From: Gemmatimonadota bacterium
GTDB lineage: Bacteria > Gemmatimonadota > Gemmatimonadetes > Longimicrobiales > Gaopeijiaceae
Reading direction: 5' to 3'
NCBI GenBank assembly: GCA_016209885.1
Contig: JACQVF010000011.1
Coordinates: forward strand, 1 to 64,000
DNA: 64,000 nucleotides
Positions 1-64,000 of the stretch are shown here, piece by piece (the stretch's first letter is position 1; each line of letters begins with the position of its first letter). The notes under the pieces are model-generated. The model was not told the origin of the DNA. It saw only the letters and a program-made list of their open reading frames with translations, and did no database searches. A program made the translations under genes and the position numbers.

Positions 1-185
1 CCTGGACCCGGGTGGTCTTCGACGGCCGCACCATCGCCGGGAACGTGCTGATGCCGTTCTTCACGCAGGGCTACGAAGGGTTCGACGTGAACCGCCCGCT
101 CGACTGGCGGGTCGCGGAAGAGCTGGTGGCGAGCGGTGAGGGCCGGCTGCCGCCCGTGCCGCGACCTCCGTATCTCCAGCCCTAG
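1..185 (+). CDS. C-terminal end of a probable acylneuraminate-type cytidylyltransferase (partial)
   Basis: The reading frame is open from the window edge to a TAG at 183-185 and gives about 60 residues. Its recognisable part is PFFTQGYEGFDVNRPLDW followed by a helix (VAEELV) and a proline-rich tail. The GFD-x-N-x-x-x-DW-x-x-AE pattern is how many CMP-N-acylneuraminate cytidylyltransferases end, where the Asp lies near the nucleotide-sugar site. The complete NeuA-like gene at 2413-3123 ends in the comparable LDIDTPWDLHLAE. If the call is right the locus carries two such enzymes. Only the tail is visible, so family assignment is moderate and substrate unknown. Confidence 0.5.
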   Translation, partial: WTRVVFDGRTIAGNVLMPFFTQGYEGFDVNRPLDWRVAEELVASGEGRLPPVPRPPYLQP

Positions 186-443
186 CCCCAACCGGAAGAT
201 GGCGTCTGCCAAGAATCGCTGGGAAGCCGCGCCGGGACCGAATTCCGGAGGATCACGGCCACTTTTTCGGACCGCCCCCGCGTGGTGTGTATGAAACCAC
301 TGCAGAAGCCCCTTGGAACTCCTGATGTCATGCGGCTCTCCGAAGAGCTGGTGGTTCCCGTTTCGCCGGATCAGGGCTAGCAGACCTGCGACAGTACTTG
401 AGGGACCAGCTAGCCGTTCTTCGGCGACCTGCCAAGGCTCCCG
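186..443 (+). other. Intergenic stretch upstream of the transketolase gene
   Basis: 258 bases without a convincing gene. It probably holds the promoter for the transketolase-neu genes because the preceding gene ends at 185, but I could not find a -35/-10 pair with good spacing. No strong hairpin with a T-tract was seen either. Confidence 0.4.
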
Positions 444-2375
444 ATGGCCGTTGAGATTCACCTGATCCCGCTGGCGGAGTTTCGGCGCATCCGCGAGGCG
501 CCGATCGAGCGCCTGACGAAGCTCGACCTGCTGGCCGACATGTGCAGGGCCAACACGCTGGCGGCAGTGAAGCGAGCGGGATCGGGGCATCTCGGCACGA
601 GCTTCAGCGCGATGGACATCGTGGTGTGGCTCTACCATGAGGAGATGAATACGGTGCGCGTCGGGCTCGGCGATCCGGACCGCGATATCTACTTCTCGTC
701 GAAGGGCCATGATGCTCCCGGTCTCTATGCGGTGCTTTTCTCCCTGGAGGTGCTGCCTGAGGAGAAGCTGCTCAAGCTTCGCCGCCTCGGCGGGCTGGAC
801 GGTCATCCCGACGTGGGGGTCCCAGGCGTGGAGGCGAACAGCGGCTCGCTGGGCATGGGGATCTCGAAGGCGAAGGGGATGGCCTGGGCCAAGCGCTACC
901 ATGGGAATGGCGGCAGGGTGTTCGTCATGACCGGGGACGGCGAGCTTCAGGAGGGGCAGATCTACGAAGCGTTGCAGACGGCGGCTCACCAGCGGCTGAA
1001 CCTGACCGTCATCGTAGACCACAACAAGCTGCAGTCGGACAAGCCGGTGGACGAGATCATCGCGCTGGGCGATCTCGAGGTGAAATTCCGGAGCTTTGGG
1101 TGGCACGTGGCACGCTGTGACGGCCACGATTATCGCCAGCTCGAGCGCACTTTCCGGGATCTGCGATCCGTCGCCGATCGGCCGAAGATTCTGATCGCGG
1201 ATACGATCAAAGGCCGGGGCGTCTCGTTCATGGAGGGCCCGGCGGCGCTGGCGGCGGGTGGCGGGCTCTATCGCTGGCACGCGGGGGCGCCGGACGATGC
1301 GTCGTTCCGGGCGGGCTTTGCCGAGATCGTGGGCCGGCTGAACGATCGGCTGGCGCACGCGGGTCTCGCACCCCTCACGCTCAAGGACGTCACTCCCCGG
1401 GGGGACAGCGTCAGTGGGGTCTCGCGCGAGTATGTGGCGGAGGCGTTCGGAGAGGCCCTGGTGGAGGTGGCGGCCGAGCGCCCGGATCTGGTGGTGCTGG
1501 ACGGGGATCTGGCGGCAGACTGCCGCATCCGCGCGTTCGAGCGCGCCTACCCCGAGCGCTTCATCGAGAACGGGATCGCGGAGCAGGACATGGTCTCCAT
1601 GGCGGGGGGTCTCGCTCGTCAGGGGCTGCTTCCTGTGGTGAACACGTTCGCCAGTTTCCTCGCCTCCCGCGCCAACGAGCAGATCTACAACAACGCCAGC
1701 GAGGGGACGCGGGTCATCTACGCCTGCCACTACGCGGGGCTGATCCCCGCGGGCCCGGGCAAATCGCACCAGAGTATCCGGGACATCTCCCTATTCTCAG
1801 CATTGCCGAACTGCCTGGTGCTCCAGCCCTGCAACGCGCTGGAGACCCGTATGGCCATCGAGCACTGCGTGAATGAGGCGACGGAGAACTGTGTGCTCCG
1901 CCTGGTGATCGGCCCTTCTCCCCGGGCCATCGAATTGCCGGCCGGGTACCGGCTGACGCGGGGGCGAGGCGTCACGCTGGTGGAGGGGGACGAAGCCGTC
2001 CTGTTCGCGTACGGCCCGGTGATGCTGCACGAGGCACTCACGGCGGCGGAGATCCTGGCGGGCCAGGGGCTCCTCCTGCGGGTGGTCAACCTGCCGTGGC
2101 TGAACCGGGTCGATGGGGACTGGCTGGCAGAGGCAGTACTGGACTCGCCTTTCGTCTTCGTGCTCGAGGATCACGCGCCGGTGGGCGGCCTGGGGGATCA
2201 TCTCCTGCCGCTGCTGGTGCGGTGCGGGCGTACGGGCGCCGGGCGCTTCCACAAGTTCGCGGTCGAAGGTTACCCCGCGTGCGGCGCGCCGGGCGAGGTT
2301 CTGCGCTACCACAGGCTGGATGGCGAATCCCTTGCCGGGCGCATCGCCGAGGTGGCTGGTCGGCCGCAGGCCTAA
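444..2375 (+). CDS. Transketolase, full-length (thiamine diphosphate dependent)
   Basis: 643 residues, close to the usual length of one-chain transketolases. The N-terminal ThDP-binding half carries GSGHLG (46-51) and the GDG...N signature (GDGELQEG at 164-171, Asn194). The pyrimidine-binding half follows from about residue 330 and holds GIAEQDM, with the Glu that activates ThDP, and a C-terminal domain. The family moves two-carbon ketol units between sugar phosphates. Being directly upstream of neuA-D rather than among pentose-phosphate genes suggests it makes a special sugar precursor for the polysaccharide; that is inference. The ATG at 444 has only a weak ribosome site. Many polysaccharide loci encode the two halves as separate genes, whereas here they are fused. 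Confidence 0.85.
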   Translation: MAVEIHLIPLAEFRRIREAPIERLTKLDLLADMCRANTLAAVKRAGSGHLGTSFSAMDIVVWLYHEEMNTVRVGLGDPDRDIYFSSKGHDAPGLYAVLFSLEVLPEEKLLKLRRLGGLDGHPDVGVPGVEANSGSLGMGISKAKGMAWAKRYHGNGGRVFVMTGDGELQEGQIYEALQTAAHQRLNLTVIVDHNKLQSDKPVDEIIALGDLEVKFRSFGWHVARCDGHDYRQLERTFRDLRSVADRPKILIADTIKGRGVSFMEGPAALAAGGGLYRWHAGAPDDASFRAGFAEIVGRLNDRLAHAGLAPLTLKDVTPRGDSVSGVSREYVAEAFGEALVEVAAERPDLVVLDGDLAADCRIRAFERAYPERFIENGIAEQDMVSMAGGLARQGLLPVVNTFASFLASRANEQIYNNASEGTRVIYACHYAGLIPAGPGKSHQSIRDISLFSALPNCLVLQPCNALETRMAIEHCVNEATENCVLRLVIGPSPRAIELPAGYRLTRGRGVTLVEGDEAVLFAYGPVMLHEALTAAEILAGQGLLLRVVNLPWLNRVDGDWLAEAVLDSPFVFVLEDHAPVGGLGDHLLPLLVRCGRTGAGRFHKFAVEGYPACGAPGEVLRYHRLDGESLAGRIAEVAGRPQA

Positions 2376-2412
2376 CTGGCCAGGCGGCGGACTGCGGGAG
2401 GGTGGCAGGATC

Positions 2413-3123
2413 GTGGGCACGGAGGTCGTGGGGGTCATCACGGCCCGTGGCGGATCCAAGTCCATCCCCAGGAAGAATCTCGCGCCCCTGGCCGGGAAGC
2501 CGCTGATCGCCTGGACGATCGAGGCGGCGCTGCGGTCGGAGCTCCTCGGCCGTGTCATCCTCTCGACGGACGACGCGGAGATCGCGGAGGTCGCACGACG
2601 CTGGGGCGCGGAAGTGCCTTTCCTGCGGCCTCGCGAGCTGGCGCGGGATGATTCGCCACACGTGCCGGTGGTCATCCATGCGGTCGAGTGGCTGGAGCGT
2701 CAGGGCGCGCCGCCCAAGTACGTGCTACTGCTCCAGCCGACTTCCCCCCTTCGCTCGGCGGAAGATATCGACGGCGCCATCCAGATGGCTTTCGAGAAGC
2801 GGGCTGCTAGCGTCGTGAGCGTCTGTGAGGCGCGATCGCACCCGTATCTGGTCATGCGGGTCACACCATCCGGCCGGCTGCGGCCGTTCGGGCCCAGGCC
2901 GCGGCGGTATCTGCGGCGCCAGAGCCTACCGCCGGTCCACGTCGTGAACGGAGCGATCTACCTGGTACGCCGGGACGTTCTCATGGGACGGCGGACGTTC
3001 TACACGGATCGCACCTACGCGTACCTCATGCCGGCCGAGCGGTCCCTGGACATCGACACGCCGTGGGATCTTCACCTGGCGGAGCTAATCCTCGAAGAGC
3101 GTCGGGGGCGTGAGCGCGGTTAG
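2413..3123 (+). CDS. neuA: N-acylneuraminate / legionaminate cytidylyltransferase
   Basis: Activates a nonulosonic acid with CTP to give the CMP-sugar used by transferases. The 236-residue protein begins VVGVITARGGSKSIPRKNL, the nucleotide-binding loop of the family, then shows STDD and LLLQPTSPLRS, and ends with LDIDTPWDLHLAE, which supplies metal-binding Asp residues. I chose the GTG at 2413, preceded by a GGGAGGG ribosome site at about 2396; the frame is open further upstream but that part overlaps the transketolase and is not family-like. Its end overlaps neuB by 14 bases. Whether the substrate is Neu5Ac, legionaminic acid or another nonulosonate cannot be told. Confidence 0.88.
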   Translation: MGTEVVGVITARGGSKSIPRKNLAPLAGKPLIAWTIEAALRSELLGRVILSTDDAEIAEVARRWGAEVPFLRPRELARDDSPHVPVVIHAVEWLERQGAPPKYVLLLQPTSPLRSAEDIDGAIQMAFEKRAASVVSVCEARSHPYLVMRVTPSGRLRPFGPRPRRYLRRQSLPPVHVVNGAIYLVRRDVLMGRRTFYTDRTYAYLMPAERSLDIDTPWDLHLAELILEERRGRERG

Positions 3124-4159
3124 CATCGGCAGGCGCCCGGTCGGTCCGGGCCACCCCTGTTTCCTGATCGCCGAGGCTGGTGTGAACCACAACGGCGACC
3201 TGGCGCTGGCCAGGGAGCTGGTGGACGCGGCGGCGGAGGCCGGGGCGGATGCCATCAAGTTCCAGACGTTCCGGGCCGATCGAGTCGCGAGCTCGAGGGC
3301 GCCGAAGGCCGACTATCAGCTCAAAGTCACGGACGCGGACGAGTCGCAGGTGGAGATGCTCCGGCGGCTGGAGCTCTCGCCGGCGGCGCATCGCGAGCTT
3401 CAAGCCCACAGCGGGAGTCGGGGGATCCTGTTCTTGTCCACTCCGTTCGATGAGCAGAGCGCCGATCTTCTGGAGGAGCTGGGCGTTCCGATCTTCAAGA
3501 TCGGATCGGGCGAGCTCACGAACCGGCCGTTCCTCGAACACGTGGCAGCCAAGGGCCGGCCGATCATCCTCTCCACCGGTATGTCGTATCTGAGCGAGGT
3601 GGACGAGGCGGTACGCACTCTCACTACGGCGGGCTGTACCGAGCTCGTCCTGCTGCACTGCGTGTCCGATTATCCCGCCGATCCAAGGCACTGCAACCTG
3701 CGGGCGATGCGGACGCTGGAGGCCGCGTTCCAGGTGCCGGTCGGCTTTTCGGATCATACCCCCGGCGTTGAGGTCGCCCTCGCCGCGGCGGCGCTGGGGG
3801 CGTGCGTGATCGAGAAGCACCTGACCCTGGATCGTAGCCTCGCCGGCCCGGATCACCGGGCGTCGCTCGAGCCGGCGGAGCTTCGGGCACTGGTGACGGG
3901 GGTGAGGACGGTGGAGCGCTCGCTCGGTGACGGGATCAAGCGGCCGGCGCCGAGCGAGCTGGGCAACCGAATGCTGGTTCGCCGGAGCCTGACGGCGGCC
4001 GTGGACGTGGCGGCGGGCGAGGTGCTGGAGGCGCGCATGTTGCGGGCGCTCCGGCCGGCGAGCGGCATCGCACCCACGTTCGTGGATCAGGTGGTGGGCC
4101 GGAGGGTCAGACGACCACTGGCCGCTGGGCAGTTGATTGCCTGGACCGACCTGGAATGA
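3110..4159 (+). CDS. neuB: N-acetylneuraminate-type synthase
   Basis: Condenses phosphoenolpyruvate with a six-carbon amino sugar to make a nonulosonic acid. 349 residues, normal length. The TIM-barrel opens with FLIAEAGVNHNGD and has DAIKFQTF, KIGSGELTN, STGMS and the late GFSDHT and EKHLTLDR motifs typical of NeuB/LegI/SpsE. The last 60 or so residues form the SAF (antifreeze-like) domain that caps the partner active site. The GTG start lies inside the end of neuA, and the stop overlaps the neuC start as ATGA, so translation is coupled. NeuB and LegI cannot be told apart by eye. Confidence 0.92.
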   Translation: MSAVSIGRRPVGPGHPCFLIAEAGVNHNGDLALARELVDAAAEAGADAIKFQTFRADRVASSRAPKADYQLKVTDADESQVEMLRRLELSPAAHRELQAHSGSRGILFLSTPFDEQSADLLEELGVPIFKIGSGELTNRPFLEHVAAKGRPIILSTGMSYLSEVDEAVRTLTTAGCTELVLLHCVSDYPADPRHCNLRAMRTLEAAFQVPVGFSDHTPGVEVALAAAALGACVIEKHLTLDRSLAGPDHRASLEPAELRALVTGVRTVERSLGDGIKRPAPSELGNRMLVRRSLTAAVDVAAGEVLEARMLRALRPASGIAPTFVDQVVGRRVRRPLAAGQLIAWTDLE

Positions 4160-5307
4160 GGACGATCGGCGTCGTCACCGTGAGCCGCTCCGACTACGGC
4201 ATATACATGCCGATCCTGCGTCGCATACAGAGCGATCCGGAGCTGAGACTGCACCTGATCGTGAGCGGCACCCACCTGGCATCGGAGTTCGGGTCGACGG
4301 TGGAAGGGATCGAGAGGGACGGGTTCACCGTGGGCGATCGCGTCGAGATGCTCCTGTCCTCGGATGCCCCGGAAGCGATCGCGAAGTCCATGGGGCTGGG
4401 GACGCTGGGCTTCGCGCAGTCCTATGCGCGCTGCCGGCCGGACGTCCTCCTGGTGCTCGGCGACCGATTCGAGACGCACGCGGCGGTGACGGCGTCGCTG
4501 CCGTTCAACATCCCGGTGGCGCACATCCACGGCGGAGAATGCACGGAGGGAGCCATCGACGACGCGCTGCGGCACTCCATCACGAAGATGAGCCACCTCC
4601 ACTTCGTCTCCACGGAGCTCTATGCGCGGCGGGTGGTGCAGATGGGCGAGGAGCCGTGGCGGGTCGTGGTGAGCGGTGCGCCGAGCCTGGACAACCTGGC
4701 CAGCGTCCGGCTCCTGAGCCGGGAGGAGCTGGAGGCGAAGCACAGCGTTCCCGCGAGAGATCCTTTCCTGCTCGTGACGTACCATCCGGTGACGCGGGAA
4801 TGGGAGCGAACCGAGACGCAGATGGCGGAGCTGGTGGAGGCACTGGAGCAGGTGGGCATGCCGGCCGTGTTCACCTATCCGAGCGCGGACACGGGCAGCC
4901 GCGCCATCATCGGGATGGTTCGCGAGTTCGTGGCGCGTCACCCCCGGACGAAGCTCGTGGTCAGCCTGGGGACGCCGGATTACTTCAGCCTGATGAACGT
5001 CGCGGCGGCAATGGTGGGAAACTCTTCGAGCGGGATCATCGAGGCCGCGTCGTTCAAGCTGCCGGTCGTGAACATCGGCACCCGGCAGGACGGCCGCCTG
5101 CGGGGCCGGAACGTGATCGACGTGGGTTACGGGCGTGACGAGATTCGCCGGGCCATCGAGCAAGCGATTTCCAAGGAGTTCCGGGAATGTCTTCGCGATC
5201 TCGTGAACCCGTACGGCGACGGGCGGGCGGCGGAACGCATCGTGAGCACACTGAAGACCGTGGAGCTCGGTGACGGGCTGGTGCGCAAGCGTTTCCACGA
5301 GATGTGA
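4156..5307 (+). CDS. neuC: UDP-GlcNAc 2-epimerase, hydrolysing (NeuC/LegG family)
   Basis: Makes the free 2-epimerised sugar (ManNAc or its 4-amino-6-deoxy analogue) that NeuB uses. 383 residues with the family landmarks: VTVSRSDYGIYMPIL at the N terminus, HIHGGECTEGAIDD in the middle, then GNSSSGIIEA and PVVNIGTRQDGR near the C terminus, which bind the nucleotide diphosphate. It starts with an ATG that shares four bases (ATGA) with the neuB stop. Given the LegC-like aminotransferase downstream, a LegG role on UDP-2,4-diacetamido-trideoxyhexose is as likely as NeuC. Confidence 0.9.
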   Translation: MRTIGVVTVSRSDYGIYMPILRRIQSDPELRLHLIVSGTHLASEFGSTVEGIERDGFTVGDRVEMLLSSDAPEAIAKSMGLGTLGFAQSYARCRPDVLLVLGDRFETHAAVTASLPFNIPVAHIHGGECTEGAIDDALRHSITKMSHLHFVSTELYARRVVQMGEEPWRVVVSGAPSLDNLASVRLLSREELEAKHSVPARDPFLLVTYHPVTREWERTETQMAELVEALEQVGMPAVFTYPSADTGSRAIIGMVREFVARHPRTKLVVSLGTPDYFSLMNVAAAMVGNSSSGIIEAASFKLPVVNIGTRQDGRLRGRNVIDVGYGRDEIRRAIEQAISKEFRECLRDLVNPYGDGRAAERIVSTLKTVELGDGLVRKRFHEM

Positions 5308-5310
5308 GCG

Positions 5311-5961
5311 ATGCGGGTCATCGGGATCGGAGCGGGTGGGCATGCGAAAGTCGTGATGGAGATCCTGCGGCTCACGGGCGGGCACGAGCTGGTGGGGCTG
5401 CTGGATGCGAAGCGGGAGCTGTGGGGCACGGCGGTGATGGGAGTTCCGGTGCTGGGGGACGACAGCTTGCTGTGCGAGCTCCATGGGCAGGGATTGCGTC
5501 ACGCGTTCATCGGAGTGGGCACGACCGGCGATACGAAGACGAGGCGGCGGCTGTACGAGGAGGCTCGGCGGCAGGGGTTCGAGATGGTCGCGGCGGTCCA
5601 TCCGCGAGCGGTGATCGCGTCGTCGGCGAGGCTAGGTGCCGGGCCCACGATCATGGCCGGGGCGGTTATCAACGCGGACACGTGGTTGGGGGCAAACGTG
5701 ATCGTGAACACCGGGGCGATCGTGGAGCATGACTGCGTGGTCGGCGACCATGTGCACATAGCCACGGGCGCCTGCCTGGCCGGAGCGGTTCGCGTCGGGA
5801 CGGGGGCTCACGTGGGGCTGGGCGCGTCGGTCCGGCAAGGGATCCGCATCGGCGAGAACGCGGTGGTGGGCGCCGGGGCGGCCGTGGTCGATGATGTTCC
5901 GGACGGGGTGGTGGTGGCGGGGGTGCCAGCGCGCGTCCTGCGAGGGGCGGAGGGGTCATGA
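5311..5961 (+). CDS. neuD: NeuD/PglD-type acetyltransferase (left-handed beta-helix)
   Basis: 216 residues. An N-terminal nucleotide-sugar binding domain starts VIGIGAGGHAKVV. From about residue 90 come hexapeptide repeats of the left-handed beta-helix (for example VIASSARLGAGPTI, AVVGAGAAVVDDV), ending in the family signature VVAGVPARVLRG. Members acetylate sialic acids (NeuD), or the 4-amino group of UDP-sugars (PglD/LegH). Because a sugar aminotransferase of LegC type lies just downstream, N-acetylation of the new amino group is the more attractive role. It sits three bases after neuC and its stop overlaps the start of a 39-codon frame. Confidence 0.85.
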   Translation: MRVIGIGAGGHAKVVMEILRLTGGHELVGLLDAKRELWGTAVMGVPVLGDDSLLCELHGQGLRHAFIGVGTTGDTKTRRRLYEEARRQGFEMVAAVHPRAVIASSARLGAGPTIMAGAVINADTWLGANVIVNTGAIVEHDCVVGDHVHIATGACLAGAVRVGTGAHVGLGASVRQGIRIGENAVVGAGAAVVDDVPDGVVVAGVPARVLRGAEGS

Positions 5962-6077
5962 CGCATCGCGAACGTATGCTGGCCGTCGGCCTGCGCGTAT
6001 CGACGGGGTCGCTCGACAGGGACATGGATGAGGATCACCCGTGCAGGCTGCGCGATGTGGAGGAAAGGGGGCTCTGA
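5958..6077 (+). CDS. Possible small protein or gene remnant, 39 aa
   Basis: An ATG overlaps the neuD stop as ATGA and opens a 39-codon frame beginning MTHRERMLAVGLRV and ending in VEERGL just before the next gene. The first residues resemble how many uroporphyrinogen-decarboxylase-like proteins begin, but nothing else of that fold is present. It could be a coupled microprotein, a decayed gene start, or chance in GC-rich DNA. No function is assigned. Confidence 0.3.
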   Translation: MTHRERMLAVGLRVSTGSLDRDMDEDHPCRLRDVEERGL

Positions 6078-6086
6078 GGGTCCATC

Positions 6087-7058
6087 ATGAGGCTACTCAT
6101 CACCGGCGGCGCCGGCTATATAGGATCGGTGACGGCGCGCTTGTTGCTCGCCCAGCGGCACGAGGTCACGGTGCTCGACTCCCTGCTGCACGGGGGACAC
6201 GCGCTCCTCAGCCTCTATCCCGATACCGGTTTCAGCTTCCTGCGTGGCGACGTGCGTTCGAGCGCCGCGGTGGGGTCCGCGCTGGATGGAGTGGACGCGG
6301 TGATTCATCTCGCTGCCATCGTGGGGGATCCGGCGTGCGCGCGACAGCCGGAGCTCGCCACCGAGGTGAACCTGGCGGCCTCCCTCCAGTTGCTCGAGCT
6401 GACCCGGCAGAGAGGGGTAGCGCGGTTCATCTTCGTCTCGACGTGCAGCAACTACGGCAGAATGCTCGATTCTTCCGGCTATGTGACGGAGGATTCCGAG
6501 CTCCGTCCAGTATCTCACTATGCAGAGACGAAGGTGGCGTTCGAGAAGGCGTTGCTCGGGATGCCTGCGGGCGACGGACCGATCGTGACGATTCTCCGGT
6601 TGGCGACGGTTTTCGGCCTGTCGCCGCGCATGCGTTTCGATCTCACGGTGAACGACTTCACGAAAGAGCTGGTGACGAAGCGGAAGTTGACGGTCTATGG
6701 AGAGCAGTTCTGTCGGCCGTACATCCATGTTCGCGATGGCGCGCGCGCCATCGCGGCGGTACTCGGGGCGCCGGCGGAGAAGATCGACGGACGGGTGTTC
6801 AACGTGGGGGACACGGGTCAGAACTACAAGAAGGCCGAGATCGTGGCCATGATCCGCGCGGAGGTCGCCGGTGATCTGGAGGTGGAGTACGTCCACAAGG
6901 ACGAGGATCCGCGAGACTATCGGGTGTCGTTCGAGAAGATCGAGCGTGAGCTCGGCTTCAAGGTCACGCGCAGCGTCGCGGACGGGATTCGCGAGATCAG
7001 GGACGCCATCGAGCAGGGTGTGATCACGGATCCCGATAATCCGTGCTACCGGAACTGA
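6087..7058 (+). CDS. NAD-dependent nucleotide-sugar epimerase/dehydratase (extended SDR)
   Basis: 323 residues. The dinucleotide-binding loop is TGGAGYIG (6-13), the STCSNYG segment supplies the catalytic-triad Ser/Thr region, and the catalytic pair is Tyr145-x-x-x-Lys149 (YAETK). Later RPYIHVRDGARAI and VFNVGDTGQNYKKAEI are typical of GalE-like and related sugar-nucleotide enzymes. It precedes the aminotransferase by four bases, so it may make the keto sugar that the aminotransferase uses (a LegB-like role), or act as a C4 epimerase/reductase. The GGAGYIG form fits epimerases slightly better than 4,6-dehydratases. Confidence 0.8.
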   Translation: MRLLITGGAGYIGSVTARLLLAQRHEVTVLDSLLHGGHALLSLYPDTGFSFLRGDVRSSAAVGSALDGVDAVIHLAAIVGDPACARQPELATEVNLAASLQLLELTRQRGVARFIFVSTCSNYGRMLDSSGYVTEDSELRPVSHYAETKVAFEKALLGMPAGDGPIVTILRLATVFGLSPRMRFDLTVNDFTKELVTKRKLTVYGEQFCRPYIHVRDGARAIAAVLGAPAEKIDGRVFNVGDTGQNYKKAEIVAMIRAEVAGDLEVEYVHKDEDPRDYRVSFEKIERELGFKVTRSVADGIREIRDAIEQGVITDPDNPCYRN

Positions 7059-7062
7059 GGTC

Positions 7063-8271
7063 GTGGGAGTGAGCAAGCATATTGTCGGGCCGGATATGAC
7101 GGCGAGAGGCGACGGGATCATTCCGCTGTGTGTGCCGGAGATTCGCGGCAAAGAGTGGGAGTACGTGAAGGAGTGCCTGGACTCGAACTGGGTGTCGTCG
7201 GTGGGCCCGTTCGTCGAGGTGTTCGAGCGCAAGGTGGCGGAACTCGTGGGAGCGAGGTACGCCGTGGCGACGGACAGCGGCACCGCGGCCCTGCACGTGG
7301 CTGTGCTGCTGGCCGGGATCGCTGCGGATGACGAGGTGCTGGTCTCGACGCTTTCGTTCATCGCACCCGCAAATGCCGTCCGCTACGCAGGGGCGTGGCC
7401 CGTGTTCGTGGACGCGGAACCCGAATACTGGCAGATGGACCCGGAGAAGGCGGTGGATTTCCTGGAGAAAGGATGCGAGTGGCGGCGCGGTGCGTTGTAT
7501 AACAAGGTCTCGGGGCGGCGGCTGAAGGCGATTCTGCCCGTGCACGTGCTTGGTCATCCATGTGATGTGGATCCCATCCTGGAGGCTGCCCGCAAATACG
7601 ACCTGGCGGTGATCGAGGATGCGGCGGAGAGCCACGGGGCGAGGTACAAGGGGCGGAGCGTCGGGCATCTCGGGGATATCGGCTGCTTCAGCTTCAACGG
7701 TAACAAGATCGTGACGGCCGGGGGCGGAGGTGTGGTCGTCACCGACAACGAGGACTGGGCCCGCAAGGCGAAGTACCTGACGACGCAGGCGAAGGACGAC
7801 CCGGTGGAGTACGTGCATCACGAGATCGGCTACAACTACAGGCTGACGAACCTTCAGGCGGCGCTGGGCTGCGCGCAGTTGGAGCAGCTCGACGCGTATA
7901 TGGTGGAGAAGCGGAGGATCGCCGCCAGGTACAGGGAGGCGTTCCGGGAGCTGTGCGGCATCGACTCCATGCGGGAAGCGCCCTGGGCGCTAAGCATCTT
8001 CTGGCTGTACACGATCCTGGTGGATGAGAGCCAGTACGGGATGGACAGCCGCGTGCTGCTGAGGCGTCTGGGGGAGGCGGGGATCCAGGCGCGACCGCTG
8101 TGGCAGCCGTTGCATCTGAGCAAGGTCCACGCCGGGGCTCAGGCCACAGACTGCTCCGTTGCCGAGCGGTTGAACCGGCAGGCGTTGAGTCTGCCGTCCT
8201 CGGTGGGCCTCAGCGCCGCGGACCAGCAGCGCGTGATCGACGTCATCTGCAACTCGGCCGCCGGCACCTGA
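7063..8271 (+). CDS. DegT/DnrJ/EryC1/StrS sugar aminotransferase, LegC-like
   Basis: PLP-dependent transfer of an amino group to a keto-sugar nucleotide. 402 residues; the N-terminal NWVSSVGPFVEVFE and the later TDSGTAALHVA, IEDAAESHGA and FSFNGNKIVTAGGGG are hallmark segments, with the PLP lysine at Lys215. TTQAKDDPVEYVHHEIGYNY is very close to what I remember of LegC aminotransferases of legionaminic acid pathways. GTG at 7063 or GTG two codons later could be the start. Together with NeuA-D homologues it argues for a diamino nonulosonic acid rather than plain Neu5Ac. Confidence 0.87.
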   Translation: MGVSKHIVGPDMTARGDGIIPLCVPEIRGKEWEYVKECLDSNWVSSVGPFVEVFERKVAELVGARYAVATDSGTAALHVAVLLAGIAADDEVLVSTLSFIAPANAVRYAGAWPVFVDAEPEYWQMDPEKAVDFLEKGCEWRRGALYNKVSGRRLKAILPVHVLGHPCDVDPILEAARKYDLAVIEDAAESHGARYKGRSVGHLGDIGCFSFNGNKIVTAGGGGVVVTDNEDWARKAKYLTTQAKDDPVEYVHHEIGYNYRLTNLQAALGCAQLEQLDAYMVEKRRIAARYREAFRELCGIDSMREAPWALSIFWLYTILVDESQYGMDSRVLLRRLGEAGIQARPLWQPLHLSKVHAGAQATDCSVAERLNRQALSLPSSVGLSAADQQRVIDVICNSAAGT

Positions 8272-8328
8272 TGGCACTCGGGCGCGCGCACCGAGGGACA
8301 GAGCGGTGTCGTTGAGCGAGGGCGTGGT

Positions 8329-10368
8329 GTGGACCGGCTGCGCAAGTTTCGTTCGGAGCGGAAGACGCTAGCCCTGCTGGACGGTTATCGGTTGCAGCGA
8401 ACGGGCGCTTCGCAGTCATGGGCGGACGGGCTCTACCGCGGGTGGGTGCTGCGTGGCTTGCGGCGCGCCGCGGGTGAGGGGGCGGAGCTGCTGGTGGTCG
8501 CGCGGGATGGCGAGGCTGTTGCGAGCTTGCAGGCGGCGTTACCCGGCGTCGATGTCGTCTCTCTGCTCCAGCAACTGCGGGACGTGGATACGGAAGTGGT
8601 GACCCGGGAGGCGGCGATCCTGGCGACGTCCTGGTTCAAGGGCGAGGGCCGGGAGGCGATCGCCGCGGCGTTCGAGTTCGACGGGATGTCGGTTCTGGAG
8701 GCCCACTACGAGGGGCTGGTGGTGTATTTCATCGAGAGCATCAACACGACAGTCGCACTGGAGTCGCTCTTCGAGCGGCAGCGGCCGCGAAGGGTGATCC
8801 TCGAGCACCGCGGTACGATGCAGGGGGTGGCGCGTGAACTGCTGCGGCGTCATCGGCCTGCTTCGGTCCGGTATTTGATGCCGATGCCGGCGGAAGCGGC
8901 GCTACGCCGCGTGCGCGCCCTGTGGGCGGCGAAGTCGGCGGCGCTTCCCCTGGCGCGGCACGAGCGCGGGGACCGGCCTCCGAGTCCTGCGAACCCGATC
9001 CTGTTCGCCCCTCAGTCGCCCAGCGTCGTGGGCGCGTACCTTCCAGTTGCGCGATGCCTCGCCGAGCGGGGCGAGGTAGTGGCGTTTCTGCTTGCCCGCG
9101 CCTGGGGGCCAGAAGTGACGGCACAGGTACCTCCTTCGAACGGCGTGCTCTATCTCGAGGACTTTGTGCCGGCGGATATCGGGGAGCGTGTGGCGGAGGC
9201 GATGGGCCAGCTCCTGCCTCGCGCCATGCGGGTGCTGCGCTCGAGGGCGCCGGGTCCGATCCGGCATCAGGGGCTCGCCCTTGAAGAGGAGTTTCGCCGC
9301 TGGCTGCGACGCGGCCTTCCCGAGGTCATGCGCGAGAGCCTGTTCTACCTTTTTGCCTACCGTGAGATGCTGGCGGCGGTCCGGCCACGCCGCGTGATGG
9401 TGAGCGCCGACCAGAACCCGCGCGGCCATCCGCTGGTCAGGGCGGCGGAACGTGGCGGGGTGCCGACGATCCGGATGGACGGCGGCAACGTAGGCGAAGC
9501 GATCTTCCGCCACGTGGCGAAGGTGAAGGGGGTGGGCCGGGACGGGGCGGTAACCTGGGATCTGTACGTGGATCGACTGGCCGTGGAGACGCGGCGGGTG
9601 CGGGACCGGTTCGTGGGCCTGGGGATCGACGCCGAGCGCATCGGAGCCGTGGGTTTCCCCCGGCTGGACCAACTATGCCCGGATGCGGAGATGACGCCGC
9701 CCGAGGCCGTCACAGCCGCCCTGGGGATTCGGCCGTCGGAGAAGGTAGTGCTTTGCGCGGTGATGAAACCGTGGAGGTACCTCGGCTGCACGGCCGAGAC
9801 GCGGCGGCGTTTCCTGAGGGCTCTGGTCGAGATCCTTGCGGATCTGGGTGGCGTCTTCCTGATGGTGAAGCCCCATCCTTCGGATGCGACTCTGAGTCGG
9901 GGCGATGTCGAGGAGCTGATGCGGGCGAGCGGGCTCCGAGGCCGGGTCATCGACCGGCAGTTCCCTATGCCACGGCTGCTCGCCATCACGGACCTGGCCA
10001 TCGCGCCCTGGTCGACGGTCGCCCTCGAGAGCGTCGTGCTGGGGCGCCCGGCGCTCCTGGAGACGCTGTCCTGGCACCGCTGGTTTGCCGATCCTCCGTG
10101 GTCGCTGAGCCGCAGGCTCGAAGAAGCTGGCCTGCTGCCCGTGGTGACGAGCCGGAGCGAAATGGCGGCGAAGGTCCGCCAGCTCCTGGGCGACCAGGGT
10201 TTCGCCGCCGAATGGCGGCGAAAGCAGCGAGCATTCGTTGCCGCGGAGATGCCGGCGCTGGGCGGCACCGCTTCGGGGCTAACCGCCTCGCTCATTCAAC
10301 GGGCGATCACGGCGCGAGTGCGGGCCGAGCAGCCGGCGCCTCTCGCTGCAGAGGTGCAGCGCAGGTGA
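8329..10368 (+). CDS. GT-B-like surface-carbohydrate transferase of uncertain specificity
   Basis: 679 residues starting at a GTG 57 bases after the aminotransferase. The N-terminal half has no motif I can name. The C-terminal half (about 430-640) reads like the sugar-nucleotide-binding half of a GT-B fold: VGFPRLDQL, an MVKPHPSD segment and APWSTVALESVVLGRPAL, the pattern shared by CDP-glycerol:polyglycerophosphate transferases and capsule Kdo transferases. It has no signal peptide or obvious membrane helix, so it is probably cytoplasmic. Its stop overlaps the next start as GTGA. It may transfer the CMP-nonulosonate made by the upstream genes, but this is a guess from position. Confidence 0.5.
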   Translation: MDRLRKFRSERKTLALLDGYRLQRTGASQSWADGLYRGWVLRGLRRAAGEGAELLVVARDGEAVASLQAALPGVDVVSLLQQLRDVDTEVVTREAAILATSWFKGEGREAIAAAFEFDGMSVLEAHYEGLVVYFIESINTTVALESLFERQRPRRVILEHRGTMQGVARELLRRHRPASVRYLMPMPAEAALRRVRALWAAKSAALPLARHERGDRPPSPANPILFAPQSPSVVGAYLPVARCLAERGEVVAFLLARAWGPEVTAQVPPSNGVLYLEDFVPADIGERVAEAMGQLLPRAMRVLRSRAPGPIRHQGLALEEEFRRWLRRGLPEVMRESLFYLFAYREMLAAVRPRRVMVSADQNPRGHPLVRAAERGGVPTIRMDGGNVGEAIFRHVAKVKGVGRDGAVTWDLYVDRLAVETRRVRDRFVGLGIDAERIGAVGFPRLDQLCPDAEMTPPEAVTAALGIRPSEKVVLCAVMKPWRYLGCTAETRRRFLRALVEILADLGGVFLMVKPHPSDATLSRGDVEELMRASGLRGRVIDRQFPMPRLLAITDLAIAPWSTVALESVVLGRPALLETLSWHRWFADPPWSLSRRLEEAGLLPVVTSRSEMAAKVRQLLGDQGFAAEWRRKQRAFVAAEMPALGGTASGLTASLIQRAITARVRAEQPAPLAAEVQRR

Positions 10369-11324
10369 GAGACGCGGCGAGAGTGGCGGAGGTGATCGTG
10401 TCCGGAGACGATGAGGCCAATAGGGCCATGGTCTCCGGCGTGGAGTGCCGGCTGTGCGGAGGTCCTGCGTGCGCGCGGGTGCCGATGGGCTCCACGGCTT
10501 CGCTAGTGGCGCCGGACTACGTCCCCGTCGTCTATCGCTGCCCGACGTGTCGCTCCCAGTTCCTGTACCCTCCGGCGCCGCCCGGCTGGCTGGAGCGCTT
10601 CTTCAGCGCCTCGGTGCCGCGAACGGATGCCCAGCGCGCGCAGCTCGAAGATCCCCGGAGCCGGGCGCGCTACCGGAGTCTGGGCGCGGCCCGCGCCCGC
10701 TGGCTGGCGGGGCGGGTCCGGGGAGGTAGGGTCCTGGACATCGGGTGTGGCCCCGGGTACCTGCTGGCCGCGTTTCGGGAGATGGGCTGGCAGACGCTGG
10801 GTATCGATCCGAATCCGCTCTTCGTCGAGTTCGCGGGCCGGGAGCTGTCCGTCGAGGTCCTACCGGGTTCGTGGCAGGGGGTGGGGAAGCTGGTTGCCGA
10901 CGGCTCGGTCGATCTGCTCACGATCCTCCACCTCCTTCACATGGTGGAGGATCCCCAGGCGTTCCTGCGTTCGGCGATCCGGAAGCTGCGGCCCGGGGGC
11001 TTCCTGTTCGTGGAGCTGGGGAACGAGGTGGACAACTGGCGGCGGACCCTGTGGGGCACGGCCCGCCGACTGCGCGGGCGCGGGGAGACACCGCTCCATT
11101 ACGCATTGCCGAAGCAGACGTATCCGACGTCGCGCGGGCTCGCCGCCCTGGTGAGGCGCGCGGGAGTGCGCCCCCTCTATCTGGGAGGCTATTTCCCGCC
11201 CGTCCTGACGCGGACGTACGCCCGGCCGACGGTCGCGGAGCGATTCGTGGCGGCCCGCGAAGCGCTCCTCTCACGCTGCGGGCGCGGGTCCGTGCTGGTG
11301 ATGCTGGGTCGGTACAGGGTGTAG
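10365..11324 (+). CDS. Class I SAM-dependent methyltransferase with N-terminal zinc ribbon
   Basis: 319 residues if the GTG at 10365 (GTGA overlap with the previous stop) is used; an in-frame ATG at 10428 is an alternative just ahead of the cysteines. Two CxxC pairs (C28/C31 and C59/C62) form a zinc ribbon, followed by the SAM-binding motif VLDIGCGPGYLLA and LLTILHLLHMVEDP. The layout matches the C-methyltransferase/Methyltransf_23 type often found in nucleotide-sugar and O-antigen clusters. The substrate is probably a sugar hydroxyl or an activated sugar. A second zinc-ribbon methyltransferase of this type lies at 46937. Confidence 0.8.
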   Translation: MRDAARVAEVIVSGDDEANRAMVSGVECRLCGGPACARVPMGSTASLVAPDYVPVVYRCPTCRSQFLYPPAPPGWLERFFSASVPRTDAQRAQLEDPRSRARYRSLGAARARWLAGRVRGGRVLDIGCGPGYLLAAFREMGWQTLGIDPNPLFVEFAGRELSVEVLPGSWQGVGKLVADGSVDLLTILHLLHMVEDPQAFLRSAIRKLRPGGFLFVELGNEVDNWRRTLWGTARRLRGRGETPLHYALPKQTYPTSRGLAALVRRAGVRPLYLGGYFPPVLTRTYARPTVAERFVAAREALLSRCGRGSVLVMLGRYRV

Positions 11325-11327
11325 GCG

Positions 11328-12941
11328 GTGGCTTTGCTGCGCTGGCTCAAGTTCTTCCGATACAATCCGTTCGCTATCGAGGTCGCCGCCCGTTACGCGT
11401 GGAAGCGGAGGTCGGGCCGTCCGCTGCTGGGTGTCGGCGTGCTGGGCTGTGGCGGCGGCGGCCTCATGCATACCTCCCACTACCTCTGGCACCTCGAAAC
11501 CGATGTGCGGGCGGTCTTCGACCCGAGCGGGCGCCGGTTCGCGGATCTCGACAAGCGGTTCCCGTACATGGACCGGCGCGTGCTGCGGACCACGGATCTC
11601 CAGGAGGTGCTGCGTCGGCCCGATATCGATCTCATCTCCGTGTGCACGCCCGATCACACCCACGCCGACTACGTGGTGGCAGCCCTGGAGGCGGGCAAGC
11701 ACGTCCTTTGCGAGAAGCCGATGTGCACGACGCTCGAGGACTGCGAGCGGATCATCCGTGCGGCGGACGGGGCGTCCACCGTGTTCCTGGTCTTTCAGCA
11801 GATGCGCTTCGTGCCCCGGAACGTGGCGATCAAACGGCTGATCGACTCGGGCGCGCTGGGCGAGGTCTTCTACGCGGAGACGGGCTATATCCACGACATG
11901 CGCCATCGGGTCACGGAGTTCAGCCGTTGGCGGCTGGACCCGCGGCAGTTCCAGCATCCGATCTTCGGCGGCTGTCATCATATCGATCTGATCCGGTGGC
12001 TCGCGGGGGAAATCGACGAGGCGCACACGCTCGGCTGTCACAAAGCTCTCCCCGACTATCCGGCCGACGATACCTACGTGACGGCTATGCGCCTGAGAAG
12101 CGGTGCCGTGTGTCAGGTGCTGACGACCTTCGGCCCGCGCGTGCCCACGGAGTTTCATCCCATCCGGATCTATGGCACCAGGGGCTCGATCCACGACGGG
12201 ACGGTCTTCCTCGACAACGGCTCACGGGTGGAGAGCAGGCCGCTGGGCGCGCGGGAGTATCGTGGCGCCCCCGATTTTCGCGCGCAGATCAGCCACTTCG
12301 TGGACTGCGTTCGCGGGCGGACGGAGCCGCTCGTCGCGGCGCGGGACGGGGCGCGCACGGTCGCGGCCTGCTGGGCCGCCATCGAATCGTGGAGGACGGG
12401 GCGGCCGGTGGCGGTGCCGCAGATCGACGGGGCCCCTGAGAGAGACCGGAGGGATGCCGCGGCCGGGATACGGCATTTGGAAAGTCGTACTGCGGGGCCT
12501 GAACCCATGATCCTGCGGGTCGATCACTTGGGCATCGCCGTCCGGGATGCGGAGCCGCTGTTGCCGCTGTGGGAGAAGCTCGGCTTCACGGTGGGCGCCC
12601 GTGGTCTGGCCCCCGCGTACGCCACGCACTGCCAGTTCCTATCCCACGCGAACGTCGAGCTCGAGTTGGTCTTCCCCGCCGGGCCCGGGAGCAGCGTGAG
12701 CTCGTTTCTCGAGCGCCGGGGGGAAGGGCTGCATCACATCGCCCTGGAGGTGGATGATCTGGAGGCGGAGATGGAGCGCCTGCGGGCGGCGGGCATGGTC
12801 TTCGTGGACGCCCATCCGCAGAAGGGTGCGAAGCCGGGAATGAAGGTCGCCTTCCTGCACCCGGCGAGCACCCGCGGAGTCCTGGTGGAGCTGGTCGAGT
12901 ATCGGCGTGGCTCAGAGGGCGAGAGCGTCGATGAGCGATGA
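11328..12941 (+). CDS. Gfo/Idh/MocA oxidoreductase fused to a methylmalonyl-CoA-epimerase-like VOC domain
   Basis: One uninterrupted frame of 537 residues. Residues about 35-385 are a Gfo/Idh/MocA NAD(P) oxidoreductase: GVGVLGCGGGG, then SVCTPDHTHADYV and the catalytic-loop GKHVLCEKP. From Met394 to about 525 the protein is a VOC/glyoxalase-fold domain resembling methylmalonyl-CoA epimerase: VDHLGIAVRD, RGEGLHHIALEVDDLEAEM and GVLVELVEY, including His and Glu residues that bind metal in that family. The ATG at 12507 could restart translation of the VOC part alone, but its ribosome site is weak. The next genes are FkbH-like and ACP, so acting on an acyl-thioester or a related C3 unit is plausible. 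I do not know a described enzyme with this domain pair. Confidence 0.78.
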   Translation: MALLRWLKFFRYNPFAIEVAARYAWKRRSGRPLLGVGVLGCGGGGLMHTSHYLWHLETDVRAVFDPSGRRFADLDKRFPYMDRRVLRTTDLQEVLRRPDIDLISVCTPDHTHADYVVAALEAGKHVLCEKPMCTTLEDCERIIRAADGASTVFLVFQQMRFVPRNVAIKRLIDSGALGEVFYAETGYIHDMRHRVTEFSRWRLDPRQFQHPIFGGCHHIDLIRWLAGEIDEAHTLGCHKALPDYPADDTYVTAMRLRSGAVCQVLTTFGPRVPTEFHPIRIYGTRGSIHDGTVFLDNGSRVESRPLGAREYRGAPDFRAQISHFVDCVRGRTEPLVAARDGARTVAACWAAIESWRTGRPVAVPQIDGAPERDRRDAAAGIRHLESRTAGPEPMILRVDHLGIAVRDAEPLLPLWEKLGFTVGARGLAPAYATHCQFLSHANVELELVFPAGPGSSVSSFLERRGEGLHHIALEVDDLEAEMERLRAAGMVFVDAHPQKGAKPGMKVAFLHPASTRGVLVELVEYRRGSEGESVDER

Positions 12942-14895
12942 TGTGCGCACGGTACCGCCCGTACCGCAGCGTGAGGCCGTGGAGGAGAGCTACGGGGAGG
13001 TGCTGGCCAGGGTGGAGCGCGCGTCCACGCAGGCGGAGGTGGAGCGCCTCGCGCGGACGCTCCAGCGCCTGGCGCCCGGTGGGGGCCTGCGCCCCGTCCG
13101 TCTGGCGCTGGTGGGATCCTTCACGGTGGAGCCGCTGGCCCCGCACCTCACGGTTCGCTGCCACAAGGCCGGACTCCGCCCGGAGATCTTCGTGGCACCG
13201 TACGGGCGGTTCCAGCAGCAGCTCCTCGCGGGCGACAGCGAGCTGTATCGCTCCGCGCCGGAAATCGTCTTTCTCTCGCTGGAGCTGGACGCGCTGGTGC
13301 GCGGGCTGTCCGAGCTGCCGTTCCTGGACGTGCAGGCGCGCCGGGACGCGCTGGAGCGGGCGGTCGATGGCGTGGACGTCCTGCGCCGCCGGTTCTCCGA
13401 GCACAGCCGCGCGCTCCTGGTGGTCCACAACTTCGTGCGCCCTTCCTGGTCGCCGTACGCTCTGCTGGATGACCGCCATCCGGGGGGGCTCGGCCCGTGG
13501 TATCGAGAGCTGAACGAGCGGCTGAGCGAGCTGTGCCGCGAGGATCCGCGGGCGTTCGTTCTCGACATGGACGGGCTCGTGGCGTGGCATGGATCGGCGC
13601 GCGCGAGCGACCCGCGTCTGCGCTACCTGGCGCGCATGGCGTACGCAGAGGGATTCCTGCCCATGGTGGCGGACGCGTACATGGGTTACGTGAAGGCGCT
13701 GCTCGGCCTCACCCGGAAATGCATCGTTCTGGATCTGGACAACACGCTGTGGGGCGGCATCGTGGGTGAGGACGGAATGGGTGGCCTTATGCTCGGGCCG
13801 GAAGGGCTCGGGCAGGCGTTCGTCGATTTTCAGAAGATGCTGCTGGCGCTGCACCGGCGGGGCGTCATCCTGGCCATCTGCAGCAAGAACGACGAAGCCG
13901 AGGCGCTGCGCGTTCTGCGGGAGCACCCGCACATGGTGCTCAAGCCGGAGCACTTCGCGGCGTGGCGCATCAACTGGGGCGATAAGGTGACGAACCTCCG
14001 GGGGATCGCCCGGGAGATCAATATCGGCCTGGACAGCCTGGTCTTCTTCGACGACAACCCCGCGGAGCGCTACGTGGTGCGTGCGGCGCTGCCGGAGGTG
14101 CTGGTGCCGGATCTTCCGGACGATCCCGCGCTGTTCCCGCAGATGCTCGCGAGCCTGAACGACTTCTCGACGCTCGTGCTGACATCCGAGGACATGGAGC
14201 GGGGCCGCGACTATGCGCGCCTGCGGGCGCGCCGCGAGTTCGAGTCGGTGGCGGCCTCGCTGGACGAGTATCTGGCCGGGCTGGAGACGGTGGCGGAGGT
14301 GGCGCGCGCGACGGAGTTCGTACTGCCGCGCTTGGCGCAGCTCACCCAGCGCACGAACCAGTTCAACCTGACGACGCGGCGCTACTCGCTCGCCGACATG
14401 GAGTCCCTGGCGTCGGATCCTTCGGTGCGCCTCTACAGCCTGCGGTTGCGCGATCGCTTCGGGGACAGCGGCACCGTGGGGTGCGCCGTGGTGATGCGGG
14501 AGAGTGAAAGCACCTGCTGGCGGATCGACACGCTTCTTCTCAGTTGCCGGGTCATTGGCCGGGGGGTCGAGACCGCATTCCTGGCGGCGGTGGCCAGCGA
14601 TGTGTGGGGCGCGGGGGCGGAGCTCCTGGTGGGCGAGTGGATCCCGTCAGGGAAGAACGGGCTGGTGGCCGACTTCTTCCCGCAGCGCGGGTTCCGGCCG
14701 CGGCAGCAGGGTCCCGACGGCCGCGCCGTGTGGGAACTGAGTTTCGATGACCTCGGCCGGCCGGGCCACCCGCTGGGCGTTCCGCCGCACATCCGGCTCG
14801 AGGTGAGCGAGGGCATGCCGCAGCCAGGTGCGCGGGACCGACCGGACCGACCGGAGCGACGGGCCCGAGAGGAACGAAGGGACAGCGTGGAATGA
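12931..14895 (+). CDS. FkbH-like HAD-IIIC protein (putative glyceryl/acyl loading onto ACP)
   Basis: 654 residues from ATG 12931, which lies inside the end of the previous gene. The HAD core carries IVLDLDNTLWGG with Asp268/Asp270, CSKNDEAEA and VFFDDNPAE. N-terminal to it is the SGNH-like region seen in long FkbH proteins, and the C-terminal third (about 480-640) is the GNAT-like domain with TQRTNQFNLTTRRY and DRFGDSG. Characterised relatives in polyketide pathways take a glyceryl group from a glycolytic phosphate and load it on a small ACP. The gene immediately after encodes an ACP with ATGA overlap, which supports the same chemistry here. The final 30 residues are charged and probably disordered. 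Confidence 0.85.
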   Translation: MSDDVRTVPPVPQREAVEESYGEVLARVERASTQAEVERLARTLQRLAPGGGLRPVRLALVGSFTVEPLAPHLTVRCHKAGLRPEIFVAPYGRFQQQLLAGDSELYRSAPEIVFLSLELDALVRGLSELPFLDVQARRDALERAVDGVDVLRRRFSEHSRALLVVHNFVRPSWSPYALLDDRHPGGLGPWYRELNERLSELCREDPRAFVLDMDGLVAWHGSARASDPRLRYLARMAYAEGFLPMVADAYMGYVKALLGLTRKCIVLDLDNTLWGGIVGEDGMGGLMLGPEGLGQAFVDFQKMLLALHRRGVILAICSKNDEAEALRVLREHPHMVLKPEHFAAWRINWGDKVTNLRGIAREINIGLDSLVFFDDNPAERYVVRAALPEVLVPDLPDDPALFPQMLASLNDFSTLVLTSEDMERGRDYARLRARREFESVAASLDEYLAGLETVAEVARATEFVLPRLAQLTQRTNQFNLTTRRYSLADMESLASDPSVRLYSLRLRDRFGDSGTVGCAVVMRESESTCWRIDTLLLSCRVIGRGVETAFLAAVASDVWGAGAELLVGEWIPSGKNGLVADFFPQRGFRPRQQGPDGRAVWELSFDDLGRPGHPLGVPPHIRLEVSEGMPQPGARDRPDRPERRAREERRDSVE

Positions 14896-15146
14896 CGAGC
14901 GAGCGCGCCCGGAACGAGCAGCGGCTTTGCGAAGTCATGAGCACGGCCTTCGATGCGGAGATCAACGGCTTGAGGGATACGGATTCGCCCGAGACCATCT
15001 CCGGCTGGGATTCGCTATCTCATCTGAGCTTCGCCCTGGCGATGGAGTCTGCATTCGCAATCCGGCTGACCACCCTCGAGATCGTGGAGATGAAGGATGT
15101 TGCGGCGGCGAAGGCCGTGCTGCGCGGGCGCGGCGTCCTGATCTGA
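14892..15146 (+). CDS. Discrete acyl carrier protein
   Basis: 84 residues, the usual size of a stand-alone ACP. The GWDSLSH motif puts the phosphopantetheine-carrying serine at Ser41, and the following helix (LSFALAMESAFAIRL) and IVEMKDVAAA match ACP helices II and III. Its ATG overlaps the FkbH-like stop, so the two proteins are made together. It most likely holds the acyl group built by the FkbH-like and VOC-fusion proteins until an acyltransferase, perhaps the adjacent GNAT, passes it on. Confidence 0.87.
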   Translation: MTSERARNEQRLCEVMSTAFDAEINGLRDTDSPETISGWDSLSHLSFALAMESAFAIRLTTLEIVEMKDVAAAKAVLRGRGVLI

Positions 15147-15159
15147 GCGAGGATCCGCA

Positions 15160-16227
15160 CTGGATATTCGGCTTTACGAGCCGGCGGTCGACTGGCCGGC
15201 GCTCTGCGATTTCTACGCTGCCTGCTGGCCGGAGCGCGAGCACAGGGATCGGCTGCGCGTCCAGCTCGCGTGGCAGTACGAGACGAACCCGGGTGCCCAC
15301 GGCTATCGCCACTACGTGGCCGTGCACGAGGGCGTGATCCTGGGCCAGTTGGGCACGATTCAGGTGGAGCTGTGCGTCGGAGCCGAGCGGGTGGACGCGT
15401 GCTGGCTGGTGGATTTCATGGTGCGCCCGGAATACCGCAATCGGGCGCTGGGTGCGTTGCTGCTGCGCCGTGCCGGCGAGGACTTTCCGCTGTGCATGGC
15501 GCTGGGAATGACGGATGCGGCGGAGCGGATCTTCCGGGGCCTGAAGTGGGCGGACCTGGGCGAGTCGAGCTTCTGGTGGCGGGTGCTGCGCTGGAAGCCG
15601 CTGCTCGCGACGTATTCTCGACTGGCGCCGATCACGTCGCTGGCCGGGGCGGCCCTCGATCTCGCGTCCGGCGGCTCGAGGGCGTGGCGGGCGGGTCGGG
15701 CCACGTCCGCCGTACGGGCGGAACCTGTGCCGTCGATTGATGAGCGATTCGGACCGTGGCTCGACGAAGTCGGCCGCGACTATGGTGTTCTGGCGGCGCG
15801 CTCGGTTGCCTATCTGAAGTGGCGGTATCTGGAGAAGCCGGGGACCCGCTACCGCATCCTGGCGGCGTACCGGGACGGAGATCCGGCGGGCTACGCCGTG
15901 CTGGCCGAGTCGCGGTTCCGCGGGGTTCTTCCCATGGGCGTGGTTCTGGAGCTGCTGACCCGCAAGACCGATGGGGAGGCGCGGCGCGCGCTCCTCGGGG
16001 CGGCCGAGGCGCAGTTTCGGCGCGTCGGGATGGCGATCATGTCCTGCAACACGACCTGCCCGGCGCTCGGGGCGAGCCTCCGGGAGACGGGATTCCGTTC
16101 GGGCGGGCTCGGGCAGCGAGTGATGGTCGATGTGACTCGGGTGCGGGGTCTGGCGGAGATACTGTCCAAGGCGGACAACTGGTTCCTCGGTCGCGGGGAC
16201 GCGGACGGTGACAACGGCTGCTGGTAA
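15160..16227 (+). CDS. GNAT-family acyltransferase, apparently starting at CTG
   Basis: From the first in-frame GTG (15316) the protein would lack its N-terminal GNAT strands. The frame is open back to 15142, and a CTG at 15160 sits six bases after a GAGGA ribosome site, giving 355 residues. The paralogue at 23543 (359 residues) supports this: its WQYLENPRQQG...GGAIVGQ segment aligns with WQYETNPGAHG...EGVILGQ encoded here upstream of the GTG. Both share a VDFMVRPEYRNRALG/SDFLVHPDYQGSGVG acetyl-CoA-site region and end with DNWFL or KNWFI followed by G-x-x-D-G-D. Next to the ACP, it is a candidate to move the ACP-bound acyl group to an amino sugar (inference). Confidence 0.75.
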   Translation: MDIRLYEPAVDWPALCDFYAACWPEREHRDRLRVQLAWQYETNPGAHGYRHYVAVHEGVILGQLGTIQVELCVGAERVDACWLVDFMVRPEYRNRALGALLLRRAGEDFPLCMALGMTDAAERIFRGLKWADLGESSFWWRVLRWKPLLATYSRLAPITSLAGAALDLASGGSRAWRAGRATSAVRAEPVPSIDERFGPWLDEVGRDYGVLAARSVAYLKWRYLEKPGTRYRILAAYRDGDPAGYAVLAESRFRGVLPMGVVLELLTRKTDGEARRALLGAAEAQFRRVGMAIMSCNTTCPALGASLRETGFRSGGLGQRVMVDVTRVRGLAEILSKADNWFLGRGDADGDNGCW

Positions 16228-18499
16228 GCCACGAGCGCGGCTCGTGAAGGCCGTGGGTGAGATGGGGCGCCTGCGGGTGGCGCATATCAAGACGCCGTTT
16301 CTGGGCTACTCCGAAACCTTCATCCACAACTACATCCGCCATCTCACAGGGTTCGAACCGGTGGTCGTGACGGAGTACACGATCAACGAGGAGCGCTATC
16401 CCGTACGGGAGATCGTGCGGCTGCGACGCCACGCCGGCTGGTTCGAAAGGCCGCTGGCGTTCACGCGCTTGTACGTGGCGAAATACGTCCAGCGGGAAAT
16501 CCTGATGGCGCGACCGTATGCGCGGGCACTGCGGGTGTCGGGGGCAGCCCTGATGCACGTTCATTTCGGCGCGCCGGGCCTCATGCTCCTGGACGTGAAG
16601 CGACGGGTCGGGCTGCCCATGGTTGTCTCATTCTACGGCTACGACCTGTCGCAGCTTCCGCGGGCGATGGGGCACGATATCTACCGGCGCAACGGGTTGT
16701 TCGAGCGCGGCGAGGCGTTCACGGTGGAAGGGACCTTCGCGCGTCGGTGTCTGCTCGATCTGGGCTGTCCGCCGGAGAAAGCGCATATCCTTCACGTCGG
16801 CGTCGACCTGGAGCAATTCGCGTTCGTGCCACGCCGGCTTCAAGGAGGCGAGAGGCCGCGGCTCTTCTTCTGCGGCCGATTGGTGCCGAAGAAGGGGCTC
16901 CTGCCCGCGCTGCAGGCGCTGGCGGAGGTACGCCGGGCGGGATACGACTTCGAGCTGCGCGTCGCCGGCGCCGGACCGGACGAGGGCGCGGTGAGGTCTC
17001 TGGTTCGGGAGCTGGAGCTGAGCGATCGTGTGACGTTCCTGGGCATTGTGACGCATCAGGAGTTCCTGAGGGAATGTCAGCGGAACCACGTTCTGCTGGC
17101 CCCTAGCCGGACGGATCCCCGGTCCGGGGAAACCGAGGGTGGCTCGCCCACGGTGATCCTGGAGGCTCAGGCCACGGGGATGCCCGTGGTATCGACGCGG
17201 CACGCCGATATTCCCGAGGCAGCTCCCGACGGGGTCGGCGCGTTCCTGGCGGCCGAGGGAGACGTGGAGGACTTAGCGCGGTGCGTGAAGCGCGCGCTGG
17301 AGGAAGCGGAGCGCTGGCCAGAGATGGGCCGGGCCGGGCGCGCGCACATAGAGGCCAGTTATGACATCCGGAACGCGGTGCGACAGTTGGAAGATCTGTA
17401 CGAGCGGCTGCTGTCCGAGCAGGATGTGGCACGCCGGGAGGTGCGGGAAGAGTCCAGCAGGCCGACAGACCGCGGGACCTGGCCGTATGTCGTGCTGCTC
17501 CGCAGTGGCGCGGTGGCGAGAGCGCGCAATCGCAACCGTCGCTACGCGAGGATCATCCTCTACCACAGCGTCGCGCCCGAGGAAAGCCCTTATACGCGGG
17601 GGCTGGGGGTCACGGTCAAGCCGGCCACGTTCGCGAAGCAGTTGGACTATCTGTGCCGCCACTACGAGGTGGTGAGCCTGGCGGAGCTGGTGGAGCGGCT
17701 CGCTCGCGGCACGTTGGGGGAGCGGGTCGTGGTCATAACGTTCGATGACGGTTTTGCGGACACGTACCGTACTGCGCTGCCCATGCTGCGAGAGCGCGGG
17801 CTTCCGGCGACGATGTTCCTGGTGGCGGACGCCATCGACAACAAGTCGGTGCTCTGGATGCACCGGCTTGCGTACTTGGGCAACACGTGCGGGGCCGAGT
17901 GCGTGTTGCGCGCCGCGGGGAGCGCCCTCGGGGAAACATTGGTCCAAGGACTTGGCCCGGACGCTGCCGTGCGCAACCTGAGGGAGAGGATGACTTGCCG
18001 CATGGCGCCGCTCGCTCGCGACCGCCTGTTGGACCGGTTGTGTGACGCGCTCCGGGTGAGCCCCGAGGAAGCGCCGCAACGGGCGGGGCTTTATCTCAGC
18101 CGCGACGAGATCGCGTCCATGCGGGCTCAGGGAATCGCTTTCGGTTGTCACGGTGCTACGCATACGGCCTTCGCCGTGCTTTCCGAGGCGGAACAGGAGG
18201 AAGAGCTGCGCCAGAGCCGGGAGGCGGTGGCTCCCTGGGCGGATGGTTCGGCTTTCCCTCTGGCCTACCCCTTCGGGGAGTCGCGCCACTACACGGAGAT
18301 GGCCCGGCGGCTCGCGCTGGACCTGGGATACGACTCGCTGCTGGCCGCCGGCGGGGGGTGGGTGGGACCCGAATCGGAGGTGACGGCTCTGGATCGGATC
18401 AAGGTCGAGGAAGAGCCTCTGGCCGCGTTTGCGGCCCGGCTGGAGGGCGTGTCGCTGCGCACCTCGACGGTCGGCCTGCTCCGTGGCTGGAGGCCTTGA
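16208..18499 (+). CDS. GT4 glycosyltransferase fused to a polysaccharide deacetylase (CE4/NodB) domain
   Basis: 763 residues. The GT4 part (about 20-395) shows VAHIKTPFLGYSETFIHNY, LFFCGRLVPKKGLLPAL and the nucleotide-sugar-binding GGSPTVILEAQATGMPVV. After a 40-residue polar linker, residues about 440-745 form a NodB-like deacetylase: IILYHSV, TFDDGFADTY with Asp513/Asp514, and the metal-binding His648-x-x-x-His652 (HGATH). The GT half is clearly paralogous to the unfused enzyme at 22255. One polypeptide would thus add a sugar and perhaps remove an N-acetyl group, although the two domains usually act in different compartments. The GTG start overlaps the GNAT gene by 20 bases; ATG 16262 is an alternative. 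Confidence 0.85.
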   Translation: MTTAAGKPRARLVKAVGEMGRLRVAHIKTPFLGYSETFIHNYIRHLTGFEPVVVTEYTINEERYPVREIVRLRRHAGWFERPLAFTRLYVAKYVQREILMARPYARALRVSGAALMHVHFGAPGLMLLDVKRRVGLPMVVSFYGYDLSQLPRAMGHDIYRRNGLFERGEAFTVEGTFARRCLLDLGCPPEKAHILHVGVDLEQFAFVPRRLQGGERPRLFFCGRLVPKKGLLPALQALAEVRRAGYDFELRVAGAGPDEGAVRSLVRELELSDRVTFLGIVTHQEFLRECQRNHVLLAPSRTDPRSGETEGGSPTVILEAQATGMPVVSTRHADIPEAAPDGVGAFLAAEGDVEDLARCVKRALEEAERWPEMGRAGRAHIEASYDIRNAVRQLEDLYERLLSEQDVARREVREESSRPTDRGTWPYVVLLRSGAVARARNRNRRYARIILYHSVAPEESPYTRGLGVTVKPATFAKQLDYLCRHYEVVSLAELVERLARGTLGERVVVITFDDGFADTYRTALPMLRERGLPATMFLVADAIDNKSVLWMHRLAYLGNTCGAECVLRAAGSALGETLVQGLGPDAAVRNLRERMTCRMAPLARDRLLDRLCDALRVSPEEAPQRAGLYLSRDEIASMRAQGIAFGCHGATHTAFAVLSEAEQEEELRQSREAVAPWADGSAFPLAYPFGESRHYTEMARRLALDLGYDSLLAAGGGWVGPESEVTALDRIKVEEEPLAAFAARLEGVSLRTSTVGLLRGWRP

Positions 18500-18502
18500 G
18501 GC

Positions 18503-19750
18503 GTGGGCGCGGCGCGCGTCCTCTTCATCCATCATGGCGGCGCCATCGGGGGTGCGTCGGTGAGCATGCTGCACCTGGCGGCGGCGCTCGACCACGGGCG
18601 CTACGCGCCTCGGGTCGTTTTCACGAGGGCCGGCCCGATCCTGGACTTTGCCCGCGAGCTGGCGGTGCCGGCGCGCGTCGTACCGCTTCGCAGCGTGTTC
18701 TTCCGCAGCGCGCACGTGCCCCTGCGCGCCCGCACGGTCGTCCCCTTTCTGGTCCACTTCTGGCCGACGGTGCGGGGGGCGCAGGCGCTGGTGCGTGCGG
18801 AGCGCCCCGAGCTGGTGCATCTGAACACGAGCGTGCTGATTCCCGTGGCCATCGGTGTAAGGCGCGAGCGCGTGCCCGTGGTCTGGCACGTACGGGAGGT
18901 GGTGAACAACGGGAGCCCGGTCGGGCGGCTGGAATCCAACTGGATCGCCCGCCTTGCCGACTGTGTGGTCGCGAACTCGCAGGTGGTGGCCGACGGGTTC
19001 CGGGGCCGCCCCTGCCCGGTGGTCCGCGTCCACAACGCCATCGACCTGAACCGGTTCGGTGACCGGGCCGCGGGCCGGCAAGGGGCGCTGCGAAACGAAC
19101 TGGGCATCGCGCCCGACGCGCCGGTGGTCGGGATCATCGGCTCGGTGCAGGCCGTGAAGGGTCACTTCGTCTTCGCGGAGGCGGCCCGGCTGGTTCTTGC
19201 GGCGGTGCCGCAAGCCGTCTTTCTGGTGGTCGGAGGCGGCGTGGCGGAGGGTTACGCCGGGAGCTGGCGGGGGCGGCTGAAGCGCCGATTGGGGCTGCCT
19301 CTGGACGCCCGGGAACGACTACGGCAGCGCGTGGCGGAGCTCGGGCTGGCGGAGCGCTTCCGTTTCGCTGGCTTCCGGCAGGACGTGGGACCCGTGATCG
19401 CGGCGATGGACGTGCTGGCGTTCCCCACGCTGGCCGCGGAGGGGTTCGGGCGGCCGCTGATCGAAGCCATGGCCATGGGCCGCCCCGTGGTCGCGAGCGA
19501 CATCGGCCCGAGCCGTGAAATCCTGGGGGACGAGGCCGGCCTGCTGGTCCCCCCCGGCGACGCGGGGACTCTGGCCGGGGCTCTCACGTCTCTCCTGACC
19601 GATGCAGAGCGGCGGGCGCGCATGGGGCGCGCGGGTCGGCGGCGGGTGGAAGCGCAGTTCACGCTCGAGCAGCACGTCCGGGCCATCGAGTCGATCTACG
19701 ACGAGCTGCTGGAGCGCGGGGCGAGGCGAGGCGCGGGGCGATCGGGATAG
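18503..19750 (+). CDS. GT4-family glycosyltransferase
   Basis: 415 residues with two Rossmann-like halves. The N-terminal half begins VLFIHHGGAIGGASVSML, an acceptor-side glycine-rich loop. The C-terminal half has VGIIGSVQAVKG and the E-x7-E signature region EGFGRPLIEAMAMGRPVV. It starts three bases after the fused GT4-deacetylase gene and its stop is followed at once by the ATG of the next gene. It adds one sugar of the repeat unit from a nucleotide donor; donor and linkage are not readable. Confidence 0.87.
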   Translation: MGAARVLFIHHGGAIGGASVSMLHLAAALDHGRYAPRVVFTRAGPILDFARELAVPARVVPLRSVFFRSAHVPLRARTVVPFLVHFWPTVRGAQALVRAERPELVHLNTSVLIPVAIGVRRERVPVVWHVREVVNNGSPVGRLESNWIARLADCVVANSQVVADGFRGRPCPVVRVHNAIDLNRFGDRAAGRQGALRNELGIAPDAPVVGIIGSVQAVKGHFVFAEAARLVLAAVPQAVFLVVGGGVAEGYAGSWRGRLKRRLGLPLDARERLRQRVAELGLAERFRFAGFRQDVGPVIAAMDVLAFPTLAAEGFGRPLIEAMAMGRPVVASDIGPSREILGDEAGLLVPPGDAGTLAGALTSLLTDAERRARMGRAGRRRVEAQFTLEQHVRAIESIYDELLERGARRGAGRSG

Positions 19751-20572
19751 ATGCAGGTGACGGGTGCAACAGAACTGAAGTCGCGGGTAGCCGAGTTCTG
19801 GGACCGTCGCCCCTGCGGCAGCTTCTCGAGCGGCGAGCCGCCGGGGACCCGCCGGTTCTTCGAGCAGATCGCGCGCTACCGCTACCGCGCACAGCCCTTC
19901 ATGCGCGAACTCGCGGGCTTCGAGCGCTTCGCCGGCCAGCGTCTGTTGGAGGTGGGGTGCGGCCTGGGCACCGACCTGCGGCAGTTCGCCGCAGGTGGTG
20001 CGCGCGTCATCGGCGTGGATCTCTCGCGGAGGAGTGTTGCCCTGGCGCGCGAGCACTTCCGGATCTTCGACAGCGCAGGGCACTTCCTCCAGAGCGACTG
20101 CGAGCACCTGCCTTTCGCGGATGCGTGCTTCGATGTCGTCTACTCGTTTGGCGTGCTGCATCACACGCCTGATACGCGGGCGGCGATTGGCGAGTGTTAT
20201 CGCGTACTCCGGCCCGGCGGCATCTTTATGGTGATGCTGTACCACAGGAGATCGTGGCACGTGATGGTGGAGCCCTATCTGCTGGCCGCGAAGCGAGCCC
20301 TGCAGGCTCAGCCGGTGCCGCGGGGATTCACCGACGCGGCGGAGGTCGTGCGGCGATACGACGGCGTCGCAAACCCGCTGGGCCGAGCCTATGCCCTGGG
20401 CGAAGTTCGGCAGATGCTGGGCCAGTTTGGCGACCTGCGCCTGCGCGTCTGTCAGCCGCGAGCGGTCAACGGCTCGTGGCTCGCGAAGAGCTACAGCGGG
20501 CTTCTGCGATGGAGCGGCATCGGGCGGCGCTGGGGATTCTGGATCGTGGCTGAGGCGCGACGGCCCCGGTGA
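19751..20572 (+). CDS. Class I SAM-dependent methyltransferase
   Basis: 273 residues with LLEVGCGLGTDLRQF (SAM loop), VIGVDLS, and VVYSFGVLHHTPDT, the last typical of the Methyltransf_11 family. A C-terminal helical lid follows. It is paralogous to the methyltransferase at 43250, sharing the HHTP motif, the YRVLRPGG/HRVLRPGG turn and the YHR that follows. Its stop overlaps the next start as GTGA. It probably O-methylates a sugar, judged only from context. Confidence 0.83.
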   Translation: MQVTGATELKSRVAEFWDRRPCGSFSSGEPPGTRRFFEQIARYRYRAQPFMRELAGFERFAGQRLLEVGCGLGTDLRQFAAGGARVIGVDLSRRSVALAREHFRIFDSAGHFLQSDCEHLPFADACFDVVYSFGVLHHTPDTRAAIGECYRVLRPGGIFMVMLYHRRSWHVMVEPYLLAAKRALQAQPVPRGFTDAAEVVRRYDGVANPLGRAYALGEVRQMLGQFGDLRLRVCQPRAVNGSWLAKSYSGLLRWSGIGRRWGFWIVAEARRPR

Positions 20573-22233
20573 GCCCACGTGAATCCGCTTCCTGGGGAGC
20601 GGGCGCGGCGCAGTGGATAGGCGGGCCACGCGGCGTCCGAGGGCAGTATCTCTTCTGGGGAGCAGTACTGCTGATCCTGGCGATCGGCTCGTTTCTCCGC
20701 CTGTACCGCCCGCTCTACATGGCGGCGCTGTCCGATGAAGCGCAGTACACGCGCATGGGTCTCGAGTTTTTGAAGGGCCCGATTCTGCCGCCGCACGACG
20801 CCTCCGGGGCCACGCGGTTCCTCTTCATTCTGAGCATCGCGGGGCTGGAGGCCCTCGGAGTGGACGAGCTGTTGAGCGGGCGGCTGGTGGCTGCTGGCTT
20901 CGGAATCCTGCTGATCCCGCTGACGATGGTCCTCGCGCATCGCCTGTATCGTCAGCGGAGCGTGACGCTGCTGGTCGGCGCGTGGACCTGCCTGCTTCCG
21001 CTGCTGGTCCTCATCAGTCGCATTGTCCTGACCGAGACGATGATTCTGTGCTGGCTGTGGCTCTTCTACCTCTGTCTCCTGATCGGGCGGGAGCGCGAGT
21101 CGATCGCGTGGTTCGCGGGCGCCGGCATGGTGGCGGCGCTGGGACTGTGGACGAAGGAGTACATGGTGCTGGGCGTGCTGAGCGGGCTCCTCTATCTCGC
21201 CATCGCCGATCGGTCCGTTGTCCACCTCGTGCGTGGTGCACGCCGCGGCCTTCTGGTCGCCCTGCTCATCTACCCGTTGCCCTTCGTCTTCGCCGACAAT
21301 GTAACGGTGGAGAGCTTCGTGTGGACCACACAGGCCGTGTGGAGCCCTCCGGCGGGCGGCGGACTCACGAGCCTGGGTGCCGAGGTCAAGGTCCTGGTGG
21401 ACGCGGTGGGCGCCTGGCATCCGCTCTTCTGGGTGCTGACCCCCGTATTGCTGGGCCTGGCGGCATGGCGAAGCCTGGCGGTCATACGGGAGCGCGGCGA
21501 GGACCTCCTCTTGCTGATCCACAGTCTGGTGTTCTTCCTGGCGAACTTCGCGAGCAATGCGTTCAGCTACCGCTACCTGTACGTGGTCATTCCCGTGGTC
21601 ATTCTGGCGTGCAGGGCGATGTACGACCTCGCCGGTGTGGGCGCGCGGACGTGGGAGGGCGGGTGGTTGCCGGCTCGCAGGCTGGCGCTCGGCGGCCTGG
21701 TGCTCGTGTTCCTGGGAAGCTACGCGCGCCTGGACTGGCACACCGTGAACACGAGGGGGTGGGACGAGCCGCTGGAATCGGCGGTGGCCGCGGCGCTGCG
21801 GGCGAACGGGGGCACGGTGGCCATCGGCAGCTACGGCTATCTCCATACGATCAATTATCACGTCCGGCGGATGGGTTACGAGGAGGAGCATTATGAGCCG
21901 GACCTCCGTCACAGGTGGACCCACGTGAATGCGCGGGCGGTGTACCGGCGGACGGCGGCCGCGGAGGCCCAGGGATATCGGGTGGAGACGGTACGGACCT
22001 TCCCACTGGAAGCAACGGAGGACCAGCTCGTGGCCCAGCTCGAGGAGGCCACGCTCATACTCCTGAGAGAGGGCACGGCGCAGCGATTGTTTCCCCCGGT
22101 GGCGAGCGACGGAGCCACGTCGGCACCGGCGGGGGCACGGGCCGTGCTCGACGCCGAGTTCGAAGGCGAAACGCGCGGAATCTGGCTTGTATACCGACGA
22201 CGTGCTGCGCGTCTACGAACGCAGCCCGGATAA
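20569..22233 (+). CDS. GT-C membrane glycosyltransferase (GT39/ArnT-like)
   Basis: 554 residues, with the first hydrophobic helix at about 28-45 and roughly ten more before residue 390. The acidic loop after helix 1 (AALSDEAQY) holds the Asp-Glu pair where PMT/ArnT enzymes keep their catalytic base. Helix 4 is followed by RIVLTETMILCW, also a family feature. The last 150 residues are soluble and likely periplasmic. GT-C enzymes use polyprenyl-phosphate sugars on the outer face of the inner membrane. Unlike the three GT-C genes further on, it has no one-helix protein gene in front of it. Confidence 0.8.
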   Translation: MSPRESASWGAGAAQWIGGPRGVRGQYLFWGAVLLILAIGSFLRLYRPLYMAALSDEAQYTRMGLEFLKGPILPPHDASGATRFLFILSIAGLEALGVDELLSGRLVAAGFGILLIPLTMVLAHRLYRQRSVTLLVGAWTCLLPLLVLISRIVLTETMILCWLWLFYLCLLIGRERESIAWFAGAGMVAALGLWTKEYMVLGVLSGLLYLAIADRSVVHLVRGARRGLLVALLIYPLPFVFADNVTVESFVWTTQAVWSPPAGGGLTSLGAEVKVLVDAVGAWHPLFWVLTPVLLGLAAWRSLAVIRERGEDLLLLIHSLVFFLANFASNAFSYRYLYVVIPVVILACRAMYDLAGVGARTWEGGWLPARRLALGGLVLVFLGSYARLDWHTVNTRGWDEPLESAVAAALRANGGTVAIGSYGYLHTINYHVRRMGYEEEHYEPDLRHRWTHVNARAVYRRTAAAEAQGYRVETVRTFPLEATEDQLVAQLEEATLILLREGTAQRLFPPVASDGATSAPAGARAVLDAEFEGETRGIWLVYRRRAARLRTQPG

Positions 22234-22254
22234 CCCAATGAGCGGCGAATACGC

Positions 22255-23484
22255 GTGAGTCCGGAAGGCGACGTCGACGGGCGCCGGGTGGCACATGTCA
22301 AGAATCCATTCCTGGGGTTGGCCGCCACGTTCGTCCACAACTACATCGTTCACCTGCGCAGGTATCGGCCGACGGTCATCACGACGCACTCGCAGAACTC
22401 GGAGCTGTTCCCCGTGCCGTCGTTGATCTCGAGGCGGGATCTCGGTCCGCTGGACGCGTGGATCAATCGCATCGGCGTGAGCCTGTGGCGCCGCCAGCTC
22501 GCCTACGAGCGGTTCTACAAGCGGGCGCTGCGGGCGGCCCGGGCGCATCTGATCCATTGCCATTTCGGTCTGAGCGGGGTCTACCTCATGCCCGTGAAGC
22601 GGGAGACGGGGCTTCCGATGGTGACCTCGTTCTACGGCGTGGATATGTCCGCGGTGCCCCGGTCCCGTGGCTGGGAGGACATATACGTGCGAAGCGGGCT
22701 CTTCGGGGAAGGCGAGCACTTCGTCGTGGAGGGCAGCCACGCGCGAGGAACGCTGATCCGTCTGGGTGGTCCCCCGGAACGGATCAGCACTGTGCACGTG
22801 GGGGCCGACGTGCAGCGCTTTCCCTACGTGGAGCGCAGGCTCCAGCGGGGCGATCGTCTTGTCCTGCTGTTCTGCGGGCGCTTCGTGCGCAAGAAAGGAC
22901 TTGCGCATGCCTTACAGGCTGTGGCGCGGTTGCGCGAGGCCGCTCTGGACTTCGAATTTCGCGTGATCGGCTACGGGGAGCTGTATGACGAAGTGTTGCG
23001 GCTGATCCGTGAGCTGACGCTGGAGCGGCAGGTCAGGCTGCTGGGCGGCGTCACCCATTCCGGGTTTCGGCGGCATCTCCTGGAGAGCCATGTCCTTCTG
23101 GCGCCGAGCCTGACGGACCCGGTGACGGGGGACAGCGAGGGTGGCGCTCCGACGGTGCTCATCGAGGCCCAGGCTACGGGCTTGCCGGTGCTCTCGACGC
23201 ATCACGCCGATATTCCCGAGGTCGTCCAGGATGGCGAATCCGGAGTGCTGGTGCCGGAGGGCGACGTGGACGGGTTGTCTCTGGCGTTGCTCGACCTGGC
23301 GACCCATCCGGAGCGGTGGCGGAACCTGGGGATGGCGGGGCGGGCCCACGTGGAGCGGCATTACAACATAGAGATCGAGACCGAGAAGCTAGAGCGGGTC
23401 TACGACGCGGTGGTCGAGAGCGGTTCGGCGCGGGGCCGCAGCCGAGACCATCCGTTCGTCTCCCGCCGGGCGGGTAAGAATTGA
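22255..23484 (+). CDS. GT4-family glycosyltransferase, paralogue of the fused enzyme
   Basis: 409 residues. VAHVKNPFLGLAATFVHNY near the start, LLFCGRFVRKKGLAHAL, LAPSLTDPVTGDSEGGAP and IEAQATGLPVLSTHHADIPEV match the GT half of the 16208 gene segment for segment, so the two arose by duplication. It lacks the deacetylase domain. It is followed by a GNAT paralogous to the one that precedes 16208, giving a mirrored arrangement. Starts at GTG 22255; a seven-codon frame at 22239 overlapping it is probably meaningless. Confidence 0.88.
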   Translation: MSPEGDVDGRRVAHVKNPFLGLAATFVHNYIVHLRRYRPTVITTHSQNSELFPVPSLISRRDLGPLDAWINRIGVSLWRRQLAYERFYKRALRAARAHLIHCHFGLSGVYLMPVKRETGLPMVTSFYGVDMSAVPRSRGWEDIYVRSGLFGEGEHFVVEGSHARGTLIRLGGPPERISTVHVGADVQRFPYVERRLQRGDRLVLLFCGRFVRKKGLAHALQAVARLREAALDFEFRVIGYGELYDEVLRLIRELTLERQVRLLGGVTHSGFRRHLLESHVLLAPSLTDPVTGDSEGGAPTVLIEAQATGLPVLSTHHADIPEVVQDGESGVLVPEGDVDGLSLALLDLATHPERWRNLGMAGRAHVERHYNIEIETEKLERVYDAVVESGSARGRSRDHPFVSRRAGKN

Positions 23485-23542
23485 CGGCAGGGCGAGAGTA
23501 GGGGACCGGGAACCCTCGAACCTGTGCGCGGCAGCCAGAGCG

Positions 23543-24622
23543 ATGAGCCGGATTGACGGGATCGAGGTGACCAGGCTGAAGAGCGACGAATACCCCTCTC
23601 TCTTGCCTCTGCTCGAGCAGGGCTATGCGGGCCGGGAGACGAAGCTGTCTCCGGAGCGGTGGCGCTGGCAGTACCTGGAGAACCCGAGACAACAGGGGCC
23701 GGAGCTGTGCACGTGGGTGGCGCGGATCGGGGGCGCCATTGTCGGGCAGCGTCCCACGATGCCCACGGTCCTCAAGATCGGCGACGAGTACTACGACGCC
23801 CACTGGGCGAGCGACTTTCTCGTGCATCCGGACTACCAGGGGTCCGGCGTGGGCTCCCGGCTCATGGAGAGCGTGCACCGGGAAGCGGACATTTTCCTGA
23901 CCCTGGATTCGAGCCCCGCGTCCCGCAGGATCTATGCGAAGCTGGGGTTTGCCTGGATGGGCTTTGTTCCGCGGCTCGTGCGCGTCTGCGATCCCGGCCG
24001 GCTGGCGCTGAAGGCGGGCCTCCTGGGGCGCATGGCCGGGCGTATGGCCGGGGCGGCGCTCGTCCGGGCCTGGGACTGGCGCTCGGGACGCCGCGCGGCC
24101 GTGGCGTCTGCGAGAGGAGTGGAGGTGGAGCGTGCGGAGAGCTTCGGGGCGTGGGCGGACGAGCTGTGGGAACGCGTGAGGGGCCATTACCGGGTCATGA
24201 CGAAGCGGGACGCCACGTTTCTCAACTGGCGGTACACCGCGAGTCGCGATTTCTGCCGTATACTCGTGGTGCGACGCGGGCCTTTGTCCACGGGCTATCT
24301 CGTGTACCGGATCGTGGAAGGGGGCGGCAGGGGTTTCCTGAGCGATTTGCTGGGTGCCCCGGACGACGGCGCCAGCCTGGATCTTCTGATCGCGCGCGCC
24401 CTCGAGGAGCTGCGGGCGGAGGGTGTCGCGGCGGTGGAGACGTTTGCCCTGCACCCCGCCCTGCGGCGTCGGTTGCGGGCGCACGGCTTCGTGAGGTCGG
24501 GGCCCGGCGTGACGTTCATCGTGGGCACGAGACTCGGGGGCGAGGCGCGAGCTCTGCTCCTGGGCCGGAAGAACTGGTTCATCACCGGCGCGGACGGTGA
24601 CGTGGGTCCCGTGTTCCGCTGA
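23543..24622 (+). CDS. GNAT-family acyltransferase (paralogue of the 15160 gene)
   Basis: 359 residues. SDFLVHPDYQGSGVGSRLM is the acyl-CoA-binding strand-loop-helix of GNAT enzymes, and FLTLDSSPASRRIYAKLGF follows as in that fold. A second GNAT-like half (about 190-340) contains FLNWRY, seen in FemAB-like double GNATs; the paralogue has YLKWRY at the same place. It ends with KNWFITGADGDVGP. Such proteins N-acylate amino sugars in surface-polysaccharide loci. The gap before it (58 bases) and after it holds nothing recognisable. Confidence 0.75.
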   Translation: MSRIDGIEVTRLKSDEYPSLLPLLEQGYAGRETKLSPERWRWQYLENPRQQGPELCTWVARIGGAIVGQRPTMPTVLKIGDEYYDAHWASDFLVHPDYQGSGVGSRLMESVHREADIFLTLDSSPASRRIYAKLGFAWMGFVPRLVRVCDPGRLALKAGLLGRMAGRMAGAALVRAWDWRSGRRAAVASARGVEVERAESFGAWADELWERVRGHYRVMTKRDATFLNWRYTASRDFCRILVVRRGPLSTGYLVYRIVEGGGRGFLSDLLGAPDDGASLDLLIARALEELRAEGVAAVETFALHPALRRRLRAHGFVRSGPGVTFIVGTRLGGEARALLLGRKNWFITGADGDVGPVFR

Positions 24623-24708
24623 GCGCGGCTCTCCCGGGGTCGTAGGGCGGGACGTCATTGTCGGAGAGCGTGGGGAGAGCGAGGAAGAGGAGGCAGTCGG
24701 CGATCGCG

Positions 24709-25614
24709 ATGCGTGGCCGAGAGAACGTGGGGACCGGGGTTTCGCTCGTCATCCCTGCCTATAACGAGGAGCGCGGGGTCACGGTCGTGCTGTCCCGGCT
24801 CTCCGAGGCGATGGCGGCCTCTGGCTTGCAGACCGAGATCCTGGTGGTGGACGACGGCTCGACGGACAGCACACGCGGGCGTGCGGAAGCGGCGGGCGTC
24901 CGCGTGCTGCATCACCTTGGGAACCGCGGCTACGGCGCCGCGATCAAGACGGGCATCCGCCACGCTCGCTATCCGTTGATCTGCATCACGGACGCCGACG
25001 GCAGCTACCCCGTGGAGTCCATTCCGCAGCTCGTGGAGGAGCTGACCGCGAACGGGTGCGATATGATCGTGGGCGCGCGCGTGGGCCGCGATGCGGCGAT
25101 CCCGTGGGCGCGGCGGCCCGCGAAGTGGGTGCTCGGCTGGCTGGCGAAGCTGGTGGCCGGGGAGCCGATCCCGGACCTGAACTCGGGGCTGCGCGTGTTC
25201 TGGCGGGACGTGGCGCTGCGGTTCTTCAACTATCTCCCGGACGGCTTCTCCTTCACGACGACGATCACGCTGGCGATGCTCAGCAACGGCTATCTCATCG
25301 GCTACACGCCCATCGCGTATCACGCCCGGATCGGCCGTTCGATGATCCGGCCGATCCACGACACGTTGAACTTCATCCGCTTGATCCTGTCCATCGCGCT
25401 GTACTTCGCGCCGCTGAAGATCTTCCTGACGCTGAGCGGCTTTCTGCTGCTCCTCGGCCTGGCATGGGCCATGTTCTCGAAGCTGGTGCTCGGTCAGCTC
25501 GCGGACGTGAGCACACTGATCATCGGGGTGGCCGCGCTCCAGGTGGGCATGATGGGTCTCCTGGCGGAGCTCATCAACCGGCGGCTGCCGGGCCTGAACC
25601 GCGAAGAAGCATAG
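24709..25614 (+). CDS. GT2 polyprenyl-phosphate glycosyltransferase (DPM1-like) with C-terminal helices
   Basis: Catalytic region: VSLVIPAYNEERGV, ILVVDDGSTDST, and the metal-binding DAD in ITDADGSYP. About 100 C-terminal residues contain two to three hydrophobic helices (LTLSGFLLLLGLAWAMF and LIIGVAALQVGMMGLL), as in polyprenyl-phosphate mannosyl/glucosyltransferases that feed GT-C enzymes. ATG 24709 follows an AGGAGG at 24688; TTG 24658 and GTG 24670 are in frame and would add an Arg-rich leader. It likely makes the lipid-linked donor for one of the GT-C enzymes in this locus. Confidence 0.83.
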   Translation: MRGRENVGTGVSLVIPAYNEERGVTVVLSRLSEAMAASGLQTEILVVDDGSTDSTRGRAEAAGVRVLHHLGNRGYGAAIKTGIRHARYPLICITDADGSYPVESIPQLVEELTANGCDMIVGARVGRDAAIPWARRPAKWVLGWLAKLVAGEPIPDLNSGLRVFWRDVALRFFNYLPDGFSFTTTITLAMLSNGYLIGYTPIAYHARIGRSMIRPIHDTLNFIRLILSIALYFAPLKIFLTLSGFLLLLGLAWAMFSKLVLGQLADVSTLIIGVAALQVGMMGLLAELINRRLPGLNREEA

Positions 25615-25619
25615 TCGCC

Positions 25620-27326
25620 GTGTACGCCTCGAGGGACATCTACGCGCGCCGGGCGCTGAGCCAGGTCTCGCGGCTTCTGGGGAACCAGGATCGCGACGCC
25701 TACTCGCCGACCTACGGGTGTCTTCATCGGGATTACTGGCTGTACAAGACGTCGGATTTTCCGGACGCGGTTCGCCAGTTCGGCGTGCATGCGCTGGCGC
25801 TGGTCTACCGGCACGATTTTCCGGGCAATTTCTACAAGGGCCAGCCCAAGATGCTGGAGTGGACGACTGCGGGGCTGAGCTTCTGGGCCCAGATCCAGCA
25901 CCGGGAAGGGTCTTTCGACGAGTTCTACCCGTACGAGCGTGGCTGGGTCGGGCCGACGGGGTTCACGACGTATGCGATCATCGAGGCGTTTCGCCTCATT
26001 CAGGACGAGGTGCCGGCCCCTGCGGCCGCGCGGGTCGGCACGGCGATCCGGCGGGCAGCCCGCTTCATCGCCCGGGGGCAATCCGAGGAGGACCATCTTG
26101 CGAATCATCACGCCATGGGCTGCCTGGCGGTCTGGAAGGCGTACGAGCTGCTGGGTGACGGGGAGCTGAAGGAGGGCTTCGCGCGGCTATGGAAGGGGTT
26201 CCTTCAGTATCACCATGCGGCCGAGGGGTGGTGCAAGGAGTACGACGGCGTGGATCCCGGCTATCTGTCCGCAGTGGTGTCCTTCCTCGGGAAGATCTAT
26301 CAGACGAATCCGGACCCCGAGATCTTCGAGGTGCTGCAGCGCTGCGTGGAGTTCTGCGGCCCCTTCGTGTACCCGAACGGCTTCTACGCGGGGAGCCTGG
26401 GCAGCCGCAACACCGGGCACTTCTATCCCCACGGGTTCGAGATCGTGGCGGGCAAGATCCCCCTGGCGGCGGCGATCGCCGAGAACATGCTCCGGGAGCT
26501 GGGCGAAGGGAAGCTGGTTCCTCCGGAGATCATGTCCGACCGCTACGTGGTGTACAGGGTTCCCGAGCTGTTGCAGGCGTATCTGGACTATACGCCGCGG
26601 CCGGCCTCGCTGCCGCCGCTGCCGTACGAGCGTGGTCCGTTCCGGAAGTATTTTCCGGCGGCGGGAATCTACGTGGCGGTCGAGGGCGATTACTACGTGG
26701 TCGCGAATCTGGCGAAGGGCGGGGTGCTGAAAGTGTTCGACCGGCACCGTCGCCGCGCGCTCCTGAACGATTGCGGGCTGATCGGGCAACTGACGGACGG
26801 CCGGGTCGTGAGCTCGCAAGGGGTGAGCGCGATCTACGAGCGCGGGGAGGCGGAGGGCGGGTGGACGGTGAGCGGCTTCTTCATGGCGGTTCCGACTCAC
26901 AAGCTGTTCACTCCGCTCAAGAACCTTCTGTTTCGCGCCACGCTCGTGGCCGTGGGCTGGAGCCCGCGCCTGTCGCATCTGCTGAAGGGTTACATTCGCA
27001 AGGTTCTGATTCTGCGGGAACGCGCGGTGCCCGTGCGTTTCCGCCGGCGCTTCCGGGTGCAGGGCGGCGAGATGGAGGTGCACGACGAGGTGCAGGTGGA
27101 GAGGCGCTGCCGGTTCACGAGTCTGAGGGTCGGGGACGAGTTCTACGTGCGGTTCGTGCCGCAGAGCCGGTTTTTCCAGAGCCAGGAGCTCGATGCGCGC
27201 GGGCATACCATCGATGCGGCGCCTCTCGAGCGCCTGAACGCGGGTGAGCGACTGGTGATTCGCAGAGCCATGGCCGATGCACAGCAGGGCGAGTGGAAGA
27301 TCTTGATCTCCAGCGGGAACCGGTGA
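25620..27326 (+). CDS. Large uncharacterised protein, possibly an alpha/alpha-toroid glycan-active enzyme
   Basis: 568 residues from GTG 25620, five bases after the GT2 gene. I do not recognise the family with confidence. The first 350 residues are rich in amphipathic helices with aromatic and His clusters (DYWLYKTSDFP, NHHAMGCLAVWKAYELL, RNTGHFYPHGFEI), the look of an (alpha/alpha)6 toroid as in heparinase-like lyases and C5-epimerases. The remaining part is beta-rich (GIYVAVEGDYYVVANLAKGG), reminiscent of the beta-sandwich that follows the toroid in those enzymes. No signal peptide is visible. It could modify or turn over the polysaccharide or its lipid-linked form. Confidence 0.5.
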   Translation: MYASRDIYARRALSQVSRLLGNQDRDAYSPTYGCLHRDYWLYKTSDFPDAVRQFGVHALALVYRHDFPGNFYKGQPKMLEWTTAGLSFWAQIQHREGSFDEFYPYERGWVGPTGFTTYAIIEAFRLIQDEVPAPAAARVGTAIRRAARFIARGQSEEDHLANHHAMGCLAVWKAYELLGDGELKEGFARLWKGFLQYHHAAEGWCKEYDGVDPGYLSAVVSFLGKIYQTNPDPEIFEVLQRCVEFCGPFVYPNGFYAGSLGSRNTGHFYPHGFEIVAGKIPLAAAIAENMLRELGEGKLVPPEIMSDRYVVYRVPELLQAYLDYTPRPASLPPLPYERGPFRKYFPAAGIYVAVEGDYYVVANLAKGGVLKVFDRHRRRALLNDCGLIGQLTDGRVVSSQGVSAIYERGEAEGGWTVSGFFMAVPTHKLFTPLKNLLFRATLVAVGWSPRLSHLLKGYIRKVLILRERAVPVRFRRRFRVQGGEMEVHDEVQVERRCRFTSLRVGDEFYVRFVPQSRFFQSQELDARGHTIDAAPLERLNAGERLVIRRAMADAQQGEWKILISSGNR

Positions 27327-27397
27327 GGGGAAGTGAGCGGTGGCCATGAGGCGCGCGCGGCGCTCTGCGGGAGCACGAGCGGCAGGGCGGTGGCCTG

Positions 27398-28087
27398 ATG
27401 AGTGAGTCGTCGGTGGCGAAGGATACGTCGGAGTCACAGGCGGAACGGCGATATTGGGAGAACCAGCAAGAGCGTCGTGCTCCTTCCGATCCCATCATCG
27501 CGGCGTTCGCGGAGCCGAAGCTGGATTTCGTGTTGAAACACGTGGAGCTCGGTGATTCGTCGCGCATCCTGGACGTGGGCTGTGGCAACGGGTTCTTCAC
27601 CTACTACCTCGAGCGGCTGGGGCGGACGGTGGGCGTGGACTTCGCGCGGAGTATGCTCACCCAGAATCCGTGTCCGAGGCTCGTGCAGGGAACGGCGTTC
27701 GGGCTGCCGTTTCGGGATCGCGCATTCGACCTGGTGTTCTGCTCGAACCTCCTTCATCACGTGAGCGACCCGGTGGCTGTGGTCGGCGAGATGAAGCGGG
27801 TGAGCGCCAAATACGTGGTCATCCACGAATCGAATCGGAACAATCCGGCGATTCTCGCGCTGGGGATCCTGAAGCGGGAGGAGCGGCGGAGCCTGCGGTT
27901 CTCGCCGTCATTCCTTCTGGCGATCGCGCGACAGGCCGGGCTCCAGGTGGTGGCATGGCAGAGCATGGGTTTCGTGACGCCGAACCGGATGCCGAGACCG
28001 ATCGCGATGCTCGCGGGGAAGTTCAATTTTCCGAGCTTCATGGGGGCGTACTCGGTGCTCGTGGCGGAGCCGACGGCGCGTGGGTGA
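27398..28087 (+). CDS. Class I SAM-dependent methyltransferase
   Basis: 229 residues. ILDVGCGNGFFTYYL is the SAM-binding loop, VGVDFARSML follows, and LVFCSNLLHHVSDP is the Methyltransf_11 motif. ATG 27398 overlaps the stop of a 21-codon frame (27333-27398) as TGATG, which is probably leaderless noise. It lies just upstream of the Fe-S/FrhB-like gene and may serve the same modification step. Confidence 0.82.
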   Translation: MSESSVAKDTSESQAERRYWENQQERRAPSDPIIAAFAEPKLDFVLKHVELGDSSRILDVGCGNGFFTYYLERLGRTVGVDFARSMLTQNPCPRLVQGTAFGLPFRDRAFDLVFCSNLLHHVSDPVAVVGEMKRVSAKYVVIHESNRNNPAILALGILKREERRSLRFSPSFLLAIARQAGLQVVAWQSMGFVTPNRMPRPIAMLAGKFNFPSFMGAYSVLVAEPTARG

Positions 28088-29603
28088 GTTGTGGGCTCGG
28101 GGGTCCCGGCGGGCAGAGAAGACGGGCCGTCCCGTGGGACAGACGGAAGATGAGCCCACCGTGAGCGGGGCGATAGGGGATGAAAAAGGGTCTCTCGTGA
28201 GCAGCGACGCGCGGCGAGACGGCCGCCTCGTATTCGAGCGACTGAAGGAGGAAGTCATCGGGCCGGGGTTGTGCACGCATTGCGGCACCTGCGTGGGACT
28301 ATCGAACGGCGCGCTGGAAATGAAGCTGACGCCGTGGGGGCCGATCCCGGCGGCGGCCTCGCCCGGCGGCCCGGGTGGCCCCGGTGGGGCAGACGTGTCG
28401 CCCGCCGCCTACCTGGCGTGTCCGGGCCGGGGTCTGAACTACCCCGAGCTGTGCACGTCGGTGTTCGGAGAGCAGCCGAACAGCTGGCTTTTCGGCTGCT
28501 ATCGCGGACTGTATGTGGGCTACTCCTGCGTGCCGAGCATCCGGAGGGGCGGCGCATCGGGCGGCGTGATCACACAGATCGTCGTCTATCTCCTCGAAAG
28601 CGGCCTGGTCGATGGCGCCATCGTGGTGCGCCAGGGCTGGCCGACGGCGTGGCAGGCCGAGCCGGTCATTGCGCGGTCCGCGGACGAGGTGCTGGGCGGG
28701 AGCCAGAGCGTGTACGTGCCGGTTCCCGTCAACGTGATTCTGCGGGAGCTGTCGTGTATGGATGGCCGGTTCGCCTACGTGGGCCTGCCCGATCAGGTCG
28801 CGTCTCTTCGCCGTTTGCAGCAGTTGGGCAATCCGAGCGCCCGGAAGATCGAATACGTGCTGGGTCCCTACGTGGGCACGAGCGTGTACGTGGCGGCTCT
28901 GGAGAGCTATCTGCGGTCCAACGGGATCTCGAGCCTGGAGGAGGTGACGGAGCTGCGCTACCGGGAGGGCGAGTGGCCGGGCTATCTGCAGGTCAAGACG
29001 CGCTCGGGGCAGGTGCTGAGGGCCGCGAAGTTCTACTACAACTACCTGATTCCCTTCTACATCACGCGCAGCAGCCTGCTCTCCGTGGATTTCACGAATG
29101 AGCTGAGCGACATCTCCGTGGGCGACGCGTGGCACCCGCGCTTCGAGAAGCAACGAGACGGGTTCTCGGCGGTGATCGTCCGCTCGGAAAAAGGCGAGGA
29201 TGTCCTGTCCTCCATGCAGGCGAAGGGACTCTTGAGCCTGGAGGAGATCACTCGTGACGAAGCCCTGTCCATGCACGGGCACATGCTGGATTTCAAGAAG
29301 CGCGGCTCGTTCATACGGATCGGATGGCTGGCGGCGATGGGGAAGCCGGTACCGGACTACGGGTATCGCCCCAGCGCGATCCCGGTGACGAGGAAGATGA
29401 TCGAGGTGGTGATCGCAGGTCTCTTCTGGTTGTGTGCGACGAGGCCGGCCAGACGGCTCGTGGAGCTTCTGCCGCTGTCCATGGTCGGCCCGCTGTTCGA
29501 GGTGCTGCGGAGGATCTGGAAGCGAGCCACCAAGCCGGGCAAGAGGAAGGGACTGGGGAGCGCGGCCTTCGACGTATACGGTGGGCGGGCTGATGGAAGA
29601 TAG
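28080..29603 (+). CDS. Coenzyme F420 hydrogenase/dehydrogenase beta-subunit (FrhB) family Fe-S protein
   Basis: 507 residues from GTG 28080; in-frame GTGs at 28161 and 28197 would remove a low-complexity leader and may be the true start. The N-terminal LCTHCGTCVG and further cysteines (ACPGRGLNYPELC) make an iron-sulphur site. IRRGGASGGVITQIVVYLL and AYVGLPDQVASLRRL are the signature of FrhB-type C-terminal domains that bind flavin, and VDFTNELSDISVGDAW follows. The family includes redox enzymes acting with F420 or ferredoxin and is recurrent in exopolysaccharide clusters with no known reaction. A redox change on a sugar or its substituent is the likely job. Confidence 0.8.
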   Translation: MGELWARGSRRAEKTGRPVGQTEDEPTVSGAIGDEKGSLVSSDARRDGRLVFERLKEEVIGPGLCTHCGTCVGLSNGALEMKLTPWGPIPAAASPGGPGGPGGADVSPAAYLACPGRGLNYPELCTSVFGEQPNSWLFGCYRGLYVGYSCVPSIRRGGASGGVITQIVVYLLESGLVDGAIVVRQGWPTAWQAEPVIARSADEVLGGSQSVYVPVPVNVILRELSCMDGRFAYVGLPDQVASLRRLQQLGNPSARKIEYVLGPYVGTSVYVAALESYLRSNGISSLEEVTELRYREGEWPGYLQVKTRSGQVLRAAKFYYNYLIPFYITRSSLLSVDFTNELSDISVGDAWHPRFEKQRDGFSAVIVRSEKGEDVLSSMQAKGLLSLEEITRDEALSMHGHMLDFKKRGSFIRIGWLAAMGKPVPDYGYRPSAIPVTRKMIEVVIAGLFWLCATRPARRLVELLPLSMVGPLFEVLRRIWKRATKPGKRKGLGSAAFDVYGGRADGR

Positions 29604-30396
29604 AGGACGAACGGCGAGCCTGGAAGCGATGACGGACAACCTGTGGGGTAGGGCGTTGAACGAAATGGGCTACTGGTTGCGGCGGAGGTGGACCATCTCG
29701 GAGGTGACGGAGCACTGGGACCGGGTCGAGGACTACGACGGGATCAACCAGAACACGTACTCATACTGGCGCCGTTTCGTGGATGGCCTGCGCCTGAGCA
29801 ACATTCCGGACGGCGCTCGCGTGCTCGACGTGTGCGCGCGCACGGGGCACGGGACGCTGTATTTCTACCGGCACGGGAAGATCGGCTCGGCGGTGTGCGC
29901 GGATGTATCGCCGCGGATGGGTGTGATCTGCAGGCAGCGCCTCGAGGAAAACGGTTTCCGGAACTTCACCTGGATTCAGCTCTCGGGGTACACGCTGCCT
30001 CACGCGGACGGCGAGTTCGACGCGGTGCTCTGCTTCGAGACGGTGGAGCATTTTCCCGAGCCCGAGCGGTTGCTGGCCGAGCTGGGCCGGGTGACGAAGC
30101 GCGGCGGCACGCTGATCGTGAGCACGCCGAATGTGCTTTGGGAGCCGATCCACGCCCTGGCGGCGATTCTCAAGCTTCATCACTCGGAGGGTCCGCATCG
30201 TTTCATTCGCTACCGGCGTCTCCGGCGAATGATCGAAGGGGCGGGGTTCGCGATCGAGCGGGCGGAGACGACGGTCCTGGTGGCCGCGGGTCCGGAGCCG
30301 CTGGTGAAGCTGGGTGAGTGGGTGGAGAAACGCACGAAGAACACGTTGATGCCGTGGATCGGGCTGCGCCGGATGCTCGTATGTCGGAAGCTCTGA
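29593..30396 (+). CDS. Class I SAM-dependent methyltransferase (cassette copy 1)
   Basis: 267 residues from ATG 29593, overlapping the FrhB-like gene by 11 bases. VLDVCARTGHGTLYFY replaces the usual glycine-rich DxGxGxG loop with a Cys-Ala-Arg version, but VLCFETVEHFPEPERLL and GGTLIVSTPN are normal for Methyltransf_11/23. The altered loop could weaken SAM binding or be a subgroup trait. It opens the first methyltransferase-flippase-mini protein-GT-C cassette. Confidence 0.75.
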   Translation: MEDRGRTASLEAMTDNLWGRALNEMGYWLRRRWTISEVTEHWDRVEDYDGINQNTYSYWRRFVDGLRLSNIPDGARVLDVCARTGHGTLYFYRHGKIGSAVCADVSPRMGVICRQRLEENGFRNFTWIQLSGYTLPHADGEFDAVLCFETVEHFPEPERLLAELGRVTKRGGTLIVSTPNVLWEPIHALAAILKLHHSEGPHRFIRYRRLRRMIEGAGFAIERAETTVLVAAGPEPLVKLGEWVEKRTKNTLMPWIGLRRMLVCRKL

Positions 30397-31385
30397 GGCA
30401 CGCCGCGGTGAGCGGGGCTCGGGGAAGGCCCGTGGTTTGGGCGCCGAGATTGCTGGGGGTGCTGCTGCTCGGAGGGCTCGTGGCGGGTCTGGATCGGGGG
30501 CGGATCTATGCGGTGATCCGGGACGCGAACCTCCCGCTGGTCGGGGTGGCGATCGTGGCCGTGCTGCCGTTGATCCTGGTGAAGGCCGTACGCTGGCGGG
30601 GGATCCTGCGGTCGCAGGCGGTGGAGCTCGGCGCGGGGCCTGCCTTTCTCGCCTACCTGGGGAGCCTTTTCGTGGGCTTTGCCACGCCGGGGCGGGTTGG
30701 CGACTTCGTGAAGGCGGTGCATGTGTACCGGGACTGTCACGTGTCATCGGCGCGAGCGTTCTCGAGCGTGCTGGCGGACCGCCTGTTCGATTTCTGCGCG
30801 CTGGTGGTGGTGGGAGGGGCGGCGCTCTGGGCGGTGACGGTTCGGGGAACCGCGGTTCTCGCGCTGGCAGGCTCGGCGCTGCTGGTGGCGGTGCCTCTGG
30901 GTCTTCTTCTCAACGACAGGACTTTCGGTTTCCTGCGGCGGCTCCCGGGTTTCCCGGGTCGCGCCGGTGACGCGGTTCGGCGGCTCTTGGGTTCCGGGAG
31001 CTGGCTGGAGGATCTGCGGGCGAGCCTGCGCGAGCTGGCATGGCCGCGCCTGCTGGTGGCGACGGGGTGGACGGCGGCCGCGTACGCCATCTTTTTCGGT
31101 CAGTGCTACCTGCTCGCGCTGGCGGTGGGCATCCGGGTGGGCTTCATCCCGGTGAGCTACGCGGTCGCTCTCGGAAGCCTGGTGACGCTCTTGCCCGTTT
31201 CGATCTCCGGCCTCGGCACACGAGAGGCGGCCATGGTCGCCTACCTGAGCGCGCTGGGGGTGCTGCCGGAGGCGGCTCTGGGTCTGTCCCTTCTCATCTT
31301 CGCCACGTTCTACGTTGCGGGCGGGCTCATGGGCGCGGTGGCCTGGTGGCTGAAGCCGGCGTCGCTGGGAGGCGACGGGCGGTGA
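30381..31385 (+). CDS. LPG-synthase-TM (UPF0104) family membrane protein, possible flippase
   Basis: 334 residues with about eight hydrophobic helices. ILVKAVRWRGILRSQ, the conserved GFATPGRVGDFVKA (the family has a P-x-R-x-G-E/D motif) and the late LPVSISGLGTREAAMV define the family of MprF-like flippase domains and relatives in archaeal and bacterial glycan loci. It starts at ATG 30381 inside the end of the methyltransferase gene; GTG 30408 is possible. With no Wzx in the window, a lipid-linked sugar flippase role is attractive. A paralogue lies at 37140. Confidence 0.8.
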   Translation: MSEALRHAAVSGARGRPVVWAPRLLGVLLLGGLVAGLDRGRIYAVIRDANLPLVGVAIVAVLPLILVKAVRWRGILRSQAVELGAGPAFLAYLGSLFVGFATPGRVGDFVKAVHVYRDCHVSSARAFSSVLADRLFDFCALVVVGGAALWAVTVRGTAVLALAGSALLVAVPLGLLLNDRTFGFLRRLPGFPGRAGDAVRRLLGSGSWLEDLRASLRELAWPRLLVATGWTAAAYAIFFGQCYLLALAVGIRVGFIPVSYAVALGSLVTLLPVSISGLGTREAAMVAYLSALGVLPEAALGLSLLIFATFYVAGGLMGAVAWWLKPASLGGDGR

Positions 31386-31615
31386 GAGCGGGGATCACCG
31401 GGAGCGGGAGGTCCGCGGACGTCGTGGCCGCCTCCGGTCGCGGGCGATCGCCGGTGAGGGACGCGGAGCGGCCGACATCGGGTCCGGAGGTGCGCAAGGG
31501 CCTGCTAACGATGGCGCTGGCCGGCGCGTGGGCCGCGCTGGTGTTCGGGAGCTACATCGTCCTCCATCTCCGCATCATCATCCCGAAGCTGATCGAGCTG
31601 ATGGGCAGTCGATGA
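31382..31615 (+). CDS. Mini membrane protein 1 (77 aa, one helix) upstream of a GT-C gene
   Basis: GTG 31382 overlaps the flippase-like stop as GTGA, and its own stop overlaps the GT-C start as ATGA, so it is locked into the cassette. The protein has a 40-residue polar, Arg-rich N terminus (inside by charge), one transmembrane helix at about 41-62 and a short hydrophobic tail ending IPKLIELMGSR. I know no family name. The same design recurs before two other GT-C genes (33422 and 38218), which suggests a small subunit or assembly factor. Confidence 0.65.
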   Translation: MRAGITGSGRSADVVAASGRGRSPVRDAERPTSGPEVRKGLLTMALAGAWAALVFGSYIVLHLRIIIPKLIELMGSR

Positions 31616-33435
31616 ATTCCGTCGTGAACCTCCTGCTCGCGGGGGTTGTCGCCCTCGTGTGCGTGGCCGCCGGGCGAACGCTCCTGCTGGGGCTGCGGCC
31701 GGGTGGCGTGCGTCGCTACGAAGCGGTCGTGCTCTCCGCCGGCCTCGGCTTCGGGGTCGTGGTCTACGGGATGGCTCTGCTGGGATTCGCCGGCCTGTTC
31801 CGGCCGGCGACGGCGTGGGGGCTCCTGACCGTTCTGGCGGTGCTGGGCGGCTGGGGCTGGTGGCGCCATCCGGGATGGACGGCCTGGGATGCGGGAGAAG
31901 GCGAATGCGGCGCACTGTCCTGGCCCGTAAAGGCGCTGGCGACGGTGGGGCTCGCCTACTTCGTGGGCTACACGGCCGTGGCGCTGGCGCCGACGCTGGA
32001 GGGCGACTCGACGGCGACCTACCTGCTGCTCGCGCGGGAGTACGCGCGGCGGGGCAGGATCGTGTCCGTGGACTACGCCTACACGAATACCCTGCCCCTC
32101 AACGGGCAGATGCTCTCGACGCTCGGCTACCTGCTCGGCGGGCAGATTCTCGGGCAGCTCCTGGTCGTCTGGTTGACGGGGCTCCTCGCCGTGGGGGCGA
32201 TCTACGCCATGGGCAGGGCGTGGTTTTCGCGCGAAGCGGTGGTGGTAGCCCTGGTGACGTGGTACGGGATGTACTCCGTCGCGTACCTGGCTGCGTCCGG
32301 CAAGATCGATCTGGCGTGGGCGGCGTTCGACCTGTTGGGGCTGCTGTCTTTCGGCCGGTGGTACTTCTTCGAAGGTTCAGCACGGGATTGGCGCTGGCTG
32401 GTGGTGGCGGGGTTCTTCCTCGGCCTGGCCGGCGGCGTCAAACAGGTGAGCGCGTTCATGGCGATTCCCCTCGGGGTCGGGATGGCGGTACGCTTGTGGC
32501 AGGACGGCCGCCGCCGGCCGACCGCCTGGGTGGCGGCGTACGCCGCCATCGGCTTGCCGGCGGCGCTGGCGCTGATCTGGGTGGTGCGTACGTATCTGAT
32601 GACCGGAGCGCCGGCGGAGACGGGAGAGCGGCTGGTCAACGATCATGGGGTGATCGGCTTCTTCCGCACGGTGTGGCACATGTCCATGCTGGGCAATCTG
32701 CCGTCCACGGAGGGGCCGGTGGGGAAGTCGATCGGACCGACCATGCTGGCGACGGTGCCACTGCTCCTGCTCTTGCGCCGGATCGACCGCCGGGTCTGGC
32801 ACGTGCTGGCGTTCTGCGCGCTGATGCTGGTGCTGTGGTTCCACGGGGTCCAGAGGGCCCGCCACCTTCTGCCCACGCTCGGGCTGCTGGCGCTCCTGGC
32901 GGGCTACGTGGTGACGCGGCTGCTCGCGCAGCGGCGTTGGTTCGGACGATTGCTGGTGGCGCTCATGGTAGCGTCCCTGGGCCTCAACCTGGGCACCTGG
33001 GGCTACATCAACTTCGTGGCGTTCGAGCGGATGCCGTACGTTCTGGGCCGGCAGGACCTGGACGGATACCTGGCGGCGAATCTGCCGAAATCCCCGTGGC
33101 ATCCCAATTACGCCATCGTCGCCTACGTGCGTGAGCACGTCCCGGCCAGCGCACGGATCGCTGCCCTGGCGGGGGGCAACAGCCTCTACGTGGAGCGGCC
33201 GTTTTACAGCTACTTCCTGACGACGCGCGGGCGGCGGCAAACCGAGGACTTCCCCGATCCAGAGCAGTTCGTGGCCCAGATGCGTGCCGCCGGGATCACG
33301 CATGCGTTCACCGACGACTTCACGATTCGGGTTCGCAAGATCGAAGGTGCGTGGTTCGCGCAGGCGGAGTTTCAGAAGAAGCATCTACGGGAGCTGATCT
33401 GCGCCGGTGGTCAGTGCCTCTATGCTCTCCAGTGA
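31612..33435 (+). CDS. Large GT-C-type membrane glycosyltransferase
   Basis: 607 residues, about eleven hydrophobic helices. LAPTLEGDSTATYLLLAREYARRG is the acidic outer loop after an early helix where GT-C enzymes place the catalytic Asp. ASGKIDLAWAAFDLLGLL and GLAGGVKQVSAFM match the internal helices of PMT/GT39-like proteins. The C-terminal 130 residues form a soluble, probably periplasmic domain. It most likely transfers a polyprenyl-phosphate-linked sugar. ATG overlaps the mini protein stop. Confidence 0.75.
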   Translation: MNSVVNLLLAGVVALVCVAAGRTLLLGLRPGGVRRYEAVVLSAGLGFGVVVYGMALLGFAGLFRPATAWGLLTVLAVLGGWGWWRHPGWTAWDAGEGECGALSWPVKALATVGLAYFVGYTAVALAPTLEGDSTATYLLLAREYARRGRIVSVDYAYTNTLPLNGQMLSTLGYLLGGQILGQLLVVWLTGLLAVGAIYAMGRAWFSREAVVVALVTWYGMYSVAYLAASGKIDLAWAAFDLLGLLSFGRWYFFEGSARDWRWLVVAGFFLGLAGGVKQVSAFMAIPLGVGMAVRLWQDGRRRPTAWVAAYAAIGLPAALALIWVVRTYLMTGAPAETGERLVNDHGVIGFFRTVWHMSMLGNLPSTEGPVGKSIGPTMLATVPLLLLLRRIDRRVWHVLAFCALMLVLWFHGVQRARHLLPTLGLLALLAGYVVTRLLAQRRWFGRLLVALMVASLGLNLGTWGYINFVAFERMPYVLGRQDLDGYLAANLPKSPWHPNYAIVAYVREHVPASARIAALAGGNSLYVERPFYSYFLTTRGRRQTEDFPDPEQFVAQMRAAGITHAFTDDFTIRVRKIEGAWFAQAEFQKKHLRELICAGGQCLYALQ

Positions 33436-33589
33436 GCCGGCACGGCCGACGCGCCGGGAGCGGTTTGGGCTCTGGCTGGCGCTGGCCTGGTTCGTGGCCG
33501 TGAACGCGATCTTCTACTGGCAGTTGTTCGCGGAGCGCGCAGCGGAGCTCGGGCGGATCTCTCGGCGGTTGCTCGCTGCGTTTCAGTGA
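33422..33589 (+). CDS. Mini membrane protein 2 (55 aa, one helix) upstream of a GT-C gene
   Basis: ATG 33422 overlaps the previous GT-C gene by 14 bases; GTG 33407 is an in-frame alternative. A basic, proline-rich start (SSEPARPTRRERFG) is followed by one helix (about 15-36) and an amphipathic tail (RISRRLLAAFQ). Its stop overlaps the following GT-C start as GTGA. Sequence similarity to the other two mini proteins is low but length, charge layout, helix position and genomic slot are the same. Confidence 0.65.
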   Translation: MLSSEPARPTRRERFGLWLALAWFVAVNAIFYWQLFAERAAELGRISRRLLAAFQ

Positions 33590-35499
33590 TCGCGCGGCTG
33601 TACGACCTGGCCCTGGTGTGGGGGCTCTTCGTGGCCGCGAGTGGTTGCGGCCTGTGGGCGCTGGAGGGCTTACGGCTGCGGGCGTCCGGCCGTATCCGGC
33701 ACGCCCTTTTCGCGGGCGGGCTCGGATTGGGGCTTCTGGGCTACGTGACGTTCGTCCTGGGCCTCGCGGCAGTGCTCCGGCGAGAGGTGATCGCCGGGGC
33801 CTTCCTTCTCGGTCTGGTGATGGGGCTCGCGGGATGGTGGCGTTTCTGGCGGGCTGGCCGGGTCGAGGGGAAGGAGGCATGGCGAAGGCTCCGCCGGCGG
33901 TCGTGGCCGGAGGGGGCGCTCCTGGCGTTTCTCGGCGTGCTGGCGGGGATCAATCTTCTGGCCGCGCTGGCGCCGGTGATCGGGGTCGACGAGCTCATCT
34001 ATCGGGTGGCCGCGGCCGATCTCTATCTCCGGCACGAGCGGCTCTACTACCTCCCGTCCATGTGGCTGCATCAGCAGCCGCAGCAGGTGCAGATGATCCA
34101 GCTCTGGGGGATGAGCCTGGGCTCCCACTCGACGGCCCAGGTGGTGCAATGGGGGATGGGTCTCTTGCTCGTGGTGGCTCTGGTGGATCTCGGCCGCCGG
34201 GATATGCCGCTCGTCTGGGCGCTCCTGGCGGGGGCGATCTTCTACTGCTACAGCGACGTCCTTGTTCTTTCCGGTCGCGCCTCTCCCGATCTCGCGAATG
34301 GGCTGTTCCTGTTGCTGGCGGTGCTTGCCTGGCTCGAATGGCTGGAGACGGGGGTAGGCCGCTGGCTCGTACTGGCGGGGGTGCTTGCGGGGCTGTTTGC
34401 GGCGGGAGCTCGCCTGCAGGGCGCGTACGGCGCCGTGAGCCTGGCGATCCTGGTGGTGGTCTACGGCTGGCGCCGGCGAGGGTGGCGCTTCTCGTCGGCC
34501 CTCGCCCGCGGTCTGGGGGTGGGCTTCGTCGCGTTCCTGGCGGTGGCACCGTGGTACGTGAAGAGCTACGTGCAGACCGGAAGTCCCACGTGGCCTCTCC
34601 TCATGGGCGTCTTCGGGGCGCGGGACTGGACGCCGGACGCGCAGGCGTACGTTCTGGGGATCCAGGGCGAGGAGCGGGGGGTCGGCCAGTGGCTTTCCCC
34701 GGGGCGCATGGTGACCGCGCCGTGGGACCTGGTGATGGCCCCGGAGCGGTTTCACAGCGGGGTCATGGGGCCGCTGATTCTGGCGACCCTGCCGTTCGCA
34801 TTCCTGATCCGTCTGCCTCAGCGGGTGGGGTGGGCGCTGGCGGCCTCCGCGGTCCTTGCCCCGCTCTGGTACGTGAGCTATCCGAGACTGCGGGCCTACG
34901 TTGCGGGGGTCGGCCTGCTCTCCGTCGTCGTCGGGTATCTGCTCTGGCGCATCTTCCATGCGGTCATCCTCCCGGCCTGGGGGCGGGCGGCCATCCTCGG
35001 GTTCGTCCTGGCATGGCTTCTTCTGGGCGTCGGCGTTGCGTGGCGATTCCACGGCTGGGCAGCCCCGGTGGTGCTGGGCTGGGCGGAGGAGGCGAGATCC
35101 CTTTCGGCGCGACTCGCGCAGCCTGACGTACACTTCTTCTGGTACGACGATTATCAGGCGCTCAACGCCAGGCTTCCAGCGGGCTCGCGGCTGCTCCTGT
35201 ACGACTCGCGCGGCTACTATCTCCGGTACGACTACGACCGCTACGATCTGCTGGCAAAGCGCGAGACGCGGCCCGAACGGCTGCGCGACCCGAGGTACGT
35301 GGCGGAGCAGGTTCAGCGGCTGGGCTCGAACTACGTGGTGTTGTGGCCCGAGCCGCGGCACTCGACCGCCTATGAGCCGAGCAACTGGCTCGAGGATACG
35401 CTTCGCGGCCTCTGTGGGGCGCACTGGCCGATCATATATAGAAGCGCGTCCATGATCGTCTGCGAGGTCAGGCCGCTTCCAGGGGGCGCGGCGCCGTGA
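33586..35499 (+). CDS. Large GT-C-type membrane glycosyltransferase
   Basis: 637 residues, about twelve hydrophobic helices. LAPVIGVDELIYRVAAADLYLRHE is the acidic first loop (Asp-Glu), YYLPSMWLHQQPQQVQMI is a re-entrant region, and LSGRASPDLANGLFLLLAVL matches the helix that follows. Soluble C-terminal domain from about 510, with SRLLLYDSRGYYL. It starts GTGA-coupled to mini protein 2 and ends GTGA-coupled to a DPM-like GT2, which may make its lipid-linked donor. A dedicated donor-synthase/GT-C pair is therefore likely. Confidence 0.75.
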   Translation: MIARLYDLALVWGLFVAASGCGLWALEGLRLRASGRIRHALFAGGLGLGLLGYVTFVLGLAAVLRREVIAGAFLLGLVMGLAGWWRFWRAGRVEGKEAWRRLRRRSWPEGALLAFLGVLAGINLLAALAPVIGVDELIYRVAAADLYLRHERLYYLPSMWLHQQPQQVQMIQLWGMSLGSHSTAQVVQWGMGLLLVVALVDLGRRDMPLVWALLAGAIFYCYSDVLVLSGRASPDLANGLFLLLAVLAWLEWLETGVGRWLVLAGVLAGLFAAGARLQGAYGAVSLAILVVVYGWRRRGWRFSSALARGLGVGFVAFLAVAPWYVKSYVQTGSPTWPLLMGVFGARDWTPDAQAYVLGIQGEERGVGQWLSPGRMVTAPWDLVMAPERFHSGVMGPLILATLPFAFLIRLPQRVGWALAASAVLAPLWYVSYPRLRAYVAGVGLLSVVVGYLLWRIFHAVILPAWGRAAILGFVLAWLLLGVGVAWRFHGWAAPVVLGWAEEARSLSARLAQPDVHFFWYDDYQALNARLPAGSRLLLYDSRGYYLRYDYDRYDLLAKRETRPERLRDPRYVAEQVQRLGSNYVVLWPEPRHSTAYEPSNWLEDTLRGLCGAHWPIIYRSASMIVCEVRPLPGGAAP

Positions 35500-36467
35500 A
35501 GCTCATCATCCAGATCCCGTGTCTCAACGAGGAGCGCACGCTGCCGCAGGCACTGGCGGATCTCCCCACGGAGATTCGGGGGATCGACTGCATTGAAAGA
35601 GTCGTCATCGATGACGGAAGTACGGATCGCACCGTGGAGGTGGCACGCAGCCACGGGGTCGAGCATATCGTGCGGCACAACTACAACAAGGGCCTGGCGG
35701 CGGCATTCCAGACGGGCCTGGGCGCGTGTCTGGAATTGGGCGCGGATATCATCGTGAACGCGGATGGAGATAACCAGTATCCCGGAAGATATATTGCGGC
35801 CCTCGTGGCACCGATTCTGGCGGGCAACGCGGATATCGTGATCGGGGACCGGCAGATCGAGCGGATACGGCACTTTTCGTGGAGGAAGAAGCTTTTGCAG
35901 CGCGTGGGCAGCGCGGCCGTGCGCTACGTCTCGGGGACGCGTGTGCCCGACGCGCCCAGCGGGTTCCGAGCGTTCTCGCGAGAGGCCGCGCTGCGGATGA
36001 ATGTGGTGACCGGCTACACGTACACGCTCGATACCATCGTGCAGGCCGGGAAGAAGAACCTGAAGATCGCGTATATACCGATCGAGACGAACCCCCCATC
36101 ACGCGAATCGCGACTCATCCGGAGCACGGGTGGCTATGTGGTGCGTTCCGCGACGACGATCCTGCGGTTGTTCGCGCTCTACGAGCCGTTCCGTACGTTC
36201 GCGTATGTGAGTCTTCCGTTCTTCGTCGTGGGACTCGGGCTCTGCCTGCGCTATCTAGGGTTGCTGGTCTTCACGCACCCGCCGCGCGGGGCGCATATCC
36301 AATCCGTGGTGGTGGGCTCTGTCTCTCTGGTCATCGGGTTCCTGATCTTCCTGATCGGCTTGCTCGCTGACATTTTCAGCCTCAACCGCCACCTGCAGGA
36401 AGAAACGCTGTATTACCTGAGGCGCGAGGCGTTTTCTCGCCCCGGGAACCGCCCCGATTCCCGGTAG
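35496..36467 (+). CDS. GT2 polyprenyl-phosphate glycosyltransferase with two C-terminal helices
   Basis: 323 residues. IIQIPCLNEERTL, VVIDDGSTDRTVE and the DxD-type NADGDNQYP mark a DPM1/GtrB-like GT2. FVVGLGLCLRYLGLLVF and SLVIGFLIFLIGLLADIF are paired helices as in GtrB and ArnC-type enzymes, which pass a sugar to undecaprenyl phosphate. It starts at a GTG that overlaps the previous GT-C stop, and so probably feeds that enzyme. Confidence 0.86.
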   Translation: MKLIIQIPCLNEERTLPQALADLPTEIRGIDCIERVVIDDGSTDRTVEVARSHGVEHIVRHNYNKGLAAAFQTGLGACLELGADIIVNADGDNQYPGRYIAALVAPILAGNADIVIGDRQIERIRHFSWRKKLLQRVGSAAVRYVSGTRVPDAPSGFRAFSREAALRMNVVTGYTYTLDTIVQAGKKNLKIAYIPIETNPPSRESRLIRSTGGYVVRSATTILRLFALYEPFRTFAYVSLPFFVVGLGLCLRYLGLLVFTHPPRGAHIQSVVVGSVSLVIGFLIFLIGLLADIFSLNRHLQEETLYYLRREAFSRPGNRPDSR

Positions 36468-36468
36468 G

Positions 36469-37143
36469 GTGGGAGCGAAGGGCGTCGGTCCCGTGGCGAA
36501 CCCTGGAGCTGCCGGTCCGGCGGGAAACGTCTACGACAAGTTCAATTCCCGCAATCCGATTGTTCGGCATCTGATGGCAAGATACAAGGACGATCTGCGG
36601 GATCTGGTCACGCCGCTTCGTGTCGCGAGAATCCTCGAGGTGGGGTGCGGGGAGGGATACATCGACGAGTTCTTGAGTGGGACTACGGCGGCGTCGATCG
36701 AGGCAGTGGATGTGGATCGCGAGGTGCTGTGCGAGGCGAGGCGGAGGTGTCCGCAGGTCGGGTTCGCGGTGGCGGACGGACACCATCTGCCGTACCGCGC
36801 CGGCAGCTTCGATCTCGTGGTGGCCTGCGAGGTTCTCGAGCACGTGTCGCGGCCGGAGGAGTTCCTCGGCGAGATCGCGCGTGTCACCCGGAGGTACTCT
36901 GTGCTGAGCGTGCCGCGGGAGCCGATCTGGAGGTTTCTCAACGTGCTTCGCGGGGCCTATCTGACGGAGCTCGGCAATACGCCGGGCCACATTCAGCATT
37001 GGAGCGGACGGGCGTTCCTTCGCGTGGTGGGCCGCCATTTCCGGGTTGTGGAAGTGAGGTTCCCGTTGCCGTGGGTCATGGTCCTCTGTGAGCGGCGGGA
37101 TGGGGTGGGGAGCGGAGAGCTCGCTGTGGCCGATGGCGGGTGA
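36469..37143 (+). CDS. Class I SAM-dependent methyltransferase (cassette copy 2)
   Basis: 224 residues. ILEVGCGEGYIDEFL is a standard SAM loop, and LVVACEVLEHVSRPEEFL and TRRYSVLSVPREPIW follow, as in ubiquinone/sterol-type and Methyltransf_11 enzymes. GTG 36469 directly follows the GT2 stop, and its own stop overlaps the flippase-like gene as GTGA. With the next three genes it repeats the order seen at 29593-33435. Confidence 0.82.
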   Translation: MGAKGVGPVANPGAAGPAGNVYDKFNSRNPIVRHLMARYKDDLRDLVTPLRVARILEVGCGEGYIDEFLSGTTAASIEAVDVDREVLCEARRRCPQVGFAVADGHHLPYRAGSFDLVVACEVLEHVSRPEEFLGEIARVTRRYSVLSVPREPIWRFLNVLRGAYLTELGNTPGHIQHWSGRAFLRVVGRHFRVVEVRFPLPWVMVLCERRDGVGSGELAVADGG

Positions 37144-38225
37144 GCGTGGGCAGTTCGTGGGGCGGGCGCCGGCTCTCGGGGAGCGTTGGCGGTGCGCGGG
37201 GCGGGTGGTGGGCAGGGTTCACGGACGTGCAACGGGGGTGGTCGTGGGGGCGGGTGGCGGTGGCAGGCGGGGTGTCGGGGGTGCTGCTATGGTTCTTGTT
37301 TTCGCAGATCTCCGTCGCGGATGTGACGGCGGTGCTGAAGGGCGCGTCCCCGGGGCTGCTGGTGGTGGCGGGCGGGTTCTACGTGGTGGCGACGGTGATC
37401 CGGGCAGCGCGGTTCGGCCTGATTCTGGAGGTGCCGGTCAGGCGGCTGACGGATCTCACGGCGGTGGCGTTCGCACAGAGCATGTTGAACAACGTGTTAC
37501 CGGCGCGGGTGGGGGAGCTTTCCTTCGTGTTGCTGGCGAGGATGACGTTCGGATCGCCGTTGGCCCGGGGGGTGGGGACGCTGATCGTGATGCGCCTGCT
37601 TGACTATCTGGGGTTGATGGTGGTTTTTGTGGGCGTGTCTTTTCCGCGCCTTGACGACCTGGCTCCGGGGGCGAGGGTCGTGGTGGCGGGCACGACCCTG
37701 CTTCTCTTGCCCGCGTTGCTCGCGACCGTCGTGCTGGCCCGCGCTCGTCGGGAGCATCTGGATCGACTGATGCGGGTCGTGCCGCGGATGGCTCTCGGGA
37801 GCGGCGCGGTGCGGCGATTTCGGGACGCGGCGCTCGAGTCGATGGGCGCGTTTTCCGTGCTGAGGATGCGGCGGGCTCTTGTTGTCGTGGGCGGGGAAAC
37901 CTTGCTCGTATGGCTTGCATACTTCGGGATGTACCAGTTTCTGTTGCTGGCGATCGGCGTTTTTCTTCCGGTGTGGCAGGCGGTGATCGCGTCCACGTTG
38001 TCCATCTTTGCCATGGCGGTCCCGTGGATATCGCTCGCGGGCTTCGGGATCGTGGAGAGCGGGTGGGTGGCGGGACTCATGCTGGTCGGTCTGGAGCGAG
38101 AGCCGGCGATCGCCAGCGCGTTCGCGCTGCACGTCCTGACGCTGCTGGTGGTGCTGCCCACGGGGCTGTGGGGATGGCTGCGCGCCCGCTGGGGCGGGCC
38201 CGAGCCGGCTAGCCCCGATGCCTGA
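37140..38225 (+). CDS. LPG-synthase-TM (UPF0104) family membrane protein, possible flippase (copy 2)
   Basis: 361 residues, about eight helices. VATVIRAARFGLIL, the conserved NNVLPARVGELSFV (P-x-R-x-G-E) and VPWISLAGFGIVESGWVAGL identify the same family as the 30381 product, though identity between the two is modest. The first 40 residues are Gly/Trp/Arg-rich and cytoplasmic. The stop lies inside the start region of mini protein 3. Confidence 0.8.
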   Translation: MSVGSSWGGRRLSGSVGGARGGWWAGFTDVQRGWSWGRVAVAGGVSGVLLWFLFSQISVADVTAVLKGASPGLLVVAGGFYVVATVIRAARFGLILEVPVRRLTDLTAVAFAQSMLNNVLPARVGELSFVLLARMTFGSPLARGVGTLIVMRLLDYLGLMVVFVGVSFPRLDDLAPGARVVVAGTTLLLLPALLATVVLARARREHLDRLMRVVPRMALGSGAVRRFRDAALESMGAFSVLRMRRALVVVGGETLLVWLAYFGMYQFLLLAIGVFLPVWQAVIASTLSIFAMAVPWISLAGFGIVESGWVAGLMLVGLEREPAIASAFALHVLTLLVVLPTGLWGWLRARWGGPEPASPDA

Positions 38226-38433
38226 GCTAGAGGCAGGCCGCATGCAGAAGGCACGAATGTCGTCCTCGTCGCCCGGGAATGGCGGTGGCGGTGATGCGCC
38301 GGATTCGCGGCGCAGATCGCCGGTGCGGGATTCGGTATTCCTGGCCTGGCTGGTGATCGTCTATCTCTTTTTCTTCCTCCAGTTCCTCGATCACCTGGAC
38401 CTGGTCCGCCAGGCGATCCGCATGCTGCTGTGA
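38218..38433 (+). CDS. Mini membrane protein 3 (71 aa, one helix) upstream of a GT-C gene
   Basis: ATG 38218 overlaps the flippase-like gene by eight bases; ATG 38242 is another possible start. A Ser/Gly/Arg-rich polar stretch to residue 37 (RRRSPVRDS) precedes one helix (about 38-58, very Leu/Phe-rich) and a short tail DLVRQAIRMLL. The next gene, a GT-C enzyme, starts seven bases after its stop. Same slot and design as the products of 31382 and 33422. Confidence 0.62.
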   Translation: MPELEAGRMQKARMSSSSPGNGGGGDAPDSRRRSPVRDSVFLAWLVIVYLFFFLQFLDHLDLVRQAIRMLL

Positions 38434-38440
38434 GCGACGT

Positions 38441-40474
38441 ATGGTGCCGGTGAGCGCAGCGGTCGGCCTGTTCTATGTGGCGGTGTTGCTCCTGGTCGCC
38501 GTGGCCTTGGGGCGGAGGCTGCACCGGATCCTCAGCGTGCAGTTCCCCTCGTTCGCGGAGGATGTGTCCTTCGCGGCCGGGACGGGGTTGGCCCTGATCG
38601 CCTATGCTCTGTATCTGGCGGGCTCCTTCGGGCTGGTGAGCGCGTGGACGGCCGTCATCGCCGTGGCGCTTCCCGCGTCACTGTCGCTCCGGGAGATGGG
38701 AGGGGTCGTGCGGGATCTGGTGAGACGCAGGGCGCGGCTGAAGGCGTATGTGACGCAGATGGGCTGGGCGTGGCGGCTCCTTGTCGCGGGGCTCCTCGTG
38801 TACTTCCTGCTGAGCCTGATCAGCAGTCTGGCGCCGCCGACCTTCTCCGACAGCCTTCGTCACTCGATGGCGGTGCCGAAGTATTACATTCGTGCCGGCG
38901 AGGTGGGGTTCCAGCCGGTGTTCTGGTGGAACGTCTCCGCGCTGTCCGAGATGCTGTTCATGTGGGGAATGCTCCTGGGCAGCGATGTGGTCCCGACGCT
39001 GGTCAGCTACGGGTATGCGGTCCTGGTCTGTCTGTTGATGTTAGGGTTCTGCCGGGCGCACGGCTCGGGCAAGGCGGGCTTGCTGGCCGTGGGCACGTTC
39101 GTGGCGATGCCGGTGATCCTACAGCCCATGTCGATCCCGAAGCCGGAAATGCCCGTGACCTTCTACATTACGGCAGCGGTGGCGCTGTGCTGCTACTGGT
39201 CGAGGAACGGCCGGTTGGCCTGGCTGGCGCTGTGCGGGGCATTCGCGGGCATGGCGGCCTTCACGAAGCTTCACGGGTTGCCGGTCCTCCCCATTCTGGG
39301 CCTGTGGGTGGGCGTGGCCTCCGTTCTCCGGAGCGGACGGCACGCAGGTCCGCCGCTCGGGAACATGCTGGTCTTCTCGATCATGGCCGTCCTCTTCGCG
39401 TTGCCGCTGTACGGGCGGAACTGGCTTGCGAGCGGGGATCCGTTCTGGCCCTTCGGGTACGGGCTGTTCCACGGGGATTTCTGGAACGCGACGATTCATG
39501 CCCGGTGGATGGCCTGGGACAAGGGAGTGGGCAACGATCTGCTGGCGTTCCTGACGACGCCGTGGTACCTGACCGTGGAGACGGCGAGATTCGCGGATTT
39601 CGACGATGTGCGGAAGTTCGTGTCGCCGCATTTCCTGGCCTTTGTTCCAGCGGTCTTCTGGTTCTGGCGGGATCTTCCGCAGCCCATGCGGGGTGCAGCG
39701 GGCTGGCTCGTGTTCGCGCTCTCCGTCTACTATGCCCAGTGGGTCTTCTTCTATACGAACACGGATTACGTCATCTACGTGTTCCCTCTGCTCAGCATTC
39801 TGGCGGGCAGCGGAGCGTCTCTGGTATTTCGCCGCGGGGCGTGGCTGCGCGCGGCCGGGGTTCTGTGTTTCCTGAGCGTGTTCGCAGGCGTCATTCCGCT
39901 GGCGCTCCTGGCCGCGAGGCCGTTCACGGCGGTGGTCTTCGGGCTCGAGCCGCGTGACAGTTTTCTCCGTTCGCAGGTCTGGTACTACGACGACATCCAG
40001 TGGCTGAATCGGCACCTTCCGGCGGGCAGCAAGCTGTTGTACCTGCCGCTGGCGAGCTACTACTATCTCGACCGTGAGTACGTGGTGGGCGCGGCGTACT
40101 ATCAGGGTTTTTTGGATTACGCGGGGTTCGAGCAGCCGAGAGAATTGCTGCGAAGACTCGTGGATGGGGGGTTCACGCATGTGGTGGTGGATGCGGGCGC
40201 CCTGGAGAACGTGCGGGAGTACATCGTCCTGGCGAAGGGTCAGGTGCCGCCGGGGGGTGAGCCTTTTCGGGCGCTGATCGAGGAGGGCGCCCTGTTGGCG
40301 GTCTATTCGAATCCAGAAGCGCGGACGGTGCAGAGCCGGGTGCTGGGCTGGAGCAAGGCGTCGCCGTTCACGATTTATGCGATCAGGGATGAGGAGGGGG
40401 GCGTGAAAGCTGGATCAGAGAGGAATGAGGCGGCGGGCTTGGCGGTGCGGAAGCGGGTCAGCTATGGACGGTAG
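38441..40474 (+). CDS. Large GT-C-type membrane glycosyltransferase
   Basis: 677 residues, about twelve helices. LAPPTFSDSLRHSMAVPKYYIRAGE is the first outer loop, with Asp in the catalytic position but no Asp-Glu pair; PMSIPKPEMPVTFYITAAVAL and GAFAGMAAFTKLHGL resemble the corresponding helices of the 31612 and 33586 products. Soluble C-terminal domain from about 510 (SKLLYLPLASYYYLDREY) matches theirs. Donor and acceptor unknown. Confidence 0.73.
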   Translation: MVPVSAAVGLFYVAVLLLVAVALGRRLHRILSVQFPSFAEDVSFAAGTGLALIAYALYLAGSFGLVSAWTAVIAVALPASLSLREMGGVVRDLVRRRARLKAYVTQMGWAWRLLVAGLLVYFLLSLISSLAPPTFSDSLRHSMAVPKYYIRAGEVGFQPVFWWNVSALSEMLFMWGMLLGSDVVPTLVSYGYAVLVCLLMLGFCRAHGSGKAGLLAVGTFVAMPVILQPMSIPKPEMPVTFYITAAVALCCYWSRNGRLAWLALCGAFAGMAAFTKLHGLPVLPILGLWVGVASVLRSGRHAGPPLGNMLVFSIMAVLFALPLYGRNWLASGDPFWPFGYGLFHGDFWNATIHARWMAWDKGVGNDLLAFLTTPWYLTVETARFADFDDVRKFVSPHFLAFVPAVFWFWRDLPQPMRGAAGWLVFALSVYYAQWVFFYTNTDYVIYVFPLLSILAGSGASLVFRRGAWLRAAGVLCFLSVFAGVIPLALLAARPFTAVVFGLEPRDSFLRSQVWYYDDIQWLNRHLPAGSKLLYLPLASYYYLDREYVVGAAYYQGFLDYAGFEQPRELLRRLVDGGFTHVVVDAGALENVREYIVLAKGQVPPGGEPFRALIEEGALLAVYSNPEARTVQSRVLGWSKASPFTIYAIRDEEGGVKAGSERNEAAGLAVRKRVSYGR

Positions 40475-40497
40475 GTGAGCTGGGGAGAACGCGACTC

Positions 40498-41889
40498 GTG
40501 CGATCGATGCAGATAGTGCCCGTGCCGATTCGTGAAGTTCTGGCTCTGGTGACGGTCCTGTTGTTGGCGTTCTACGTGGGACAGGACGTGTCCCTCGGGA
40601 ATTACGTGAAGGTATCCCTGCTGGCGATAGCCGTGATGGTGGCGCTGGTGTTCTGGAACCCGCGGCTAGGCCTCTACGCGTTCTTCTTCACCGCGATCTA
40701 CCTGCCGTTCCACTGGCGCGTGTCCAAGCTGTCGCCGAGCTCGATGATGATCGGGGGCTCGCTCTTCGCGTTGGCTGCGTGGCTCGCCTTGCGCCCTCAC
40801 GAGCTGAGGCTCTCCCGGATTCTGATTCCCGCCGGGATGGCGGCGCTGGTGGCTTGGCTGAACGCCATGCGGTACGGGCCGGTGTACGGGTGCGCGGTCT
40901 GCGGCTTCAACACGCCGTACATCCTGAGCGAGGCGCTGGTGTTGTTCTTCCTGACCTATCATTTGATCCGAGAGCGCCGGCAGATGTGGTGGTGTCTGCT
41001 GGTATTCGGAGTGGCGCTCGTGGGCCGGAACGTGATCGACATCGTGTTGACCATCTTCTCGTTCCGGGCAGGGAGCGTGCTGGGTGCGATTCGACAGGAG
41101 GAGCTGTGGCTGGATTCGGCCGCCACGACGGAGTCGGCGTGGCGGAGCATGTTATTGCCGCTCCTGCTTGTGATACCGGCCATGCTTCGGGACAGGATCG
41201 TGCGGTCGGTGTTCGTTCTGGGGCTTCTATCGTCGGTGATCTGGCTGGCGTTGTCCGCGACGCGCACGGGGATCGTGGGTCTGGTGTTGGGCGCCGCCTT
41301 TCTGCTGACCGTGCTGCCGGCCCGGGAGCGGGCCCGGCTCCTCCCGATCCTTTCGGTGCTGGGGCTCATTGTCGTCTTCGGGGCAGCGGTGTATTCGGAG
41401 ACCTGGGCTCACGTGCTGTGGAAGACGCGGCAGGATCTGGAGGTCGGGATCGAGACGGGGCGACTCGCGTACTGGCTGAGTGCGTGGGAGGCGTTCGCGA
41501 AGAATCCTCTCTGGGGCAGCAGTGTCGGTACGAGCCACAGCTACTTCCTGGGCACGGGGCGGTACATGGGGCTGGCGTTTCTGATACCCTTCTTCGTGGC
41601 CATGTGGGTCATCTGGCGGCACGGCGCCTGGCTTAGAAGGCAGCCGCTGGATCGACTGAGCTGGGCCGTGGTGGTGGGAATGCAGGGCGGCCTGCTGGCG
41701 GCCGTCGTTCTCAATTTTCTCGGCACGACGTTTCAGGGTGCGGTTCCGGCGTTTTTCTTCTGGATCCTGGTCGGCATCCAGGAGGCGATTTACATGGACG
41801 TGAAGCGCGGTCGCTTCGCCATCGTGAAGCCGGAGGCTGAGTACGGGGGAACGGAGGGGCGGGAGGCGTCCGCCCGCGCATCGGCTTGA
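40498..41889 (+). CDS. O-antigen ligase/polymerase family membrane protein (Wzy/WaaL-like)
   Basis: 463 residues with about ten to twelve helices. LALSATRTGIVGLVLGAAFLL is the strongly conserved helix of the PF04932 family (S-x-T/S-R-x-G-x-x-G). A large outer loop (about 315-345) holds GIETGRLAYWLSAWEAFAKNPLWGSSVGTSHSYFL, including the R-x-x-x-W and GxGxxxSH-like residues and the His expected for ligases or polymerases. It probably polymerises repeat units or ligates the chain. Start GTG 40498 or ATG 40507; a GGGGAG lies at 40482. Confidence 0.82.
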   Translation: MRSMQIVPVPIREVLALVTVLLLAFYVGQDVSLGNYVKVSLLAIAVMVALVFWNPRLGLYAFFFTAIYLPFHWRVSKLSPSSMMIGGSLFALAAWLALRPHELRLSRILIPAGMAALVAWLNAMRYGPVYGCAVCGFNTPYILSEALVLFFLTYHLIRERRQMWWCLLVFGVALVGRNVIDIVLTIFSFRAGSVLGAIRQEELWLDSAATTESAWRSMLLPLLLVIPAMLRDRIVRSVFVLGLLSSVIWLALSATRTGIVGLVLGAAFLLTVLPARERARLLPILSVLGLIVVFGAAVYSETWAHVLWKTRQDLEVGIETGRLAYWLSAWEAFAKNPLWGSSVGTSHSYFLGTGRYMGLAFLIPFFVAMWVIWRHGAWLRRQPLDRLSWAVVVGMQGGLLAAVVLNFLGTTFQGAVPAFFFWILVGIQEAIYMDVKRGRFAIVKPEAEYGGTEGREASARASA

Positions 41890-43253
41890 GTCGGGTTCGG
41901 GCGTTGGAGGGGGCGGCGCGCAGGCGGCGGCCACGGGAGCGACGATTGGATTCGGAAGTGCTTATTCTCGCTCCGGCCTTCCCACCAAGCGCGGAGAGCG
42001 GGGTCTATCGCACCCTCAAGTTCGTGAAGTACCTGGGTCTCCTCGGGTGGCGGTCGGTGGTGGTGACGCCCTCCCAGGACGCCTATCCCTTTCTCGATGC
42101 GGGCCTTGCGGAAGAGATCCCTCGAGAGATTGTGGTGTACCGCACGCGCTTCCCCGGGTTGGCCAGGGCGGTACGGGATTGGCTGGACCCGTCGGCTATG
42201 GGCTCCGCGGCGCAGGGCGACAGGCGCCGGCGCGCCATGGCGCGCGTGGTCCGGCGGCTCAACGTACTGGTGATTCCGGACGTTTACGTGACCTGGCTCC
42301 CGTTCGCCGTTTTGGCGTCCGTGCGGGCGAGGCGGCGGCATCGTCCGGGGGTCGTGCTCGCGTCAGCGCCTCCGTCCTCGGTGGCGGTGATCGGAGCGGT
42401 CGTGAGTCGCCTGCTCTCTCTTCCTCTGGTGATCGATTTTCGTGACGGCTGGACGGTAGAGCCTTTTTACCGGGGCTCGGGCAAGCCGGGGAATGCGCTG
42501 CGCTACTGGCTGGAAGGGAAGCTGGAACGCCTTGTTTTTCGGCGCGCCCGGTATGTGATCTGCCAGCAGTCCGTGATGGCGTGCGATTATGCGCGCAAGT
42601 ATCCGATCTGGCGCGAGAAGCTCGTGGTGCTGAACAACGGTTTCGACGAGGACGACTTCAAAGAGGTGAAGCCGTTCCGGTTCGACAGGCCGACGCTGCT
42701 GCATACCGGGTATGTGGAGGATCGGAGGAATCCCGAGGTGTTTTTCCGCGCGCTCGCCCTCCTGCGAATGAGGCGACGGGAGCTGCTGGAGCGGTTTCAG
42801 GTGGTCTTTGTGGGCCGCGTCCGGGCGGATTATCCGAGGCTGGCGGCGGAGATCGGTGTGGGTGATGTGGTTCGGTTCTGGGGTCATGTGGACCACCGAA
42901 CTGCGCTCTCGATGATGCTGGGGGCGTCCGCCCTGTTGCTCCTGACCGGCAGGCATCCATCGGAGTTGCCCGGGAAGCTCTTCGAGTACCTGGGGTCGAG
43001 GCGTCCGGTATTCGGCCTCGCCGTTCCGGGTGGCGAAGCGGCGAGGGTGATCGAAATGGCGGAGGCCGGGGTGGTGGCGGTGGGAGAGGACCCCGGGGAA
43101 GTGGCGCGCGCTCTCGAGGATTTCCTTGAAAGGGTAGTGTCTGGGGGCTGGAACCCCGGCAGCGTCGACCTGTCGCGTTTCACGCGTCGGGCTGCCACGG
43201 AGGCGCTGGCGGGATTACTCGAGCGGGTGGTCGTTCAAGGGGAGGAAACGTGA
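41886..43253 (+). CDS. GT4-like glycosyltransferase, TTG start
   Basis: 455 residues. EVLILAPAFPPSAESGVYRTLKF is the acceptor-side start typical of GT4 enzymes acting on polyprenyl-linked sugars. PLVIDFRDGWTVEP, KLVVLNNGFDEDDF, LLHTGYVEDRRNPE and KLFEYLGSRRPVFGLA follow in the right order. The start is a TTG that overlaps the previous stop as TTGA; the first 20 residues are Arg-rich and may not be translated if TTG 41946 is used. Donor unknown. Confidence 0.82.
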   Translation: MSRVRALEGAARRRRPRERRLDSEVLILAPAFPPSAESGVYRTLKFVKYLGLLGWRSVVVTPSQDAYPFLDAGLAEEIPREIVVYRTRFPGLARAVRDWLDPSAMGSAAQGDRRRRAMARVVRRLNVLVIPDVYVTWLPFAVLASVRARRRHRPGVVLASAPPSSVAVIGAVVSRLLSLPLVIDFRDGWTVEPFYRGSGKPGNALRYWLEGKLERLVFRRARYVICQQSVMACDYARKYPIWREKLVVLNNGFDEDDFKEVKPFRFDRPTLLHTGYVEDRRNPEVFFRALALLRMRRRELLERFQVVFVGRVRADYPRLAAEIGVGDVVRFWGHVDHRTALSMMLGASALLLLTGRHPSELPGKLFEYLGSRRPVFGLAVPGGEAARVIEMAEAGVVAVGEDPGEVARALEDFLERVVSGGWNPGSVDLSRFTRRAATEALAGLLERVVVQGEET

Positions 43254-44107
43254 TGGGAGCCTCTCAGGAGAAAGATGTGAGCTGGTTGAAACGCGAAGTC
43301 GTCCGCTGGTGGCAGGAGAACCCCATGCTCTACGACTGGCAGCGGACTCTCCGCGCTCCAGTCGGCACCCGTGAGTTCTACGAGGAGGTGGACGCCCGCC
43401 TCTGGGCCGGCGCGCGCTTCATGCACGGACCTGGGGGCACCCCGTTCGGCGCGCTGATCGACTACGAGAGATGGCGAGGGAAGCGCGTGCTGGAGGTGGG
43501 GTGCGGCTCGGGCGCGCACGCGGCGCAACTGGCGCGGGCCGGCGCGGCAGTGACCGCGATGGATATCACGGGCAGGGCCACCTGGTTGACGAAGCAGCGC
43601 TCTGAGCTTTTCGACCTGAGGGTGGAGGTTCTTCAGGGTGACGCGGAGCGTCTGCCCTTCACCGACAGGAGCTTCGATCTCGTCTGGTCCTGGGGGGTGA
43701 TTCATCACACGCCGCGCACGGACAGAGCGATCCAGGAGATGCACCGGGTATTGAGGCCGGGTGGAGAGGCGTGTGTGATGGTCTATCACCGCAGCTCCGT
43801 GGCGTACTGGATCAGCATCATGCTCGTGCGCGGGGTGATGCTGGGCGGGCTCTTGCACGGGTCGCCCAGCGAGCTGGCGAATCACTACTCGGATGGGCGG
43901 ATCGCCCGGTTCTTCGTTCGCCAGGAGCTCGTGGATCTCATGAAGGATTTCAGCGCGGTGAAGACGCGGATTTTGTCCCAGCCCACGGACGTGTACCCGG
44001 TTCCGCACAGGCTCAAGCCTTTCGTGATCCATCACGTGCCGGAGCGCTTCACCGCCTTTCTCGCCCGGCGTTGGGGGGTATTCCTTTACGCCCACGCCGT
44101 GAAGTAG
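43250..44107 (+). CDS. Class I SAM-dependent methyltransferase
   Basis: 285 residues from GTG 43250 (GTGA overlap) or the ATG immediately after. VLEVGCGSGAHAAQL, VTAMDITG and LVWSWGVIHHTPRTDRAI are the SAM and Methyltransf_11 motifs. It resembles the 19751 product, with the same HHTP motif, the VLRPGG turn and a YHR shortly after. The hydrophobic stretch SIMLVRGVMLGGLL is part of the lid, not a clear membrane helix. Confidence 0.83.
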   Translation: MMGASQEKDVSWLKREVVRWWQENPMLYDWQRTLRAPVGTREFYEEVDARLWAGARFMHGPGGTPFGALIDYERWRGKRVLEVGCGSGAHAAQLARAGAAVTAMDITGRATWLTKQRSELFDLRVEVLQGDAERLPFTDRSFDLVWSWGVIHHTPRTDRAIQEMHRVLRPGGEACVMVYHRSSVAYWISIMLVRGVMLGGLLHGSPSELANHYSDGRIARFFVRQELVDLMKDFSAVKTRILSQPTDVYPVPHRLKPFVIHHVPERFTAFLARRWGVFLYAHAVK

Positions 44108-44256
44108 GGCAAGGGGCTTCGAGTGCTTCGTGGCGGAGATGTCGCCGGCCGTGCTTCCGGCCAGGGTATCCGCTCGCCGCTTCACGCCATTGACCTCATG
44201 GGGACGCTCGCAGGGAAATCCGCGACGCGCGGACGTTCGGGATGGGCGGGGTTGCC

Positions 44257-45333
44257 ATGTCGATCGTGCTGATCACGGGCTCGGCCGGTCTGGTGGGCTC
44301 CGACGCGGCGGCGTTTTTCTGTGAGAGGGGATACGCGGTCGTGGGGCTGGACAACGACATGCGTCGCTACTTCTTCGGCGAGGCGGCGTCGACGCGCTGG
44401 CAGCGCGATCGCCTGCTGAGCGCCTATTCGAACTACGTTCACCACGACGTGGACGTGCGCGACCGCCGTGCGGTCGATGCGATATTCGGCGAGTACAGCT
44501 CGGACATCGCGCTGGTGATTCACACGGCAGCGCAGCCGTCCCACGACTGGGCTGCGCGGGACCCGGTGACTGATTTCACGGTCAACGCCAACGGGACCCT
44601 GAACCTGCTGGAATGCACGCGGTGTTTCTGTCCGGAGGCGGTTTTCATATTCACCTCGACGAACAAGGTGTACGGGGACCGGCCGAATCGGCTTCCGTTG
44701 ATCGAGCTGGAGACGAGGTGGGAGATCGATCCTTCGCATCCGTATCAGCCGGGCATCGACGAGTCGATGAGCGTGGATGACGCGCGGCATTCGTTATTCG
44801 GCGCGTCGAAGCTGGCGGCGGACGTGCTGGTGCAGGAGTACGGGCGTTATTTCGGGATGAAGACAGCCTGCTTTCGAGCGGGTTGCATCACGGGCCCGAA
44901 TCACTCGGGTGCGGAGCTGCACGGGTTTCTGTCGTACCTGATGAAGTGCGTGGTGATGGGGGCGCGGTACACCGTGTTCGGGTACAAGGGGAAGCAGGTT
45001 CGCGACAATATTCACAGTTACGATCTGGTGAACGCGTTCTTCCACTTCTTCCGCGCGCCGCGTCCGGGGGAAGTGTACAACATTGGCGGGGGTCGTTTCA
45101 GCAACTGCTCGATGCTGGAGGCGATCGCGGAGTGCGAGGATCTGGCGGGCAGGAAGCTCAGCTGGAGGTATGCGGAGTCGAATCGTATTGGCGATCACAT
45201 CTGGTGGATCAGTGATGTCGGGAAGTTTCGGGCGCACTTTGCGGAGTGGAATCTGACGTACGATCTGCGCGGAACGTTGCTGGAGATCCTGGAGCGCAAC
45301 GGGAGCCGGTGGACGGGAGGCGTGACGGGTTGA
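44257..45333 (+). CDS. CDP-tyvelose/paratose 2-epimerase-like SDR
   Basis: 358 residues from ATG 44257 (GCGGGG ribosome site); ATG 44242 adds five residues. [19 protein letters not shown] is the NAD loop, [10 protein letters not shown] the Ser/Thr region, and [28 protein letters not shown] is strongly like the Tyv/RfbE 2-epimerase branch. At the YxxxK position it reads Phe181-Gly-Ala-Ser-Lys185, so the catalytic Tyr seems to be Phe; this may be normal for this branch or may shift the chemistry. No obvious CDP-sugar synthesis genes are in the window, so the substrate may be another keto-deoxy or branched sugar nucleotide. Confidence 0.78.
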
Positions 45334-46940
45334 GACGCGTGGAGCAGAATCTCCGGGAGATGGAGCGAAGTCGGGAGGCATACTGGCTGCGGTACCCGGG
45401 AACGTCGCCGGTGAAGCTTCGGTGGCGGGCGCTGACGGTTCGGCACTGCTTTCATGTATTGCCGGGCGAATCGATCCTGGAGCTGGGGGCGGGGTCGGGT
45501 CTGTGGACGGAGCATCTGGCGGGGGTGTTCCGGGGCGAGAACCCCATCACCGCGGCGGTGTTCAACGACTCTCTGATGGAGGAGGCGTCACGGAAGAGGC
45601 TGCCGGGCACGAGGTTCGTGCGGGTGGGGGACCTGGCGGCGGACCTGCCGGTGGAGGGTTTCGACTATGTGGTCGGCACGGCCATCCTGTGCCACGACCT
45701 GTATCCGCAGAACCTTCGTGTGCTGCACGGCCTGCTGAAGCCGGGGGGTCAACTCCTGTTTTTCGAGCCGAATTACTGGAATCCCCAGGTATTCGTGAAG
45801 AACGTTTTTCGCCCGCTGGGGCGGCGGCTGGGGCAGGCGCGCTGCCAGGTGGGGATGCGGAAATACCGGCTGATGCAGATCGCCTCGCATCAGGGGTTCA
45901 CGCATATCGAGGTGATCCCGTATGACATCCTCCATGCTCGGACTCCGCGTCGTCTCATACCGTTGGTGCAGTCGGCCGCGTTCGTGCTGGAGCACGCGCC
46001 GTTGATTCGTGAGCTGTGTGGCACGCTGTATATCTGGGCAAGGAAGCCGGGCGATGAGGAGAGAAGGCGGCCGTGGGTCAATCTTGCGGTCCATGGGGAT
46101 CTGTCGGATTCCGTTTCGGTCGTCGTGCCGTGTCACAACGAGGCCATGAACGTCCCTCGGCTTGTTGGCGCTCTCCTGCAGTTGTACGGGGCCTATATCC
46201 ATGAGATCGTTGTGGTAAACGACAACAGTACGGACCGCACGGCCGAGGTAACACGGGAGCTTATGAAGACGGAGCCGCGTGTGAAGCTCGTGGACTGCGA
46301 TCCTCCCAACGGAGTTGGTCGAGCTCTGCGGCGCGGCTACACGGTGGCGACGGGCCGGTATGTTTTCTCGATGGATAGCGATTTCGTGCAGATCGTTCCA
46401 GAGTTCCGCGATCTTTTCGGCGTGATCGCGTCCGGGCACGACGGCGTAATTGGAAGCCGTTTCTCGCACGAATCCGTGCTGATGAATTATCCGTTCCTGA
46501 AGATCGTGTGCAATCGAGGCTTTCATCTTCTAGTGAATCTGCTGCTTCGGGTTCGGGTGCGCGACATTTCGAACAATCTGAAGCTGTACCGTGCCGAGAT
46601 CCTGAAGAATCTGGAAATCGAGGAGCGGCATTTCGCGGCGAATGTGGAGACAGGTCTCAAGCCGCTCCTGGCGGGCTATGACATTCGCGAGGTGCCGATC
46701 TCCTGGATCAATCGGACGATTGACATGGGGGATTCGTCCTTCCGGATCGCCAAGATTGCTCCCAGCTACTTCCTGGCGCTGCTGCGAATCGTCTGGAGGA
46801 CGTGGCGTGGGCGGCGTGGCTTGGTGAGAGTAGCCGACGTGGGAGGGGAGGCGCTGGGGGATTCCGGTCCCGCTGACGTCCATGTAGCGGGCGGAGGTGT
46901 TGCGGTGGGCAGGCATTTTCCGGAGACGGATCGAGGTTGA
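45330..46940 (+). CDS. SAM methyltransferase fused to a GT2 glycosyltransferase, TTG start
   Basis: 536 residues from TTG 45330 (TTGA overlap); GTG 45339 and ATG 45360 are also in frame. Residues 1-235 are a class I methyltransferase with [15 protein letters not shown] and [19 protein letters not shown]. Residues about 250-480 are a GT2: [27 protein letters not shown] and [10 protein letters not shown] with its DxD, but without the C-terminal helix pair of DPM-type synthases. The last 60 residues are Gly/Val-rich and weakly structured. Coupling methylation to transfer on one chain suggests the two act on the same sugar step. Confidence 0.82.
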
Positions 46941-47833
46941 CGACGAGCGATTTGGTGCCCTGTCCGGTCTGCGGCAGCGCCGGTACCAGGCTCTATGTGG
47001 ATGGCGAGGACCGGGGCCTGGTGCCAAGCTCGCTCGGTTCGTCGCGAACGGAGGTGTCGCCCGGCCGCGTCCTCCGGTGCCGTACGTGCGAGCTGGGCTT
47101 CCGCCAGTTGCGGCCGAGCGAGGAGGAATTGGCCCGACTGTACCGCAGGCTGGACGGCAGCGTGTACGGATTGGAGGAGGGGGCACGATCGAGGACGGCG
47201 GAGCGGCACCTCGCCATCGTACGACACTATGTGCGGGTTGGGCGGCTCCTAGACGTGGGCTGCGCCTCCGGGATGTTCTTGAGACTCGCGGCCGAGGGGG
47301 GCTGGAGTGTGGTGGGTATCGAGCCCGCGGAGACCCTGGCCGAGCGGGGGAAGGAGGTTCTTCAAGGCAGGGGCGAGATCCTTTGCGCGACTCTTCAGGA
47401 GGCCTCGCTGCCGGCGGCCTCCTTTGATGTCGTGACGCTCTGGGACGTGCTGGAACACGTTCCGGATCCGGTGAGCTTCTTGCGCTCCTCTGGCGAGCTG
47501 CTGAAGCCGGGTGGGTTACTGTTCGCGAACGTGCCCGATCTGGACAGCCTGGAGGCGCGTCTCCTCGGCGCCCGCTGGCCGCTGTTGCTGCCGGAGCACC
47601 TCAACTACTTCAACCGCGGGAGCCTCAAGCTCTGTGGGGACAGCGCCGGGCTGACGTTGATGCGGTTCGGTCGACGCTCGGCTTCGTTCTCCATCCGGTA
47701 TGTGATGTTTCGTCTGGCACAGCACCGGGTTCCCGGCGCCGGGGTGGGGTATAGGATTGCGAGCCGCAGCGGCATCGGTTCCGTGTTGATTCCCGTGCGG
47801 CTCGGCGAACTGTACGGAGTGTGGCGGCGTTGA
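46937..47833 (+). CDS. Zinc-ribbon class I SAM methyltransferase, TTG start
   Basis: 298 residues. CPVCG near the start (C9/C12) and LRCRTCELGF form the zinc ribbon; LLDVGCASGMFLRLA, VVTLWDVLEHVPDPVSF and PDLDSLEARLLG complete a Methyltransf_23-type enzyme. The TTG start overlaps the previous stop as TTGA. It is of the same domain type as the gene at 10365. C- or O-methylation of a sugar is expected. Confidence 0.82.
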   Translation: MTTSDLVPCPVCGSAGTRLYVDGEDRGLVPSSLGSSRTEVSPGRVLRCRTCELGFRQLRPSEEELARLYRRLDGSVYGLEEGARSRTAERHLAIVRHYVRVGRLLDVGCASGMFLRLAAEGGWSVVGIEPAETLAERGKEVLQGRGEILCATLQEASLPAASFDVVTLWDVLEHVPDPVSFLRSSGELLKPGGLLFANVPDLDSLEARLLGARWPLLLPEHLNYFNRGSLKLCGDSAGLTLMRFGRRSASFSIRYVMFRLAQHRVPGAGVGYRIASRSGIGSVLIPVRLGELYGVWRR

Positions 47834-47897
47834 CGGGCTGCAACGGAGCGAGCACTCGAAGATCTCCGTCCACGACGTTGATCAGGCAGGAAACGGT

Positions 47898-48758
47898 ATG
47901 AGATGGCTGCTTAACAAGATGCCTCTGACGCGGCTTAGGATCTGTTTGGCGCGAGGCGCTTATCATATCATACATCTCCTCCTACGAACGGACAGGCGCA
48001 TCATCACTCGCAGCGGGATACGGTACGAAGTTGATCTTTCAGAAGCGATCGATCTATCGGTCTTCTTATTGGGGCATTTTCAGAAGCATGTCTCTGAGAA
48101 CAAGCGCCTGTCCCTGCCAGAGGATGCCGTTATCTTTGATGTTGGAGCGAACGTTGGAACGATGACCCTGCCGTATGCCAAGCTGGTTCCTGCTGGCAAG
48201 GTCTATGCTTTCGAGCCCACTTTTTTCGCTTTCACGAAGCTCATGAGAAACTTGGAGTTGAATCCTGAACTGGCAGAACGCGTAGTGCCGGTTCAGAGTT
48301 TCGTATCTTCGAGTTGTTGTGCTAAGCCGGATATTAGGGCATATGCTAGCTGGAAGTTAGCGGGGGCGTTTGAAGCTGTGAGACACGGGGTGCACGGGGG
48401 AGCGACGAAGGCGACGAATGGGATAGGAGCGATAACGCTGGACGGATTTTGTGAGCGGAACGGAATCGCTAGATTGGACTTCATGAAGATTGATACTGAC
48501 GGGCACGAGCTTCAAGTTCTAGAAGGGGCGCGAGAATCAGTTGCGACGTTCAGACCCTTGATCATCTTTGAAGCGGGCCTGTATCTGATGGAGGAGGGGG
48601 GGATCACGTTCGCAGATTTTGCGAGTTTGTTTGGATCTTTGGGGTATTGTTTGTTCGACAGCAGGGGACGGCGAAAGATAGACGTAGCAAACTATCGGAG
48701 GCACATTCCGCGGAAGAGCACAATAGACATTTTGGCTGTGCCGACGACGAAACTGTGA
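47898..48758 (+). CDS. FkbM-family methyltransferase with atypical base composition
   Basis: 286 residues. VIFDVGANVGTMTLPYA is the SAM loop of FkbM enzymes, VYAFEPTFFAFTKLMRNLELN the second motif, and LDFMKIDTDGHELQVLEGA the catalytic-region signature. The family O-methylates sugars and polyketides. A clear AGGAAA ribosome site precedes the ATG. Codon use differs from all neighbours: TTA, ATA and AGA codons are common, and bases 48061-48120 contain 30 G+C of 60, in a window that is otherwise clearly richer. This points to recent acquisition from a less GC-rich source. Confidence 0.87.
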   Translation: MRWLLNKMPLTRLRICLARGAYHIIHLLLRTDRRIITRSGIRYEVDLSEAIDLSVFLLGHFQKHVSENKRLSLPEDAVIFDVGANVGTMTLPYAKLVPAGKVYAFEPTFFAFTKLMRNLELNPELAERVVPVQSFVSSSCCAKPDIRAYASWKLAGAFEAVRHGVHGGATKATNGIGAITLDGFCERNGIARLDFMKIDTDGHELQVLEGARESVATFRPLIIFEAGLYLMEEGGITFADFASLFGSLGYCLFDSRGRRKIDVANYRRHIPRKSTIDILAVPTTKL

Positions 48759-49026
48759 AGATAAGTGGAGCGGGATATTGGGTCTGTAGTCTGTAAGAAG
48801 TAGGGGAGCATTTGGGGAGTCTTCTGATCGGGGGGTCTCCGATGCGACCCAATGTCTTGGTGCGGTGGGGAAGAGGGGCAGGGCGGGATCGAGATGGTAG
48901 AGAGTGGCGTGAAGGGTGGGCGGGGGGGGTAGGACGCATGAAGATGGGCCTGCGGTGCAGTGATTCGCTGACGCGGAGCAGTGCGAGGGGGACGGAGCTT
49001 TTCGAGAGCGGAGAGCGGTGGCAGGT
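48759..49026 (+). other. Non-coding spacer after the low-GC FkbM gene
   Basis: 268 bases. The first 70 bases keep the lower GC of the FkbM gene and the rest returns to a G-rich composition, so the boundary of the imported piece probably lies near 48830. An 84-codon frame here (48812-49066) is Arg/Gly-rich and looks spurious. It may hold the promoter of the asparagine-synthase gene, but no good -35/-10 pair was found. Confidence 0.45.
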
Positions 49027-51015
49027 ATGTGTGGCATTGCGGGTGTGGTTCGTCGGGGGGGGCTGACTGCGGTCGACCGTGACGCTGCGAGATGGATGAC
49101 GGCGGCGATGCGCCATCGGGGTCCGGATGCCGAAGGCTATCTGGAGGACGGCTGCGTCGCGTTCAGCATTCGGCGGCTGAGGGTGCTGGACCTGGACACG
49201 GGCGACCAACCGATCTTCAACGAAGACGAGACGGTCGGGGTGGTCTTCAACGGCGAGATCTACAACTACCGGGATCTCGGCCGTGAGCTGCGGGAGCGGG
49301 GTCATCGGTTCCGGACTCGCAGTGACACGGAGACCATCGTGCACGCGTACGAGGAGTGGGGGCCGGGTTGCGTGGAGCGGCTCAGGGGGATGTTCGCCTT
49401 CGCCGTCTTCGACGGGCGCGCCCCGGGAGGGGAAGATCCGTCCCAGGCCCGGGGCCGCGTGTTGGTGGTCCGGGATCGCCTGGGCATCAAGCCGCTGTAC
49501 TACGCGGAGCAGGAGGGCCTGCTCCTCTTCGCGTCGGAGGTGCGCGCGCTGCTGGCCAGCGGCCTGGTGCGGCCGCGGCTCAGCGTGGCGGGTCTCGATT
49601 CCTTTCTGCTGTTCGGTTCGGTGCAGGAGCCGCTCACGCTGATCGACGGCATCATCTCGCTTCCTGCGGGGCATACGCTGGAGGTGGACGTGGGGAGCGG
49701 ACGCTGCGCGCTGAAGCGCTACTGGGACTTTCCGCCATGCGATGGAGGGAGAGACGAATCCTGGGGTGCCCGGGGTCGGTCCGAGGCCGGGGAACCGGCG
49801 GTGCGGGAGCTGCTCGAGGAGGCGGTGCGTCTCCGTCTCGTCTCGGATGTACCGCTCGGGGCCTTCCTGAGCGGCGGGATCGATTCCGGGGCGGTCGTGT
49901 CCCTGATGAGCGACATGGCAAGCGGTCCCGTGAAGACGTTCACCCTGGTCTTCGACGAGCCGCACTTCAACGAGGCGGCCTATGCGCGTGAGTCGGCCAG
50001 CGCCTTCGGGACGGATCACGTGGAGGTGCGGATCACGGGTTCACGGGTTCTGGCGGGGCTTCCGAGAGCCATGGAGGCCATGGACCAGCCGACGATGGAC
50101 GGGATCAACACGTATTACGTCTCCCAGGCGGCGAAGGAGGCCGGACTCACGGTGGCGCTCTCGGGCCTCGGCGGCGACGAGATCTTCGGAGGCTACAGCA
50201 CATTCCGCACCGTCCCACGGCTTCGGCGCCTGCAGCCGCTCGCCCATGCGCTGCCGGCCCCGGCGGCGATGGGCCTGCGCAGTCTTGTCGCGAGGCTGCC
50301 GGCCCTCGGGTCGTGGCCCGGGCGGCAGAAGGTGATGGCGTTCCTGGAGGGGGATCTCCCCTTCGGCGACCCCTATTTCCTGGCGCGTGCGTTATTCACG
50401 CCCGGGCAGGTAGCGGCGCTCCTGGAACCTGAAGTGCGGAGGTGCATTGCCGACGGTTCCCCGGCCGCGCAGCGGGCCGAGGGGACACTCGATCGGGCAC
50501 GCCACTACGATGCGGTGAACGCGGTCTCGTATCTGGAGGTCAGCCACTATCTGCTGAACACTTTGCTACGGGACACCGACCAGATGAGCATGGCTCATTC
50601 TTTGGAGGTGCGGGTCCCGCTGATCGATCACAAGCTGGTGGAGCTCATGTTCCGGATTCCCGGCCACGTGAAGGTGCCGCGGGCTCGGCGCGGCGGGGCC
50701 CGTCGGCCTTCGAAGCCTCTGCTGGTCGAATCGCTGGCGCGGCCTCTTCCACGGGCGATCCTGGGGCGAAGGAAGCACATGTTCATGCTCCCCTGGGAGC
50801 ACTGGCTTCGGCGGGAGTTGCGCCTCGAGGTGGAACGCGGGCTGCTGGGCCCGCCGGACTGTCTTTCGGGCATGGTGAACCGTCAGGCGGTGGCGGAGAT
50901 ATGGCAGCAATTCCTTGCGGGTCGGACTTCGTGGTCGCGGCCATGGAGCCTGTACGTGCTGTTCCGATGGTTGAGCGATCACTGTGACGGCGGATGGTCG
51001 GGGACCCCACCATGA
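49027..51015 (+). CDS. Glutamine-hydrolysing asparagine synthase (AsnB) family amidotransferase
   Basis: 662 residues starting MCGIAGVV, so the catalytic Cys2 becomes N-terminal; for that reason ATG 49027 is chosen although the frame is open nine bases earlier. The glutaminase half has RHRGPDAEGYL and FNGEIYNY. The synthetase half has the ATP PP-loop FLSGGIDSGAVV and GLGGDEIFGGYS, and MAHSLEVRVPLID. In polysaccharide loci, members are thought to amidate the carboxylate of a uronic or other acidic sugar instead of aspartate. Here the nonulosonic acid or an unseen uronate could be the acceptor. It heads the 49027-56380 block. Confidence 0.88.
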   Translation: MCGIAGVVRRGGLTAVDRDAARWMTAAMRHRGPDAEGYLEDGCVAFSIRRLRVLDLDTGDQPIFNEDETVGVVFNGEIYNYRDLGRELRERGHRFRTRSDTETIVHAYEEWGPGCVERLRGMFAFAVFDGRAPGGEDPSQARGRVLVVRDRLGIKPLYYAEQEGLLLFASEVRALLASGLVRPRLSVAGLDSFLLFGSVQEPLTLIDGIISLPAGHTLEVDVGSGRCALKRYWDFPPCDGGRDESWGARGRSEAGEPAVRELLEEAVRLRLVSDVPLGAFLSGGIDSGAVVSLMSDMASGPVKTFTLVFDEPHFNEAAYARESASAFGTDHVEVRITGSRVLAGLPRAMEAMDQPTMDGINTYYVSQAAKEAGLTVALSGLGGDEIFGGYSTFRTVPRLRRLQPLAHALPAPAAMGLRSLVARLPALGSWPGRQKVMAFLEGDLPFGDPYFLARALFTPGQVAALLEPEVRRCIADGSPAAQRAEGTLDRARHYDAVNAVSYLEVSHYLLNTLLRDTDQMSMAHSLEVRVPLIDHKLVELMFRIPGHVKVPRARRGGARRPSKPLLVESLARPLPRAILGRRKHMFMLPWEHWLRRELRLEVERGLLGPPDCLSGMVNRQAVAEIWQQFLAGRTSWSRPWSLYVLFRWLSDHCDGGWSGTPP

Positions 51016-52181
51016 GGATTCTCAAGGTCTGCTACACGTACTATCCGTTCGTGGAGATGGGTGGTCCCCCCGTGAAGGTGCGGGCGATTGCGGAGCACCT
51101 GGTGCAGCGGGGGAACCGGGTCACCGTGCTGACGGCGAGGTATGGGGACACCCGTGGGACGGAGGTGCGAGAGCTTGGGGGGGTGGAGGTGGTGTACCTC
51201 CGCTCGTGGTTCCGGTATCGAACGGTGACGATCAATCCTGGAGCGGTCCGGTTTCTCCGGCGGCGGGTCCGCGAATTCGACGTCGCTCATATTTATGGTT
51301 TCTACGATCTGTTGGGCCCTCTTGCCTCGTTCTATTGCCGGCGCTCGGGCGTGCCGTACGCGCTTGAGCTGCTCGGCATGTTCGAGCCCATCGGGCGAAG
51401 TCTGGCGAAGAAGCGCGTGTATCACGCTCTCCTGGGTCGTTCTCTGATCCGTCATGCGGCGTGCGTGGTGGCGACGTCGGAGCGTGAGCGGGGGACGCTT
51501 GTAGCGGGCGGTGTGCCGGCGGAGCGGATTGCGCTGCGTCGCAACGGGGTCGACCTGAGGCAGTTTGCGGCTCTGCCGCCCCCGGGGGGGTTCCGGCGGA
51601 GCTGGGGGATCGGCGCCGCCGAGAGGATGCTTCTCTTCGTAGGGCGGATTGTCTGGGTCAAGGGGCTCGACGTGCTGCTGCGCGCATTCGCAGGGCTGGC
51701 GTACAACGGCGCGCGGCTGGTGCTCGCCGGCCCGCAGGAACGAGACGGTTACCGGGAGCTTTTGGAGCGGGAGGTGGAGCGTCTCGGACTCGGGGATCGA
51801 GTTGTGTTCACCGGTCCACTGTTCGGGGAGGCGAAGCTGAGCGCGCTGGTGGACGCCGATGTGGTCGTTCTCCCGTCGCGGAGCGAGAGCTTCGGCAACG
51901 TGGCCGTGGAAGCCGCGTGCTGCGGCGTGCCCGTGGTGGTCAGCGATCAGTGCGGTGTCGCGCCGTACGTGAAAGACCGTGCGGGTCTGGTGGTGCCGCT
52001 CGAGGCGGATGCGGTCCGGAAGGCGCTCTTCGAACTCCTGAGCGACGAGGCGTTGCGCGAGCGTTTCCGGGCGGGAGCACTGGCGGCCGCGCAGGCGCTT
52101 TCCTGGGACGAACCCGTAGCCCAGCTGGAGGGGCTCTACCGGGAGCTCCTGGGATCCCGGCGGCGCCGCGTCGCGGCGTGA
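51012..52181 (+). CDS. GT4-family glycosyltransferase
   Basis: 389 residues from ATG 51012 (ATGA overlap with the AsnB-type gene). ILKVCYTYYPFVEMGGPPVKV, LLFVGRIVWVKGLDVLLRAF and SRSESFGNVAVEAACCGVPVVV, with the E-x7-E type motif, define the family. Donor and linkage are unknown. Its stop overlaps a 31-codon frame. Confidence 0.87.
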   Translation: MRILKVCYTYYPFVEMGGPPVKVRAIAEHLVQRGNRVTVLTARYGDTRGTEVRELGGVEVVYLRSWFRYRTVTINPGAVRFLRRRVREFDVAHIYGFYDLLGPLASFYCRRSGVPYALELLGMFEPIGRSLAKKRVYHALLGRSLIRHAACVVATSERERGTLVAGGVPAERIALRRNGVDLRQFAALPPPGGFRRSWGIGAAERMLLFVGRIVWVKGLDVLLRAFAGLAYNGARLVLAGPQERDGYRELLEREVERLGLGDRVVFTGPLFGEAKLSALVDADVVVLPSRSESFGNVAVEAACCGVPVVVSDQCGVAPYVKDRAGLVVPLEADAVRKALFELLSDEALRERFRAGALAAAQALSWDEPVAQLEGLYRELLGSRRRRVAA

Positions 52182-52273
52182 CGGATTCGGCGGCGGAGGA
52201 GGGTGGGGAGGCGGTTCGCGTGATGAGCCGGATCGTCGAGGAGCTGGACGCCTTGTCCGCCGTTCCAGCGTAG
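52178..52273 (+). CDS. Possible 31-aa microprotein
   Basis: GTG 52178 overlaps the GT4 stop as GTGA and a 31-codon frame runs to a TAG at 52271. The product is acidic with a short helix (VRVMSRIVEELDALSA). The AGGAGG ribosome site of the next gene begins inside its stop codon, so it could couple the two genes by translation even if the peptide itself does nothing. Short length makes it uncertain. Confidence 0.3.
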   Translation: MTDSAAEEGGEAVRVMSRIVEELDALSAVPA

Positions 52274-52283
52274 GAGGGCTCGC

Positions 52284-54014
52284 GTGTACGTGCTGGGGAT
52301 CAACGCCTACCACGGGGACGCGTCCGCTGCGATCCTCGCGGACGGGCAGCTCGTGGCGGCGGTGGAGGAGGAACGTTTCACGCGCGTCAAGCATACGGCG
52401 GGGTTCCCCATCCATGCGGTGCGGTACTGCCTGGAGGCGGCGGGCGCGCGGATCGGGGAGGTGGAGCACGTGGCAGTGCCGCGGAAGGCGCGGGCGCGCT
52501 GGCTTCGCAAGCTGGTATACGCGGCGCGGCTGCCGCGCTTCGCTCTGGAGCGGGCGCGAGTATTGGGGCGGTTCCGGGGGATCCGGGAGACGCTGGCGGC
52601 GGGGCTGGACGTATCGCCGCAGCAGGTGACGGCGGCGATCCACGGGGTGGAGCATCATCGCGCGCACCTGGCGAGCGCGTTCTTCGTGTCGCCGTTCGAG
52701 CGTGCGGCGCTTCTTTCCCTGGACGGCCTGGGCGACTTCGCCAGCGGGATGTGGGGGATCGGCGAGGGGAACCGGATGCGGGTGCTGGGGAGCGTCTCGT
52801 TTCCGCACTCCGTGGGGATGTACTACACGGCGCTGACGCAGTATCTGGGTTTCTGGAAGTACGGGGACGAATACAAGGTGATGGGGCTCGCGGCGTACGG
52901 CGAGCCCGAGCAACTGGAGGCGATGCGGCGGTTGCTGCGGGCCGCGGACGGGCTCGGCTATCGGATGGATCTGCGCTTCTTCACCCATCACCGGGATGGC
53001 CCGTCCATGAGCTGGGCGGAAGGCGAGCCGGTGCTGGGGCGGCTATTCTCGCAGGCGCTCGAGGAGCGGTTGGGTCCGCGGGTCGAGGGCCGCGACGGCA
53101 TCGAGGACCGTCACCGGAACATCGCCGCCAGCCTGCAGCGGCACCTCGAGGACGTGGTGGTCCATCAGTGGAACCGCCTCCACGCGCTCTGCGGGCTCGA
53201 TGCTCTCGCGTACGCGGGGGGCGTGGCGTTCAACTGCGTGGCGAACGGCAGCATCTTCGACCAGACGCCGTTCCGCGACCTCTACATCCCGGCGGCGGCC
53301 GGGGACGCGGGTCTGGCCATCGGCGCCGCGTATTTCGTGTGGCACGAGGTGCTGGGGAATCCGCGGTCGTTCGAGATGGAGCACGCGTACTGGGGTCCCG
53401 AGTTCCCGGACGCGGCGCTGCGCGGCGAGCTGGAGCGGCGCGGGCTCAAGTATCGTCGGCTGGACGACGATGCGCTCTTCCGGACGGTGGCGTCGCACAT
53501 CGCAGCGGGCCGGGTGGTGGGGTGGTTCCAGGGCCGGCTGGAATGGGGTCCTCGAGCGCTGGGGAACCGGAGCATCGTGGCGGATCCGCGGCGTCCAGAG
53601 ATGAAGGACATCCTGAACCGGCGAGTGAAGCATCGGGAGCCGTTCCGACCTTTTGCGCCGTCGGTCCTGGAGGAGCATGCGGGCGAGTACTTCGAGCAGA
53701 GCTATCTTTCGCCTTTCATGCTGCTGGCCTACCGGGTGCGTGCGAGCAGGCTGGGCGAGGTGCCGGCGCCGACGCACGTGGACGGAACCGGGCGGCTGCA
53801 GACGGTGAGCCGTCGCACGAATCCGCGTTTCTGGCGTCTCATCGAAGCGTTCCGGCAGGAGACGGGGGTGCCCGTCGTGCTGAACACATCGTTCAACGAG
53901 AACGAGCCGATCGTCTGCACGCCGGACGAGGCGGTGGAGTGTTATCTGCGCACGCGGATGGATGTGCTGGCGCTCGGGAACTACGTGGTCGAGCGCGGCG
54001 GTTCGGCAGGCTGA
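52284..54014 (+). CDS. Carbamoyltransferase (NodU/CmcH/TobZ family)
   Basis: 576 residues from a GTG with a strong AGGAGG at 52272-52277. The N-terminal Kae1-like domain begins YVLGINAYHGDASAAI and has the metal-binding His cluster in GVEHHRAHLASAFF, LSLDGLGDFASG and GGVAFNCVANG. The C-terminal YrdC-like part contains WFQGRLEWGPRALGNRSI and FRPFAPSVL. The family carbamoylates hydroxyls from carbamoyl phosphate and ATP through carbamoyladenylate. In this setting it should decorate a sugar of the polysaccharide. Confidence 0.92.
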   Translation: MYVLGINAYHGDASAAILADGQLVAAVEEERFTRVKHTAGFPIHAVRYCLEAAGARIGEVEHVAVPRKARARWLRKLVYAARLPRFALERARVLGRFRGIRETLAAGLDVSPQQVTAAIHGVEHHRAHLASAFFVSPFERAALLSLDGLGDFASGMWGIGEGNRMRVLGSVSFPHSVGMYYTALTQYLGFWKYGDEYKVMGLAAYGEPEQLEAMRRLLRAADGLGYRMDLRFFTHHRDGPSMSWAEGEPVLGRLFSQALEERLGPRVEGRDGIEDRHRNIAASLQRHLEDVVVHQWNRLHALCGLDALAYAGGVAFNCVANGSIFDQTPFRDLYIPAAAGDAGLAIGAAYFVWHEVLGNPRSFEMEHAYWGPEFPDAALRGELERRGLKYRRLDDDALFRTVASHIAAGRVVGWFQGRLEWGPRALGNRSIVADPRRPEMKDILNRRVKHREPFRPFAPSVLEEHAGEYFEQSYLSPFMLLAYRVRASRLGEVPAPTHVDGTGRLQTVSRRTNPRFWRLIEAFRQETGVPVVLNTSFNENEPIVCTPDEAVECYLRTRMDVLALGNYVVERGGSAG

Positions 54015-54021
54015 AGTCCGA

Positions 54022-55224
54022 ATGCGCGTGCTGCTGCTGAACGAATATTTTCCGCCCGACACGTCGGCGACGGCGCAGATGGCGCAGCTCGTGGCCTGTG
54101 CCCTGGCGACGCGACATGAGGTGGTGGTTCTGGCGGGCAGGCCGTCCTACGATCCGCTTTCGCGCCATCCTCCCTACCTCGTCCGGCGGGAGCGGCAGGG
54201 GAAGGTGACGGTGGAGCGGGTGGGCTCGACGGCGTTCCACCGGCGGCGCATGAGCGGGCGCCTCAGCAACTACCTGTCCTACCTGGCGCTGGCGATGCCC
54301 GCGGGTCTGGCCATCGACGCGGACGTGGTCCTCGCGATGACGGATCCACCGCTGGCGGGGATCGCCGGCGCGGTGGTGGCGCGTCTGCGCGGGCGGCCGT
54401 TCGTGTACAATATTCGCGATCTCTACCCGGACATGGCGGTGGCGGGCGGGATCGTGCGGCCTGGCCGGCTCATAGACGGGTGGGAGCGGTTGCACCGGTG
54501 GGCGCTGCGCCAGGCGCGGCGCGTGATCGTCCTGGGCGAGGACATGCGGGACCGGGTGATCGCGAAGGGGGTGGATCCGGAACGGGTGGTGGTGGTCCGG
54601 GACGGGGCTCCGCCGCCCGCGAGCGCGGTCGCCGCTTCCCATGGCGTGACGCAGAGCCTGCGCTGCGGGTTCCGGTTCGTGGCGATGCATGCGGGCAACC
54701 TCGGGTTCTACGGGGCGTGGGACACTCTGGTCCGTGCCGCGGGGGTGCTGAACGGGGAGGGCATCGGGATCGTGTTCGTCGGGGATGGCGCGGAGAAGGA
54801 GCGACTGCGTGCGGCCGCGCAGGGGTCGGCGGCGGTTCGTTTCCTTCCGTTCCGGCCGCGTCAGGAACTGCCCAGCGTGCTGTCGGCGGCCGATGTGCAT
54901 ATCGTGACGATTCGGCGCGGCCTGGAGGGCGTCGTGGTACCAAGCAAGCTGTATCCGATTCTGGCCGCGGGGCGGCCCGTGCTGGCGGTTGCGCCGACGC
55001 AGGCTGACGTGGCGCGCATCGTCCAGGAGTATGGTTGCGGGCTCGTGGCGGACCCGGAGGACCCCCGCTCCGTGGCGGCGGCGATCCGCCGGCTCGCGGG
55101 AGACCCGGCTCTGGTGCGGGAGCTGGGGGAACGGGCGGGGCGTACGGCGGCGTGGTTCGATCGCGGCGCGCAGCTTCGGGAGTTCGTGCGGGCTCTCGAG
55201 GCGGCGGCCGAGGGCGGGCGGTAG
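54022..55224 (+). CDS. GT4-family glycosyltransferase (WbuB-like)
   Basis: 400 residues. VLLLNEYFPPDTSATAQMAQ, VYNIRDLYPDMAV, AMHAGNLGFYGAWDTLV and VVVPSKLYPILAAGRPVLAV are the typical order of WbuB/fucosyl-type GT4 proteins, which act on a polyprenyl-linked HexNAc. It begins seven bases after the carbamoyltransferase stop and is followed by a WecA-type gene, so adding the second sugar on the WecA product is a reasonable guess. Confidence 0.87.
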   Translation: MRVLLLNEYFPPDTSATAQMAQLVACALATRHEVVVLAGRPSYDPLSRHPPYLVRRERQGKVTVERVGSTAFHRRRMSGRLSNYLSYLALAMPAGLAIDADVVLAMTDPPLAGIAGAVVARLRGRPFVYNIRDLYPDMAVAGGIVRPGRLIDGWERLHRWALRQARRVIVLGEDMRDRVIAKGVDPERVVVVRDGAPPPASAVAASHGVTQSLRCGFRFVAMHAGNLGFYGAWDTLVRAAGVLNGEGIGIVFVGDGAEKERLRAAAQGSAAVRFLPFRPRQELPSVLSAADVHIVTIRRGLEGVVVPSKLYPILAAGRPVLAVAPTQADVARIVQEYGCGLVADPEDPRSVAAAIRRLAGDPALVRELGERAGRTAAWFDRGAQLREFVRALEAAAEGGR

Positions 55225-55267
55225 CGGTGGCACAGAGGGCGAAGGTCTTCTGAGCGGAGAGGGATTC

Positions 55268-56380
55268 ATGTCGGCAGCGCCGATTCTGGGTGCTCTGTGC
55301 ATCGCGCTGTTCACGGCTCTGGGCCTGACGCCGGTGGTGGGCCGGTTTGCGGAGCGGCTTGGCATCGTGGACAAGCCGGGGCCGCGGAAGGTGCATGAGT
55401 CGCCGGTGCCACTCCTGGGCGGTCTGGCCATCTTTCCGGCAGCGGTGGTCGGCGCTCTCCTCTTCCCGGACCCGGAGTCATGGGTTCGGGCGGGCAGCGT
55501 GCTGGCGGGCGGGGCGTTGCTCCTGGCCGTGGGGATCCTCGACGATCTGGGTCTCTTGCATCACCAGATCAAGCTGCTCATCGCCATGCCGGCGGCGAGC
55601 CTGATGCTGGTCGCGTCGGGCGTTGCCGTGCCGCCGCCCGGATCGCTCTTTGCCTTTTCGCTGGCCGCTACAGTGTTATGGCTCGTGGGCATCACGGCCG
55701 CGTTCAGCATCCTGGATCACCTGGATGGCGTGTGTGCGGGGATCGCCGCCATCGCTGCGGCCTTCTTCCTGCTCTGTGGAGTGGTCGACCAACGGATGGA
55801 GGTGATGGTGCTCGCCGCGTCGCTGATGGGCGCGGCGCTCGGTTTTCTGCGCTGGAACTTCAATCCTGCCAAGATCTTCATGGGCGACGGGGGCGCCATG
55901 TTTCTGGGCTTCGTATTGGCGGCCCTAGGGCTCCAGGTGAGCCTGCCCGGGCCGTCGCCCGCCACCGGCTGGCTCGTGCCGGTCCTGATCCTGGGTGTAC
56001 CGATCTTCGACACGGCGCTGGTGATCGTATCGCGGTTGCGGCGGGGGCTCGTGCCTTTCGCGTCCCCCGGTAAGGATCATACCGCTCACCGGCTGGCGAA
56101 GATGGGGATGGGGCCGCGCCGAGTCGCCCTGCTTCTTTATGCGGCGGCCGTGTTCTGCGGGTCGACAGCCCTGCTGGTGCGGAGGCTGCCCGTGCTGGCG
56201 AGCTACAGTCTGGTGGGGGCGCTGGGCGCCGTCGCCCTGATCGCGCTTGTGCTGCTCGAGCGCGCGCCGTACGAGCGGCAGGAGGGAACGCACTGGCTGC
56301 GCGGGCGGAGGCCAGCGGGGGAGGCGATGGCGGCGGAGGCCGCGTACCGGGCCGCCGGGGCACGGCGGGATCGCTCGTGA
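55268..56380 (+). CDS. WecA/TagO/MraY-family polyprenyl-phosphate HexNAc-1-phosphate transferase
   Basis: 370 residues with about ten helices. RKVHESPVPLLGGLAIF, ILDDLGLL (Asp92/Asp93, Mg and undecaprenyl phosphate site), the substrate motif FSILDHLDGVCAG (Asp150, Asp153) and FNPAKIFMGDGGAMFLGF (Asp207) match the family, as does DHTAHRL late in the chain. It starts chain synthesis by moving a HexNAc-1-phosphate from its UDP form to undecaprenyl phosphate. ATG 55268 is preceded by GGAGAGGG. The unusual DHLDG in place of the common N-x-x-DGLDGL may mark a different donor. Confidence 0.9.
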   Translation: MSAAPILGALCIALFTALGLTPVVGRFAERLGIVDKPGPRKVHESPVPLLGGLAIFPAAVVGALLFPDPESWVRAGSVLAGGALLLAVGILDDLGLLHHQIKLLIAMPAASLMLVASGVAVPPPGSLFAFSLAATVLWLVGITAAFSILDHLDGVCAGIAAIAAAFFLLCGVVDQRMEVMVLAASLMGAALGFLRWNFNPAKIFMGDGGAMFLGFVLAALGLQVSLPGPSPATGWLVPVLILGVPIFDTALVIVSRLRRGLVPFASPGKDHTAHRLAKMGMGPRRVALLLYAAAVFCGSTALLVRRLPVLASYSLVGALGAVALIALVLLERAPYERQEGTHWLRGRRPAGEAMAAEAAYRAAGARRDRS

Positions 56381-56398
56381 GGGAGAGTCCGCGCTGCG

Positions 56399-56414
56399 GC
56401 CCGGTCAACCGGGC
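56399..56414 (+). repeat. Small perfect inverted repeat after the WecA-type gene
   Basis: GCCCGG and CCGGGC arms (6 bp) enclose TCAA, 19 bases after the stop of the priming-enzyme gene. No T-run follows, so a classic terminator is doubtful; it may be a pause site, an operator half or chance. Confidence 0.35.
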
Positions 56415-56475
56415 GCACCCGCCGCGCATCGGCGATGTCGGTGCTCAAGGGGAGATCTGACTCCGGGACACCAGC

Positions 56476-56504
56476 TTGTACGTGGGCCGATCACGCGCTA
56501 TCGT
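56476..56504 (+). promoter_or_regulatory. Candidate sigma70-type promoter for the wza-wzc pair
   Basis: TTGTAC at 56476-56481 and TATCGT at 56499-56504 are separated by exactly 17 bases, in a 270-base gap before the export genes. A second AT-rich spot (TATACGGTAT at about 56533) lies downstream. The leader to the ATG at 56651 would be about 140 bases. No experimental support; GC-rich genomes produce few such matches by chance. Confidence 0.45.
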
Positions 56505-56650
56505 ATCAAGCAGCCTGAGGACGGCGATTCAAGTATACGGTATTTCTCCGATTCTTCTGCGCCCGGGTGCGACCCTCCGAGCCGAGTCTCCTGCTCCGGC
56601 GAGATCGTACAGCGCGCAGAGTGTCGTTGTGCGTCGGGGAGGCGTGGTCC

Positions 56651-57316
56651 ATGCTTAATGGCAAGCGTGTGCGGGTTCTGGCGCTCGTTCCGCTTTTGTT
56701 GCTCGGCGTGCTCGCTGAAGGCTTGGCCGGGCAGTCCACGAATCGTGAGACTCGCCTGCTAAGACCTGACGAGCTTGTCATTTCGCCGGGAGATCTTCTC
56801 ACGATTCGCGTCTGGCCGGAAACCAACCTGGGGGGCGAGTACCCGGTGGAAGCGTCCGGGGTGGTCTACCTGCCGATGCTCGGGGGAGTGCAGGCGGGCG
56901 GGGAGACGGTGGAGGCGTTCCGGGGCCAATTGCGCGAGCGCTTCGCCGAGACGATGCGCTCACCCGTCGTCTCGGTGACTCTTCTGTTCCGGGTCAGCGT
57001 GGTCGGCGCGGTGCGGGGGCCGGGCCTGTACATGGTCGATCCCACGCAGACGCTCTTCGACGTGATCAGCCGTGCGGGTGGCTTCATGGATGAAGCGCGG
57101 CAGGATGACCTGAGGCTCATCCGGGACGGCAAGGTCATCGAGGTCAACGCGCGGCGGGCGCTGGAGACGGGTGAGGCGCTCCTGGCCGTCAGCCTGCGGT
57201 CCGGGGACCGGGTCGTGGTGCCCAGGAAGTCTCGTGTCACCATCAACGCGATCTATCAGCTTCTTCAGGCGGCGGCGATCATGGTGACGTTGATCACGGT
57301 CCTGCGCACGAACTAG
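56651..57316 (+). CDS. Short polysaccharide export protein (Wza/OPX family)
   Basis: 221 residues, much shorter than Wza (about 380). A signal peptide (about 1-29, cleaved near LAGQS) has no lipobox Cys, so it is not an obvious lipoprotein. The Poly_export domain (about 40-115) reads LRPDELVISPGDLLTIRVW and VYLPMLGGVQAGG; one SLBB domain follows (VSVVGAVRGPGLYMVDPTQTL, about 120-200). The last 24 residues are hydrophobic (YQLLQAAAIMVTLITVL). A GGGGAGG ribosome site precedes the ATG. It pairs with the kinase gene 20 bases downstream to move the chain through the envelope. Confidence 0.85.
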   Translation: MLNGKRVRVLALVPLLLLGVLAEGLAGQSTNRETRLLRPDELVISPGDLLTIRVWPETNLGGEYPVEASGVVYLPMLGGVQAGGETVEAFRGQLRERFAETMRSPVVSVTLLFRVSVVGAVRGPGLYMVDPTQTLFDVISRAGGFMDEARQDDLRLIRDGKVIEVNARRALETGEALLAVSLRSGDRVVVPRKSRVTINAIYQLLQAAAIMVTLITVLRTN

Positions 57317-57336
57317 CGACCGTTGGGAGAGGAACG

Positions 57337-59733
57337 ATGAAACGGGTCGGAGTCGGTTCGGTCCTTTCCGATCTGCAGCCAGTGCCCTCGACTCGTGCAG
57401 CGGACGAAGCCATCGGCTTCTGGGGGTACGTATACCTGTTCGCGCGCCGCTGGTGGGTCGTGGCTCTCTGCGCCACCGCATCTGTCGCGGGCGTATGGTG
57501 GGTCGAGCGATCGAAGCCGCTGCTGTATACGGCTGCGGTTCTGGTCATGAAGCAGGCCGTGGCCGGCCCGCTGGTCGCGGTGGGAGTGGTGGGGGGAGCG
57601 AGCCCCGAGGTCTCTGCCGACCGGATCGCCTCGCAGATCGAGATCCTGCTGAGCCGCGGCGTGCTGGGCCCGGTGGTGGACTCGCTGGACCTGCGGCTGG
57701 ACGTGGACGTGACGCAGCTCAGCCGGAGCCGTGCCGTGCAGGCCGCGGAGGTGGATCCGGGCGCGCCCTCGGGGTCGTATCTGCTGGCGGCGGATGGGGA
57801 GGAGGGGGAGGAGGTGGTCCTCCTGCATCCCCTGACGAAGCGGGTGCTGGCGAGGACGGGGAGGAGCGAATGGCTGGAGGGTCCCGGGTTCCGTCTCCTC
57901 GCCGGGGACCTGGCCTCGCTTGCCGCGCCTCTGCGGATCGCCGTCCTCGACCGGGAGTCGGCCATCGGCAGCCTGCGGGGGGGGCTTCAGGTCGAGCAGG
58001 TTCGTGGGACTGCGTTGATGCGGCTCAAGTACACGAGCCCCGACCCGGTTCTCTCGGCGGACCTGGTGAACGCGGTCGCCCTTGCGTACCAGGAACATGA
58101 AGCGGAGCGGGGCAAGGAGGAAGCGACGCGGCGGCGCGCCTTCATCGGGGACCAGCTCGCCCAGGTGTACGACTCGTTGCATGCGGCCCAGAACGAGCTG
58201 CAGACGTATCAGGATAGCGCCGGCACGATCGATCCGGAGGTGGAGGCGAAGGCGTTCGCCGACGCGCTCATGTTTTCGGAGAACGAGCTGCGTGATCAGC
58301 GGTTCCAGGAGAGCGTGCTGCAGGGCCTGATTCTCTCGTTGAGGCGCGATGGGGATGTGGAGCCGGCGTTCGAGCGGATCGTCGCGCTGGGCGACCTGCT
58401 TCCGTCCAGCGGGGATCTGTACCAACGGCTCCAGAGTCTGCAGGCGGATCGGAGCCGGCTCACCGCTTCCCGGTACGGATACACGGAGGCGGGCCCCGAA
58501 GTCGAGGTCCTGGACTCGTTGATCGCGGATGCCAAGCAAAAGATCCGGGGCATCGCCGAGGAGTCGCTGCGTCTGATGCGTTCCCGGAAGGACGCGTCGG
58601 AGGGGCGCGTGCGGGAGCTCCGCCAGCAGGTGGGAGAGGTCCCGGGCCGGAGCACCGGATTCACGCGGCTGGAGCAGCGCATCGCTGGGGTGCAGGGCGT
58701 CTTCGACATGTTGGTGGAGAAGTATTACGAAGCCCAGATCGCCGAGGCGGTCGAGGCGGGTGATGTCAAGATCGTGGATCGCGCGCCACCGCCGCTGTCG
58801 CCGGATCCCCGGCGGACGCGCCCGAAGCTGGCGATCGCGCTCGTGGTGGGCCTGCTCATCGGGAGCACCCTGGTGTTTCTCCTGGAGTACATGGACACGA
58901 AGATCAAGGGGGCCCAGGACGCGCAGCTCGCGGCGTCGCTCGCGGTCATCGCGTACATTCCGAAACTTCAACAGAACCAGAAGTATGTGGGGGGGCCGCT
59001 GATCGTCGGGGATCGGCCCGGTGACCCCGGAGCGGAATCGTTTCGCGTGCTGCGGACGCACCTCCGGTTCGTTCGCACCGAGCGGCCGCGTCTGGTGGCG
59101 GTGACGAGTCCGGGTCCGTCGGAGGGTAAGAGCACGGTCGCTCTGAACCTGGCGCGCTCCCTGGCGCACGAGGGCCATCGCGTGCTGCTGATCGATGCGG
59201 ATCTGCGGCGTCCTTCGATCCACGAGGTCTTCGAGCTCGAGCGTGCGCCGGGTCTCTCCGACGTTCTGGTGGGCGAGTGCAAGGGGGAAGACGCGTTCCG
59301 GTTCCTGCCCGAGGAGCCGCTGGCCGTCCTGACGTGCGGGAGCGTGGTTCCGAATCCGGCGGAGCTGCTCGGGGGGCCGAGCTTGCGAAGCCTTCTTCTG
59401 TTTTCCCGGGAGAGTTTCGACACCGTCGTGATCGATACGCCGCCCGTGCTGGCGGTCACGGACGCCCTGGTGCTGGGCGCCGAGGTCGAGGGGACGCTCG
59501 TGGTCGCCCGGACCGCGTACACGGACCGCAAGGCGCTGACGCGGGGAGTGGACGAGTTGCGGATGGTGGGAGCGCCACTCCTGGGGCTGGTCGTCAACGC
59601 TGTGCCCACGAGCGGTGCCTACGGGCACTATGCCGGATACTACACTTACACGTACTACGCGTCGGTAGACGGGAAGCGGAAGCGCCGCGGGCCACTCGGG
59701 CGTATCCAGGCCATTCTGAGCCGGACCAGCTAG
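57337..59733 (+). CDS. Wzc-type chain-length regulator and tyrosine kinase
   Basis: 798 residues. A first helix (about 38-58), a Wzz-like periplasmic region with coiled coil (about 250-440) and a second helix (about 498-518) are followed by the BY-kinase: Walker A SPGPSEGKST with Lys598, Walker A' VLLIDADLRRPS and Walker B VVIDTPP. The C terminus has seven tyrosines within 13 residues (YGHYAGYYTYTYY), the autophosphorylation cluster, then a basic tail. Phosphorylation cycles of such proteins control polymer length and export with the OPX partner just upstream. Confidence 0.92.
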   Translation: MKRVGVGSVLSDLQPVPSTRAADEAIGFWGYVYLFARRWWVVALCATASVAGVWWVERSKPLLYTAAVLVMKQAVAGPLVAVGVVGGASPEVSADRIASQIEILLSRGVLGPVVDSLDLRLDVDVTQLSRSRAVQAAEVDPGAPSGSYLLAADGEEGEEVVLLHPLTKRVLARTGRSEWLEGPGFRLLAGDLASLAAPLRIAVLDRESAIGSLRGGLQVEQVRGTALMRLKYTSPDPVLSADLVNAVALAYQEHEAERGKEEATRRRAFIGDQLAQVYDSLHAAQNELQTYQDSAGTIDPEVEAKAFADALMFSENELRDQRFQESVLQGLILSLRRDGDVEPAFERIVALGDLLPSSGDLYQRLQSLQADRSRLTASRYGYTEAGPEVEVLDSLIADAKQKIRGIAEESLRLMRSRKDASEGRVRELRQQVGEVPGRSTGFTRLEQRIAGVQGVFDMLVEKYYEAQIAEAVEAGDVKIVDRAPPPLSPDPRRTRPKLAIALVVGLLIGSTLVFLLEYMDTKIKGAQDAQLAASLAVIAYIPKLQQNQKYVGGPLIVGDRPGDPGAESFRVLRTHLRFVRTERPRLVAVTSPGPSEGKSTVALNLARSLAHEGHRVLLIDADLRRPSIHEVFELERAPGLSDVLVGECKGEDAFRFLPEEPLAVLTCGSVVPNPAELLGGPSLRSLLLFSRESFDTVVIDTPPVLAVTDALVLGAEVEGTLVVARTAYTDRKALTRGVDELRMVGAPLLGLVVNAVPTSGAYGHYAGYYTYTYYASVDGKRKRRGPLGRIQAILSRTS

Positions 59734-59788
59734 ACGCTCATGGAGCCCTCGGGGGGTTCGGAGCCGGGTGGCGGGGTTGGGCCGGTCC

Positions 59789-60412
59789 TCAGGATTGGCC
59801 GCCGCTGGAGGGCGGGCGACCGCCATCCGATGGGTCAACCTCGCCGCCGGGAGTCCATGGCGCACGGCGGTGCGCCAGTCTTCTGGGCAGGACCGAGGCG
59901 AGGGCTGCCAGCGGCCCGAGGAGCGCGAGCTCGAATGCGACGACCCGCAAGTTGTAGATGGTGAGGAGGCTGGCAAAGAACTCGCCAGGGGCGTCACTCC
60001 TTTCGAGTTCGAGGCTGGGGAGGATCGGCCAGTAGAAGAACCGGTCGGTGAGGGGCCACAGAAGCTGGATGCCGGGCGAACCGCGGGTGTCCGGAGTCAG
60101 CCAGTCGAGGATCAGATGGGAGGAATACGCCGCTGCGACGGTAATGAGGAGCGGGAAGAATCGCCCGCAGCGCACCCAGCCGACGGTGCCGGCGAGCAGG
60201 CCGACGAGGAGCGCGGCACAAAGAGAGTGTGTGGCGAAGCGGTGATAGAGGGCCGCGTTCCCCCACAGCAGTCCGGGTAAGTAGTCTGCGTCGGGCAGGG
60301 TGGCGACGAGCGCGGCAGTAGCCGCGGAAACTGTGTGGCTGCGCGACAGCCGGATTCCCGTGACTTCGGCGACCGCATATCCGGCGAGGGCGTGTCCAAT
60401 GGGTGTCGGCAT
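59789..60412 (-). CDS. YdjM/DUF457-type membrane-bound metal-dependent hydrolase
   Basis: 207 residues, encoded opposite to all neighbours. MPTPIGHALAGYAVAE at the start, TLPDADYLPG, HRFATHSL and SHLILDWLT contain the His and Asp residues that bind metal in this family, spread over about five membrane helices. The reaction is unknown. The C-terminal 30 residues are Pro/Gly-rich and basic. Its reversed orientation between the export pair and the second priming enzyme suggests an insertion into the locus or a boundary between two clusters. Confidence 0.8.
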   Translation of the reverse strand: MPTPIGHALAGYAVAEVTGIRLSRSHTVSAATAALVATLPDADYLPGLLWGNAALYHRFATHSLCAALLVGLLAGTVGWVRCGRFFPLLITVAAAYSSHLILDWLTPDTRGSPGIQLLWPLTDRFFYWPILPSLELERSDAPGEFFASLLTIYNLRVVAFELALLGPLAALASVLPRRLAHRRAPWTPGGEVDPSDGGRPPSSGGQS

Positions 60413-60438
60413 AACGAGTCCCGTTCTCTGTACCGGGA

Positions 60439-60461
60439 GCCGGCGGTTCCGTTCCGCCGGC
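60439..60461 (+). repeat. Strong inverted repeat in the divergent promoter region (copy A)
   Basis: GCCGGCGG (60439-60446) and CCGCCGGC (60454-60461) are perfect 8-base arms around TTCCGTT. It lies in the 119-base gap between the YdjM-like gene (- strand) and the sugar-transferase gene (+ strand), a typical place for an operator. A closely related palindrome sharing the 12-mer CGTTCCGCCGGC occurs on the other side of the sugar-transferase gene (61483-61508). Confidence 0.6.
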
Positions 60462-60531
60462 GCTCCGCGCTTCGACTATCCGCGGTCTCCTTGCGAGCGC
60501 TTCGTCCCGGGCACACGTCTCCGCTTCTGCC

Positions 60532-61419
60532 GTGAAAGCCGACTCGACCGTGCCTAAGTCCATTGCCAGGTCCGTGCGCGATTCCGTCACCCGGCTCCTC
60601 GCCCTGGTGGGTGTGGAGCCGGATGGCAAGCACGGGGCCCGCGGCGAGATGATGCAGGGGCTGGGCCGAGAACCTAGGGCGGCGGAAGCGTTCCCGCGAA
60701 CGGACGGGCGACGGCCGGCCTCGCGGTTTCGAGCTCCCGACATCGTTTTCGAGGTGGAGGCGGAGTTCGACTGGGACGCCTGCCTGCCGCCACGCGCGCG
60801 GACGCGGCGGTGGCGTATGCAGCAGCGTCTCAAGCGAGGCATCGATCTTGTATTTGCGTTTCTGTCTCTCGTGGTTCTCGCTCCCGTGTTTGCGGTGAGC
60901 GCGCTCCTGGTGAAGATCGGTTCGCGCGGGCCGGTGATCTATCGGTGGCGGGCCATGGGGAGAGGGGGGCGGCCGTTCGTGTCGTACAAGTTCCGCACCA
61001 TGGTGGAGAACGCCGATGAGCTGAAGGCCGAGCTCCTGCCGTTGAACGAGATGCGCGGCCCGGTCTTCAAGATCCGGAATGACCCGCGCATCACGCCGGT
61101 GGGGAGGTGGCTCCGCAGGTTCAGCATCGACGAGCTGCCGCAGCTCTGGAGCGTGCTCAAGGGCGACATGAGCCTGGTGGGCCCGCGCCCGCCGTTCCCG
61201 GAAGAGTTCGCGCAGTTCGAGAGCTGGCAGTGGGCGAAGCTGGCGGTGACGCCGGGCATGACGTGCCTGTGGCAGATCAACGGGCGCAACGAGATCCGGG
61301 ACTTCGACGAATGGGTGGCGCTCGACCTGGAGTACATCTGCGACTGGAGCCTGTGGCTGGACTTCAAGATTCTCCTCAAGACGATCCCGGCGGTCCTCAA
61401 CGGACGCGGCGCGTGGTGA
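60532..61419 (+). CDS. Bacterial sugar transferase (PF02397), undecaprenyl-phosphate sugar-1-P transferase
   Basis: 295 residues from GTG 60532, without a clear ribosome site. The first 95 residues are polar and unlike the family; the catalytic core starts at about 98 with LKRGIDLVFAFLSLVVLAP (membrane re-entrant helix), then YKFRTM, RFSIDELPQLWSVLKGD and VGPRPPFPEE, which includes the Asp-Glu pair and phosphate-binding Arg. It lacks the four N-terminal helices of WbaP. It loads the first sugar phosphate on undecaprenyl phosphate, which makes it a second priming enzyme in this window beside the WecA-type one. Confidence 0.9.
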   Translation: MKADSTVPKSIARSVRDSVTRLLALVGVEPDGKHGARGEMMQGLGREPRAAEAFPRTDGRRPASRFRAPDIVFEVEAEFDWDACLPPRARTRRWRMQQRLKRGIDLVFAFLSLVVLAPVFAVSALLVKIGSRGPVIYRWRAMGRGGRPFVSYKFRTMVENADELKAELLPLNEMRGPVFKIRNDPRITPVGRWLRRFSIDELPQLWSVLKGDMSLVGPRPPFPEEFAQFESWQWAKLAVTPGMTCLWQINGRNEIRDFDEWVALDLEYICDWSLWLDFKILLKTIPAVLNGRGAW

Positions 61420-61482
61420 TTGATCCTTCGTTCGCGCCTGCATCCGGGTCCTCCGACACACCTGAAATCTGAAAGTGCTCAT

Positions 61483-61508
61483 GCTGGCGGAGCGGTCGTT
61501 CCGCCGGC
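61483..61508 (+). repeat. Related inverted repeat downstream of the sugar-transferase gene (copy B)
   Basis: Arms GCTGGCGG (61483-61490) and CCGCCGGC (61501-61508) pair with one G-T match around ten bases. The right half, CGTTCCGCCGGC at 61497-61508, is identical to that of copy A at 60450-60461. The surrounding 61420-61631 gap has no convincing gene; a 40-codon frame (61481-61603) starting inside the repeat is doubtful. Confidence 0.5.
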
Positions 61509-61631
61509 TCAGCGTACGGCACATGCTGGCTGCTGTGGCCGCGGGCGCTGGGTACGCGGACGGCATCGCCCCCTGCGGGAGCTCGGAGAGGGTCGCTGCC
61601 TGAAGCGGTTTATTCACCCGGGGGCGAGCGC

Positions 61632-62804
61632 ATGAGTATGCGCATCGCGTTGGTGCACAGCCGGTACGCCCGCGCCGGCGGCGAGGACAAGGCGGTTGAG
61701 CTGCAGCGCCAGTTGCTCATGGAGCGGGGACACAGCGTGAGCCTGCTCATGGGCGACGGAGCCCGGGTGCGCGAGGGGGGCCTTCGAGCCAAGCTGACCG
61801 GTGCACTGGCCATGGGGTACTCCTGGTCGGCCGGGCAGGCCATGGCGGCACTGATCGGCCGGGAACGGCCTGACCTCATCCACGTGCACAATCTGTACCC
61901 CACGCTTTCGCCGTCGGTGGTGGTGGTGGCCAAGCGCGCCGGCAAGCCGGTGGTGATGACCCTGCACAACTACCGCCTGCGCTGTCCGAACGGCCTGTTT
62001 CTGCGGCAAGGGGAGCCGTGCGAACGTTGCGCGGCGGGCAACCACCTGCACGCGGTGGTGGGGCGCTGCCGGGGGTCACTGGCAGAGAGCAGTGTGTACG
62101 CGGTCACGCTCGCCTGGCATCGCTGGCTGGGCCTGCTCGAGAAGCGCGTCGACGTCTTCATTTCGCCCAGCCGCTTTCTGGCTGGCCGCTTGTGCCAGTA
62201 CGGCATACCGCGTGACAGGATGCGCGTGGTGGCCAACTTTGTGCCTGACCCCGGGGCCCGTTCCGGCGGGGGAGGCTACGCCGCCTACCTGGGGCGCCTC
62301 TCGCCGGAGAAGGGGGTGGAAACGCTGATCGCCGCCTTTCGCCGGCTGCCCGACCGGCAGTTGGTCCTAGCTGGCACCGGTCCTGAGGAGGAGCGGCTGC
62401 GCGCGCTGGCGAATGCCGCGGCTAACATCCGCTTTGTGGGGCATCTGACGGGCCAGGCTCTGGTTGATCACATGCGCGGCGCTGCGTTCTGTATCCAGCC
62501 TTCGCTCTGGTACGAAAACCAGCCGTTCTCGGCCCTGGAGGCGCTTGCGCACGGGGTGCCCCTGCTGGTCTCCGATCGCGGCGGTCTCCCGGAGCTGGTG
62601 GTGCCGGGGGTCAGCGGCCTGGTCTTCGAGGCCGGCGATGTAGCCGACCTGTGTGAGAAGGCCGAGGCGATGTTCGGCGCAGACCTGGCGCAAATGAGTG
62701 GGGCGGCCCGGCGCACGTATCTGGAGCGATACACCCCCGCTGTCCACTACAGGCTGCTGGCAGCGATCTACAGCGAGCTCACGCAGAAGGAGATGGCGGG
62801 GTGA
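61632..62804 (+). CDS. GT4-family glycosyltransferase
   Basis: 390 residues. IALVHSRYARAGGEDKAVELQ is a common start for GT4 enzymes of exopolysaccharide loci, HVHNLYPTLSPSVV, MTLHNYRLRCPNG, AAYLGRLSPEKGVETLI and ENQPFSALEALAHGVPLLV follow. The CPNG...C-x-x-C region (residues about 117-135) carries extra cysteines (LRQGEPCERCAAGN) seen in one branch of the family. Its stop overlaps the next start as GTGA. It probably extends the lipid-linked sugar made by the PF02397 enzyme. Confidence 0.88.
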   Translation: MSMRIALVHSRYARAGGEDKAVELQRQLLMERGHSVSLLMGDGARVREGGLRAKLTGALAMGYSWSAGQAMAALIGRERPDLIHVHNLYPTLSPSVVVVAKRAGKPVVMTLHNYRLRCPNGLFLRQGEPCERCAAGNHLHAVVGRCRGSLAESSVYAVTLAWHRWLGLLEKRVDVFISPSRFLAGRLCQYGIPRDRMRVVANFVPDPGARSGGGGYAAYLGRLSPEKGVETLIAAFRRLPDRQLVLAGTGPEEERLRALANAAANIRFVGHLTGQALVDHMRGAAFCIQPSLWYENQPFSALEALAHGVPLLVSDRGGLPELVVPGVSGLVFEAGDVADLCEKAEAMFGADLAQMSGAARRTYLERYTPAVHYRLLAAIYSELTQKEMAG

Positions 62805-63595
62805 CCACGGGGGCACCCAGTTTCGCGGTCTTCGGAAAGATCCGGATCGATGCACACACCATGGCGTCTGCCGTCGCCAGGATGGAGGCGCTGATCCGAG
62901 CGGGGCAAGCCCAGTACGTGTGCGTCACGAGCGTGCACACCACGATGACGTGCGCGGGGAGTGAGGATATGGCGGAAGTGAATAACAACGCCGGCATGGT
63001 GATCCCCGACGGCATGCCCGTGGTGTGGTATGGCCGTTGGCGTGGCCAGAGCCTGGAGCGGGTAGCCGGCGCTGACTTCATGGCTGCCTTCCTCACTGTC
63101 TCGGAGCAGAAGCGATATAGGCACTTCCTCTACGGCTCGACCGAAGAGACTCTGGCCAAGTTGCGCCGGCGGCTGGGGGAGCGCTGGCCTGCGGCACGCG
63201 TGGTGGGGGCGTTCTCCCCGCCGTTTCAGCCGTGGACGGCCGCCGATCTGCAGGCTGCTGCCGATATGATCGACGCAGCCGACCCCGACGTGGTGTGGGT
63301 GGGGTTGGGCGCACCCAAGCAGGAACGCTGGATGGCGGCCATGCGGCCCCTGCTCAGACGGGCCATCATGGTCGGGGTGGGTGCCGCTTTCGACTTCCAC
63401 GCCGGTACCGTGCAGCGTGCGCCCGCGTGGATGCAACGCTCCGGCCTGGAATGGCTGCACCGTCTCGCTTTGGAGCCTCGCCGGTTGTGGCGGCGCTACG
63501 TCTCGACGAACTGTGCCTTCCTGGGGAGGTGGTTGGTCGAAGCGGTGGGCTGGGGCCGGTCAGCTTATCGCTTCCGGCCCGGAACACAGCGCTGA
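62801..63595 (+). CDS. WecG/TagA/CpsF-family glycosyltransferase (GT26)
   Basis: 264 residues. VCVTSVHTTMTCAGSEDM, IPDGMPVVWYGRW, ERVAGADFM and the signature VWVGLGAPKQERWM are those of GT26 enzymes, which add ManNAc, ManNAcA or glucose-type residues to undecaprenyl-diphosphate HexNAc. GTG start overlaps the previous stop. Ending 21 bases before the convergent toxin gene, it appears to be the last polysaccharide gene on this side. Confidence 0.9.
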   Translation: MTTGAPSFAVFGKIRIDAHTMASAVARMEALIRAGQAQYVCVTSVHTTMTCAGSEDMAEVNNNAGMVIPDGMPVVWYGRWRGQSLERVAGADFMAAFLTVSEQKRYRHFLYGSTEETLAKLRRRLGERWPAARVVGAFSPPFQPWTAADLQAAADMIDAADPDVVWVGLGAPKQERWMAAMRPLLRRAIMVGVGAAFDFHAGTVQRAPAWMQRSGLEWLHRLALEPRRLWRRYVSTNCAFLGRWLVEAVGWGRSAYRFRPGTQR

Positions 63596-63615
63596 CCGTG
63601 ACGCGGCAGCTTGAG

Positions 63616-64000
63616 TCATCGGGGAGAGTCGTCAGCCTTCAAGTCCCTGTGTCGCGGTCCACCCGCGGACGCAATAGCCTCGAAGTGAGCGTCCCCAAAA
63701 TGCCACACCTCGCAGGCGTGCACTCGAGCCGCTCCCGCGATCAAGAGATCGATGGTCGGAACGAGCCGGCCGGCACGGGCCAGAAGCCAAGCCAGGCGGC
63801 CCGCAGCGCTCGCCTCCGCGTCTCCGAGGGGCAGCCACCATAAGGACTCGAGATCGCGTTGCAGCGTTTCATAGGCGCTCTCGGTCTTGGCCCCGCTGGC
63901 CAGCTCGACCGCGATAGGAGCAACCACCGCCACATCTTGATGCCGCAACGCCTCGGCCACGCTCCGCTTCACGGCGTTGGCCCCACGAGGGTGGTAGAAC
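63616..64000 (-). CDS. VapC-like PIN-domain toxin, 5' end beyond the window
   Basis: The frame runs off the right edge; 127 residues are visible, beginning FYHPRGANAVKRSVAEAL. This is the stretch that follows the first catalytic Asp in VapC proteins (usually DTS-x-W-I). APIAVELASGAK then supplies the second acidic residue, and VPTIDLLIAGAARVHACEVWHFGDAHFEAIA supplies the third Asp and the final helix. PIN toxins cleave RNA and are held inactive by an antitoxin encoded next to them, which would lie outside. It marks the end of the polysaccharide locus. Confidence 0.75.
   Translation of the reverse strand, partial: FYHPRGANAVKRSVAEALRHQDVAVVAPIAVELASGAKTESAYETLQRDLESLWWLPLGDAEASAAGRLAWLLARAGRLVPTIDLLIAGAARVHACEVWHFGDAHFEAIASAGGPRHRDLKADDSPR

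Follow-up and report, generated by a model that had tools for sequence, protein, structure and literature searches.

A candidate ACP-based acyl-donor module in a nonulosonate and polysaccharide locus of Gemmatimonadota, beside a doubtful Gfo-VOC fusion

A group of neighbouring genes in a polysaccharide locus of a Gemmatimonadota bacterium may encode a short-chain acyl-donor module, in which an FkbH-like protein, a free acyl carrier protein (ACP), a VOC protein and a tandem-GNAT acyltransferase would act stepwise to decorate a surface polysaccharide. We regard this reading of the genes and of their homologues as evenly balanced between right and wrong. The core pathway idea appears sound, backed as it is by the recurrence of FkbH-ACP-GNAT and FkbH-ACP-VOC combinations in other loci. 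The fusion of a Gfo/Idh/MocA oxidoreductase with the VOC protein, which headed the preliminary description of this DNA, is doubtful.

The genes lie within a stretch of 64,000 nucleotides (the window) in a draft genome of 4.15 Mb, 115 contigs and ~67% G+C, where the polysaccharide genes form a single long plus-strand run across the region (Table 1). A near-complete nonulosonic-acid set (NeuA/B/C/D, LegC) adjoins the genes of the acyl module. When the locus is examined as one of legionaminic type, NeuB/LegI, NeuC/LegG, LegC and NeuD all score above their NCBIfam cut-offs, and homologues of the LegB dehydratase and of the PseF-type cytidylyltransferase are present, both below cut-off. To the 3' side of the GNAT gene there follow the glycosyltransferase-deacetylase, more glycosyltransferases and a second tandem GNAT, with export and chain-length genes further on; models for XrtA match the window below cut-off only. 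The gene families and the order first proposed for the module hold, while the five consecutive coupled genes of the preliminary description are reduced to four, namely Gfo and VOC in one frame, FkbH, ACP and GNAT. Elsewhere in the window, the gene at 47898-48758 has a third-position G+C of 0.58, clearly under that of the rest of the locus, and is possibly a recent acquisition.

Table 1. Features of the nonulosonate genes, the acyl module and their surroundings (coordinates within the window)
Feature	Position	Strand	Basis and remarks
Transketolase-like protein	444-2375		Head of nonulosonate genes; below all transketolase equivalog cut-offs
CMP-nonulosonate cytidylyltransferase (NeuA/PseF-like)	2404..3123	+	TIGR03584 171.8 bits, cut-off 205.7 missed; start approximate
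Nonulosonate synthase (NeuB/LegI)	3110..4159	+	TIGR03569 451 bits, over cut-off
UDP-GlcNAc 2-epimerase, NeuC/LegG type	4156..5307	+	TIGR03568 457 bits, over cut-off
NeuD/PglD-type sugar acyltransferase	5311..5961	+	TIGR03570 225 bits, over cut-off
NAD-dependent epimerase/dehydratase, LegB-like role possible	6087..7058	+	PF01370; TIGR04180 (LegB) 70 bits, cut-off 475
LegC-family aminotransferase	7063..8271	+	TIGR04181 455 bits, cut-off 420
Glycosyl/glycerophosphotransferase-like protein	8329..10368	+	PF04464 23.4 bits
SAM-dependent methyltransferase	10404..11324	+	PF13489 1.4e-18; start approximate
Gfo/Idh/MocA oxidoreductase part	11328..12416	+	PF01408/PF02894; EKP Lys130 and His217 present
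Link of non-coding composition; suspect join or young fusion	12417..12503	+	Codon log-odds -6.5
VOC part, methylmalonyl-CoA-epimerase-like	12504..12941	+	TIGR03081 101-105 bits; own ATG
FkbH-like HAD-IIIC/acyl-ACP loading protein	12931..14895	+	TIGR01686 281.1 bits, cut-off 146.65
Free acyl carrier protein	14892..15146	+	Ser41 the expected phosphopantetheine site (W39-D40-S41)
Tandem-GNAT acyltransferase, probable CTG start	15160..16227	+	PF00583; model pLDDT 85
Glycosyltransferase and polysaccharide deacetylase, one protein	16208..18499	+	PF13692 and PF01522
Second tandem-GNAT protein, same family	23543..24622	+	PF13508; 29% identity to first

First of all, the FkbH-like protein is, as judged from its sequence, certain in its identity, and its most likely start is the ATG at 12931. 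The HAD DxDxT residues D276, D278 and T280, together with Cys547, are invariant in 57 aligned FkbH proteins (residue numbers count from the ORF start at 12907). FkbH proteins are known to take glyceryl from 1,3-bisphosphoglycerate and pass it to free ACPs in polyketide pathways (PMC7489565, PMC3679948). Since every FkbH catalytic position is kept, glyceryl loading on the ACP is the likeliest first step here. The ACP itself finds no match in Pfam and NCBIfam at a loose limit, with none to PF00550 up to an E-value of 10. A profile built from ACPs that neighbour FkbH genes recovers it with an E-value of 7e-20, and the serine of the WDS motif is invariant in all 58 FkbH-linked ACPs, the one in the window and 57 others. 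The genome holds two candidates for a phosphopantetheinyl transferase.

Second, FkbH and ACP keep similar company elsewhere. Among 395 genomes sampled from the phylum, 70 have FkbH, and we compared the neighbourhoods of 77 FkbH genes, 73 from phylum genomes (this one included) and four from plasmids. Of these 77 loci, 57 have an ACP no more than 2.5 kb away, 30 a hexapeptide acyltransferase at up to 8 kb, 15 a member of the tandem GNAT family and 12 a methylmalonyl-epimerase-like VOC, both at up to 4 kb, and 11 a polysaccharide deacetylase. The counts include the window and some related genomes and thus do not represent independent events. The FkbH proteins closest to that of the window (44-46%) include those of FkbH-ACP-GNAT runs in three genomes (G286, G243 and G158), and a further genome (G112) has VOC-FkbH-ACP-GNAT in one run, after exosortase-like genes. 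Throughout the phylum, the comparison supports a pairing of FkbH-ACP and an acyltransferase within polysaccharide loci, and the earlier proposal, in which an ACP carries the acyl unit in such a locus and the GNAT is the likely transferase, gains from the recurrence of FkbH-ACP-GNAT with sugar genes. That these genes might co-occur only with an unrelated lipid or polyketide pathway had been named in advance as the outcome that would count against the proposal; the genes instead recur beside sugar genes too, and a polyketide or lipid setting is rejected, as a polyketide synthase occurs in only 7 of the 77 FkbH loci, at least five of these beside short FkbH forms. Hexapeptide and GNAT types tend to exclude each other (p 0.004, a value that ignores kinship), but this is only a hint, since many hexapeptide loci come from one genus, and the association of deacetylase with GNAT is weak (p 0.03).

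Third, the module might carry an acyl unit that is not glyceryl. FkbH might load another phosphorylated or hydroxy acid, giving a different N-acyl or O-acyl group. An Azospirillum plasmid (L196 2875-9068) has a deacetylase followed by an ACP, an AMP-binding protein (AMP-ligase), AsnB, a NadE-like protein and a tandem GNAT, so that there an AMP-ligase replaces FkbH as the candidate loading enzyme next to a GNAT of this family. The G158 locus (L100 8809-16703) combines FkbH with an AMP-ligase-like gene and with a pair each of GNATs and ACPs, which suggests two acyl-loading routes side by side. Against a load other than glycerate stand the full set of FkbH catalytic positions and the described activity of the family, which is glyceryl loading, and we consider it unlikely.

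The tandem GNAT protein would complete the module. Its frame is longer than the ORF that begins with ATG, GTG or TTG at 15316, and there is no such in-frame start codon earlier. The coding signal begins at ~15143, directly after the ACP, and the structure model is confident from about residue 1 and from its first strand. These features together make the CTG at 15160, which is preceded by GAGGA, the probable start. The modelled fold is that of N-myristoyltransferase and of bacterial tandem GNATs; the matches being N-acyltransferases, transfer to an amine is plausible.

The TIGR03081 score of the VOC protein misses the cut-off of 114.95, and an ordinary methylmalonyl epimerase that exceeds this cut-off is encoded elsewhere in the genome (G000:C93). 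On score and placement, the window VOC is not the normal methylmalonyl epimerase. The metal-site positions H10, E56, H80 and E131 are conserved across the aligned VOCs. FkbH-linked VOCs stand apart from 32 ordinary epimerases in the tree (support 96/87), with the window VOC outside the epimerases, and on this placement we reject a recent duplication of the genome's own epimerase as its origin. Mapped on the tree, the labels FkbH-linked and ordinary require a single change, a result that none of 500 shuffles equals. Branch support for the FkbH-linked VOCs as a single clade is weak (56/0); the window VOC joins a long-branch relative only (91/87), and its sequence resembles ordinary epimerases more closely than do those of most FkbH-linked VOCs. 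TIGR03081-like VOCs near FkbH would be expected ~0.4 times, and at least seven are seen besides the window (P ~3e-7), the expectation being drawn from ~140 TIGR03081-like matches in 58 genomes, ~238 Mb and 70 FkbH genes, with the density estimated from a table. VOC occurs with FkbH-ACP in 11 other loci, all lacking Gfo. Outside the phylum, a Rhodobacteraceae plasmid and S. meliloti pSymB carry a VOC together with ACP-FkbH, and a Paludibaculum plasmid (L194 3819-5357) carries exosortase, ACP, VOC and XrtA polysaccharide deacetylase genes consecutively, with no FkbH found on that stretch. The VOC co-occurs with GNAT and with hexapeptide transferase types alike, and thus its role would be on the donor side. 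A tentative and more far-reaching proposal, which we think has more against it than for it, is that the VOCs paired with FkbH-ACP have a new activity, epimerising (or dehydrating) glyceryl while it is bound to the ACP, as part of a widespread and undescribed polysaccharide-decorating module (FkbH or AMP-ligase, ACP, VOC, and a GNAT, hexapeptide or MBOAT transferase) that has here just been joined to a sugar dehydrogenase.

As assembled, the Gfo/Idh/MocA and VOC domains form one open frame at 11328-12941 (Pfam GFO_IDH_MocA 1.5e-25, Glyoxalase_4 6.5e-21), in which homology to Gfo extends to about residue 365 and that to VOC begins at residue 397. The intervening link of 87 bp has a codon log-odds that only 2 of 1295 jackknifed coding segments equal or fall below; scored against off-frame codons it gives -5.7, the median being 14.9. 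A real inter-domain linker in the same locus, that of the glycosyltransferase-deacetylase, scores +3.5 to +16.9 and is thus coding-like. An ATG is still present at the head of the VOC part, and inserting a single base into GGGGCCCC (a G4C4 run at ~12429-12436) would end the Gfo protein at ...QIDGGP-stop. The stop of Gfo may have been lost recently by mutation, or the sequence may hold one wrong base; a frame scan of the window reveals no further broken gene, so a general indel problem is absent, which counts against a sequencing error in the link. The link looks non-coding, and whether the stop was lost or a base is wrong, the two domains are best treated as neighbouring genes until proven otherwise. 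No full-length relative of the fusion was found in a scan of genome contigs, in 298 genomes of the phylum or on plasmids, and at the genus level it is confined to this genome, so the fusion is rejected as a conserved architecture. A single-sequence structure model of the fusion (pLDDT 37) is too poor for use. In the Gfo part the EKP lysine and the histidine are retained; a Phe replaces the typical aspartate four residues before that histidine, a position that varies among the relatives examined too. None of the other FkbH loci examined has a Gfo beside FkbH, and the Gfo part, which fits least well with the rest, is probably a dehydrogenase in its own right, with a sugar (or acyl) substrate, that has no stop codon in this sequence. 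The idea of a new fusion acting as the pathway enzyme thus finds no backing, the VOC alone being the recurrent partner. More generally, where an assembled genome seems to contain a new fusion, the stretch between the domains should be tested for coding signal.

Two readings would nevertheless keep the fusion as a working enzyme. According to one, it is a real bifunctional sugar epimerase that serves the polysaccharide and is unrelated to the ACP route; its Gfo part would oxidise a ring hydroxyl to a ketone, its VOC part would epimerise the adjacent carbon, now acidified, and the Gfo part would then re-reduce the ketone. The single open frame in a window free of other frameshifts, the conserved VOC metal positions and the closest solved relatives of the Gfo part, which are sugar/glycoside oxidoreductases such as aldose-aldose oxidoreductase and DgpA, all speak for it, but the composition of the link, the absence of the fusion from the genomes and contigs scanned and the loci that have VOC and FkbH-ACP without Gfo make it improbable. 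The other, in line with the preliminary description, has the fusion alter an ACP-bound C3 unit by redox and epimerisation, for instance with glyceryl dehydrated by the VOC to pyruvyl and this reduced by Gfo to lactyl, or with an oxidation towards hydroxymalonyl like that of methoxymalonyl-ACP synthesis. It draws on the direct overlap of the fusion frame with the FkbH-ACP genes and on redox steps on glyceryl-ACP known from FK520-type pathways (PMC7489565). Those steps, on the other hand, use acyl-CoA-type and 3-hydroxyacyl dehydrogenases, and neither an FkbI acyl-CoA dehydrogenase nor an FkbK hydroxyacyl dehydrogenase, as expected of a methoxymalonyl-ACP pathway, is among the neighbouring genes scanned. 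To our knowledge no Gfo enzyme acts on an ACP thioester, and with Gfo missing beside FkbH in other loci we judge this second reading to be just as improbable as the first.

Under the preferred reading of an acyl-donor module, the FkbH-like protein would take glyceryl from 1,3-bisphosphoglycerate, hold it on the conserved Cys, remove the phosphate and load the glyceryl on the free ACP. The VOC would then act on the ACP-bound unit at the carbon beside the thioester, the simplest chemistry being C2 epimerisation from D- to L-glyceryl, with dehydration as an alternative. In its proton chemistry, epimerisation of glyceryl at C2 equals the reaction of methylmalonyl-CoA epimerase. From the ACP, the tandem GNAT would transfer the acyl group to a sugar amine, which could be one released by the next-door deacetylase or one that belongs to the nonulosonic acid. 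O-methylation of the acyl unit, or possibly of the sugar, may be the task of the adjacent methyltransferase. Substrate, epimerisation and acceptor sugar are what we infer from these families and their neighbours, and the nonulosonate as acceptor is a guess, since no other FkbH locus of the set has a nonulosonate synthase beside FkbH.

The closest known system is found in Campylobacter jejuni 11168, which carries 2,3-di-O-methylglyceroyl on pseudaminic acid (PMC3068675). Two C. jejuni strains without the modification lack either the FkbH-domain gene cj1302 or the 'epimerase' gene cj1301 (PMC7099621). There is thus already a recorded case in which a nonulosonate bears a glycerate-type acyl group and the locus includes an FkbH gene, and the earlier remark that no system with this exact set was known to be described was too strong; a literature search linking FkbH to O-antigen, legionaminic acid or glyoxalase gave nothing beyond the cj1301 paper. 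The C. jejuni flagellin locus (Cj1295-Cj1302) resembles the window in being a nonulosonic-acid locus with an FkbH-domain gene and a glyceroyl amide on the nonulosonate, but serves a flagellin glycan of pseudaminic rather than legionaminic type and has no Gfo part described; to that picture the window adds the VOC and the tandem GNAT. FK520, tetromadurin and bafilomycin (tetronates, methoxymalonyl-ACP) likewise use an FkbH-like protein and a free ACP (PMC7489565, PMC3679948). Their pathways, however, feed a polyketide synthase and use FkbI/FkbK-type oxidases or FabH, whereas the window has no FkbI/FkbK or FabH and places a GNAT after the ACP in a sugar locus. Methylmalonyl-CoA epimerase (TIGR03081) shares with the window VOC the VOC fold, a score of ~100 bits and the metal positions, the window protein being set apart by the family cut-off and by its place outside the phylum's epimerase clade. 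Finally, XrtA/PEP-CTERM-type exopolysaccharide loci (Paludibaculum, Azospirillum) also have ACP, VOC or tandem GNAT beside a polysaccharide deacetylase, but FkbH is not listed there.

Acyl groups on surface sugars shape phage and immune recognition, and most are assumed to be CoA-derived. A recurrent ACP-based route would provide gene markers for glyceryl-type decorations and could account for both stereoisomers. Furthermore, the FkbH and 'epimerase' genes that are unexplained in Campylobacter-type loci could then be tested directly.
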